From Ignavibacteria bacterium (lineage in GTDB: Bacteria > Bacteroidota > Ignavibacteria > Ignavibacteriales > Melioribacteraceae): a DNA stretch of 38,835 nucleotides. A model generated the notes under the pieces. That model ran no database searches. It was not told where the DNA came from and saw nothing but the letters and a program-made list of their open reading frames with translations. The stretch is from NCBI GenBank assembly GCA_009773205.1, contig WPAE01000041.1:1-38835 (forward strand), read 5' to 3'. The stretch's first letter is position 1; each line of letters begins with the position of its first letter. Below are positions 1 to 38,835 of this stretch, piece by piece. A program made the position numbers and the translations under genes.

Positions 1-1
1 T

Positions 2-115
2 GAAATTAGGGCTCACAAAAGAATCATTGATATTCACAATTCAAACAACAAAACTGTTGATGCGCTTAGCAAGTTAGATATTCCTGCTGGCGTTGATATT
101 GAGATAAAGTTATAG
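2..115 (+). CDS. rpsJ: 30S ribosomal protein S10, C-terminal part (5' end outside window)
   Basis: Only the last 37 codons are inside the window. They encode the C-terminal end of S10, with [18 protein letters not shown] followed by the family's ending [11 protein letters not shown]-type motif (here [12 protein letters not shown]). S10 is a 30S head protein and, with NusB, also takes part in transcription antitermination. It is the first gene of the S10 operon in most bacteria, so the operon promoter should lie upstream of the window. The stop codon TAG at 113-115 is followed 10 nt later by rplC. Confidence 0.95.
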
Positions 116-125
116 GAAGAATGAA

Positions 126-746
126 ATGCCTGGCTTGTTAGCTAAAAAATTAGGAATGACAAATATATTTACAGAGGACGGACAAGTAATTCCGGTAACA
201 GTTTTAGAAGCTGGTCCTTGCAAGGTATATTCTGTTAAGACAAAAGAAAAAGACGGATATGAATCGCTTCAAATTGGTTTTGGTGTGAGGAAGGAAAAAA
301 ATGTAAACAAACCTTTAAAGGGATTTTATTCTAAGGTTGGTTTGAGCGCCCCTCAGTTGCTAAAAGAATTTAGAAATTTTGAGACATCTTCATTCAAAGT
401 TGGCGACGAAGTTAACACAGAAATTTTCCAAATTGGTGATAAAGTAAAAGTATCCGGAAGAAATAAGGGAAAAGGTTTTCAGGGAGTTGTTAGAAGACAC
501 GGTTTTGCTGGTGTTGGCTCCGCTACTCACGGTCAAAGTGATAGACAGCGTGCACCTGGTTCAATCGGAGCTTCATCCTATCCTTCTCGTGTGTTCAAGG
601 GACAGAGAATGGCCGGAAGAATGGGCTTCGAAAACACTACAATCAGAAACTTGAAAGTAGTAAAAATTATTGCAGATAAGAATATAATCATGGTAAAAGG
701 GGCAGTGCCTGGATCCATTAATTCAATTGTTGCCATCAATAAATAA
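126..746 (+). CDS. rplC: 50S ribosomal protein L3
   Basis: L3 is an early-assembling 50S protein whose long internal loop reaches the peptidyl transferase centre. The 206 residues are close to the usual length. The N-terminal LLAKKLGMTNIF matches the conserved GIIGRKIGMTQ-type start, and the central signature HGQSDRQRAPGSIG with KGQRMAGRMG is intact, including the glutamine that is methylated in some bacteria. An AGGAAGA ribosome-binding site at 114-120 supports the ATG at 126. It is the second gene of the S10 operon. Confidence 0.97.
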   Translation: MPGLLAKKLGMTNIFTEDGQVIPVTVLEAGPCKVYSVKTKEKDGYESLQIGFGVRKEKNVNKPLKGFYSKVGLSAPQLLKEFRNFETSSFKVGDEVNTEIFQIGDKVKVSGRNKGKGFQGVVRRHGFAGVGSATHGQSDRQRAPGSIGASSYPSRVFKGQRMAGRMGFENTTIRNLKVVKIIADKNIIMVKGAVPGSINSIVAINK

Positions 747-757
747 GTTTGATAGAG

Positions 758-1318
758 ATGAAATTAGAGGTTTATAAAAAAGACGGTACAAAATCTGGAG
801 AGAGTATAGAACTCTCAAAAGAAATTTTTGAAATCGAACCAAATGACCACGTATTATATTTAGCTGTTAAGGCGTACTTGGCTAATCAAAGGCAAGGTAC
901 ACACAAAACTAAAGAAAGAAGTGAAGTACGTGGAGGCGGAAAGAAGCCTTGGAAGCAGAAAGGTCGCGGTGGCGCTCGCGCCGGAACATCGCGCTCTCCA
1001 ATTTGGGTGGGCGGTGGTAGAATATTTGGACCAAAGCCGCATGGTTACCGCCAAAAACTTAACAAAAAAGTTTTGGCTTTAGCTAGAAAATCGGCTCTCT
1101 CTTACAAAGCAAAAGCAACGCAAATTGTTGTAGTAGAGGATTTCGATTTTGAAGCACCAAAGAGTAAAGAGTTTACTACTATTCTTACTGCTCTCAATTT
1201 AAAAGGAAAAAAGACATTATTCTTAACTGGTGGATACAAGAAAAATGTTTATTTGAGCGGAAGAAATATTGAAAGAGTAAATGTTCTTGAAGCAAATAAA
1301 GCATCTAAGTACAATTAA
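758..1318 (+). CDS. rplD: 50S ribosomal protein L4
   Basis: L4 lines the exit tunnel with its extended loop and, in enterobacteria, autoregulates the S10 operon. The loop signature is present: QGTHKTKERSEVRGGGKKP, then the WKQKGRGGARAG and SPIWVGGG segments. I place the start at ATG 758 (186 residues) because family members begin with an MELKV-like segment, matched by MKLEV. An in-frame TTG at 749 would add three residues and cannot be excluded. About 11 nt separate it from rplC. The Chlorobi-like loop sequence fits the lineage guess. Confidence 0.96.
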   Translation: MKLEVYKKDGTKSGESIELSKEIFEIEPNDHVLYLAVKAYLANQRQGTHKTKERSEVRGGGKKPWKQKGRGGARAGTSRSPIWVGGGRIFGPKPHGYRQKLNKKVLALARKSALSYKAKATQIVVVEDFDFEAPKSKEFTTILTALNLKGKKTLFLTGGYKKNVYLSGRNIERVNVLEANKASKYN

Positions 1319-1334
1319 CTAATCTGGTTTGAAA

Positions 1335-1631
1335 ATGAAAAGTGTTTTAATACGCCCTTTGATAACTGAGAAGATGACAAAAATTAGCGAGAAGCACCCT
1401 AATAAGTTGGGTTTTATGGTTGCTGTAGAGGCTAATAAGATCGAAATAGCAAAGGCAATAAAAGAAAAATTCAGTGTAGATGTAGTTGCTGTGAATACGG
1501 TTCGACATCCTGGTAAATCCAGAACTCAGTTTACTAAAAAAGGACGTTTCGCAGGCAGAACATCAAAATATAAGAAAGCAGTCGTAACCTTAAAAGAAGG
1601 TCAAACGATAGACATATTTGGACAAGCATAG
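1335..1631 (+). CDS. rplW: 50S ribosomal protein L23
   Basis: L23 sits at the tunnel exit and is the docking site for trigger factor and SRP. The N-terminal [11 protein letters not shown] is the family signature, and the C-terminal half contains the basic [19 protein letters not shown] segment. The ATG at 1335 gives 98 residues. An in-frame TTG at 1329 would add two residues (MK). It lies between rplD and rplB, its standard position in the S10 operon. Confidence 0.95.
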
Positions 1632-1645
1632 GTTGGAGCTTATTA

Positions 1646-2473
1646 ATGGCAATTAGAAAATTAAAACCAAATACTCCTGGAACAAGATTTATGTCTATCT
1701 CTTCTTTTGAAGAGATTACTAAAACAACTCCGGAAAAATCTTTAACTACGGCTATTAAAAAGTCGGGCGGAAGGAACAATCTTGGTCGTGTAACTTCGAG
1801 ACATCGAGGCGGCGGCCACAAGAGAAGATATAGAGTAATAGACTTTAAGAGAGATAAAAAAAATATAGCAGCAAAAGTTTTTTCAATTGAGTATGATCCG
1901 AATCGAACTTCACGTATAGCTTTGCTACATTATGTTGATGGTGAGAAAAGATACATAATTGCTCCAAATGGGCTTAAAGTTGGCGATACAGTGATGAGCG
2001 GAAGCGGCGTTGAAATTAAAGTTGGTAATGCACTTCCATTAAAGGAAATGCCGTTAGCTTCTTTTATTCATAATGTTGAATTAAAACCTGGCAAAGGCGG
2101 GCAGTTAGGAAGAACAGCAGGCGCTTCAATTCAATTGCTTGCAAAAGAGGGAAGTATGGCGTTGATAAAGATGCCATCGAGCGAAGTTAGAAAAGTTCCT
2201 ATTAATTGTATGGCTACATACGGAACTGTAGGTAATTCGGATCATGAAAATATTAGTTTAGGTAAAGCAGGAAGAAGCAGATGGCTAGGAATACGTCCTC
2301 ACGTACGCGGTGTTGCTATGAATCCAGTAGATCACCCAATGGGCGGTGGCGAAGGTAAAACTTCGGGAGGCGGGCACCCTGTATCTCCTTGGGGACAGAA
2401 AGCAAAAGGACTAAAAACTCGTAAGAGAAAAAACCCAACTAATAAATTTATTGTTAAGAGAAGAACTAAGTAA
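1646..2473 (+). CDS. rplB: 50S ribosomal protein L2
   Basis: L2 is a primary 23S rRNA-binding protein needed for subunit association and peptidyl transferase function. The 275 residues match the usual 273-277. The conserved [13 protein letters not shown] segment is near residues 51-63. The C-terminal [20 protein letters not shown] block contains the universally conserved histidine at about residue 230, and the protein ends in a basic tail. The gene starts 14 nt after rplW and is followed 9 nt later by rpsS. Confidence 0.98.
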
Positions 2474-2482
2474 GAGTAAAAT

Positions 2483-2770
2483 ATGCCAAGATCAGTAAAA
2501 AAAGGTCCTTTCATTGATGTAAAGCTTCTTAAGAAGATTCAAACTCTCAATGAAAAAAATCAGAAGAAAATTATTAAGACTTGGTCAAGATCGAGTACAA
2601 TTACTCCTGAGTTCGTTGGACACACAATAGCAGTTCATAATGGTAACAAAATGATTCCGGTTTATATTTCAGAAAATATGGTCGGTCATAAGTTAGGCGA
2701 ATTTTCACCGACTCGAATTTTTAGAGGTCATCCGGGTACTAAAGCAGAAAAAGCAACCAAAGTAAAGTGA
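2483..2770 (+). CDS. rpsS: 30S ribosomal protein S19
   Basis: S19 is a 30S head protein that pairs with S13 near the A-site tRNA. The start [18 protein letters not shown] and the core [23 protein letters not shown] are canonical, as is the FRGHPG segment. Its 95 residues are normal. Its assembly partner S13 is encoded further down in the disrupted rpsM gene, which makes the state of rpsM functionally relevant here. Confidence 0.97.
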
Positions 2771-2806
2771 TTAAGCCGTTGGTTTATAAAATTTAGGAAA
2801 TAGAGA

Positions 2807-3151
2807 ATGGAAGCAAAAGCTACTCACAAATATATTGGGTCCTCACCGCGTAAGATGAGATTGGTAATAGATTTAATTAGAGGAAAATCTGTTGATCAAG
2901 CAATAGAGATTTTACACTTCTCGCCAAAGCACCCGTCTAAACCGGCTGAGAAAGTTTTAAGGTCTGCTGTATCAAACTTGATGAACAAGGATGAAAATAC
3001 AAAGCATGAAGTTTCTGATTTGTTTGTTAAAGAGGCATTCGTAAATCAAGGTCCAACTATTAAAAGAATTTCGCCGGCTCCAATGGGCCGCGCATACAGA
3101 ATAAGAAAAAGATCTAATCACGTTACAATTGTTGTAGCAACAAAAAAGTAA
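2807..3151 (+). CDS. rplV: 50S ribosomal protein L22
   Basis: L22 lines the exit tunnel opposite L4 with a beta hairpin. The N-terminal KYIGSSPRKMRLVIDLIRGK and the hairpin region PTIKRISPAPMGRAYRIRKRSNHVTIVV are intact. The 114 residues match the family. A 36-nt spacer separates it from rpsS, slightly longer than most in this operon. Confidence 0.97.
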   Translation: MEAKATHKYIGSSPRKMRLVIDLIRGKSVDQAIEILHFSPKHPSKPAEKVLRSAVSNLMNKDENTKHEVSDLFVKEAFVNQGPTIKRISPAPMGRAYRIRKRSNHVTIVVATKK

Positions 3152-3163
3152 TCGGAGGAAGTT

Positions 3164-3805
3164 TTGGGTCAGAAGACTAATCCAACAGGTTTAAGAGTCG
3201 GAGTTATTAAAGGATGGGATTCAAATTGGTACGAAAACAAAAGTTACGCACCAAAGTTGCTCGAGGATAAGAAGCTTAGAACTTATATCCGCAAAAGATT
3301 ACAGAATGCTGGTATTTCGTCTATCAAGATAGACAGAACTTCTAAAAACGTGATTTTAACAATTCACACTTCTAGACCTGGCGTTGTAATTGGTAAAAGC
3401 GGAAAAGAAATAGCACAAATTGAAGAAGAATTAAAGAAAATTACAGATAAAGAAGTTAAAATTCAGATTACAGAAGTAAAAAGACCGGAGCTTGATGCAT
3501 ACTTAGTTGCAGAAAATATTGCTAAGCAAATTGAAGGCAGAGTTTCTTTCCGCCGCGCTATGAAGCAGGCTATTACATCTGCAATGAGAATGGGTGCTGA
3601 AGGAATTAGAATTATGTGTGCTGGTCGTTTGGGCGGTGCAGAAATGGCTAGAACCGAGCAGTACAAAGAAGGAAGAATACCGCTGCATACTTTAAGAGCA
3701 GATATTGATTACGCACATGGCAGAGCAGAAACAATTTATGGTTCAATAGGAATTAAAGTTTGGGTCTGCCGAGGTGAAATTTTAGGTAAACGTTCAACCG
3801 ACTAA
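3164..3805 (+). CDS. rpsC: 30S ribosomal protein S3 (TTG start)
   Basis: S3 forms part of the mRNA entry tunnel and helicase on the 30S head. The start [13 protein letters not shown] is universal and begins at a TTG codon preceded by GGAGGAAG, so the rare start codon is well supported. The KH domain has its GxxG loop as GKSG at about residues 77-80. The C-terminal [29 protein letters not shown]-type block is present. Length is 213 residues. Confidence 0.97.
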
Positions 3806-3836
3806 AGAATACAAAGAGTTTTGAGGAGTTTTTTCA

Positions 3837-4256
3837 ATGTTAATGCCGAAAAGAGTAAAATTTAGAAAAGCGCAAAGAGGTAGAAGAAAAGGAAAAGCTA
3901 CGCGCGGTCACCTTGTAAATTTTGGTGATTTCGGTTTGAAAGCTTTAGAACCAGCTTGGATAACAAGCCGTCAGATTGAAGCATGCCGTGTTGCATTGTC
4001 TAGGCAGATGAAGCGAGATGGTAAAGTATGGATTAGAATCTTTCCTGATAAACCTGTTTCTAAAAAGCCGCTTGAAACAAGAATGGGTAAAGGCAAAGGC
4101 GCTCCTGAGTTTTGGGTTGCAGTTATTAAGCCTGGAAGAATTATGTTTGAAATTGGCGGTGTAGATAAAACTGTTGCACACGAAGCTTTAGTTCTTGCAG
4201 CTCATAAGTTACCAATAAAAACAAAGATTGTACAAAGACCTGATTTAGAATCATAA
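3837..4256 (+). CDS. rplP: 50S ribosomal protein L16
   Basis: L16 binds near the A site and organises 23S rRNA helices late in 50S assembly. The protein begins [16 protein letters not shown], the usual start, preceded by a clear GAGGAG at 3822-3827. A second in-frame ATG at 3843 is less likely. The core [21 protein letters not shown]-type segment is conserved. Length is 139 residues against about 136-140 in the family. Confidence 0.97.
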
Positions 4257-4272
4257 CAAGGTTTGACAGAAA

Positions 4273-4491
4273 ATGAAGATATATCAAATAAGAGAAATGA
4301 CTACAGACGAACTCAAAAAAAGAGTTCTTGAAGAAGAAAAAAATTTGGTTGATTTAAGATTTCAACTTGAACTTAAGAACTTAACTAATACAGCAAAGGT
4401 TTCTAACACAAGAAAAGACATTGCTAAAATGAAGACAATTCTTAAGGAAAGAGAAATGCAGGAAGCAAAATCCTCTAAGGAAGTTAAATAA
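4273..4491 (+). CDS. rpmC: 50S ribosomal protein L29
   Basis: L29 is a small two-helix protein beside L23 at the tunnel exit. It shows the expected pattern REMTTDELKKRVLEEEKNLVDLRFQ, then a second helix with NTRKDIAKMKTILKERE. It has 72 residues, a few more than E. coli because of a charged C-terminal tail. It sits between rplP and rpsQ, as in nearly all bacteria. Confidence 0.94.
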   Translation: MKIYQIREMTTDELKKRVLEEEKNLVDLRFQLELKNLTNTAKVSNTRKDIAKMKTILKEREMQEAKSSKEVK

Positions 4492-4508
4492 GGAGAATTT
4501 GGGTTTAA

Positions 4509-4766
4509 ATGGAAACTAGAAGTTTAAGAAAAACTAAGATTGGTACGGTTGTAAGCAATAAAATGGAGAAGAGCATAATTGTTGCAATCGAAAGACGAGT
4601 TGCCCACCCAATCTATAGAAAGTATTTCAAAAAAACTACTAAGCTTATGGCTCATGATGAAAAAAATGAGTGCGGATTAGGCGACGTTGTCAAGATTATG
4701 GAAACTCGTCCTTTGAGCAAAAGTAAAAAATGGCGTTTAGTTGAAATAGTTGAAAAAGCCAAGTAA
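4509..4766 (+). CDS. rpsQ: 30S ribosomal protein S17
   Basis: S17 is an early-assembling OB-fold protein that binds 16S rRNA. The start [20 protein letters not shown] and the later [24 protein letters not shown]-like segment (here [17 protein letters not shown]) are the family signatures. Length is 85 residues. A GC-rich hairpin follows it, before rplN. Confidence 0.96.
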
Positions 4767-4776
4767 TAAAACTTGC

Positions 4777-4789
4777 CCGCCAGAGGCGG
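4777..4789 (+). other. GC-rich hairpin between rpsQ and rplN
   Basis: The bases CCGCC-AGA-GGCGG form a perfect 5-bp GC stem with a 3-nt loop, in a very AT-rich setting. There is no T-tract after it, so it is not an intrinsic terminator. It ends about 7 nt before the Shine-Dalgarno sequence of rplN. It could be a REP-like short palindrome, an mRNA processing or stability element, or a translational control structure. Its function is unknown. Confidence 0.6.
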
Positions 4790-4811
4790 ATTTGATGAGG
4801 AGCAGTTTGTT

Positions 4812-5180
4812 ATGGTACAAGAAGAAACCAATTTAGTAGTAGCGGATAATTCTGGAGCGAAAAAAGTTCGCTGTATAAGAGTATTAGGTGGTAGTAACCG
4901 CCGGTACGCATCATTAGGTGATATTATAGTTGTTAGTGTTAAAACCGCAATTCCCGGCGGCGGTGTTAAGAAAGGCGAAGTTTCGCGTGCAGTAATAGTA
5001 AGAACCAAAAAAGAAGTTAGAAGAAAAGACGGCTCTTACATACGCTTCGATGAAAACGCTGCTGTACTTCTTAATGCACAAGGCGAACCAAGAGGAACTC
5101 GTATTTTTGGGCCGGTTGCAAGAGAATTGCGCGATAAAAAATTTATGAAGATAATTTCTCTGGCTCCAGAGGTATTATAA
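4812..5180 (+). CDS. rplN: 50S ribosomal protein L14
   Basis: L14 lies at the 50S interface and contacts 16S rRNA. The frame is open upstream to a TTG at 4773, but the L14 family starts at MVQ-type sequence. ATG 4812 gives [20 protein letters not shown] with a strong GAGGAG at 4797-4802. The protein is then 122 residues, the standard length. Conserved segments include RCIRVLGGS and the C-terminal [13 protein letters not shown]. The 13 upstream codons cover the GC-rich hairpin and are not part of the protein. Confidence 0.96.
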
Positions 5181-5193
5181 GGATAAGAGAAAA

Positions 5194-5520
5194 ATGAAAA
5201 TAAGAAAGAACGATAGCGTAGTAGTAATTTCTGGAAACAACAAAGGTAAAACTGGTAAGGTTTTGAAGGTTTTTGTAGATAAAAACCGAGTGATTGTTGA
5301 AGGCGTAAACATCCGCAAGCGTCACACGAAACCATCTCAGAAGAACCCGCAGGGAGGCATTACTGAAAAGGAAGCCCCGGTCAATGTTTCTAATGTAATG
5401 ATTCTCGATCCAAAAAGCGGAAAGGGAACTAGAATCGGTGCTAAACTCATTATAGATGAAAAAACCGGTAAAAAGAAAAGTGTTAGAGTAAGCAAATCAA
5501 GCGGCGAAATGCTTGGCTAA
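5194..5520 (+). CDS. rplX: 50S ribosomal protein L24
   Basis: L24 is one of the two assembly-initiator proteins of the 50S subunit. The KOW motif is clear near the N terminus ([20 protein letters not shown]), followed by the conserved [22 protein letters not shown] block. Its length of 108 residues is typical. A GGATAAGAGAAAA segment precedes the ATG. Confidence 0.96.
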
Positions 5521-5536
5521 TAAATAGGGATTCACG

Positions 5537-6181
5537 ATGGCAAAAGAACAAAAAGTTAAAAAAGAGCAGAAACCAAAAAAAGATACAGCTCCAAAAGAAA
5601 CACAACCGGCTGTAAAAGTTGTTGAAGAAAAAATTCCTGCTCGCTTAAAAGAAAAATTTAGCAAAGAAATTGTACCTAAATTAAAAGAGCAGCTTGGTTA
5701 TAAAACTTTGATGCAAGTTCCAAAACTGAGTAAGATAGTTCTTAATATGGGTGTTGGACAGGCAACTCAGGATCAAAAAATTATAGAAGAGGCTGTTAAA
5801 GATTTAGAAACAATAACCGGCCAAAAAATTTCTGTACGTACTGCCAAGCAAGCTATCTCCAATTTCAAGCTTCGAGAAGGCATGAAAATTGGAGCAAAAG
5901 TAACCTTGAGACGCGAAAGAATGTATGAGTTCTTGGATAGATTTTTAACCATTGCACTACCTCGTATGCGCGATTTTAAGGGTGTTTCGGATAAATCTTT
6001 TGACGGACGTGGCAATTACACTATCGGGTTAAAAGAACAAATTATTTTTCCTGAAATTAACACAGATAAAGTTACGCGCGTTCTTGGAATGGACATAACT
6101 TTTGTAACTACTGCTAATACAGATAAAGAAGCATACGAGCTCCTTTCAGCTTTTGGTATGCCGTTCAGAAAGAAAGAATAA
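5537..6181 (+). CDS. rplE: 50S ribosomal protein L5 with N-terminal lysine-rich extension
   Basis: L5 binds 5S rRNA and forms the B1b bridge to S13. The conserved core starts around residue 36 with [20 protein letters not shown] and continues [17 protein letters not shown]. The family's usual length is about 179; here it is 214. The extra ~34 N-terminal residues are rich in Lys, Glu, Pro and Gln and look disordered. No equally good start lies at the core boundary: ATG 5537 is the only ATG before it. The extension is probably real. Confidence 0.95.
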
Positions 6182-6195
6182 TCTAAAGGGAAATC

Positions 6196-6465
6196 ATGGC
6201 AAGAAAAAGTTTATTAGCTCGCGAAGTTAAAAAACGTAAATTACACGAAAAGTACGCCGAGAAGAGAAAAGAGTTAAAAGAAAAAGGTGATTATGATGCT
6301 CTTCAGCTTCTTCCAAGAAATTCTTCTGTTACAAGATTAAAAAACAGATGTCAAATGACCGGAAGGCCAAGAGCTTACTATAGAAAGTTTGGTGTGTCAC
6401 GTTTAGTGTTGCGCGAAATGGCTTTGCGCGGTGAAATTCCTGGACTTAAAAAATCAAGTTGGTAA
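6196..6465 (+). CDS. rpsN: 30S ribosomal protein S14 (zinc-free type)
   Basis: S14 is a 30S head protein. This is the C-minus form: there is no CxxC zinc ribbon, and the protein is 89 residues with the typical start [15 protein letters not shown]. The C-terminal half has the signature [20 protein letters not shown] and ends in KKSSW, the invariant terminus. Other proteins of this operon (S4, L36) keep zinc ligands, so the organism is mixed in this respect. Confidence 0.97.
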
Positions 6466-6483
6466 TTGAAGGAGAGAATGTAA

Positions 6484-6879
6484 ATGCCAGCAACAGATCC
6501 GATTGCAGATTTCTTAACACGTGTTAGAAATGCAGTTAAAGCAAGAAAAAAATATGTAGAAATACCATCTTCTAAAATGAAAATTGGTCTTGCTGAAATA
6601 TTAAAATCACAAAAGTTTATCAAAGATTATAACGTAATTGAAGATAATAAACAGAATATTTTGAAAGTACATCTTCAGTATGTAAACGGCGTTCCCTCTA
6701 TTACCGGATTAAAGAGAATCAGCACTCCCGGTTTAAGAACATACGTTGGCAATGATGAAGTTCCGCGAGTTCTTGGCGGTTTGGGAATTTCGATACTTTC
6801 AACACCAAAGGGTTTGCTAACAGATAAACAAGCAAAGAAAGAATCGGTTGGCGGCGAATTAGTCTGCCAAGTTTGGTAA
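6484..6879 (+). CDS. rpsH: 30S ribosomal protein S8
   Basis: S8 is a central 16S rRNA-binding protein and, in E. coli, the repressor of the spc operon. It starts with [25 protein letters not shown]-like sequence (written here in part), and the C-terminal half has the [20 protein letters not shown] block. The 131 residues match the family. GGAGAG precedes the ATG. Confidence 0.97.
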
Positions 6880-6903
6880 AAATTTTATACGAGGAAAACT
6901 AAA

Positions 6904-7407
6904 GTGTCACGTATTGGTAAAAAACCAGTTAAAATTGTAAACATTAAAGGTAAATTAGGCGAAATGTCAATCAAAATTCATCCTAATATGAAAGTTGAAC
7001 AGCAAGGTGATGAGTTTGTAGTTACAAGACCTGACGATTCCAAGGAAAATAAATCCTTACATGGATTAACGCGCGCGCTAATTCAAAATATTGTGAAAGG
7101 TGTTAGCGAAGGTTTTACTAAACAGCTTGATATAGTTGGCGTTGGTTACAAAGCTGAAGCAAAGGGCGAGGCAGTTTTATTCAACTTAGGTTATTCGCAT
7201 CCAATTTATTTTTTCCCTCCAACTGGTATTAAATTAGAAGTTGTTACTCCAACTCAAGTAAGAGTTAGTGGTTATGATAAAGAATTGGTTGGAATGGTGG
7301 CTGCAAAAATTCGATCCTTTAAAAAACCGGAACCTTATAAGGGCAAAGGTGTTAAGTATTCAACTGAAAAGATTATTCGCAAAGCTGGAAAGACAGCTGG
7401 TAAGTAA
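6904..7407 (+). CDS. rplF: 50S ribosomal protein L6, short N-terminal domain (GTG start)
   Basis: L6 lies near the GTPase-associated centre. The start MSRIGKKPVKI and the C-terminal half (IVGVGYKAEAKG, GYSHPI, KPEPYKGKGVKY) are canonical. The GTG start at 6904 follows GAGGAAAAC. At 167 residues it is shorter than the usual 177-184. By eye, the gap is after KPVKI: the segment corresponding to PAGVDVKINGQ in E. coli is absent and the sequence goes straight to VNIKGKLGE. About 11-13 residues of the first repeat are therefore missing, in frame. Confidence 0.95.
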   Translation: MSRIGKKPVKIVNIKGKLGEMSIKIHPNMKVEQQGDEFVVTRPDDSKENKSLHGLTRALIQNIVKGVSEGFTKQLDIVGVGYKAEAKGEAVLFNLGYSHPIYFFPPTGIKLEVVTPTQVRVSGYDKELVGMVAAKIRSFKKPEPYKGKGVKYSTEKIIRKAGKTAGK

Positions 7408-7420
7408 GAGGAGAGTTTAA

Positions 7421-7786
7421 ATGTTTTTACGAGATAATAAAGCAAAAGCTAAAAAGCACTTTAGAGTACGCAAAAAAGTTACTGGAACTGGCGAAAGACC
7501 TAGACTTTGTGTTTACCGCAGCTTAAATAATATTTATGCGCAGGTAATTGATGATACAAAAGGTGTAACTCTTACAGAAGCATCTTCTTTTTCTAAGGAA
7601 TTAGCTGAAGAACTTAAAGCTGCAAAGGGTAAAGTATCTAAGAGCAAAATGGTAGGTGTTCTGGTAGCAAAGAAGGCAAAGGAAAAAGGAATTACATCGG
7701 TCGTATTTGATCGCGGCGGTTTACAGTATCATGGAAGAGTAAAAGCTGTAGCCGAAGGCGCCAGAGAAGGTGGCTTAATAGTTTAG
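7421..7786 (+). CDS. rplR: 50S ribosomal protein L18
   Basis: L18 binds 5S rRNA together with L5. Conserved parts are [29 protein letters not shown] and the ending [17 protein letters not shown]. It has 121 residues. GAGGAG lies upstream of ATG 7421. Unusually, a tRNA-Gln gene follows it instead of rpsE directly. Confidence 0.97.
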
Positions 7787-7808
7787 TTCGCTTTACCGGC
7801 GAGCTTAT

Positions 7809-7879
7809 AGCCGGGTCGTCTAATGGCAGGACAACGCCCTTTGGAGGCGTCTGTGTAGGTTCGAATCCTGCCCCGGCTG
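7809..7879 (+). tRNA. tRNA-Gln (anticodon UUG), inside the ribosomal operon
   Basis: A complete cloverleaf can be folded. Acceptor AGCCGGG (7809-7815) pairs with CCCGGCT (7872-7878). The anticodon stem ACGCC/GGCGT encloses the loop CTTTGGA, giving anticodon TTG at 7841-7843. The T arm is GTAGG-TTCGAAT-CCTGC. The discriminator is G 7879, and CCA is not encoded. It has the same strand as its neighbours and lies in the 158-nt gap between rplR and rpsE. I see no terminator on either side and no obvious promoter, so co-transcription with the ribosomal mRNA and excision by RNase P and a 3' nuclease is likely. Confidence 0.95.
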
Positions 7880-7944
7880 CAAAGATTGTGAGCTTTATAA
7901 TTGAAGCAAAGAAAAAACAAAGTTCGTAAACAGGAGAGACAAAA

Positions 7945-8457
7945 TTGAATTTGAAGTACAAAAAAGTTTCGGGTCTTGAAAATCTTAAAGAGAAAATAGT
8001 TCATATCAACAGAGTTGCTAAAGTTGTTAAAGGCGGTCGCCGTTTTAGCTTCAATGCTATTGTTGTTGTTGGCGATGGCAACGGACATGTTGGTGTTGGT
8101 CTAGGAAAAGCAAACGAAGTTACCGATGCAATTTCCAAAGGAATTGACGATGCTAAGAAAAATGTTTATAGAGTTCCTCTCTTAAAAGGTACAGTTCCGC
8201 ATCCTATTCAAGGAAAATTTGGCGCAGGTAAAGTATTGTTAAAACCTGCTACACCTGGTACCGGCTTAATTGCTGGCGGAGGAGTTCGCGCTGTTCTTGA
8301 AGCGGCGGGCGTATCCGATATCCTTACTAAATCGTTAGGTTCTAGTAATCCTCATAACCAAGTAAAAGCCACATTAATTGCTTTATTAAGTTTGATGGAT
8401 GCTCGTACTATGGCTGCTAAACGTAAAATGTCTGTTTCAGAGTTATTTAATTCGTAA
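7945..8457 (+). CDS. rpsE: 30S ribosomal protein S5 (TTG start)
   Basis: S5 contributes to the mRNA entry site and decoding accuracy. The N-terminal double-stranded RNA-binding-like domain is seen as [16 protein letters not shown]-type sequence followed by [17 protein letters not shown]. The C-terminal half has [19 protein letters not shown] and [15 protein letters not shown]. The TTG at 7945 is supported by AGGAGAG at 7932-7938. Length is 170 residues. Confidence 0.96.
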
Positions 8458-8465
8458 TTGAGGAA

Positions 8466-8657
8466 ATGATGACAAAGAAGATTAAAATTACTCAAACCGG
8501 AAGCATTATTGACAGGCCGGTTCCACAAAAAAGAACAATTGAAGCTTTAGGTCTAGCACGACCAAAACACTTTGTAGTGAAAAACGATACTCCTCAAATT
8601 AGAGGTATGATAAGAAAAGTATCGCATCTTGTTAAAGTAGAAGAAATTGAAGCGTAA
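8466..8657 (+). CDS. rpmD: 50S ribosomal protein L30
   Basis: L30 is a small 50S protein. KIKITQTGSIIDRPVPQKR and the following TIEALGLARPKHFVVKND match the family, as does the ending IRGMIRKVSHLVKVEE. Two consecutive ATGs (8466, 8469) follow GAGGAA, giving 63 or 62 residues. It lies between rpsE and rplO, the usual order. Confidence 0.95.
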   Translation: MMTKKIKITQTGSIIDRPVPQKRTIEALGLARPKHFVVKNDTPQIRGMIRKVSHLVKVEEIEA

Positions 8658-8666
8658 GAGGAATAA

Positions 8667-9131
8667 ATGGATATTTTAAGTAATCTCAGACCTGCAAAAG
8701 GTTCACACAAAAAAGTTAAGAGAATTGGACGTGGCGAAGGCAGTGGGCATGGCGGAACGGCTACACGTGGTGAAAATGGTCAGCGTTCACGCTCTGGCGC
8801 AAAATTTCGCGCTTGGTTCGAGGGCGGTCAAATGCCATTACAAAGACGCGTTCCTAAACGCGGGTTTCATTCACCTTTTAGAGTAGAATATCAAGTTGTT
8901 AATCTTAGTACATTACAAAAATTGGTTGATGATAAAAAAATTACAGACGGCGTTATTAACGCAGTAAGTCTTTATAAAGGTGGCGCAATTTCTAAAGCCG
9001 CTGCACCATTTAAGATTTTAGGAAACGGCGAACTTAAAGCAAAGTTGAACGTAGAAGCTCATAAGTTTTCTGCTTCTGCAAAAGAAAAAATTGAATCAAT
9101 TGGCGGAACAATTAAAGAGATTAATGGTTAA
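8667..9131 (+). CDS. rplO: 50S ribosomal protein L15
   Basis: L15 is a late-assembly protein with a long glycine-rich N-terminal arm. The arm is visible as KRIGRGEGSGHGGTATRGENG, followed by FEGGQMPLQRRVPKRGF, the family signature. The 154 residues are typical. Its stop codon shares one base with the secY start (TAATG at 9129-9133), so the two are probably translationally coupled. Confidence 0.96.
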   Translation: MDILSNLRPAKGSHKKVKRIGRGEGSGHGGTATRGENGQRSRSGAKFRAWFEGGQMPLQRRVPKRGFHSPFRVEYQVVNLSTLQKLVDDKKITDGVINAVSLYKGGAISKAAAPFKILGNGELKAKLNVEAHKFSASAKEKIESIGGTIKEING

Positions 9132-10456
9132 TGGCAAAGCTACAAGAAACCTTCCGTAATATTTTTAAGATTCACGAGCTAAGGCAGCGTATTTTATATA
9201 CAGTAGCTTTACTCATTATTGTGAGAATTGGCTCTCATATTACCTTACCCGGTATTGATACAGTTGCTCTCAATGCCTCAACAGCGAATTCATCTGCAAA
9301 CAGTTTGTTTGGGTTTTATGATTTTTTTGTAGGCGGTGCTTTTAAAAATGCTGCAATTTTTGCTTTAGGCATTATGCCTTATATTTCTGCTTCTATCGTT
9401 TTGCAAATTGGTGGAGCCGTAGTTCCTTATTTGCAGAAATTACAAAAAGAAGGCGAAGATGGTAGAAAGAAAATCAATCAGCTAACTCGCTATCTAACAG
9501 TTTTAATTAGTTTACTTCAAGCGTGGGGAACAACTTCTTTAGTACATTACAGCTTAAACGCCGTTCCTGAGGCTGTGTATGGTTTTTCTTGGGTTGTTTC
9601 TACGGTTATCATTCTTACAGCAGGAACTATGTTCTTGATGTGGATAGGTGAACAAATTACTGAAAAAGGATTAGGGAACGGTATTTCACTAATCATTTTT
9701 ATTGGTATTATAGTTGGGTTTCCATTTGCTCTGCTTGATGAATACCAGTTGATTGCCTCTGGGCAGCGTAACCTGATAATAGAAATTGTTATGATTGCTT
9801 TAATGGTACTAATTATTGCAGCTGTAATATTTGTTACTCAAGGTACAAGAAGAATTCCTGTTCAGTATGCCAAACGTGTGGTCGGAAGAAAAGTTTATGG
9901 CGGCGTAACACAGTATATTCCGCTAAGAGTTAATACTGCTGGTGTTATGCCTATTATTTTTGCACAGTCAATAGTATTTATTCCTTCTACTTTGCTTGGC
10001 TTTTTCCCTAACAACGAGTTTCTCTCGAGCATAGCTAGATATGTAGCTTACGGCTCTGTTTTTTATACTGTTACCGAAGCTCTATTGATTATTTTCTTTA
10101 CCTATTTTTATACTGCAATAGCTTTCAATCCACAAGATGTTTCTGATAATATGAAAAAGCAAGGCGGCTTCATTCCTGGTATTCGTCCTGGTAAACAAAC
10201 TGCCGATTTCATAGATAATATTTTGACAAAAATTACACTGCCCGGTTCAGTATTCTTAGCAATAGTTGCAATACTTCCGGTGTTTGTTCATAATTTAGGT
10301 GTATCGCAAAGCTTCTCTGCATTTTTTGGAGGCACTAGTTTGCTGATTATCGTTGGTGTTGCATTAGATACACTTCAACAAATTGAATCTCATTTACTAA
10401 TGAGACATTACGACGGATTCATGAAATCCGGAAAAATAAAAGGTAGAAGAGCGTAG
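9131..10456 (+). CDS. secY: Protein translocase subunit SecY
   Basis: SecY is the channel of the Sec translocon in the inner membrane. At 441 residues it matches E. coli's 443, and about ten hydrophobic segments can be seen. Typical motifs include IVRIGSHITLPGID near the first membrane segment, FALGIMPYISASIVLQI, GNGISLIIF and the cytoplasmic loop with NPQDVSDNMKKQGGFIPGIRPG. Its position after rplO is the standard spc arrangement. SecE and SecG are not in this window. Confidence 0.98.
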   Translation: MAKLQETFRNIFKIHELRQRILYTVALLIIVRIGSHITLPGIDTVALNASTANSSANSLFGFYDFFVGGAFKNAAIFALGIMPYISASIVLQIGGAVVPYLQKLQKEGEDGRKKINQLTRYLTVLISLLQAWGTTSLVHYSLNAVPEAVYGFSWVVSTVIILTAGTMFLMWIGEQITEKGLGNGISLIIFIGIIVGFPFALLDEYQLIASGQRNLIIEIVMIALMVLIIAAVIFVTQGTRRIPVQYAKRVVGRKVYGGVTQYIPLRVNTAGVMPIIFAQSIVFIPSTLLGFFPNNEFLSSIARYVAYGSVFYTVTEALLIIFFTYFYTAIAFNPQDVSDNMKKQGGFIPGIRPGKQTADFIDNILTKITLPGSVFLAIVAILPVFVHNLGVSQSFSAFFGGTSLLIIVGVALDTLQQIESHLLMRHYDGFMKSGKIKGRRA

Positions 10457-10463
10457 TTTTACT

Positions 10464-11225
10464 GTGATTTTAATTAAGAGCAAAAGCGAAATAGACAAAA
10501 TTCGCGAAAGCTGTAAAATAGTTGCAGAAACTTTACAATTAATGAAGCGTTACACCAAACCTGGCGTAACGACACTTGAGCTGGATAAGATTGCAGAAGA
10601 TTATATCCGAAGCAACGATGCCAGTCCAGCTTTCAAAGGTTACTCGCAATCGGGTTCTTTTGATTATCCGGGCACAATTTGTTCTTCAGTTGATGATGAG
10701 GTTGTTCACGGGATTCCCGGCAACAGAGTTCTTAATGAAGGTGAAATAATTTCTATTGATGTTGGCGTTGAGAAGAATGGATATTTTGGTGATGCGGCTT
10801 TAACAATTGCTGTAGGTATTATATCGGATGCCAAACGAAAATTAATGGATGTTACTGAAAAATCTCTTTATTTAGGAATTGAACAAGCCGTAGATAAAAA
10901 TAGAATTGGAGATGTTTCTTTTGCTATCCAAAACTATGTAGAATCTTTTGGTTTTGGAGTTGTTAGAGATTTATGCGGACACGGTTGCGGAAGATTTTTA
11001 CATGAAGAGCCACAGATTCCAAATTATGGTAAAAAGAATTCGGGCACGGTTTTGAAGAATGGAATGACTTTAGCAATTGAACCTATGATTAATGCAGGTA
11101 CATATAAAGTTTACGTAGCCGAAGATGGATGGACAGTTTATACAGCAGATGGAGAACCCTCTGCTCATTTTGAACATACAATAACAATAATAGACGGTAA
11201 TCCGGAGATTTTAACATTTAGCTAA
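10464..11225 (+). CDS. map: Type I methionine aminopeptidase (GTG start)
   Basis: Removes the initiator methionine from nascent proteins. The dinuclear metal ligands are all visible: D99 and D110 ([13 protein letters not shown]), H173 (CGHGCG), E206 (AIEPM) and E237 (FEHT). It has 253 residues with no N-terminal SH3 or zinc extension, so it is the bacterial type Ia form. It begins at GTG 10464, 7 nt after secY, and its stop overlaps the infA start (TAATG). Placement between secY and infA is common outside the proteobacteria. Confidence 0.97.
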
Positions 11226-11443
11226 TGGCAAAACAAGGACCAATTAAAGTAGATGGTGTAATAAGCGAAACGTTGCCAAATGCAACTTTCAAAGTACGTT
11301 TAGATAACGGTCACGAAATATTAGCACACATATCCGGCAAAATGCGAATGCATTTTATAAAAATTTTGGTTGGTGATAAGGTAGCAATAGAACTTTCACC
11401 TTACGATTTGAACAAAGGTAGAATCACTTACAGATACAAATAA
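11225..11443 (+). CDS. infA: Translation initiation factor IF-1
   Basis: IF-1 occupies the A site during initiation. The 72-residue OB-fold protein carries the canonical [20 protein letters not shown] and ends [23 protein letters not shown]-like (shown in part). Its start overlaps map by one base. The order map-infA-rpmJ-rpsM matches the spc/alpha junction of many bacteria. Confidence 0.97.
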
Positions 11444-11455
11444 CGGAGTTTTAGA

Positions 11456-11569
11456 ATGAAGGTTAGAGCTTCAGTCAAAAAGATGTGCGAACATTGCAAG
11501 ATTATTAGAAGAAAAGGCGTTGTACGCGTAATCTGCAAGAATCCAAAACATAAACAAAGACAAGGTTAA
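11456..11569 (+). CDS. rpmJ: 50S ribosomal protein L36 (zinc-ribbon form)
   Basis: A 37-residue protein starting [20 protein letters not shown]. It has the four zinc ligands of the C-plus L36 type: C11, C14, C27 and H32. L36 organises 23S rRNA late in 50S assembly. CGGAG lies 8 nt upstream of ATG 11456. It fills the gap between infA and rpsM. Confidence 0.96.
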
Positions 11570-11587
11570 AATTAGGAGGTTATAGAT

Positions 11588-12020
11588 TTGGCTCGTTTAG
11601 CTGGTATCGATTTACCGAAAAATAAAAAAGCTTATATCGGATTGACCTACATATTCGGTATTGGTGAAAAGTCATCAACGGATATTTTAGCAAAAGCTAA
11701 TGTTAATCCTAATAAAAAAATATCCGAGCTTTCTGAAGAAGAATTAGCAAAGATTCGTTCTATAATGACTAATGAATATAAAGTTGAAGGAATTAGCAAA
11801 GATTCGTTCTATAATGACTAATGAATATAAAGTTGAAGGCGCCTTAAGAAGCGAAGTTCAGCAAAATATTAAGAGATTAATGGATATTGGAACCTACAGA
11901 GGAATTAGGCACAGAAGAGGTTTACCTGCGCGCGGACAGAGAACAAGAACGAACTCGAGAACCAGAAAAGGTAAACGTAAAACTGTAGCTGGCAAGAAGA
12001 AAACACCAGCTAAGAAGTAA
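11588..12020 (+). pseudogene. rpsM: 30S ribosomal protein S13, frame broken by a 49-bp tandem duplication
   Basis: S13 is a 30S head protein that contacts S19, the P-site tRNA and L5 (bridge B1b). A TTG start at 11588 with a strong AGGAGGT at 11574-11580 opens a frame with the S13 start MARLAGIDLPKNKKAYIGLT. This frame ends at TAA 11819-11821, after 77 codons. The remainder ([20 protein letters not shown], then [20 protein letters not shown]) is in the +1 frame up to TAA 12018-12020. The break is a perfect tandem duplication of 49 bp (11741-11838). Removing one copy gives one uninterrupted 127-residue S13 of normal length. In-frame ATGs at 11772 and 11814 lie before the TAA, so reinitiation of the second half is possible. 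Confidence 0.9.
11741..11838 (+). repeat. Perfect 49-bp tandem duplication inside rpsM
   Basis: Positions 11741-11789 and 11790-11838 are identical, and the match extends one base further (11839). The unit begins GAATTAGCAAAGATTCGTTC and ends AAAGTTGAAG. Because 49 is not a multiple of three, the second copy shifts the reading frame. The absence of any mismatch between copies means it is either very recent or an assembly artefact. Confidence 0.97.
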
Positions 12021-12048
12021 TAATTAATTTTTATTGTGAGGAGTAAAA

Positions 12049-12435
12049 TTGGCTAAAGTTGTTAAAAAGACAAGAAAAAAAGTTCACGTTGATTCTGTTG
12101 GAGTTGCGCATATCAAGGCTTCATTCAACAACGTGATTGTTACGATTACTGACATTTACGGCAATACAATTTCGTGGTCTTCTGCCGGTAAAAATGGATT
12201 TAAGGGTTCGCGTAAGAACACACCATTTGCTTCGCAAGTTACAGCCGAAGCCGCTGCTAAAGAAGCGCACACTCTTGGATTAAGAAAAGTTGATGTACTT
12301 GTTAAAGGGCCTGGTTCTGGCCGTGAAGCAGCTATAAGAGCTTTGAATACTGCTGGATTGGAAATATTATCTATTAAAGATCAAACTCCAATTCCTCATA
12401 ATGGATGCAGACCACCAAAACGTAGAAGAGTTTAA
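12049..12435 (+). CDS. rpsK: 30S ribosomal protein S11 (TTG start)
   Basis: S11 lies on the 30S platform near the Shine-Dalgarno helix. The segment [19 protein letters not shown], then [20 protein letters not shown] and the ending [14 protein letters not shown] are canonical. The TTG at 12049 follows GTGAGGAG. It has 128 residues. It lies 28 nt after the end of the broken rpsM. Confidence 0.97.
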
Positions 12436-12450
12436 TAGGAGAATTTTTAG

Positions 12451-13077
12451 ATGGCAAGATACACTGGTTCAAGTTGCAAATTGTGCAGAAGAGAAAAGAC
12501 GAAACTTTTTCTTAAAGGCAGTAAATGTCTTTCAGAAAAATGCCCGCTTGAAAAAAGAAATTATGCGCCGGGTCAACATGGACTTTCCAGACGCACCAAG
12601 TTTTCAGAGTATGGTGTTCAATTAAGAGAAAAGCAGAAAGTAAAAAGAATTTACGGATTGTTAGAAACACAGTTTCGCAATTACTTTGAAAAAGCTAACC
12701 GCCAAAAAGGCGTTACAGGTACAAATCTTTTAAAACTTTTGGAAAGAAGATTGGACAATGTTGTATTCCGACTTGGTTTTGCACCTTCAAGAAAAGCTGC
12801 ACGCCAGCTTGTTTTGCACGGGCATTTCACAATCAACAACCAATTAGTTGATATTCCTTCTTATTTGCTTGCTGCCGGAGATGTAATTACAGTTCGTGAG
12901 AAGAGCAAAAAGTTAGATACAATTCACAATTCTTTAAGAAGAACCAAAGAAAACGTTTATTCCTGGCTTTCTGTGGATAAAGCTTCTTTAAGCGGTACAT
13001 TTATGAATGTTCCGGAAAGAGAAGATATACCATTGACCGCTAACGAACAACTCATAGTTGAGTTGTATAATAAGTAA
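12451..13077 (+). CDS. rpsD: 30S ribosomal protein S4 (zinc-binding form)
   Basis: S4 nucleates 30S assembly and, in E. coli, regulates the alpha operon. The N-terminal region has four cysteines in the C-plus arrangement (C9, C12, C26, C31) within [10 protein letters not shown] and [12 protein letters not shown]. The S4 RNA-binding domain follows ([30 protein letters not shown]). It has 208 residues. AGGAG precedes ATG 12451. Confidence 0.97.
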
Positions 13078-13101
13078 AAAATTATAAAGAGGATACTATA
13101 A

Positions 13102-14097
13102 ATGAGTAATCCATTCATTAAAATGCCGGAAGGAATTATTGTTGATGACTCTTCCAGCAATGAGAAGTTCGGAAGATTTTTTGTACAACCACTTGAAAGA
13201 GGTTTTGCCGTTACTTTAGGTAATGCTATGAGAAGAGTTATGCTTTCTTCTTTAACTGGCGCTGCTTTTACGGCTGTTAAGATTGAAGGTGTTTTGCATG
13301 AGTTTTCTACGATTCCCGGAGTGGTTGAAGATGTAACAGAAATCATTCTTAACTTAAAAAAAGTTAGAATGAGACTTAATAATAAAAAAACTACCAGCTG
13401 CGAAATTTCATTAAATGGAGCGAAAGTACTTACTGCTGTTGATATTCAGAAAGCATGCCCGGATATTGAAATTCTTAACCCACAGCAACACATTGCACGC
13501 CTTAATGCAGAAGCAAAGCTGAATATAGAGTTTCGAATTGGGATTGGTAAAGGTTATGTGCCAAGCAGCGAACAAAAAATTACCGAATCTACTATAGGTA
13601 CTATCCCAATAGACTCTATCTTTACTCCAATTGTTAATGTGCGCTACGATATTGAAAACGTTCGTATTGGAGAAAGGAACGATTTTGAAAAATTGACTCT
13701 CGAAATTACTACTGATGGTTCAATTTCTCCATCCGAAGCTTTATCCAATTCTGCCAAGATTTTGAAAGATCACGTCGCCTTGTTTATCAATTTCGAGTCT
13801 GAACCGGAAGAAGAAAAAGTAGAAAATGAAAAAGATTTGGAAGCTGAACGACTTCGTAAAATTTTATTAACAAGTGTTGATGATTTGGAATTAAGCGTTC
13901 GCTCACATAACTGTTTAAAAGCAGCAAATATTAAACATTTGGCCGATCTTGTACGTAAAGACGAAAGCGAAATGCTGAAGTTCAGAAATTTTGGGCGCAA
14001 GTCTTTAGCTGAATTGCTCGAAATTGTTGATAACTACGGACTTGAGTTTGGAATGGACGTAGATAAGTATATTAAAGATAAACCAGAAAACAACTAG
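13102..14097 (+). CDS. rpoA: DNA-directed RNA polymerase subunit alpha
   Basis: The alpha dimer scaffolds RNA polymerase assembly. The N-terminal domain (to about residue 230) has the conserved FVQPLERGFAVTLGNAMRR and IEGVLHEFSTIPGVVEDV. An acidic linker follows. The C-terminal domain (about 255-320) binds UP elements and activators and has LELSVRSHNCLKAANIKHLA and FGRKSLAELLEI. Length is 331 residues. It is the next-to-last gene of the operon. Confidence 0.98.
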   Translation: MSNPFIKMPEGIIVDDSSSNEKFGRFFVQPLERGFAVTLGNAMRRVMLSSLTGAAFTAVKIEGVLHEFSTIPGVVEDVTEIILNLKKVRMRLNNKKTTSCEISLNGAKVLTAVDIQKACPDIEILNPQQHIARLNAEAKLNIEFRIGIGKGYVPSSEQKITESTIGTIPIDSIFTPIVNVRYDIENVRIGERNDFEKLTLEITTDGSISPSEALSNSAKILKDHVALFINFESEPEEEKVENEKDLEAERLRKILLTSVDDLELSVRSHNCLKAANIKHLADLVRKDESEMLKFRNFGRKSLAELLEIVDNYGLEFGMDVDKYIKDKPENN

Positions 14098-14117
14098 TAT
14101 TTCCAGAAGGTTGAAGA

Positions 14118-14576
14118 ATGAGACACAGTGTTAGAGGAAGAAAACTTGGTAGAACTGCAAGTCATAGAGCAGCAACTTTAAGATTGCTGGCTACCGCATT
14201 ATTTAAGAATAAAAAAATTAAAACTACTTTGGCTAAAGCAAAAGAACTAAAGAAGTATGCTGAGCCGATGATTACAAGAGCTAAGACTGATTCTGTTCAT
14301 GCAAGAAGAATTATTGCTGCAGATATTCAAGATAAAGCTGTTGTAAAAGAATTGTTTGGCGAAATTGCTGCAAAAGTTGGAGACCGTCCTGGTGGCTATA
14401 CGCGTGTTGTTCGTTTAGGACAAAGAAAAGGGGACGGTGCTGAGATGGCTGTAATAGAATTAGTTGATTTCACTGGAATTGTAAAACCAAAAGCTCCAAA
14501 GAAAACCAAAGCAGAAAATAAATCTGAAACCCCTAAGGAAGAAAAGAAAGAGAAAAAAGCTGAAAAAGAAAGCTAA
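14118..14576 (+). CDS. rplQ: 50S ribosomal protein L17 with charged C-terminal tail
   Basis: L17 is a 50S protein near the tunnel exit. MRHSVRGRKLGRTASHRAA is the universal start, and GDRPGGYTRVVRLGQRKGDGA is also conserved. The last 35 or so residues are a Lys/Glu-rich tail, making the protein 152 residues against about 127 in E. coli. Such tails are common in the Bacteroidota and relatives. It closes the operon, 32 nt before the terminator stem. Confidence 0.97.
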   Translation: MRHSVRGRKLGRTASHRAATLRLLATALFKNKKIKTTLAKAKELKKYAEPMITRAKTDSVHARRIIAADIQDKAVVKELFGEIAAKVGDRPGGYTRVVRLGQRKGDGAEMAVIELVDFTGIVKPKAPKKTKAENKSETPKEEKKEKKAEKES

Positions 14577-14607
14577 GCTCTCTTTTCAACTATTCGGTAT
14601 GAACTTT

Positions 14608-14638
14608 AAAAAATCCCGTTAATTGCGGGATTTTTTTT
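14608..14638 (+). terminator. Intrinsic terminator of the ribosomal super-operon
   Basis: An 11-bp stem (AAAAAATCCCG at 14608-14618 with CGGGATTTTTT at 14626-14636) encloses the loop TTAATTG and runs into a T-tract to 14638. It directly follows rplQ. The A-rich 5' side could make it work in the other direction too, for the convergent symporter gene. Confidence 0.9.
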
Positions 14639-14650
14639 GTTGATCCTAAA

Positions 14651-16447
14651 TTAGTTCCAGAGTTTTTTAACAACTCTAAAAATTACTACCGTGCTCGTAG
14701 CAAAAACCGCAAGTAGAAGAAAAGCAAGCTCATATCTGCCATAAAGAAAATTCCCTACTGTAAATAATGCAGACCAAATCATTACGCAACCGGAGACCCA
14801 GCCAAGTAATCCTAATGGGATGTTGTTCTTTGACTCTTCCAATTCATTTTCAGTAATATTTGCTTCAATCCTAATTTTGTTCCATCCGGGACCAAATGGA
14901 CGAACTTTTTTGTAAAACTCTGCCAGCACTTTTGCATCTGTTTGGGGGCTTACAAAAGAAGCTGTAACCCAGCAAATTGTTGTAAAAATAACAGTTATAA
15001 CCAGAGAAATGTGAACTGATAGTTCAAATCCGGTTTTGTTAAGCATAAGCAAGACAATTGAAACAAGAAAAGAACTAACCATAGCAGTTACTTCTGCCCA
15101 AGCATTAATGCGCCACCAAAACCATCTTAGCAAGTACAATAATCCGGTCCCAGCGCCAATCTGCAAAATTATTTGAAATGCTTCTAGTGCGGAATCTAAA
15201 AGGAAAACAAGTGCGGAGGAAACAAAAAACAGAATTACTGTAGCAACTCTTCCAGCTAAAACATAGTGTTTTTCGCTTGCATCGGTTTTGATAAATCTTC
15301 TGTAAAAATCGTGGACTAAATAAGAAGCGCCCCAATTTAGGTGTGTAAGAATTGTTGATGAATTAGCAGCAATCAATCCGCCAACCATTAAACCAATAAA
15401 TCCAACAGGAATAAATTTTAACATAGCCGGATAGGCAATATCATGCCCTAAAAGTTTAGGATCAAGATTTGGGAATGCGGACTGAATGTCTTTCAACTCT
15501 GGATAAACAATAATAGAAGCAAGAGCAACAATAATCCATGGCCAAGGACGAAGAACATAATGGGCAACATTAAAAAACAGAACAGCCCCGAGCGCATCTT
15601 TTTCGGATTTAGAAGCGAGCATTCTTTGAGCAATGTAACTTCCACCGCCAGGCTCTGCTCCAGGATACCAAACTGCCCACCATTGAACTGCAATTGGCAT
15701 AATAAAGACAGCAACTGCTATATCCCAGTTGTTAGAAAAATCTGGAAGAATATTTAGATAATTAATTCCACTTGGGCCCGAAATATTCGAAATTTTATCT
15801 ACCAAGCCGCTTAAACCTCCAACTTGCGGTAACTGCAAAGCAAAATAGGCCGCGGCAATTACGGCAGTCATCTTTATAAAGAATTGAATCATATCAATTA
15901 CTAAAACGCCCCACAAGCCGGAGTGTGTTGCAAATGCAACGTTCAAAACCCCTACAATTACAAGTGTTTGCCAACGGTCCAACCCGAAAAGAATTCCTGC
16001 AATTTTACATGCAGCTAAGTTTACGGTAGCCATAATAATTGCGTTAAAAAATAAGCCAAGATAAACGGAGCGAAAGCCGCGCACAAATCCAGCAGCTTTT
16101 CCAGAGTAGCGTAATTCATAAAATTCTAAATCAGTCATAACTCCGGAGCGGCGCCACAATCGGGCGTAAAAGAAAACGGTAGAAACGCCTGTTAATACAA
16201 AAGCCCACCAAACCCAATTGCCTGCAACACCATTAGTTCTAACGATATCTGTTACAAGATTAGGCGTATCGCTGCTGAATGTTGTAGCCACCATTGAAAG
16301 ACCTGCGAGCCACCACGGGACCGAGCGCCCAGAAGCAAAAAATTCAGATGTGTTTTTTCCTGCTCTCTTTCCGTAAAAAAGCGCTGGTACAAAACAGATG
16401 ATTAGTGTGGTAAGTACTATTAGCCAATCAATGAGTTCAAGCTTCAT
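14651..16447 (-). CDS. Sodium:solute symporter (SSS/SLC5 family)
   Basis: An inner-membrane secondary transporter that uses the sodium gradient. About 598 residues with some 13-15 hydrophobic segments. Family features include GRSVPWWLAGLSMVATTFSSDTP near the N terminus, YARLWRRSGVMTDLEFYELRY and, further on, GGLIAANSSTILTHLNWGAS, which matches the region of the Na2 sodium site. ATG 16447 starts MKLELIDWLIVLTTL; an in-frame TTG at 16459 would add four residues. The substrate cannot be read from the sequence. It is convergent with rplQ and divergent from engB. Confidence 0.9.
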   Translation of the reverse strand: MKLELIDWLIVLTTLIICFVPALFYGKRAGKNTSEFFASGRSVPWWLAGLSMVATTFSSDTPNLVTDIVRTNGVAGNWVWWAFVLTGVSTVFFYARLWRRSGVMTDLEFYELRYSGKAAGFVRGFRSVYLGLFFNAIIMATVNLAACKIAGILFGLDRWQTLVIVGVLNVAFATHSGLWGVLVIDMIQFFIKMTAVIAAAYFALQLPQVGGLSGLVDKISNISGPSGINYLNILPDFSNNWDIAVAVFIMPIAVQWWAVWYPGAEPGGGSYIAQRMLASKSEKDALGAVLFFNVAHYVLRPWPWIIVALASIIVYPELKDIQSAFPNLDPKLLGHDIAYPAMLKFIPVGFIGLMVGGLIAANSSTILTHLNWGASYLVHDFYRRFIKTDASEKHYVLAGRVATVILFFVSSALVFLLDSALEAFQIILQIGAGTGLLYLLRWFWWRINAWAEVTAMVSSFLVSIVLLMLNKTGFELSVHISLVITVIFTTICWVTASFVSPQTDAKVLAEFYKKVRPFGPGWNKIRIEANITENELEESKNNIPLGLLGWVSGCVMIWSALFTVGNFLYGRYELAFLLLAVFATSTVVIFRVVKKLWN

Positions 16448-16659
16448 AAGCAAATCCAATTAGGTTTTGAAAAAGATGAACTTGTGGTTGAGATAATTTT
16501 GTATCTCTCTTAGAAAGTTATAAAAAATCAGATTTGAAACATACTTATAAATGAGCCTACTCTAAAAAGCCTCAAATTGAGTTTTTGCACTTTGAATTTG
16601 AGCAATAATCAAAGCATTTTTTCATCCGAAATACCTTTTTATAAAAGTTTGTTTACTAG
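16448..16659. promoter_or_regulatory. Divergent intergenic region, symporter/engB
   Basis: These 212 bp separate two divergent genes and must hold both promoters. An inverted repeat CTCAA-A-TTGAG lies at 16571-16581; with flanking A5 and T5 runs it can form a longer, bulged hairpin. It could be an operator or a leader hairpin. I cannot assign convincing promoter boxes on either strand. Confidence 0.35.
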
Positions 16660-17241
16660 ATGAAGAAAATTGAATTTGTAAAAGCAGTTTATAAATTGAA
16701 TGAATTACCAAAAGACTTATTACCGGAAATCGTTTTATGCGGCAGATCAAATGTTGGAAAATCCTCTTTTATTAATTCGCTGCTAAATTCTAAAGTAGCT
16801 AAAACAAGTTCTACTCCAGGCAAGACTAGATCAATTAATTATTATAAAGTTGAAAATAAATTTTACTTTGTTGATTTGCCCGGCTTCGGTTACGCTAAAG
16901 TTTCAAAACAAGAGCGTGATGATTGGAAAAAACTGCTTCATAATTTCTTTGAGCTAAAAAGAACAACTCAAGTGGTTTTTCATCTTATTGATAGCCGCCA
17001 CGAACCTATGCAGACAGACATTGAGTTAAATGATTTTATACACTTGTTAGGACTGCCTTATTTTGTGTTTCTTAACAAGGCAGATAAGCTAAACCAGAAA
17101 GAAATGGCGGATAGCAAACGTGTTGCAGTAAAATGTTTTCCAGAACTAATACTAGGCGAAAATTTATTTCACTTTTCTACTGTTAAGGGTAACGGAAAAA
17201 AAGAAACACTTGCTTTAATCTATAGACTCTTTCTCTCATGA
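16660..17241 (+). CDS. engB: Ribosome biogenesis GTPase YsxC/EngB
   Basis: An essential TRAFAC GTPase that acts in 50S assembly. The motifs are in order: G1 GRSNVGKSS (28-36), the switch I threonine in TPGKTRSIN, G3 DLPGFGYAK (72-80), G4 NKAD (139-142) and the G5-like FSTVKG (172-177). The 193 residues are the typical length. There is no recognisable ribosome-binding site before ATG 16660. The next gene starts 74 nt later. Confidence 0.96.
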   Translation: MKKIEFVKAVYKLNELPKDLLPEIVLCGRSNVGKSSFINSLLNSKVAKTSSTPGKTRSINYYKVENKFYFVDLPGFGYAKVSKQERDDWKKLLHNFFELKRTTQVVFHLIDSRHEPMQTDIELNDFIHLLGLPYFVFLNKADKLNQKEMADSKRVAVKCFPELILGENLFHFSTVKGNGKKETLALIYRLFLS

Positions 17242-17315
17242 AAAATTCTCCGAACTTTATTATTATTGATTATAGAAATAAAATTATTGTAACATCACTA
17301 AACGGTTGGTAATGA

Positions 17316-19190
17316 ATGAGTTTAGACGATAAGAGTAAAAGACGTTTATTAACATTTTCTGTAATTCTAATCTTTCTTGCTATTCCATTTTTTACCGAAG
17401 ATATAATTTACCGAGTAATTGCGGCGGTAATTCTTGTAATCTATGTTGGTTTTATAATCTTTTTACGCGATTCAAGCAAACAAGAAGAATTGCCACAGAT
17501 AGTTGATAACCGTCTCGAAGAACCAACGATTTACCGCACTAATACTTATGAAACAGACAGCGGAGAAGATTTTAAGATTGTATCGAAGAATAAGACTATT
17601 GAAATAATTACTTCGGATAATTTTCATACTAACATTCCCAAAAGCGAAAGGGGCGATGTTTTTAAGCCTGCAGATTTTAAAAAGAATTTTGAAAGTATTG
17701 TACTTGAAGAACTGCCTAAAGACATAAATCAAGATGAGCAGTTTGGTTTTGTATTAGAGAAAATTTTAAGCGTTATTAAGGATGCTTATACGGCTCATAC
17801 GGCTGCATTTTTTTGGTATAACTCCAAGCGCAAAAGACTTACTTTAGAAAGGTATGTGTCCGTTTCAACTCAAATTACAAAGCAGAAATTCGAATTAGAG
17901 AATGATATACTAGGAAAGATTGTTCAGACAGAGGAACCGGAAATCCTTACTGACATAACCTCAAACGCAGAAGTTGATAACCTTCGTTATTATAATCAGC
18001 CTCAAGGAATAAAGAGTTTTGTTGGTATTCCACTTTTTTATGGTAAGGCATTAACAGGAATATTAGTATTAGACTCCAAAATGAATGACGCTTTCGGTAT
18101 AGAGCAGGTTTATTCACTTGGCAAAATTGTTCGTGTTATTTCTGTAATTATAAACTTGTTTGAAGAAAAGTTTGCTGAGTCTCAAGCTGAGCAGCGTTTA
18201 AAAACTCTTGTTGAAATATTTTCTTACGAGAGGAAGTATGAATCTGAAAGTGAACTCTTTCAAGCAATAGAAACTGCCGTTCATGGGCTTCTTGACTGGG
18301 ATGTTTTTACAATAGTTACATATGAGCCGGTTGAACATAAATTTAAAACGGCAAAGATTGTAAACAAAACTTCGCTTAAGTATATAGGACACGGATTAGT
18401 AATTGACCTTACGGGCACTTTAGTAGGCAGAGCAATTTTAAGCAGCACTCCAGTAAAAATTGATGATACATCGAGCGCTGATATTCCGCCTCGATTTGCA
18501 AAAAATGAAGGATTTAATTTTGATGGTTCTTTCTTGGCAGTTCCTTTAGTTTATGATGAACAAAATTATGGCGTGCTTTGCTTCGAGAGTTTAAAGAAAA
18601 ATGTTTATTCAAATAGTGAAGTAGCGTTCATTAAAAGCGCTACTAAGATTTTTGCGTTTGTACTTCATTCATATTCTTCTTTAACAATTCTACGCTCGTT
18701 TGTGTCTCACGATATTGAGACCAAAGCGCTCAATTATGATTCTTTCTTAGAACGATTTACAGTTGATTTGGTTAAAAGTAGAGACCTTACTTTGCAAGGC
18801 GCAGTTGCGCTTATAAAAGTTGATGAACTGTTAGAACAGCAGTCATTGTTCGAAGGCGATCCTTTCCCAAAAGTTTTTCGTGCAGTTGCTCAAATGATAC
18901 GTGAAGAAATGACTCCGTTTAATTTGTTTGGACGCATTAATGAAAAAGTTTTTGCTGTTTACTTCTTTAATACAACTCCAAAAGATGTTTTCTTGTGGGC
19001 AGAAAAGCTGAGAATAAAAATTGCTCGCAAACCAATAGCGGTTGTTTCAAAACAATCTACTTTTACGGTTTCTATTGGTGTTGCTTCAACAATTGGAAAG
19101 ATTGACGCACGGGAAATTATTGACAATGCCCAACTCGCTTTGAAAAAAGCAATAGAGAAAGGCGGCAATTCGGTTAAAAGCACCAACTAA
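17316..19190 (+). CDS. Membrane-anchored GAF-GAF protein with degenerate GGDEF domain
   Basis: A probable signalling protein of 624 residues. Two membrane segments are at about 11-26 and 31-50. Two GAF-like domains follow (about 135-285 and 295-460), with GIPLFYGKALTGILVLD and AVPLVYDEQNYGVLCFES as their typical strands. The last ~150 residues resemble a GGDEF diguanylate cyclase fold, ending with FTVSIGVAS and ALKKAIEKGGNSV. The active-site signature is replaced: GRYGGDEFAV becomes GRINEKVFAV (NEKVF at 542-546). Catalysis of c-di-GMP synthesis is therefore unlikely, and a binding or structural role is inferred. It starts a tight operon with deoB. Confidence 0.85.
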   Translation: MSLDDKSKRRLLTFSVILIFLAIPFFTEDIIYRVIAAVILVIYVGFIIFLRDSSKQEELPQIVDNRLEEPTIYRTNTYETDSGEDFKIVSKNKTIEIITSDNFHTNIPKSERGDVFKPADFKKNFESIVLEELPKDINQDEQFGFVLEKILSVIKDAYTAHTAAFFWYNSKRKRLTLERYVSVSTQITKQKFELENDILGKIVQTEEPEILTDITSNAEVDNLRYYNQPQGIKSFVGIPLFYGKALTGILVLDSKMNDAFGIEQVYSLGKIVRVISVIINLFEEKFAESQAEQRLKTLVEIFSYERKYESESELFQAIETAVHGLLDWDVFTIVTYEPVEHKFKTAKIVNKTSLKYIGHGLVIDLTGTLVGRAILSSTPVKIDDTSSADIPPRFAKNEGFNFDGSFLAVPLVYDEQNYGVLCFESLKKNVYSNSEVAFIKSATKIFAFVLHSYSSLTILRSFVSHDIETKALNYDSFLERFTVDLVKSRDLTLQGAVALIKVDELLEQQSLFEGDPFPKVFRAVAQMIREEMTPFNLFGRINEKVFAVYFFNTTPKDVFLWAEKLRIKIARKPIAVVSKQSTFTVSIGVASTIGKIDAREIIDNAQLALKKAIEKGGNSVKSTN

Positions 19191-19200
19191 AGGAATGTAA

Positions 19201-20364
19201 GTGAATAATTTTATTGTAATCATACTCGATAGCGTTGGTATTGGCGAACTGCCAGATGCCGCAATGTATGGCGATAAAGGAAGCGATACTTTAGGTAACT
19301 TGGCAAAAAAAGTTGGCGGATTAAATCTTCCCAATCTTCAAAAATTTGGTCTGGGAAATATCAATACAATTCTTGGTGTTGAGCCCGCTGAGTATCCTTT
19401 AGCTTCTTTCGGCAAACTTGCAGAACAATCTTTAGGAAAAGATTCTACAACAGGACATTGGGAAATTGGCGGCGTAATTACAAGGAAAGAATTTCCTGTT
19501 TATCCAAACGGTTTCCCTAAAGAGCTAATTGATAAGTTTCTTGTTGAAACCGGACTAAATGGAATACTTGGCAATTGCACTGCTTCTGGTACAGAAATTA
19601 TTGAGAGACTTGGAGAAGAACATTGCAAAACCGGATTCCCAATAGTTTATACTTCTGCCGATAGTGTATTTCAGATTGCAGCGCATGAAGAAATTATTCC
19701 TATAGAACGACAGTATGAAATCTGTAAAATTGCGCGCGAAAAAGTTCTGATTAACGTACACGAAGTTGGCAGAATTATTGCACGCCCTTTTATTACCCAA
19801 AACGGAATCTTTACTCGAACAACAAACCGTAAAGACTTTTCTATAGATCCATCTTCACCTACAATCTTAAACTACCTTTCAGAAAACGGCATAGAGACTT
19901 ACGGCGTTGGTAAGATTAACGATTTGTTTAATTACAGCGGAATAAAACATCAGATAAAAAGTAAATCCAACAACGAAGGGATTGATAAAATAATTGATGC
20001 AAACAAAAAGGCTAATAACAGTTTCATAATGGTAAACCTTGTAGATTTTGATGTTTACTACGGACATAGAAACGACCCCGAAGGATATTATAAAACGCTG
20101 CAAGAGTTTGATGTAAGGCTTCCAGAAATTGTTGATGCAATGGATGACAGCGACCAATTAATTCTTACCGCCGATCACGGCAATGATACTACAGATATTT
20201 CTACAGACCACACAAGAGAATATGTGCCGCTGCTTTACTTCAGAAAAAGTACTATAGGAAAAAACCTTGGCACAAGAAGCACTTTTGCAGATGTAGCGCA
20301 AACGGCAGCTCATTTTTTCGAGGTTAGTAATGGATTAGAAGGGAAGAGTTTTTTGAATGAATGA
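19201..20364 (+). CDS. deoB: Phosphopentomutase (GTG start)
   Basis: Interconverts ribose or deoxyribose 1- and 5-phosphates in nucleoside salvage and catabolism. This is an alkaline-phosphatase-superfamily enzyme with 387 residues, close to the usual 390-407. Key segments are the metal-binding LDSVGIGELPD (D10), the phospho-threonine region KDSTTGHWE (81-88), YYGHRNDPEGY and TADHGNDTT plus DHTREYVPLL near the C terminus. The GTG start lies 10 nt after the GAF protein. Its 3' end overlaps the next small gene by 8 nt. Two microcompartment vertex genes lie downstream. Confidence 0.95.
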   Translation: MNNFIVIILDSVGIGELPDAAMYGDKGSDTLGNLAKKVGGLNLPNLQKFGLGNINTILGVEPAEYPLASFGKLAEQSLGKDSTTGHWEIGGVITRKEFPVYPNGFPKELIDKFLVETGLNGILGNCTASGTEIIERLGEEHCKTGFPIVYTSADSVFQIAAHEEIIPIERQYEICKIAREKVLINVHEVGRIIARPFITQNGIFTRTTNRKDFSIDPSSPTILNYLSENGIETYGVGKINDLFNYSGIKHQIKSKSNNEGIDKIIDANKKANNSFIMVNLVDFDVYYGHRNDPEGYYKTLQEFDVRLPEIVDAMDDSDQLILTADHGNDTTDISTDHTREYVPLLYFRKSTIGKNLGTRSTFADVAQTAAHFFEVSNGLEGKSFLNE

Positions 20365-20524
20365 AAAATCTGTACAAGCTAAAAAGATAAAATATTTTTC
20401 TGACGATATGATCTTCAACAGAATTAAGGAATTACAAAAATTGCCTGATAAAGTTGTTTCAGATTTCTTAAAGTCAAAAGGGAAACTTACTCAAACCGAT
20501 TTTGCTCGCAGAATTAAAGTATGA
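20357..20524 (+). CDS. Small antitoxin-like protein (55 aa)
   Basis: A 55-residue, lysine-rich reading frame, MNEKSVQAKKIKYFSDDM onward. It overlaps the end of deoB by 8 nt and the start of the PIN gene by ATGA (20521-20524). The segment IKELQKLPDKVVSDFLK resembles the helix found in DUF2281-type antitoxins (LPxxxxxEVLDFIxFL pattern). There is no visible DNA-binding domain. Position and overlap with a PIN gene suggest it is the cognate antitoxin; the function is inferred. Confidence 0.6.
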   Translation: MNEKSVQAKKIKYFSDDMIFNRIKELQKLPDKVVSDFLKSKGKLTQTDFARRIKV

Positions 20525-20913
20525 AAGCAAAACAAGAGTTCTTGATTGAAACTGATATCATTATTGAACATTTAATACAAAGCAACATATCCGAGCATTC
20601 AATTTTAGAACTTGCAATGCTAAAAGGCATTTGCTTTACATCAGTTATAGTTGCATCGGAATTGTATTTTAATTGCAAGGACAATGAAGAAAAAAAAGCA
20701 GTGGATTCTGTTATTTATGCGATGAACGTGCTTGGGATTCATCCAAGATATAGTTTGAACATTTCGTATTTTTTTGATAAAGTTGCGACCGTGCGAGACG
20801 CTCTTATGTGTTCTATTGCAAAAAATAATAAGCTGCCGATTTTAACAAACCAAGTTGAGCGATTTAGCTGCAGCGGATTGGAAATAATCTCACCAAATGA
20901 ACTGAGAGGATAA
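20521..20913 (+). CDS. PIN-domain protein, VapC-like putative ribonuclease toxin
   Basis: A 130-residue PIN-domain protein. Three of the usual acidic metal ligands can be placed: D12 in LIETDIIIEHL, E47 in VIVASELYFN and D93 in TVRDALMCSIAKNN. The fourth acidic position, in the LPILTNQVERF strand, is not acidic. VapC toxins cleave tRNA or rRNA and are neutralised by a partner encoded just upstream, which here would be the 55-residue protein. It lies inside an operon with deoB, shell proteins and rpoD, an unusual place for a toxin-antitoxin pair. A housekeeping PIN nuclease is an alternative. Confidence 0.75.
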   Translation: MKAKQEFLIETDIIIEHLIQSNISEHSILELAMLKGICFTSVIVASELYFNCKDNEEKKAVDSVIYAMNVLGIHPRYSLNISYFFDKVATVRDALMCSIAKNNKLPILTNQVERFSCSGLEIISPNELRG

Positions 20914-20914
20914 T

Positions 20915-21214
20915 TTGTTATTAGGAAAAGTTATTGGAACTGTGTGGTCAACCAGAAAAGATGAAGCATTGGTTGGCGCAAAATTTTTAATTGTACGCCA
21001 GTTGGATTTGGACTACAACCCAAAAGATTCTACCGTAATTGCCGTTGATAGCGTTGGAGCCGGAGTTGGAGAAGTTGTTATTGTTGCTCAAGGAAGTTCT
21101 GCAAGACAGACAACAATTACTAAGAACAAACCGGTGGACGCAGTTATTATGGCTATTGTTGATAAACTCGATATTTCTATTAAAGACAACAACAAAAAAA
21201 CAGTGGATGCTTAA
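20915..21214 (+). CDS. EutN/CcmL family microcompartment vertex protein 1
   Basis: A 99-residue member of the bacterial microcompartment pentamer (BMC-P) family. The pattern GKVIGTVWSTRKDEALVGAKFLIV, the VAVDSVGAGVGEVVIVAQGSSAR-like core (here IAVDSVGAGVGEVVIV) and PVDAVIMAIVDKLDI are diagnostic. The proteins form pentamers that cap the vertices of protein shells. The TTG start at 20915 follows GAGAGGA. The stop overlaps the second paralogue by one base. No BMC-H hexamer gene is in the window. Confidence 0.92.
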   Translation: MLLGKVIGTVWSTRKDEALVGAKFLIVRQLDLDYNPKDSTVIAVDSVGAGVGEVVIVAQGSSARQTTITKNKPVDAVIMAIVDKLDISIKDNNKKTVDA

Positions 21215-21486
21215 TGTACTTGGGGCAAGTGATTGGCTCAATCTGGGCTACAAAAAAATATGAATCTGTAACAGGCTACAAAATGCTGTTTGTTCAGCCG
21301 ATTAATTCTTCACTTGAAAAAACAGGCGAGCCTTTGATTGCTTTAGATACTGTTGGCGCCGGCGCCGGCGAAATAATTTTTTATGTAACTGCAAGCGAAG
21401 CTGTTATCCCTCTTGATGTTGATATGGCTCCGGTTGATGCTACTATTGTGGGGATTGTAGATTCCATTAATGTTGAGCGCAAGTAG
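21214..21486 (+). CDS. EutN/CcmL family microcompartment vertex protein 2
   Basis: A second 90-residue BMC-P protein in tandem. It has [38 protein letters not shown] and [16 protein letters not shown], parallel to the first copy but clearly diverged. ATG 21214 overlaps the stop of copy 1 (TAATG). Many metabolosomes carry two or three different vertex proteins, so two copies suggest a real shell whose other genes lie elsewhere. It ends 8 nt before rpoD. Confidence 0.92.
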
Positions 21487-21494
21487 GAGGCAGT

Positions 21495-22349
21495 TTGAAA
21501 ATCTCGAAACAATTCACTAACAGAGAAAGTCAATCATTAGATAGATATCTTCAAGAAATTGGCAAGGTAGATCTGCTTACTCCCGATGAGGAAATTCAAC
21601 TTGCTATTGAAATAAAAAATAATGACCGCTTAGCTTTGGAAAAATTAGTGAAAGCAAACTTGCGATTTGTGGTCTCTGTTGCTAAGCAATATCAAAACCA
21701 AGGATTAACTTTGGGCGATTTAATTAACGAAGGTAATCTTGGTTTAATTAAAGCAGCTCACAGATACGATGTTACAAGGGGCTTCAAATTCATTTCTTAT
21801 GCTGTGTGGTGGATTCGCCAATCAATTCTTCAAGCGCTTGCCGAGCAATCCAGAATTGTTAGGCTGCCTCTTAACAGAGTAGGCGCACTTAACAAGATTG
21901 GAAAAGCTTACAGCAGTCTTGAGCAAGAATATGAACGGGAACCAAGCACTGAAGAATTAGCTCAAGAGCTTCAGATGGATATTAGTGAAGTTTCTGACAC
22001 ACTTAAAATAGCTGGACGTGCAGTTTCTATGGACGCTCCGTTAGCTTTAGGCGAAGAAAATAGACTGATTGATATTCTCGAAAGCGATGAACAGCCTTCT
22101 CCAGACCACTCGCTAATGTCCGAATCCTTAAAAAGAGAGATCGAACGCGCTCTTTCTACTTTATCCGAAAGAGAAGCAGAAGTTGTTAAGCTTTATTTTG
22201 GGTTAAGCAAAGAGCACTCGCTAACTTTAGAAGAAATAGGTGAGAAATTTCATTTAACAAGAGAAAGAGTTAGACAGATAAAAGAAAAAGCAATTCGCAG
22301 ATTGCGACATGCATCACGCAGTAAAAATTTAAGAGCTTATTTAGGATAG
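21495..22349 (+). CDS. rpoD: RNA polymerase primary sigma factor RpoD/SigA (TTG start)
   Basis: The vegetative sigma-70 factor. At 284 residues it lacks region 1.1 and the non-conserved insert, as is typical of the Bacteroidota/Chlorobiota primary sigma. Region 1.2 is at about 12-24 ([11 protein letters not shown]). Region 2 (50-118) includes [17 protein letters not shown] and [16 protein letters not shown]. Region 4.2 near the C terminus has [20 protein letters not shown]. The TTG start follows AGGAGGCAG at 21485-21493. The gene sits in an operon after the two shell proteins. Confidence 0.95.
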
Positions 22350-22354
22350 TATAA

Positions 22355-23035
22355 ATGGTTTACTTCTTCAAAAAAGTAATGTTAGGGTTCTGTTTCTTTA
22401 TTTTGCTGTCAGCTTGTTCACCATCTTCAAGTGCGCAGCGTTACGGCTCTAAACAGAACAATACAACTTTAAGCCAAAAGAAAGCCGCAGTTAAGAAACC
22501 AAATATTACTGCCCGAAATGTTGAACAAGTTATACCAGATTCTTCTGAAGCCGAATTTGATGAAGCTCCGCCGCAAGAAAGCATTATTGATAGAAAACAA
22601 TTTATTGCTAATTATAGAAATTACATCAACCCGGATGTGCCGCTCGGCTTCCGAGAAGAAATTCTTTTACAAGTAATAAAATATCTTGAAACACCTTACA
22701 AGTTTGGAGGCAACACTGAAAATGGAATTGATTGTTCCGGTTTTACTTTACAAGTCTATGAAAAATCTACCGGACTGAAACTTCCTCGTTCTGCGAGAGA
22801 ACAATTTACTATCGGCGAAAAAATTGAGAGAGATGATTTAGCATTTGGTGATCTGGTTTTCTTTAACACACGAAGAAGATCAAACCCCGGACACGTTGGC
22901 ATTTACATTGGGGACGATCAGTTTATTCATTCCAGCACTTCGCTTGGTGTAGCAATTTCTTCTATGCAAGAACCGTATTATAAAAAACGATACGTTGGCG
23001 CTAGAAGAGTTGAAGGTGATGAAATAGGCGAATAG
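22355..23035 (+). CDS. NlpC/P60 family lipoprotein, putative peptidoglycan endopeptidase
   Basis: A 226-residue cell-wall hydrolase. A lipoprotein signal ends in LLSAC with C21 as the lipidation site. A linker of about 70 residues follows, then the NlpC/P60 domain (about 100-222). The catalytic cysteine is C127 in NGIDCSGF, the catalytic histidine H180 in PGHVGIYIG, and H192 in FIHSS is the third polar residue. Such enzymes cleave D-Glu-diaminopimelate bonds in stem peptides. It starts 5 nt after rpoD and ends the operon; no clear terminator follows. Confidence 0.92.
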   Translation: MVYFFKKVMLGFCFFILLSACSPSSSAQRYGSKQNNTTLSQKKAAVKKPNITARNVEQVIPDSSEAEFDEAPPQESIIDRKQFIANYRNYINPDVPLGFREEILLQVIKYLETPYKFGGNTENGIDCSGFTLQVYEKSTGLKLPRSAREQFTIGEKIERDDLAFGDLVFFNTRRRSNPGHVGIYIGDDQFIHSSTSLGVAISSMQEPYYKKRYVGARRVEGDEIGE

Positions 23036-23177
23036 AAATTACCTGGGAGGGTTTATGTACTACATTCTATTTTTCTAGTAAAGAGACACGTAAATTGTTC
23101 TATTACGAAAGACGAGTAATATTTTTCTAAAATTTGCATTTCTACTTTTCGACTAATATTTTTCGTTCGCTTTTTTT
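23036..23177 (+). promoter_or_regulatory. AT-rich leader of tRNA-Leu
   Basis: This stretch has no credible gene. Two imperfect copies of a TAATATTTTTC-containing motif lie at about 23111-23127 and 23148-23164. The second TAATAT (23154-23159) is placed correctly for a -10 element, with transcription starting about 11 nt before the tRNA. A TTGCAT lies upstream, but only 14 nt away, which is too close for a standard -35. Promoter assignment is tentative. Confidence 0.3.
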
Positions 23178-23264
23178 GCGGAAGTGGTGAAATTGGCATA
23201 CACGCTACTTTGAGGGGGTAGTGCCCGTTAGGGCGTGCGGGTTCAAGTCCCGCCTTCCGCACCA
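23178..23264 (+). tRNA. tRNA-Leu (anticodon GAG)
   Basis: A class II tRNA with a long variable arm. Acceptor GCGGAAG (23178-23184) pairs with CTTCCGC (23254-23260); discriminator A and an encoded CCA follow (23261-23264). The anticodon stem CTACT/GGTAG holds the loop TTGAGGG, giving GAG at 23212-23214, which reads CUC and CUU. The T arm is GCGGG-TTCAAGT-CCCGC. Unlike the two glutamine tRNAs here, its CCA end is genomically encoded. Confidence 0.96.
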
Positions 23265-23340
23265 ATTCTTTTTTCGCTTATTTATGTTCACTGCTCATTT
23301 CTTTATATTCGTACCTAATTTTTCAATTATAGGTTAGGTA

Positions 23341-24171
23341 TTGGTGCTAAACTTGCCGCTGCTTACAAACGAATCTCTTCTTAACTCGCTTTTACTTGGC
23401 TTTTTTATTGCCTTTGCTATTGTGTTTCTTTCTTATAGAGTAAAGTTTTTAACATTTAGTGGTTCTGTTGCTACTTTTTTTCTTGCTGGTACAATTTTTA
23501 GCCTTGGCGGAGTTAAATGGAGCGTGCCAATTTTAACATTCTTTATTCTCACAAGTATTCTTTCCAAACTTCGCAAAAAGAAAAACGCAGAGATAGAATT
23601 GTTTTTTGAAAAGAGCAGCGTTAGAGATCATTTCCAAGTTTTAGCAAATGGCGGCATAAGCGGCGTTTTAGTTGTTTTGAATTTTTTCTTTCCTGATGAA
23701 ATTTTTTATTTATTGTATCTTTCTTCGCTTTCGGCAGTTTGCGCCGATACTTGGGCGACCGAAATAGGAACTTGGAAAAGAACAGTCACGTATAACATTT
23801 TGAACTTGAAACCAATTGAACAAGGAGTTTCAGGCGGAATCTCTTTGGTAGGTACATTTGGATCTTTTGTTGGCGCATTGATAATTACTTTCTCTGGTGT
23901 GTACTGGAATAGTTTGCCTCTTACTCAATATTTTTTATTGATAATTTTTACCGGAATGCTCGGAAGTATTTTTGATAGTTTTCTCGGCGCAACCGTGCAA
24001 TCTCAGAATAAATGTAATGTCTGCCGCAAAGTTGTAGAGCGCGAAATTCATTGCGGCAAGGAAGCTGATTACCACAGCGGATGGAAATGGATTAACAACG
24101 ATATGGTAAACTTTATAAGCGGAGCTGCAAGCGCCGCAGTTTTGATAATTCTCGTAAACATTTTGAATTGA
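23341..24171 (+). CDS. DUF92 family integral membrane protein
   Basis: A 276-residue polytopic membrane protein of the DUF92/TMEM19 family. The signature SLSAVCADTWATEIGTW is present, along with GSVATFFLAGTIFSLGG and GVSGGISLVGTFGS. About seven membrane segments are visible. Family members include the plant phytyl-phosphate kinase VTE6, so a prenyl or lipid phosphate kinase role is possible, but it is not proven for bacterial members. A cytoplasmic loop near the C terminus has CNVCRKVVEREIHCGK, with three cysteines. TTG 23341 is the likely start; GTG 23344 is an alternative. It ends 4 nt before the TPR gene. Confidence 0.85.
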   Translation: MVLNLPLLTNESLLNSLLLGFFIAFAIVFLSYRVKFLTFSGSVATFFLAGTIFSLGGVKWSVPILTFFILTSILSKLRKKKNAEIELFFEKSSVRDHFQVLANGGISGVLVVLNFFFPDEIFYLLYLSSLSAVCADTWATEIGTWKRTVTYNILNLKPIEQGVSGGISLVGTFGSFVGALIITFSGVYWNSLPLTQYFLLIIFTGMLGSIFDSFLGATVQSQNKCNVCRKVVEREIHCGKEADYHSGWKWINNDMVNFISGAASAAVLIILVNILN

Positions 24172-24175
24172 GATA

Positions 24176-27139
24176 ATGAAAAAAATTATAGTTCTTTTTA
24201 TTTCGCTTACTTGCATTTTTGCGCAACCTGTAACGGAAAAGTTCTCGCAAGCGCACAAAGCTTTTGAGGATAATAATTATTCTTTGGCATTGAAACTTTT
24301 TAAAGAAATTAACGCCGAGGGCAAGTTAGAACAGCAGCAGTTAGCAGCGGCTAAATTCTTCTCTGCAGAGTGCTTTCTAAATTTAGATCAATTAGATGCT
24401 GCTGCTGTTGAGTTTGAAATATTTCTGGATGAATATAAATTATCGAATTACAGAGCGACCGCACTTTACAAACTTGGCAGTATCTACTTTACTAAAAGAG
24501 AATACAGAAAAGCACGTGAACGATTAGCTGCACTTACTTCAGAATTTCCATTCAGCGAGTTTCATGGCTCTTCATTTTATTGGATGGGCGAAACTTATGC
24601 CTCCGAAAACAAATTTGTAGAAGCAGAAGAAAACTTTCGTGAAGCAATTGCAAATAAGAGAACGAATAAATATGTAGTTAATTCAATTTATTCACTTGCT
24701 CAGCTTTATGAAAAATCCAGCAGTTACAGCCAAGCAATATCAAAATATGATGAACTGCTTACTTATTACAAGTTAAGTCCGCTTGCACCTAAAGCACAAT
24801 TACGAATTGGCGTTTGCTACTTTTACCAGCAAGATTATGATAATGCAATTTTAGAATTAACAGACTCCGAAATAAAGTTTCTTTCGTTAGACGAAATAGC
24901 AGAGGCAAAATTCTTCCTTGCTAATTCTCATGCACGTTTGCAAGAATATGATGAAGCTTCGCAGATATTAAATGAATTAGTCTCAAATGTAACAGACCAA
25001 CAATTTCTAAACCGAATCCAGTTCAGTAAAGCGTGGATAGATTTTCAGCAAACAAAATACATTGATGCTTTTACCAAGTTTAAGTCTTTGAGTGAATCAT
25101 CTACAGATTCTCTTAAAATATTGTCTCTTTTCTGGAGTGGAGAATGCAAGCGATATTTAGGCGATTCAAAATCTGCCGATACAATTTTCAAAAATTTTAT
25201 TGATAAATATCCTTCGCATAGATTAGCGGCTAAAGCTCAACTTGGAAGAGGCTCTGTTTTTATTTCTCAGAACAATTCTGCCGATGCCGAAGAAGCGTTA
25301 CGAAACGCAACAATTTCAACTGATAAGCAGACTAAAACTAAAGCTTACACAATGCTTGGAGAATTGAGATTGAGCGCTAAGCGGTACAATGATGCATCAA
25401 GATATTTTTCTGAAGCAATAAAGCTTAATCCGGATCAGCAAGATTTAAGAAACAGAGCGCAGCTTGGTTATGCAGTTTCAGAATACTTCTTGAATAAGCT
25501 TAGCGATGCAGAAAAAAATCTAACTGAGCTTAAAGACAGAGATAAATCTTTTGAAAGCGATAAGGTTAATTTTTATTTGGCAGAAATTTCCTTTGCTTCG
25601 AAAAAGTACAGCGCGGCTCTAAAACACTATAATCTTATAAAGACAACTGATAAACCCATTCTTCGCCAAACCATATTAGGTAAAGCATACACGCATTTCA
25701 ATATGAAGGATTTTGCTAATTCAATTTTCTTTTTCAATGAATATATAGAAAAGCATAGCACAGAAAAAAATTTGGCTGAAGTGAAACTAAGGTTAGCAGA
25801 TAGTTATTTTGGCTCTAAGAACTTCGATAAAGCAGCTTCAATCTATAAAGAATTATTTTCCAGAGACAGGCTTAACGCGGATAACGATTTAGCATTTTAT
25901 CAATACTGTCAGTCTTTATTCAAAGCTGGAAAAACAGACGAAGCAAAAGATGCCTTTGAAGAATTGCAGCACAAATTTCCAAGGTCAAAATATACCGATG
26001 AAGCACAGTATGTTATCGGCTGGATAGATTTTCAGAAAAGTGATTACAATTCAGCAATTGCAGCTTATCGTAATTTAATAAAGCGCTATCCTCATTCAGA
26101 ATTAAATCCAATTGCCATTTACAACATTGGAGACGCATTTTTCAATCTGGGCAGTTATGATTCTTCAATTGTTTATTATTCACGAGTTTTAGAGATGTAT
26201 CCAAACTCTCAGTATGTTCTTGATGCTGTAACCGGAATTCAGTACGCATATGTTGCAAAAGACCAGCCGGAAAACGCAATCTCGTTTATTGATTCTTTTG
26301 TTTCCGCGAATGTCAATTCAAAGTTTAATGATCAGATGTTTTTTAAGAAAGGCGATCTATACTATTCAATTGATAATTATAATGCAGCAGCTAACATTTA
26401 TAAAGAGTTTATTTCAAAATACCCTTCGAGTAGTTTAATTGCTAATGCTTATTTCTGGATAGGAAAATGTGCTGCTAATTTAAGGAATGAAACTGAAGCA
26501 ATTAAGAATTACAATTTAGCAAAGCAGCGCTCTCCAAAATCGGATATTGGAATTTCTGCTACGCTGCAACTCGCTAAAATATATTTTGATAAAAAGCAGT
26601 TTGAGAGCGCTATTTTGGTATTGGATGAAACTATAGCGTTAAATTCAACTTCGAATCAAGTGGCTGAAATGCTATTTACTAAAGGAGAAAATGAGTCTAA
26701 AGCAAATAAAAAAGAAGAAGCGGTTTCTACTTTTGAGCAAATTGCAAATTACTACGAAGGAACAATATTTGCCGCTAAAGCTAACGTTGAGCTTGGGAAA
26801 ATTATGATCGAAAATAAAAATTTTGTTGAAGCTCAAGAATATCTTCGGGTGGTAAGCGAAAAAAGACTGGATGATGTTGGCGCACAAGCCCAGTATTTTT
26901 TAGGTGTTTCTTTTTTCAAACAAGGCAGTTTTAACGAAGCAGTTACAGCGTTTGTAAGAACACGTTCTATTTTTTCTGCTTACGATGAGTGGCACACAAA
27001 ATCTTTGTTAATGCTTGGTGACTGCTTTGTTCAGTTAAACGAAAAGACAAAAGCAAAGGAAATGTACCGCGCGGTTTTAGCACGCAATCCCGAAGGTGAG
27101 TATGCAGCCGAAGCAAAAAGAAAGTTGAGAGGTTTATGA
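24176..27139 (+). CDS. Large periplasmic TPR-repeat protein
   Basis: 987 residues with an N-terminal signal peptide (MKKIIVLFISLTCIFAQP) and then tetratricopeptide repeats almost to the end. Many repeats have the outer-membrane TPR style seen in BamD and CpoB: FPRSKYTDEAQYVIGWIDF, YPHSELNPIAIYNIGDAFF and YPNSQYVLDA. Roughly 25 repeats can be counted. It likely acts as a scaffold in the periplasm or at the outer membrane. The stop overlaps the start of the beta-barrel gene (ATGATG), which suggests coupled translation and a physical partnership. Confidence 0.9.
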   Translation: MKKIIVLFISLTCIFAQPVTEKFSQAHKAFEDNNYSLALKLFKEINAEGKLEQQQLAAAKFFSAECFLNLDQLDAAAVEFEIFLDEYKLSNYRATALYKLGSIYFTKREYRKARERLAALTSEFPFSEFHGSSFYWMGETYASENKFVEAEENFREAIANKRTNKYVVNSIYSLAQLYEKSSSYSQAISKYDELLTYYKLSPLAPKAQLRIGVCYFYQQDYDNAILELTDSEIKFLSLDEIAEAKFFLANSHARLQEYDEASQILNELVSNVTDQQFLNRIQFSKAWIDFQQTKYIDAFTKFKSLSESSTDSLKILSLFWSGECKRYLGDSKSADTIFKNFIDKYPSHRLAAKAQLGRGSVFISQNNSADAEEALRNATISTDKQTKTKAYTMLGELRLSAKRYNDASRYFSEAIKLNPDQQDLRNRAQLGYAVSEYFLNKLSDAEKNLTELKDRDKSFESDKVNFYLAEISFASKKYSAALKHYNLIKTTDKPILRQTILGKAYTHFNMKDFANSIFFFNEYIEKHSTEKNLAEVKLRLADSYFGSKNFDKAASIYKELFSRDRLNADNDLAFYQYCQSLFKAGKTDEAKDAFEELQHKFPRSKYTDEAQYVIGWIDFQKSDYNSAIAAYRNLIKRYPHSELNPIAIYNIGDAFFNLGSYDSSIVYYSRVLEMYPNSQYVLDAVTGIQYAYVAKDQPENAISFIDSFVSANVNSKFNDQMFFKKGDLYYSIDNYNAAANIYKEFISKYPSSSLIANAYFWIGKCAANLRNETEAIKNYNLAKQRSPKSDIGISATLQLAKIYFDKKQFESAILVLDETIALNSTSNQVAEMLFTKGENESKANKKEEAVSTFEQIANYYEGTIFAAKANVELGKIMIENKNFVEAQEYLRVVSEKRLDDVGAQAQYFLGVSFFKQGSFNEAVTAFVRTRSIFSAYDEWHTKSLLMLGDCFVQLNEKTKAKEMYRAVLARNPEGEYAAEAKRKLRGL

Positions 27140-28725
27140 TGAAACAGTTATTTGTAATTGTGTTGCTTTTTACTTCGCTAATGTACTCTCAAAGTGAACA
27201 GCCTAATATTGAATTGCCAGACTTTATTATTACAGGAAAGCAGACAGTAGAAATCCCAGCAGCAATCAAACCTCGGACAGAGTTGATTTCGATATTGTCT
27301 AAAGACTTCTTTACTCCGCAGTTTTCATCAGAAGATTTACCATTTCTTATTACATCAATACCTTCTGCCGTTTATCCAAGTATAAAAGAAACGGAAAAGT
27401 ATTTTGATGGGAACGTAAAAATTATGTTAGGCAAGGAAACAATGCCTTTCGGCTTGCTGAATCTTTCACATAGTTTTGCTTATTATTTATTCAACTTAAA
27501 AGCTTGGGGAGCAAACATTAGCGAATATAAACCTTACGCCGGTTATAATAATTCAGGTATTGTGCTTACAAATGATTTTTCTATCAGCACACGCTCGAAC
27601 TTTTTGCCCGGTACTAAAGTTTTAGCAGAGGCAAAGTATTACCGCGATTCATATCATTTATATGGCTCAAGAAAACCGGAGCAATTAAGAGAAAAAAATA
27701 ACGGCGAAGCAGGCATTTCGGTTTCGAGCATGTACAGCAAGATTTTTAATTTTGCTTTTGGAGCTTCGGGCAATTTGCTTTCACTTAACGAAAATAGTTT
27801 GAAAGAAACTAACTTAACTGCATTTGGCAAATTGAATTTCCGGTGGTACAAGTTAATGTTTGGCGGAAAAGCCGAAATAAATAGGCAAATGCTTAACAAT
27901 AATTTAAGCGGCAAGGGCAGCTATGATAATTTGAGTACCGAAACTTATGTAGAATTTATTCCTTTTAGCGGATTTTGGATTAACGGTGGATTTTATTTCA
28001 ATACAAATTCTACAAACAACATGTTTGCTCCTTTTGCAACTGCAGAATTAATGTTGGATAAAGGATTAGTTCTTGGCGCAGAGTTTAAGCCAAGAGTTGA
28101 ATTCTTCAGTTTGAAAAACATTTTCGATAAGAATTTATTTGCAACTCTCAGTGTAACAGATAATGTGTTTACTAAATACAATAACAATCTTAGCATAGCA
28201 ATTCGTTACGAATTTCAAAAACTCTTTTCGGTTTCACTCTCTGCTAATTATTCTAAGATTGATAACTATCTGTACTACGAAGATTTGCTACATATCGGCA
28301 AGTTTGATATCCGAACAGCAAACGATGTACAAGTTCTTAAAACAAAACTGAAGGTATATTTGCAGCCTGCTCCATTTGGTAATTTATTTGCAGAAGCTGT
28401 TTTTCAAGGTGTTACCAACGGTAATGATAAATTAATTCCTTACGAACCAACTTTTATTTCCTCGCTTGCGTATAACTATTCATTTAATAAAGTTTGGGGT
28501 TTTGGGCTTAAGTACAAAATTGCACTCGGCGCTTACACAGATATTATGAACACACAGAAGATTGATAACTATGTTGATATTTCTGCTTCGAGCTGGTATG
28601 AATTATTTAGTGGTTTTAAATTAACAACGTACTTTCAAAACATCTTGAATAGAAGTAACTTTGCTTGGAAACAATACCAGGAAAAACCATTCGACTATTT
28701 GATAGGCTTTGAGTATAGTTGGTAA
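27136..28725 (+). CDS. Putative outer-membrane beta-barrel protein
   Basis: 529 residues with a signal peptide (MMKQLFVIVLLFTSLMYSQ). A short region with IELPDFIITGKQTVEIP follows, then a long run of alternating hydrophobic and polar strands typical of beta-barrels. It ends FDYLIGFEYSW, with an aromatic last residue as in BAM-targeted outer-membrane proteins. No TonB-dependent receptor plug is recognisable, and I cannot assign a family. It is translationally coupled to the TPR protein and upstream of ExbB/TonB-like genes, so it may be the outer-membrane end of the same machine. Confidence 0.8.
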   Translation: MMKQLFVIVLLFTSLMYSQSEQPNIELPDFIITGKQTVEIPAAIKPRTELISILSKDFFTPQFSSEDLPFLITSIPSAVYPSIKETEKYFDGNVKIMLGKETMPFGLLNLSHSFAYYLFNLKAWGANISEYKPYAGYNNSGIVLTNDFSISTRSNFLPGTKVLAEAKYYRDSYHLYGSRKPEQLREKNNGEAGISVSSMYSKIFNFAFGASGNLLSLNENSLKETNLTAFGKLNFRWYKLMFGGKAEINRQMLNNNLSGKGSYDNLSTETYVEFIPFSGFWINGGFYFNTNSTNNMFAPFATAELMLDKGLVLGAEFKPRVEFFSLKNIFDKNLFATLSVTDNVFTKYNNNLSIAIRYEFQKLFSVSLSANYSKIDNYLYYEDLLHIGKFDIRTANDVQVLKTKLKVYLQPAPFGNLFAEAVFQGVTNGNDKLIPYEPTFISSLAYNYSFNKVWGFGLKYKIALGAYTDIMNTQKIDNYVDISASSWYELFSGFKLTTYFQNILNRSNFAWKQYQEKPFDYLIGFEYSW

Positions 28726-28731
28726 AAAAAT

Positions 28732-31413
28732 ATGAAGCCAGACGAATTACATAAACGGGTTGCCGAAATACTTGGCGTATCCGCTTCGCAGAAACACTTA
28801 GCATTTGATGTGCTGATTGAATCTGTATCTGGCATTCTTACCGAAGGCATCACTCTAAAAATTCCACGTATTGGATTTTTTCAGCTTAAAACGGATTCTC
28901 AAAAAGATAATTTTACAAAGCAGTTAATGTTTTCTTCGCTCCCCGAAGACTTTGATCCATCGGAAAAAATTCTTTACCACACATTTGATGTAAGCACAAA
29001 GTATAAAAACTCCGCAGAAATTGATTCACAGGTTTTCAGCATTGGTGTGGGAAAGCCGTTACTGCCTTTGCACGATGAAGAAAGTCTGCACGATTCTGAA
29101 ACTTCCTTTGCGATGCTCAGAAAGTCTATTGAAGAGCGTGTAAGAGAAATTTTAGCCGAATCGGATCAGATTCCAAACCTTAATATTTGGGAAGATTTAT
29201 ATTATAACAACGAAGATGATTTACACTTTGAGGAAGATATTTCTTCAAAACTTTTTGATTTGACTAAAGATTTACATTTTAATGAGGGAAGAATTATTGT
29301 AGATGCAGAAATTGAGCCGCAGCACCAAAACTTTTTGAATTCGCTGCTTTATAATGAAAAGCCCGAAGCCAGCGAAGAGTTTTTTGCCGAAGAGAAAAAG
29401 GAAGAATTTTCTTTCAACGGAAATTACGGTCGAGAGCAGTTTGCTGCTGATGATTTATATATAATTGATGAAACACAGCCAGAAAAAAATCTTTCTGTTG
29501 CTGATTTACTCGGCGATGTTGACTTGGAGCCGAAAGTTGTTTTAGATGATGACTTTAAGCAAGAGGTAATGAATATAGAACTTAAGCAGGTTATAGAAAA
29601 TGTTCCAATCTTAGAAGATAAAATAGAAATTTCGATTCCAGATAATTTTACTTCACAGGTTAAAATTGATTCTACTGATGAAATTTCTTCTCATTATTTT
29701 GTTGAAGAAATTGAATTTGGTAAAGAACTTGGGGTTGTAAAAGTAAAGAGTTCTGTGCCAACCGAAGAAGAAACTGAAGTTGATATTGAAAGCATCGAGA
29801 GCGCTGCTGTTTCAGATTCACACAGCGGCGAGGTTCTCCGAAGTCTGTTAAACGATGAGGAGCTTCCAGAGTCTGAAAATAGAAACTCTGAAATTACCAT
29901 TGAACCGCCAACTTCTGCTAAAGAGCTGCTAATTACTCTTAAAGAAAATATAAATGATGCAGATAAAAATGCTTGGGTTATTGCAGAAGAAGATCTTAAG
30001 GGAATAATAAATGATGAGTTGAAAGAGTATGATCACGAAAAAATTGCTAATGATAATTCCCGAGTACTGAATGATCTACTCGAAGATGCTTTTCATAGAA
30101 AAGTTGATATGGATTCCACCGATGAATCTGAAGAAGAAATTTCTGTTGATATTGCAAATGAACAAAACGCGAGTACAGAAAAAATTGAATGGAGCTGGGG
30201 AGACGAACTAAAAGAAGAGTTCGGCATTGGACAGGAAGAAGCCATTGAGATCTTACCGGAAAGCTCTTTACAATATGAAGAGGACGAAGCTGTACAATCT
30301 GAAACAGATAACCACAAATTTGATATAGAAAAAACACGGCGGGATTTATTTTCAAAGTTAGAAAAAACCCTTGCCCAAGAAATTACTTCACTTCATGAAA
30401 ATTATGATAATTCGTTTAATCATAAACATGTACAACAGCATACTCAATTTGAAAAATATGCTAATCTTAAACCTGAGTTAAATACAGAACTTAGAAAGAC
30501 AAAAACTCATGTGGAGGAAACAAAGCCGGTTGTTGAATTTAAGGATGAAAAAGTTATCCTTGATTTCAAAACACCGCCGCCCCGTTATGAATTTATAGAA
30601 GAAACGACTGCGCAAAATATTGAGCAAGATTTTCCTGATGAACCAGTTTTAACGAAGCCAAAGAGAATGACAATTTTGTTAGAGCGGACCGAGATAGAAT
30701 CAGCTGTAACAAATGCCGCAGAAGCACAAGGCGCTCTGTATGAAGAAGTGGCAACACCTAAGAAGTATCAAAATCATTTTGGAAAACTATTTGTTATAAC
30801 GCTTGCCTTTTTTATTGTTGTAACTTCTATTGCAGTTTATCTCTATATCAGAAATATATCCTCAGTTAATCAAGTTGAGGCTGATCAAACTTCTCAATTT
30901 GATAATCAAGTAGTTCCATCTACAGTTGATGATAATGCAGCAGTCCAAAATATAAGAGAATCACTTGGGTTAAATCCAGATGATTTTAGTGAATTTCCTA
31001 CTACTGCAACTCCACCAGAACCAATTAAAGAGGGAAATACTGTTGATGTTACAAAACTGTTACAAAAAGCCACTGATAATACCAAGCCCAAGAATGAAGA
31101 AATTGTGGAACAAGCGCAGCAAGAAGATTTAAGGAACAAATCTTTAGCTGCCAATACTGCTAAGCCCGCGGGCGAAACTCGTTTAAGTAATATGGTTTTC
31201 TTTGATGGAAAATCTTACAACTTTCAAATTTCTTCTTGGAAAAATAAATTGCTTGCGCAAAACGAAGTTGACCGTTTGCGTTCGCTCGGTTTTAACGCAT
31301 TCTTAGTCGAAGCGTTTTTGCCGGATAAAGGTGGCACTTGGTATAGAATAAGAATCGGCTCTTTTAAGTCAGAGCAAGAAGCAGTAGCTTTCAAGAAAAA
31401 AAATAGTTTCTAA
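28732..31413 (+). CDS. HU-like / transmembrane / SPOR-domain protein
   Basis: 893 residues in four parts. Residues 1 to about 80 resemble an HU/IHF-like domain of the HU-CCDC81 type (LHKRVAEILGVSASQKHLAF, then GITLKIPRIGFFQLK). A very long acidic, low-complexity region (about 100-680) is rich in Glu, Asp and Ser. One membrane segment (about 686-706, FVITLAFFIVVTSIAVYLYI) follows. The C-terminal end (about 821-893) is a SPOR domain with YNFQISSWKNKLLAQNEV and TWYRIRIGSFKSEQEAVAF. SPOR domains bind denuded septal peptidoglycan, so the protein likely has its N terminus in the cytoplasm and its SPOR end in the periplasm at division sites. It starts 6 nt after the barrel gene. Confidence 0.88.
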   Translation: MKPDELHKRVAEILGVSASQKHLAFDVLIESVSGILTEGITLKIPRIGFFQLKTDSQKDNFTKQLMFSSLPEDFDPSEKILYHTFDVSTKYKNSAEIDSQVFSIGVGKPLLPLHDEESLHDSETSFAMLRKSIEERVREILAESDQIPNLNIWEDLYYNNEDDLHFEEDISSKLFDLTKDLHFNEGRIIVDAEIEPQHQNFLNSLLYNEKPEASEEFFAEEKKEEFSFNGNYGREQFAADDLYIIDETQPEKNLSVADLLGDVDLEPKVVLDDDFKQEVMNIELKQVIENVPILEDKIEISIPDNFTSQVKIDSTDEISSHYFVEEIEFGKELGVVKVKSSVPTEEETEVDIESIESAAVSDSHSGEVLRSLLNDEELPESENRNSEITIEPPTSAKELLITLKENINDADKNAWVIAEEDLKGIINDELKEYDHEKIANDNSRVLNDLLEDAFHRKVDMDSTDESEEEISVDIANEQNASTEKIEWSWGDELKEEFGIGQEEAIEILPESSLQYEEDEAVQSETDNHKFDIEKTRRDLFSKLEKTLAQEITSLHENYDNSFNHKHVQQHTQFEKYANLKPELNTELRKTKTHVEETKPVVEFKDEKVILDFKTPPPRYEFIEETTAQNIEQDFPDEPVLTKPKRMTILLERTEIESAVTNAAEAQGALYEEVATPKKYQNHFGKLFVITLAFFIVVTSIAVYLYIRNISSVNQVEADQTSQFDNQVVPSTVDDNAAVQNIRESLGLNPDDFSEFPTTATPPEPIKEGNTVDVTKLLQKATDNTKPKNEEIVEQAQQEDLRNKSLAANTAKPAGETRLSNMVFFDGKSYNFQISSWKNKLLAQNEVDRLRSLGFNAFLVEAFLPDKGGTWYRIRIGSFKSEQEAVAFKKKNSF

Positions 31414-31428
31414 TTATTATGGAAGAAC

Positions 31429-32088
31429 ATGAATCTTACTGAAATAATTTTGAAGAACGGGCTGATGATTTTACCCATTTTCATTGTATTAGTCTTAGTT
31501 ATTCTTATTGTAGTAGAAAAATTTATTGTGATAAAAAAATCCAAGGTTAATGTTGGTTCTTTTACAATTAAGATTAGAGGCTTGCTAAAACGCAAGGAAA
31601 TTAATGAAGCAATTAATTATTGCACAGAAGAAAGATCTGCGGTAGCCAACATTCTTAAGAGAGGCTTGAGAAAATATAAATTTGGCAGAAAAAGAATTGT
31701 AGAAGCATTTGAAACTGCATCTAAACTCGAGATACTAAAACTTGAGAAGAATTTATCACCTCTCGCAACTCTTTCTAAACTAGCTCCTTTGATCGGCTTT
31801 CTTGGAACCATAGTAAGTTTGACTTTTGGATATTTCAAGCTGCAAGAAGCGCAAGCAGCAATTGATTTAACAAATTTTAATAACGAAATAATCGGTGCAG
31901 CTGCTTCATCTATTATGGGAATTATTGTTGGCATCATTGCTCTCGTATCTTACAATGTTTTGGTATCGGCAATAAAAAAAATAGTTTTTGAAATGGAAAT
32001 GGTAGCTACCGAAGTTATTGATGTACTCGATGATTCTGTTGCCTATTTTGCTGATACAGATATAACAGATGAGGAAGTTGAAAAGTGA
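31429..32088 (+). CDS. MotA/TolQ/ExbB-family protein, atypical
   Basis: 219 residues with three membrane segments (about 11-31, 115-138 and 156-180), the ExbB/TolQ topology. The family motif appears as LAPLIGFLGTIVSLTFGYF, with T127 at the position of ExbB Thr148. In the third segment, GAAASSIMGIIVGIIALVSYN, the conserved Glu (ExbB Glu176) is replaced by Gly, Thr181 by Ser, and the conserved Pro by Ile, by my by-eye alignment. ExbB forms the pentameric stator of the Ton motor. The next gene overlaps by 4 nt and has a TonB domain. No ExbD is present. Confidence 0.85.
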   Translation: MNLTEIILKNGLMILPIFIVLVLVILIVVEKFIVIKKSKVNVGSFTIKIRGLLKRKEINEAINYCTEERSAVANILKRGLRKYKFGRKRIVEAFETASKLEILKLEKNLSPLATLSKLAPLIGFLGTIVSLTFGYFKLQEAQAAIDLTNFNNEIIGAAASSIMGIIVGIIALVSYNVLVSAIKKIVFEMEMVATEVIDVLDDSVAYFADTDITDEEVEK

Positions 32089-32666
32089 AATTTGAATCTT
32101 CGATAAATTACCTGAAAGGAATTAGTTATTCTTCTTTTGCAGCAGTAATTCTGTTAGCCGCTTTCCTTTATTTAGCAACTGATAAAGTTTCCGAAAAATC
32201 TTTTGCGAATGCTGAAACAGCAAAACAAAATATTGAGCTGCAGAAAAAAATAAATGAGCAGGCAAATAAGATTCCACAAGTTAAAGCGGTTAATCTAAAA
32301 ACAGTTGAGAGTAATTCTAATGCCGAATCTGCTGTTGCCCAAGAAACTGAAAAGAAAGACGAAGTTAGAAAAATTAGCCAAAGAGAATTAGGGTTCGATT
32401 TAGATTTTGGTTCTGACCAGCCCAGAATAATTAAGAATTTTGTTTTGCCCGAAGCAAAGAACTTAGGAAGCGGAAGAGTAATCATGAAATTTCGGTTTTC
32501 GATTAGACCGGATGGTTCTGTCTCAAAAGTATTTCCGACTATGAAAGGCGATCCGGCTTTAGAATTGACAACAATGAACTTACTTAGAAAATGGCGCTTT
32601 GAAAAACTACCTGCGGCAGCAGATCAGATTGATCAAAAAGTAGAAATTAGTTTTCGGCCACAGTAG
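32085..32666 (+). CDS. TonB C-terminal domain protein (GTG start)
   Basis: 193 residues with a single N-terminal membrane segment (about 17-31), a short charged linker and a TonB-like C-terminal domain (about 120-193). The domain signature is GRVIMKFRFSIRPDGSVSKV, then ALELTTMNLLRKWRFEKLP and VEISFRP. TonB proteins carry energy from the inner-membrane motor to outer-membrane partners. Unlike TonB, the linker is short and not proline-rich. It starts at GTG 32085 within a GTGA overlap. Its last 20 nt overlap the convergent small gene on the other strand. Confidence 0.88.
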   Translation: MKFESSINYLKGISYSSFAAVILLAAFLYLATDKVSEKSFANAETAKQNIELQKKINEQANKIPQVKAVNLKTVESNSNAESAVAQETEKKDEVRKISQRELGFDLDFGSDQPRIIKNFVLPEAKNLGSGRVIMKFRFSIRPDGSVSKVFPTMKGDPALELTTMNLLRKWRFEKLPAAADQIDQKVEISFRPQ

Positions 32667-32880
32667 CTTCTTTATCATCTGCATAATAAAACTTGTAAAA
32701 AAAGTACTCAACAATTGATAGAAGTGTTAACGAAATTGTATCTGCATCAAAATGAATTCCAAATCCTTTTGCTTCAAAAAATAATTTAACAACAGATGTT
32801 GCAATAGACCAGCCAACGGCAAACAAGACTATCACTAAAGCTAAATTTAAAATGCTGTGGAGAGTGATTCTTCCTGCCAT
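32647..32880 (-). CDS. Small membrane protein (77 aa), unknown
   Basis: A 77-residue reading frame with two hydrophobic stretches (ILNLALVIVLFAVGWSI and ISLTLLSIVEYFFYKFYY) and a charged C terminus. Its 3' end overlaps the end of the TonB-domain gene by 20 nt, tail to tail. I do not recognise the family. The hydrophobic pattern and the good position downstream of other small membrane genes support it, but it is not certain. Confidence 0.55.
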   Translation of the reverse strand: MAGRITLHSILNLALVIVLFAVGWSIATSVVKLFFEAKGFGIHFDADTISLTLLSIVEYFFYKFYYADDKEATVAEN

Positions 32881-32942
32881 TTTTTTGTAAAAATGTATGC
32901 AACAAATACTAAGTGAGCTGCAAAAATTAAAGCCGAAATCAT
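32847..32942 (-). CDS. Possible 31-residue membrane peptide
   Basis: A 31-codon frame starting 1 nt after the stop of the upstream membrane protein gene. It would encode MISALIFAAHLVFVAYIFTK followed by a short polar tail: one membrane helix with a polar C terminus. It overlaps the 77-residue frame by 34 nt. The compact, gene-like spacing is the only support. It could be a translated small protein or chance. Confidence 0.35.
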   Translation of the reverse strand: MISALIFAAHLVFVAYIFTKKWQEESLSTAF

Positions 32943-32943
32943 G

Positions 32944-33453
32944 CTAAGCTTCCGAAGATTTATTTTTACTGTTTAGAATTTGCGCGCCTATTAATCCTCC
33001 AACTATACCAAAAATGGAATTAACAATAAGGTTATTAAATAAAATTGTAAAAGTATAAAGCCACGAGAAACCTGTTTCCATTAGTTCTTTACGTACAGTT
33101 TGAAAAATTTCCATTACTTGGTTTTTTAATTCTGGACTTAGAGGAAAATCTGCAATCATTCTTTGAAGTTCTGGGAAGGCAACAATAACATCATTTTGAC
33201 GGGTGATAAAAGTTACAAAAACTTCAAAGACTGTTCCAAAGAAAGCGGCTGTTAATCCAGTAAATAATCCAAAGACAAGTGCTTTTTTCATAGGAATTTT
33301 GTTTGTGGATTTGGATGCCTTTTGGTCCAGCCATAAAGAAAGAAATGCTGCGCCGGGAATTATCAAACAGCATGCAAAACTTTTAATTAAAGGAACTACT
33401 TGCAGAACTCCAGCAGCGAAGCCGCAAACCGCAGGTGAAATAAATTTTTTCAA
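32944..33453 (-). CDS. Integral membrane protein, DUF4199-like
   Basis: A 169-residue protein with about four membrane segments in two pairs separated by a soluble loop (residues about 88-125, with PELQRMIADFPLSPELKNQV). The layout recalls DUF4199 proteins of the Bacteroidota, but I would not insist on the family. The start overlaps the end of the DUF2085 gene by 4 nt, so the two are coupled. Confidence 0.65.
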   Translation of the reverse strand: MKKFISPAVCGFAAGVLQVVPLIKSFACCLIIPGAAFLSLWLDQKASKSTNKIPMKKALVFGLFTGLTAAFFGTVFEVFVTFITRQNDVIVAFPELQRMIADFPLSPELKNQVMEIFQTVRKELMETGFSWLYTFTILFNNLIVNSIFGIVGGLIGAQILNSKNKSSEA

Positions 33454-33911
33454 TTCTTTTTACTGTTTAATTCTTGAATTAGTTTTTTCAGAGCTGAGTA
33501 AAAATATAAAAATCCTGCTGAACCTAAAAGAAAGCCTGTAATGAAAGCTAAACTTTTTGAGTAGCTGTAAATGCCAAAAGCGCAAAGGAAAACATCTGCC
33601 AGCATTGGTGCAGAAGCAAATATAATAATTTTTAGAGGCGGTTCATTTCTATACAGAAAAAAAAGAGCTGCGATACTTGATATAAATAAACCGACGTAAA
33701 TTCCTGCACATCTTGAACAAACTAGCGAATGATAAACTGAATCGCCGAGTAATTTACTTTGCTGTTGATGGCAAACTAAAGAATAAGAGTTATGCATTAA
33801 GGGAACGAATAAAGTTAGTTGTGGAATTATGGGAACTAGCCATTCTAAAAAGACACCAAGAAGCCAAAATGCGAGTAAAAGAGTTACCGAAAAGCGAACT
33901 GCCAAACTCAT
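33450..33911 (-). CDS. DUF2085 family membrane protein
   Basis: A 153-residue protein with about four membrane segments. It carries the DUF2085 signature, a Cys-His pair (C47-H48 in YSLVCHQQQ) followed by VCSRCAGIYVG with C65 and C68. The cysteine/histidine set suggests metal or redox chemistry at the membrane, but the function of the family is unknown. It leads a small operon with the downstream membrane proteins. Confidence 0.85.
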   Translation of the reverse strand: MSLAVRFSVTLLLAFWLLGVFLEWLVPIIPQLTLFVPLMHNSYSLVCHQQQSKLLGDSVYHSLVCSRCAGIYVGLFISSIAALFFLYRNEPPLKIIIFASAPMLADVFLCAFGIYSYSKSLAFITGFLLGSAGFLYFYSALKKLIQELNSKKN

Positions 33912-33916
33912 AGGGT

Positions 33917-34762
33917 TTAATGCTGGAGTTGAAAAACAAAAATTGTAGAGCCTGTTAAAACATATAACTTAGATTTGAAAACACAAGCATCAACAATATC
34001 CTCCGTTATGTTTGGGTTTAACAAATTCATTTGCAGATTTGGTTCTGCTACAACTTTAGCTGCCAAAACATTTTTTTCATTCACGATTACAATGTTGTTA
34101 AAAAGAGAATTAAGGTTCTTCACTTCAAAAGGAAGTGGTACCTTCCGTATTCCATTTCCAAACTGATCGAATATGAAAAGAGTATTTTTCTCAGCGGTAA
34201 TCAAGTTGAGATTATTATCTAAACTCAACTTAAGCGGATTAGTTAAACGGAACGTGCCGGCATCTACGCCTCCAATTTCAGAAATAAATTCTCCTCTAAG
34301 ATTAAATTTTAGAATCCGTTGATTGTCAGAATCGAGTATATAGAAATCTCCTTGATTAGAAGTAGCAACAGAAGAAGGATATTTAAAAGCAAAACGTTCA
34401 TCGGCAGAGTTTTGCGTAGAAATTTGCGAGAGAAAATTTAAGTCCTTATCAAAAATTTGTATGCGGTTGTTGTTTTTATCGGCGACATAAACATTTAGTA
34501 CATTAGCAAAAACATCGGCCGGATTATCGAACGAGCTGTTATCCCAGCCATATCCGCCAATTGTTTTTATCACGTTACCAAGTGTATCTAACTTGATTAT
34601 TTCGTTTTTCAAATCATCACTTACAAATATTATTCCATAAGGATTTATCGAAAAGCTCCGCGCAGAACTAAAACTACCAATCTCTCCGGCGGGTATTAAA
34701 TTTTGCCCATAATTTACGATTGTAACTATGAGTAAAAATAACATGTAAACTTTGTTTTTCAT
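33917..34762 (-). CDS. NHL-repeat beta-propeller protein, exported
   Basis: 281 residues with a signal peptide (MKNKVYMLFLLIVTIVNYGQ). Several NHL-type repeats follow: GIIFVSDDLKNEIIKLDTLG, NVYVADKNNNRIQIFDKDL and DFYILDSDNQRILKFNLRGE. These form blades of a beta-propeller used for binding protein or carbohydrate. The repeats fade in the C-terminal third. It is divergent from the large repeat lipoprotein gene, with a 135-nt gap. Confidence 0.85.
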   Translation of the reverse strand: MKNKVYMLFLLIVTIVNYGQNLIPAGEIGSFSSARSFSINPYGIIFVSDDLKNEIIKLDTLGNVIKTIGGYGWDNSSFDNPADVFANVLNVYVADKNNNRIQIFDKDLNFLSQISTQNSADERFAFKYPSSVATSNQGDFYILDSDNQRILKFNLRGEFISEIGGVDAGTFRLTNPLKLSLDNNLNLITAEKNTLFIFDQFGNGIRKVPLPFEVKNLNSLFNNIVIVNEKNVLAAKVVAEPNLQMNLLNPNITEDIVDACVFKSKLYVLTGSTIFVFQLQH

Positions 34763-34853
34763 TTTATACTTGGTTTGGGTTTAACTTAAATAACAATAAA
34801 AACTTAGGCACGGTTTCTGAAAGAAAACTCTTAATAAAAATAGTGAAATTTAT

Positions 34854-34861
34854 TAAATTTG
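34854..34861 (+). promoter_or_regulatory. Possible Bacteroidota-type -7 element before the repeat lipoprotein
   Basis: TAAATTTG matches the TAnnTTTG -7 consensus of Bacteroidota primary-sigma promoters and lies 36 nt before the start codon. No good -33 TTTG is visible upstream, so this is weak. Confidence 0.3.
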
Positions 34862-34897
34862 TTATGAATTAGAACTCCTTAAAGGATTGAGGAAACA

Positions 34898-37800
34898 ATG
34901 AAAAAAAATATTTATGCATTTCTATTTCTCATACTTGTTATTTCCTCTTGTAAGCTAAAAGAAGACACAACGGGCCCAGATACAGATAAGCCCGGCGCAA
35001 TATCAACTACAATTAAAGTCTTAACTCCAAACGGCAACGAAGTTTTATCGGAAGGTTCATCCTACCAAATTACTTGGAGCGGAACGGGAACATCCCACGT
35101 GAAAATACAATACAGTGTTGATAACGGAACTTCTTGGTCTTTAATTGTAGATAGTTTGAAAAACACCGGAGTATATAGCTGGTTTCCAATTCCAAACACA
35201 ATTTCTAATCAATGCAGAGTGCAAGTTACCAGCGTTGATGGTAAAAGCACAGATGCAAGCGATAATGTTTTTTCGATTATTAGAAACAGCAATCAGAGCT
35301 TAAAAATTTCTTCTCCAAAAGAAAAGGAAGAGTGGGAAGGTGGAAGCGCTAAACAAATTAAGTGGTTCAGTTCTGGTATTGATTCTGTAAAAATTGAATA
35401 TACAACTAACAATGGCATCAGGTGGAATTTGGTTGCCGTAGATAAAAAAAATACCGGTATTTATTATTGGGAGCCGGTGCCAAATACTCCATCCACCTTA
35501 GCACGTGTTAGAATTATGGATGCAAAAGATGGAGAGCCATCTTCAGAGAGCGAATTATTTAATATTCTTCCAGAGCCAAAGATTAAAGTATTAGCCCCAA
35601 ATGGCGGAGAAAGAATTATTTCTAACACTAGTAGAAAAATTGAATGGATATCAGAAAACATTGAAAATGTTAAATTAGCTTATACAACTAACAACGGATT
35701 CAATTGGGTTGTAATCAAAGAATCTGTTCCATCTACAGGATTTTATACTTGGGACCCAGTTCCAAATGCAAATTCGCAGCTTTGTAAGATTCGTGTTTTT
35801 GATGCAAAAGATGGCGAGCCTTCGGATGTTTCTGACAGCACATTTACAATAACAAACCAAATTACTCAAACGCTCGAAGTTACTTCACCTAACGGTAATG
35901 AGAGATGGCAGGCAGGTACAAACCAGCAGATTACTTGGAGATCCAGCGGCATTGCAAAAGTTAAGATTGATTTTACTTCTAACAACGGCTTAACCTGGAA
36001 TACAATTATTGATAAACTTGCTAATACCGGCGCTTATGAATGGAATGTCCCGAATTCGTTTTCCACCCAATGTTTAATAAGAATTACAGATGCAGATGAT
36101 GGTGATCCGGTTGATCAGAGCAACGGCTTGTTTAGAATTGTACCTAAACCGGAGTTAGCAGTTCTTTCTCCAAATGGAGGTGAGACTTGGACAGCCGGCA
36201 AAACTGATACTATAAAGTGGAAATCTACTGGAGTAGAAAACGTAACAATTGAATATACTCCTAACAATGGAATTAACTGGTTTACAATAATTGAAAAAAC
36301 TCCTTCGAGCGGAAGCTATGTAACAAGTTTTTCGACTGCTGGAACTCAATTCAAGATCAGAATTACTGATAAAGAAAATGGTTCGCCACAAGATGAGAGC
36401 GATGGGACATTTACTGTAACTCCAGAGCCAAAAATTGTAGTGCTTGAACCAAATGGAAAAGAAGAGTGGTATTCCGGGTCATCGAACAATATAAAATGGA
36501 CTTCTACAAATATTGAGAATGTAAAAATTGAATACACAACAAATAATGGCGCAAGCTGGAGTGTTATAATTTCATCAACACCAAGTACAGGCGTTTATGC
36601 CTGGAAAAACATTCCGAGCAATATTAGCTCTTTACAATGCCGAATAAGAGTGAGTGATGCTATTGATGGCATTCCTTCTGATGTTTCTGATGAAAACTTT
36701 AGCATACTTACTTATGGCGTTCAGTTAATTAAAGTTACCAAACCTAACGGCGGAGAAAGCTGGGTTGCAGGTTCAACTCAAGTGATAACTTGGGACGCTG
36801 CCGGTATTCAAAATGTCAAGATTGAATACACGCTTAATAATGGCATTCAGTGGAATGTAATAACCAACAGCACGCCAAGCACGGGTTATTTTACTTGGGC
36901 TCAAATACCAACTACAAGTTCCACAAATTGTAAAATTAGAATAAGTGATGCTGCCGATAACTCTCCTTCGGATGAGAGCGATCAATTTTTTACCATAGAA
37001 CCGGAGCCAATTATTAAAGTAATTACTCCTAAAGGTGGAGAAGTATGGACAAGCGGCACAACTCAAGAAATTAGATGGGAATCTCAGAATGTAGCCAATG
37101 TTAAGATTGAGTATACTACCGATGCAGGCGCTAACTGGAATACTATAATTGGTTCTACTCCAAGCATCGGGTATTTTGTTTGGAAATCAATTCCGAATAT
37201 TAATTCTCTTCAATGCAGAATAAGAATAAGCGATGCAGCAGATGGAAATCCATTTGCAGTTTCAGAAAATAATTTTCAGATATCTAACCAAGTTACGCAG
37301 AGTATAAGAGTTACATCTCCAAACGGTGGAGAAAATTGGAGAGAGCGGCAGTCGCAAGCTATTAAATGGGATTCTCAAGGAATCACATCTGTTAACATAG
37401 AATTTACAACAAATAATGGAAATACTTGGACTTCTATTGTAACCAATCACTTGAGTTCAGGTTCATATCAATGGCAAATACCTGCCGGAATAAATTCTAT
37501 TCAGTGTAAAGTTCGAGTTTCTGATGCAGCAGATAATGATCCATCTGATGAAAGTAATTCATCTTTTTCAATTCAGCTTACGCCAGAAATAACGAAAATA
37601 AATTTTCCAACAAACGGAGCTAATATAATTGCCGGCGAACAGATCAATATCCAGTGGGTTTCCAAAGGCATAAGAAAAGTTAGAATTAGATATAACAGAA
37701 ATGATTTAACTCAAACTGCTGATTGGTTTACTTTGGTTGATAGCGTAGACAATTCCGGCTCGTTCCCAACTACATTTAAGCATGATCCACTTGCAACTAC

Positions 37801-38650
37801 TTATGTAGTAGAAATAAGTGCAACAGATGGTAGTGCATCATTATTAAGTGGCAGTTTCAAAGTATTGCCTCCACCTTCTGTAACTCTTATTGCTCCAAAT
37901 GGCGGAGAGCAATGGTTAGTATCAAAGAGAGATGCGGCTCCAACTGACTTAATCAACTATCATCCTTATGAAATTAAGTGGAAGGCTACTAATGCTGAAA
38001 AAGTAAAAATCGAATGGTCAACTAATGGCGGCGGAAAATGGTATACGGTTCCCGATGCTGAATCAACCGAAAATGATGGCTCCTTTATATGGGCGCCTGG
38101 CAGAATAGTTAAAGATTTTGATACTAATGGTAATCCGATAGTTCCCGATAGTTCTGATAACTGTTTAATTAGAATTAGCAGTTCAGGTGGTGCTTCAGAT
38201 ATGTCGAATGATGTTTTCTCAATTCACAAGAGCAAAAAAATTCGAATTAAGTACCCCAACTCAGGGGAAGATTTTTATCCACCAGAGGATTTGACAAATC
38301 CCAAAGCATCAAAAAATTGGCCAATGTTAATTGATTGGACTAGTTATGCTGTTACATCGGTAAATATTTATTACAGTTTAGATAACGGCGTAACATGGAA
38401 GGCACTAGCTACTAATTACCAATCTACAGGTGCATTTGCCTGGGATTTTGTTTTCGGTGCATTAGCAGAAAGTAGAATTTCTACTCAAGGATTAATAAAA
38501 ATTGAAGATGCAGCTCTTGAATCACCCACTTTACCTCCAGGCAAGAGGATTTGGGATGTGAACGATGTACCTTTCTGGTTAAATATAAAAAAGACAAGTG
38601 GAAAAGTTATTCCGCTTGAAAACCAAATTAAAAGCAGCATTAAAAAATAA
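34898..38650 (+). CDS. Large lipoprotein with twelve Ig-like (Kre9/KNH-type) repeats
   Basis: 1250 residues. A lipoprotein signal ends in VISSC with C18 lipidated, so the protein is probably tethered to the outer membrane. Twelve repeats of about 90-100 residues follow from about residue 38 to the end. Each begins like VTSPNGGExWxAG and continues ITWxSxGIxNVKIEYTTNNG, then STPSTGxYxW, CxIRISDAADGxPSDxSD and a final FxI strand. This resembles the Kre9/KNH fold found in surface proteins. Repeats 1-9 are regular; 10-12 are diverged and contain insertions. No sorting domain is seen at the C terminus. Surface adhesion or carbohydrate binding is an inference. GAGG lies before ATG 34898. Confidence 0.9.
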   Translation: MKKNIYAFLFLILVISSCKLKEDTTGPDTDKPGAISTTIKVLTPNGNEVLSEGSSYQITWSGTGTSHVKIQYSVDNGTSWSLIVDSLKNTGVYSWFPIPNTISNQCRVQVTSVDGKSTDASDNVFSIIRNSNQSLKISSPKEKEEWEGGSAKQIKWFSSGIDSVKIEYTTNNGIRWNLVAVDKKNTGIYYWEPVPNTPSTLARVRIMDAKDGEPSSESELFNILPEPKIKVLAPNGGERIISNTSRKIEWISENIENVKLAYTTNNGFNWVVIKESVPSTGFYTWDPVPNANSQLCKIRVFDAKDGEPSDVSDSTFTITNQITQTLEVTSPNGNERWQAGTNQQITWRSSGIAKVKIDFTSNNGLTWNTIIDKLANTGAYEWNVPNSFSTQCLIRITDADDGDPVDQSNGLFRIVPKPELAVLSPNGGETWTAGKTDTIKWKSTGVENVTIEYTPNNGINWFTIIEKTPSSGSYVTSFSTAGTQFKIRITDKENGSPQDESDGTFTVTPEPKIVVLEPNGKEEWYSGSSNNIKWTSTNIENVKIEYTTNNGASWSVIISSTPSTGVYAWKNIPSNISSLQCRIRVSDAIDGIPSDVSDENFSILTYGVQLIKVTKPNGGESWVAGSTQVITWDAAGIQNVKIEYTLNNGIQWNVITNSTPSTGYFTWAQIPTTSSTNCKIRISDAADNSPSDESDQFFTIEPEPIIKVITPKGGEVWTSGTTQEIRWESQNVANVKIEYTTDAGANWNTIIGSTPSIGYFVWKSIPNINSLQCRIRISDAADGNPFAVSENNFQISNQVTQSIRVTSPNGGENWRERQSQAIKWDSQGITSVNIEFTTNNGNTWTSIVTNHLSSGSYQWQIPAGINSIQCKVRVSDAADNDPSDESNSSFSIQLTPEITKINFPTNGANIIAGEQINIQWVSKGIRKVRIRYNRNDLTQTADWFTLVDSVDNSGSFPTTFKHDPLATTYVVEISATDGSASLLSGSFKVLPPPSVTLIAPNGGEQWLVSKRDAAPTDLINYHPYEIKWKATNAEKVKIEWSTNGGGKWYTVPDAESTENDGSFIWAPGRIVKDFDTNGNPIVPDSSDNCLIRISSSGGASDMSNDVFSIHKSKKIRIKYPNSGEDFYPPEDLTNPKASKNWPMLIDWTSYAVTSVNIYYSLDNGVTWKALATNYQSTGAFAWDFVFGALAESRISTQGLIKIEDAALESPTLPPGKRIWDVNDVPFWLNIKKTSGKVIPLENQIKSSIKK

Positions 38651-38674
38651 TTTTATAAGTGAGTAAGCAAGTTT

Positions 38675-38682
38675 TATATTTG
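38675..38682 (+). promoter_or_regulatory. Possible -7 promoter element of tRNA-Gln(CUG)
   Basis: TATATTTG fits TAnnTTTG and ends 11 nt before the tRNA. That spacing would place the transcription start a few bases before the mature 5' end. The -33 partner is poor. Confidence 0.35.
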
Positions 38683-38693
38683 ATGAGTAAAAA

Positions 38694-38766
38694 TGCCCTG
38701 TGGTGTAATTGGCAACACGTCTGACTCTGGATCAGGAGACTTCAGGTTCGACCCCTGACGGGGCAG
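38694..38766 (+). tRNA. tRNA-Gln (anticodon CUG)
   Basis: Acceptor TGCCCTG (38694-38700) pairs with CGGGGCA (38759-38765) with one G-T wobble; the discriminator is G 38766. The anticodon stem TCTGA/TCAGG holds CTCTGGA, giving anticodon CTG at 38727-38729. The T arm is TCAGG-TTCGACC-CCTGA. CCA is not encoded. This is the second glutamine isoacceptor in the window, beside the UUG one in the ribosomal operon. Confidence 0.96.
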
Positions 38767-38770
38767 CAAT

Positions 38771-38812
38771 AAAAGGTTTGAAAATGATTTGTTTTCAAAC
38801 CTTTTTCTTTTT
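38771..38812 (+). terminator. Intrinsic terminator after tRNA-Gln(CUG)
   Basis: A perfect 14-bp stem, AAAAGGTTTGAAAA (38771-38784) with TTTTCAAACCTTTT (38792-38805), encloses the loop TGATTTG and is followed by a T-rich tail. It starts 4 nt after the tRNA, so it most likely ends the tRNA transcript. Confidence 0.9.
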
Positions 38813-38835
38813 AGCACCGGCAGGAAACCCGATTA

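Follow-up and report, generated by a model that had tools for sequence, protein, structure and literature searches.

A conserved TPR, barrel, HU-SPOR and ExbB/TonB-type gene cluster of Ignavibacteria and its possible Tol-Pal-like role

Introduction

The described systems closest to the locus reported here are Tol-Pal (TolQRA-TolB-Pal-CpoB) and Ton (ExbB-ExbD-TonB with a TonB-dependent receptor). With Tol-Pal the locus shares an inner-membrane ExbB/ExbD-type motor, a TonB/TolA-type transducer, a periplasmic TPR protein and, as in green sulfur bacteria, DUF92 as its upstream neighbor; it differs in lacking TolB and Pal, in having a barrel as its outer-membrane partner, in the size of its TPR protein (about 1000 aa), in an added SPOR/HU gene and in an ExbB that is not sister to TolQ. 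With Ton it shares the gene order of the motor, the SxxxH motif and C-terminal domain of TonB, and a receptor-like barrel with a TonB-box-like start. It differs from Ton in that no plug was found for the barrel, in its regular TPR and SPOR partners and, in the clade of the genome analyzed here, in the absence of ExbD and the fusion of the anchor.

In Bacteroidetes, tol-pal loci are reported to be missing, and PorE, a single CpoB-TolB-Pal-like lipoprotein, has been proposed to tether the outer membrane to peptidoglycan (PMC12204202). PorE and the present locus are both proposed answers to the same gap, PorE as one lipoprotein and the cluster as an operon. Neither SPOR nor Ignavi occurs as a term in the text of PMC12204202, and the sections of it that were consulted do not mention the operon. 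In searches of open-licence, non-preprint papers, no title or abstract opening among those listed concerned this operon.

Results and Discussion

The window analyzed is a 38,835-nucleotide stretch of a contig (WPAE01000041.1) from a Stygiobacter-like Ignavibacteria genome. A sequence-only reading had described a one-strand run of DUF92, TPR, barrel, HU-SPOR, ExbB-like and TonB-like genes, and all six open reading frames were recovered as placed there. Gaps across the run are -4 to 15 nt: 4 nt between DUF92 and TPR, a 4-nt overlap of TPR with barrel, 6 nt to HU-SPOR, 15 nt to ExbB, and a 4-nt overlap (GTGA) with the TonB-like gene. The features are as follows.

23341..24171, + strand: integral membrane protein of the DUF92 family, an upstream partner present in single copy (PF01940, 4.5e-63)
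24176..27139, + strand: periplasmic TPR protein of 987 aa, its start resembling a signal peptide, with CpoB/YbgF-like repeats (TPR_6, 1.9e-64)
27136..28725, + strand: 529-aa outer-membrane barrel, predicted kin of TonB-dependent receptor barrels, no plug found (profile against PDB)
27208..27237, + strand: TonB-box-like N-terminal motif IELPDFIITG, residues 25-34 (barrel alignment columns)
28732..31413, + strand: 893-aa protein of HU, long linker, transmembrane helix and SPOR (domain and profile matches, hydropathy)
28732..28974, + strand: N-terminal HU-like domain (profile A3 against HU 3rhi, 3e-10, positions 2-81)
30787..30858, + strand: transmembrane helix, residues 686-709 (hydropathy scan)
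31207..31401, + strand: SPOR domain (PF05036, 9.4e-10, above cut-off)
31429..32088, + strand: ExbB-like protein, proton-path region altered (PF01618, MotA_ExbB, 1.4e-16)
32085..32666, + strand: chimera of ExbD transmembrane anchor and TonB C-terminal domain, GTG start overlapping the ExbB stop (alignments)
32085..32204, + strand: anchor derived from ExbD, approximately residues 1-40, without the aspartate (z scores against cluster ExbDs and TonBs)
32220..32663, + strand: linker plus C-terminal domain derived from TonB, roughly residues 46-193, with an approximate junction (TonB matches)

Conservation of gene order was assessed in an order-level set of 39 genomes, own genome included. The barrel was found in 38 of them and sits between the TPR and HU/SPOR genes in all 38, this order being pieced together from two contigs each in G003 and G016; one genome that is 99% complete (G034) is without the barrel. 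The synteny that the earlier reading had proposed as a check is therefore present, with TPR, barrel and HU/SPOR contiguous in 38/39 genomes. An ExbB-ExbD-TonB set lies downstream of HU/SPOR in 30 of the 36 genomes whose contig extends far enough. ExbD is a usual cluster member that is absent at the window locus, and the earlier reading had noted neither point. We also considered whether the cluster ExbB of G025, G027 and G032 had merely been relocated; this was not supported, as their other ExbBs group with Ton-type paralogues.

Full or reduced forms of the cluster recur in the wider phylum. Forty wider loci, 20 from the same class (one of them from the window's family) and 20 from elsewhere in the phylum, carry a TPR gene in 34 cases, a SPOR/HU-profile gene in 26, ExbB plus ExbD in 21 and TonB in 26; these loci were hand-picked from the listed matches, so the counts do not represent population frequencies. 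Six further loci of the 40 were tested by Pfam and showed SPOR or HU in 5/6 (in two with SPOR under the cut-off), and one distant relative (L164) has HU-CCDC81_bac_1/2 together with SPOR. The cluster is modular: SPOR and TonB occur without ExbBD in 10 of the 40 hand-picked loci, and in a set of 19 barrel loci the labels SPOR, ExbBD and TonB are absent from all seven of group f30. A TPR gene lies upstream of the barrel in 17 of these 19, once with an intervening ORF, and TPR plus barrel is the most conserved core of the cluster. A census by barrel profile matched 374/395 genomes with the wide profile and 280/395 with the narrower one. The wide-profile census was rejected as an operon count, as about 101 of the matching genomes (hand count) have E values above 1e-20; in four green sulfur genomes (f26) inspected, the matches were C-terminal and mostly in frames of 640-850 residues. 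The window carries one representative of an envelope-spanning operon that is ancient and occurs across a large bacterial group, much of it without a recognized Tol-Pal system.

The window barrel matched no Pfam family. Its profile matched TonB-dependent receptor barrels in the PDB at 8.7e-8 (profile positions 426-510, the C-terminal part); a wider profile reached 5.1e-11 (positions 440-527), with TonB-dependent receptors in all 25 rows, and the narrower profile also matched the porin KdgM weakly (0.0025). The C-terminal residue is aromatic. The protein thus resembles, by profile and mainly in its C-terminal part, a beta-barrel of the TonB-dependent receptor family. The Pfam receptor-barrel model matched only 3 of 36 barrel members, Plug was not among the five Pfam families that these 36 matched (E <= 0.1), and structure predictions were poor (pLDDT 29 alone, 38.5 with two homologues). 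An alignment of 36 full-length barrels has 12 invariant columns, half of which fall in one 9-residue N-terminal stretch, a clustering with a naive chance of about 1e-6 that ignores relatedness. The TonB-box-like motif is present in 37 of 38 barrels with an N-terminus, and the source genome also encodes a receptor-like protein of 664 aa with a comparable start, TEIIVSATKT. We infer that the barrel N-terminus is a candidate TonB box that would contact TonB.

These features also bear on an alternative account, in which the locus is a dedicated Ton transport system. Here ExbBD-TonB would open the receptor-like barrel so that a compound is taken up or released, the TPR protein would serve as a plug encoded separately, and the SPOR gene would be a passenger. 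Kinship of the barrel to TonB-dependent receptors and its TonB-box-like start would fit such a system, as would the SxxxH anchor motif of TonB, conserved in 33/33 proteins outside the window clade. We nevertheless consider it unlikely: Plug is not among the matches of the 36 barrels, the next gene after the barrel is SPOR/HU in all 38 genomes of the order that carry it, and the proton aspartate has been lost in the window clade, yet the genes there are under purifying selection.

Exopolysaccharide exporters such as PgaA, BcsC and AlgK/AlgE provide examples of a TPR protein paired with a barrel, and the TPR-barrel core of the present cluster (38/38, 34/40 and 17/19 in the three sets) might suggest a polymer- or protein-export pair, or a gliding-type device, to which a motor has been attached. 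For gliding, TonB-like proteins and a TonB-box-like contact have been described in Myxococcus (PMC9389320). The barrel's similarity to TonB-dependent receptors, beside the weak KdgM match of the narrower profile, argues against this account, and no polymer synthase was found among the 18 window proteins scanned; as neighbors in relatives were labelled by the window's own families only, this is less than a full test. We regard this second account as quite improbable.

The window SPOR protein alone matched an HU model (HU-HIG) at 0.0043, under the cut-off, whereas a profile of 35 orthologues matched solved HU proteins at 3e-10, and we assign it a predicted N-terminal HU domain. Like the FtsN/DedD-type division proteins it is a single-transmembrane protein with a C-terminal SPOR domain; it differs from them in carrying an HU domain at its N-terminus and in the great length of its linker. 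It scored 21 of 108 bits against the FtsN model, far under the cut-off, and its profile gave a weak FtsN structure match (0.0047). The TPR protein scored 292 bits against TIGR02795 (tol_pal_ybgF; cut-off 90), a repeat-driven score for a protein of 987 aa.

The window locus departs from its relatives in the motor. ExbD is gone in a clade of three of the six genomes of the genus (one of the six is unreadable). The last gene, which had been read as TonB-like, reaches 21.1 bits with TonB_C (4.4e-4), under the cut-off of 24.6. Its N-terminus has a mean z of 7.3 against 30 cluster ExbDs and 1.2 against 33 cluster TonBs, with single TonBs reaching 5.85, which exceeds the smallest z for an ExbD, 4.63; residues 46-190 match the cluster TonBs of G004 and G005, some pairwise alignments extending further towards the start. 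A profile of the cluster TonBs finds TonB C-terminal domains of solved structure, with 2gsk as best match; 2gsk and 2grx are receptor complexes. At the sequence level the alignments show a chimera of an ExbD anchor, without the proton aspartate, and a TonB C-terminal domain. This corrects the earlier assignment, as the protein is not an ordinary TonB. The ExbD proton aspartate is present in 30/30 proteins outside the clade and 0/3 inside, and the TonB SxxxH motif in 0/3 inside. Within the two ExbB stretches inspected, 16 columns do not vary among 30 cluster ExbBs from outside the clade; seven of these are altered in all three clade members and eight are kept. Of the proposed proton-path threonines, the clade ExbB retains T127, and at the other pair the change is only to serine.

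One could read these losses, together with a clade ExbB stem branch of 0.8 against 0.17-0.21 in the two nearest neighbors, as signs that the motor genes are a decaying, functionless relic. This appears very unlikely, as the chimera frames are intact in three genomes, at 57-58% identity to the window's chimera, and dN/dS between G001 and G003 is 0.08 (ExbB) and 0.14 (chimera), comparisons that involve G000 being close to saturation. ExbB and the chimera are under purifying selection in this one species pair. Three ExbD genes lie elsewhere in the source genome, and one of these might serve the cluster ExbB. An ordinary ExbBD-TonB set on another contig (C132) was considered as the displaced cluster motor and was ruled out, since G004 carries both sets. 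The proposal of an energized device probably applies to the relatives with ExbD, and is doubtful in the window clade, which has lost ExbD together with its proton aspartate, as well as the SxxxH motif of TonB; the machine of this clade is probably a passive tether.

Several observations bear on a relationship to Tol-Pal. Pfam scans of the six cluster proteins gave zero OmpA matches, as a sign of Pal, and no TolB. The window cluster has no ExbD/TolR, so it contains no TolQ-TolR motor of the Tol lineage. In a search of the 39 genomes with TolB_N, a weakly sensitive model, no match was obtained in the source genome or in 35 of the 38 others, and three had weak matches, one just above the cut-off. 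Across 395 genomes TolB_N matched 24. Among about 85 green sulfur genomes (hand count) it matched only 13, with genuine TolBs at 25.7-42.6 bits (cut-off 22.4); since the model passes over most genomes of this group, its failure to match carries little weight. These 13 matches are real tol loci, and four other TolB_N loci that were fetched (of 16 loci) contained zero Tol genes by phmmer. In an ExbB tree, 42 sampled cluster ExbBs form one group (84/98), apart from nine green sulfur TolQ proteins, which favors a motor dedicated to the cluster. The expected sister relationship to TolQ was not recovered, in a region that joins long branches, and any equivalence to Tol-Pal is therefore one of analogy.

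DUF92 is single-copy in 24 of the 39 genomes, the source genome included, and adjoins this operon in all 24. In green sulfur bacteria, whose DUF92-tol loci represent one lineage, it lies upstream of tolQRA-tolB-pal-cpoB in 11/11 readable loci. This coincidence could reflect an inherited neighbor. The Tol-Pal-like role suggested from sequence is reasonable as a role and is helped by the common DUF92 position, but the ExbB is not sister to TolQ in the tree and the cluster is without TolB or Pal. That the genes form a single machine is supported by synteny in 38/39 genomes, by the phylum-wide forms and by the single ExbB group, and we found neither scattered genes in close relatives nor a complete Tol-Pal set, with TolB_N absence weighed as above.

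Conclusions

Our preferred reading, held tentatively and at somewhat short of even confidence, is that a Ton-like motor acts on a plugless barrel in a Tol-Pal-like division job, with the window clade retaining a passive tether. In the ancestral form, an inner-membrane ExbB-ExbD proton motor would drive a dedicated TonB, whose C-terminal domain would span the periplasm and grip the TonB-box-like strand at the N-terminus of the plugless barrel, itself derived from a receptor. The 1000-residue TPR protein may serve as a CpoB-like periplasmic scaffold, and the SPOR protein would set the assembly on septal peptidoglycan, its cytoplasmic HU end perhaps contacting the nucleoid. Traction on the barrel would bring the outer membrane in at the constriction, the job of Tol-Pal elsewhere. 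In the window clade, an in-frame fusion appears to have removed the periplasmic part of ExbD and TonB's own anchor, and ExbB is altered at several otherwise invariant positions, so that the unit is most likely an unpowered tether between the inner and outer membranes. A broader version, which we hold to be rather less probable, is that outer-membrane constriction in those FCB bacteria that lack Tol-Pal relies on another machine, in which a dedicated ExbBD-TonB motor holds a plugless, receptor-derived barrel by its TonB box, together with a giant TPR protein and an HU-SPOR protein linking nucleoid, inner membrane and septal wall; in one Ignavibacteria clade the ExbD-TonB fusion would have made it passive.

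The operon is a concrete and widely conserved candidate, the parts of which are open to deletion and localization. With its fused anchor, devoid of the aspartate, the window clade offers a natural experiment, in which functions that need proton flow may be separated from those that need only a tether.

The envelope operon and its surroundings

The window takes up the whole of contig G000:C444, from a genome of 4.14 Mb. The compact, one-strand cluster claimed by the sequence-only reading is present as described, with six genes separated in turn by 4, -4, 6, 15 and -4 nt. The domains it had named were also found; for the barrel the evidence is similarity of profiles, as no Pfam family matched it. 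The main features are as follows.

126-14094: ribosomal-protein operon (L3 and L2 matches, SecY, M24 metallopeptidase and RpoA among the scanned proteins)
22355-23035: NlpC/P60 gene
23178-23264: tRNA-Leu (gag)
23341-32666, + strand: envelope operon, in the order DUF92, TPR, barrel, HU-SPOR, ExbB-like, TonB-like
32944-34762, - strand: three genes, for a predicted membrane protein, a DUF2085-labelled product and an NHL-repeat protein
34898-38650: gene for a 1250-aa product that matches Kre9/KNH, reelin-subrepeat and BNR

The ribosomal-protein operon ends ~9 kb ahead of the envelope operon, with unrelated genes in the interval. The NlpC/P60 gene and the tRNA lie directly upstream of DUF92, and no counterpart of the NlpC gene was matched in the relatives' operon loci. 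The same three opposite-strand genes follow the operon in most relatives; the DUF2085 label of one of them is provisional. The 1250-aa product is probably a surface protein. The named relatives of the barrel gene are Ignavibacteria, on contigs of Stygiobacter sp. (70% identity; Melioribacteraceae, Ignavibacteriota in the NCBI taxonomy) and Melioribacter sp. (46%).

Conservation of the operon

Conserved synteny, proposed by the same reading as a check on the cluster, was found among relatives, whose genes were called from ORFs and profiles. The barrel protein is present in 38 of 39 genomes searched, the window's own included, and each of the 38 has its gene flanked by TPR and HU-SPOR (order pieced from two contigs each in G003 and G016). 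No barrel was found in G034, which is 99% complete; at its locus (L093) a large TPR gene is followed directly by ExbB and ExbD, and this ExbB falls outside the cluster group in our tree. Contigs were long enough to be read past HU-SPOR in 36 genomes, and 30 of these continue with ExbB-ExbD-TonB. In three (the window clade: G000, G001 and G003) ExbD is missing and ExbB is accompanied by a short TonB, and three have TonB alone, with ExbB and ExbD absent from the operon (G025, G027 and G032; loci L065, L067 and L072).

We hand-picked 40 wider loci from the listed hits, 20 in the same class (one, L144, in the window's family) and 20 elsewhere in the phylum, meaning the GTDB group used by the search tool, presumably Bacteroidota in the wide sense. 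These have an upstream TPR gene (34), a SPOR/HU-profile gene (26), ExbB and ExbD (21) and TonB (26). Pfam scans of six unlabelled genes behind the barrel gave HU and SPOR in one, HU only in two, SPOR below cut-off in two and nothing in one. At 19 further barrel loci elsewhere in the phylum the counts were 17 for TPR (one with an intervening ORF), eight for SPOR or HU, six for ExbB and ExbD, and five for TonB, and all seven loci of family f30 among them lack SPOR, ExbB, ExbD and TonB in the stretch viewed. The core is thus the TPR-barrel pair, and the motor part may be missing. In G091 (L131, 7421-9009) a separate HU gene precedes a SPOR gene that opens with a weak HU match. Of ten loci inspected at the level of single genes, three continue with an ORF that we liken, by reading, to FolC.

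In a tree, the 42 cluster ExbBs sampled group together (84/98). Eight ExbB-like paralogues and nine green sulfur TolQ proteins fall outside this group, and long branches were flagged among both. The ExbBs found elsewhere in G025, G027 and G032 group with Ton-type paralogues, suggesting that the local motor was lost rather than relocated; these genomes, with TonB kept, represent a second route of local motor loss. The cluster is very probably one functional unit.

An apparently plugless barrel with a TonB-box-like motif

Barrel profiles matched solved structures of TonB-dependent receptors in their C-terminal portion, within the barrel (8.7e-8; second profile, 5.1e-11). A Pfam scan of 36 barrel members at E up to 0.1 gave five families; three members matched the receptor barrel and none matched the Plug domain. 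The motif [IV]ELP[DES]F[VI]I[TL]G lies directly behind the signal peptide in 37 of 38 barrels with an N-terminus, the sole exception (G003, L041) having Cys in place of the final Gly. In an alignment of 36 full-length barrels, made without the G003 fragments, six of the 12 invariant columns fall inside this motif, for which a naive calculation ignoring relatedness gives a chance of ~1e-6. In distant relatives the motif is weaker, yet a short hydrophobic N-terminal strand was seen by eye in many of 40, and a 664-aa receptor-like protein encoded in the window's own genome carries a comparable strand (TEIIVSATKT) at the equivalent place. TonB boxes are described, in passages of PMC8928145, as short strands that bind TonB via beta-strand addition. 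On these sequence features, we lean towards a contact in which the cluster TonB would bind the N-terminal motif of the barrel.

An ExbD-TonB chimera in the window clade

The motif [AS]SL[TN]D is found in 30/30 cluster ExbDs and the SxxxH anchor in 33/33 cluster TonBs outside the window clade; neither occurs in its three members. Residues 1-45 of the clade's "TonB" proteins gave mean z scores of 7.3, 9.1 and 10.0 against the 30 ExbDs and 1.2, 1.7 and 1.1 against the 33 TonBs, with some overlap (single TonBs up to 5.85; lowest ExbD 4.63). Alignment to the TonB of G004/G005 begins at residue 46; as some pairwise alignments extend nearer the start, this places the junction only approximately. An in-frame fusion of an ExbD anchor to a TonB C-terminal part, through a presumed deletion, would explain this chimera, and would have removed the ExbD periplasmic domain and TonB's own anchor. 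Within the six genomes of the genus, three (G000, G001 and G003) encode the chimera and two (G004 and G005) the normal set; the G002 contig stops short. Genes can be missed in draft assemblies, but the absence of ExbD recurs in three genomes whose ExbB and chimera frames are contiguous. That chimera and ExbB are debris was rejected on dN/dS values of 0.14 and 0.08, respectively, between G001 and G003, pairs involving G000 being near saturation.

The clade's ExbB has changed as well. Among 26 columns inspected around two helices, 16 are invariant in the 30 other cluster ExbBs. At seven of these (V128, T129, G130, E156, T160, T161 and L165) all three clade members differ, at eight all three retain the residue, and at one the window alone differs. 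By motif matching, we take T127, which is kept, as the first proton threonine and T160/T161 as the second. The latter are now Ser, which retains the hydroxyl, making this change softer than the aspartate loss. For TolQ-TolR, passages of PMC8928145 propose that aspartate D23 and threonines T145/T178 handle the proton. Three further ExbD genes occur in the window's own genome, and one of these belongs to an ordinary ExbB-ExbD-TonB set on contig C132, so another ExbD may help ExbB here.

Relation to Tol-Pal

TolB_N had no match in the window's own genome, with a model that is weakly sensitive in this phylum; weak matches occur in three of 39 genomes, one just above cut-off. Phylum-wide, 24 of 395 genomes matched, 13 of them in f26, a family of about 85 sampled genomes by hand count; these 13 score 25.7-42.6 bits (cut-off 22.4). 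With few f26 genomes matched and low scores, TolBs in the window's order may likewise escape this model. All five f26 genomes tested encode FMO, a protein of green sulfur bacteria. All 11 f26 tolB loci with sufficient contig have the order DUF92-TolQ-TolR-TolA-TolB-Pal-CpoB (domains checked in one locus). At green sulfur loci L168, L188-L190, L192-L195 and L197-L199, tol-pal stands directly behind a gene of 524-591 aa with a C-terminal DUF92 domain, and some tol-pal loci carry a second Pal gene.

In the window's order DUF92 is single-copy in 24/39 genomes, and in all 24 it lies immediately upstream of the TPR-barrel operon. With DUF92 upstream of both, tol-pal in one lineage and the TPR-barrel operon in the other share a genomic address. 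No full-length barrel match was present in four f26 genomes inspected. The shared address argues for equivalent roles without proving them, as the neighbour may be merely inherited and f26 is one lineage.

Functional interpretation

We found no publication on the operon in the open-licence literature. A 2025 survey describes tol-pal loci as lacking in Bacteroidetes and proposes PorE for the job; the terms SPOR and Ignavi have zero occurrences in its text (PMC12204202). In our reading, the ancestral unit would have a motor of the Ton type that acts on a plugless barrel, with SPOR positioning it at the septum; the presumed roles of SPOR, HU and TPR are those of the same families elsewhere. A role in constriction is a tentative proposal, at somewhat below even chances, in which the unit would fill the Tol-Pal role; in the window clade, the unit is likely a passive tether.
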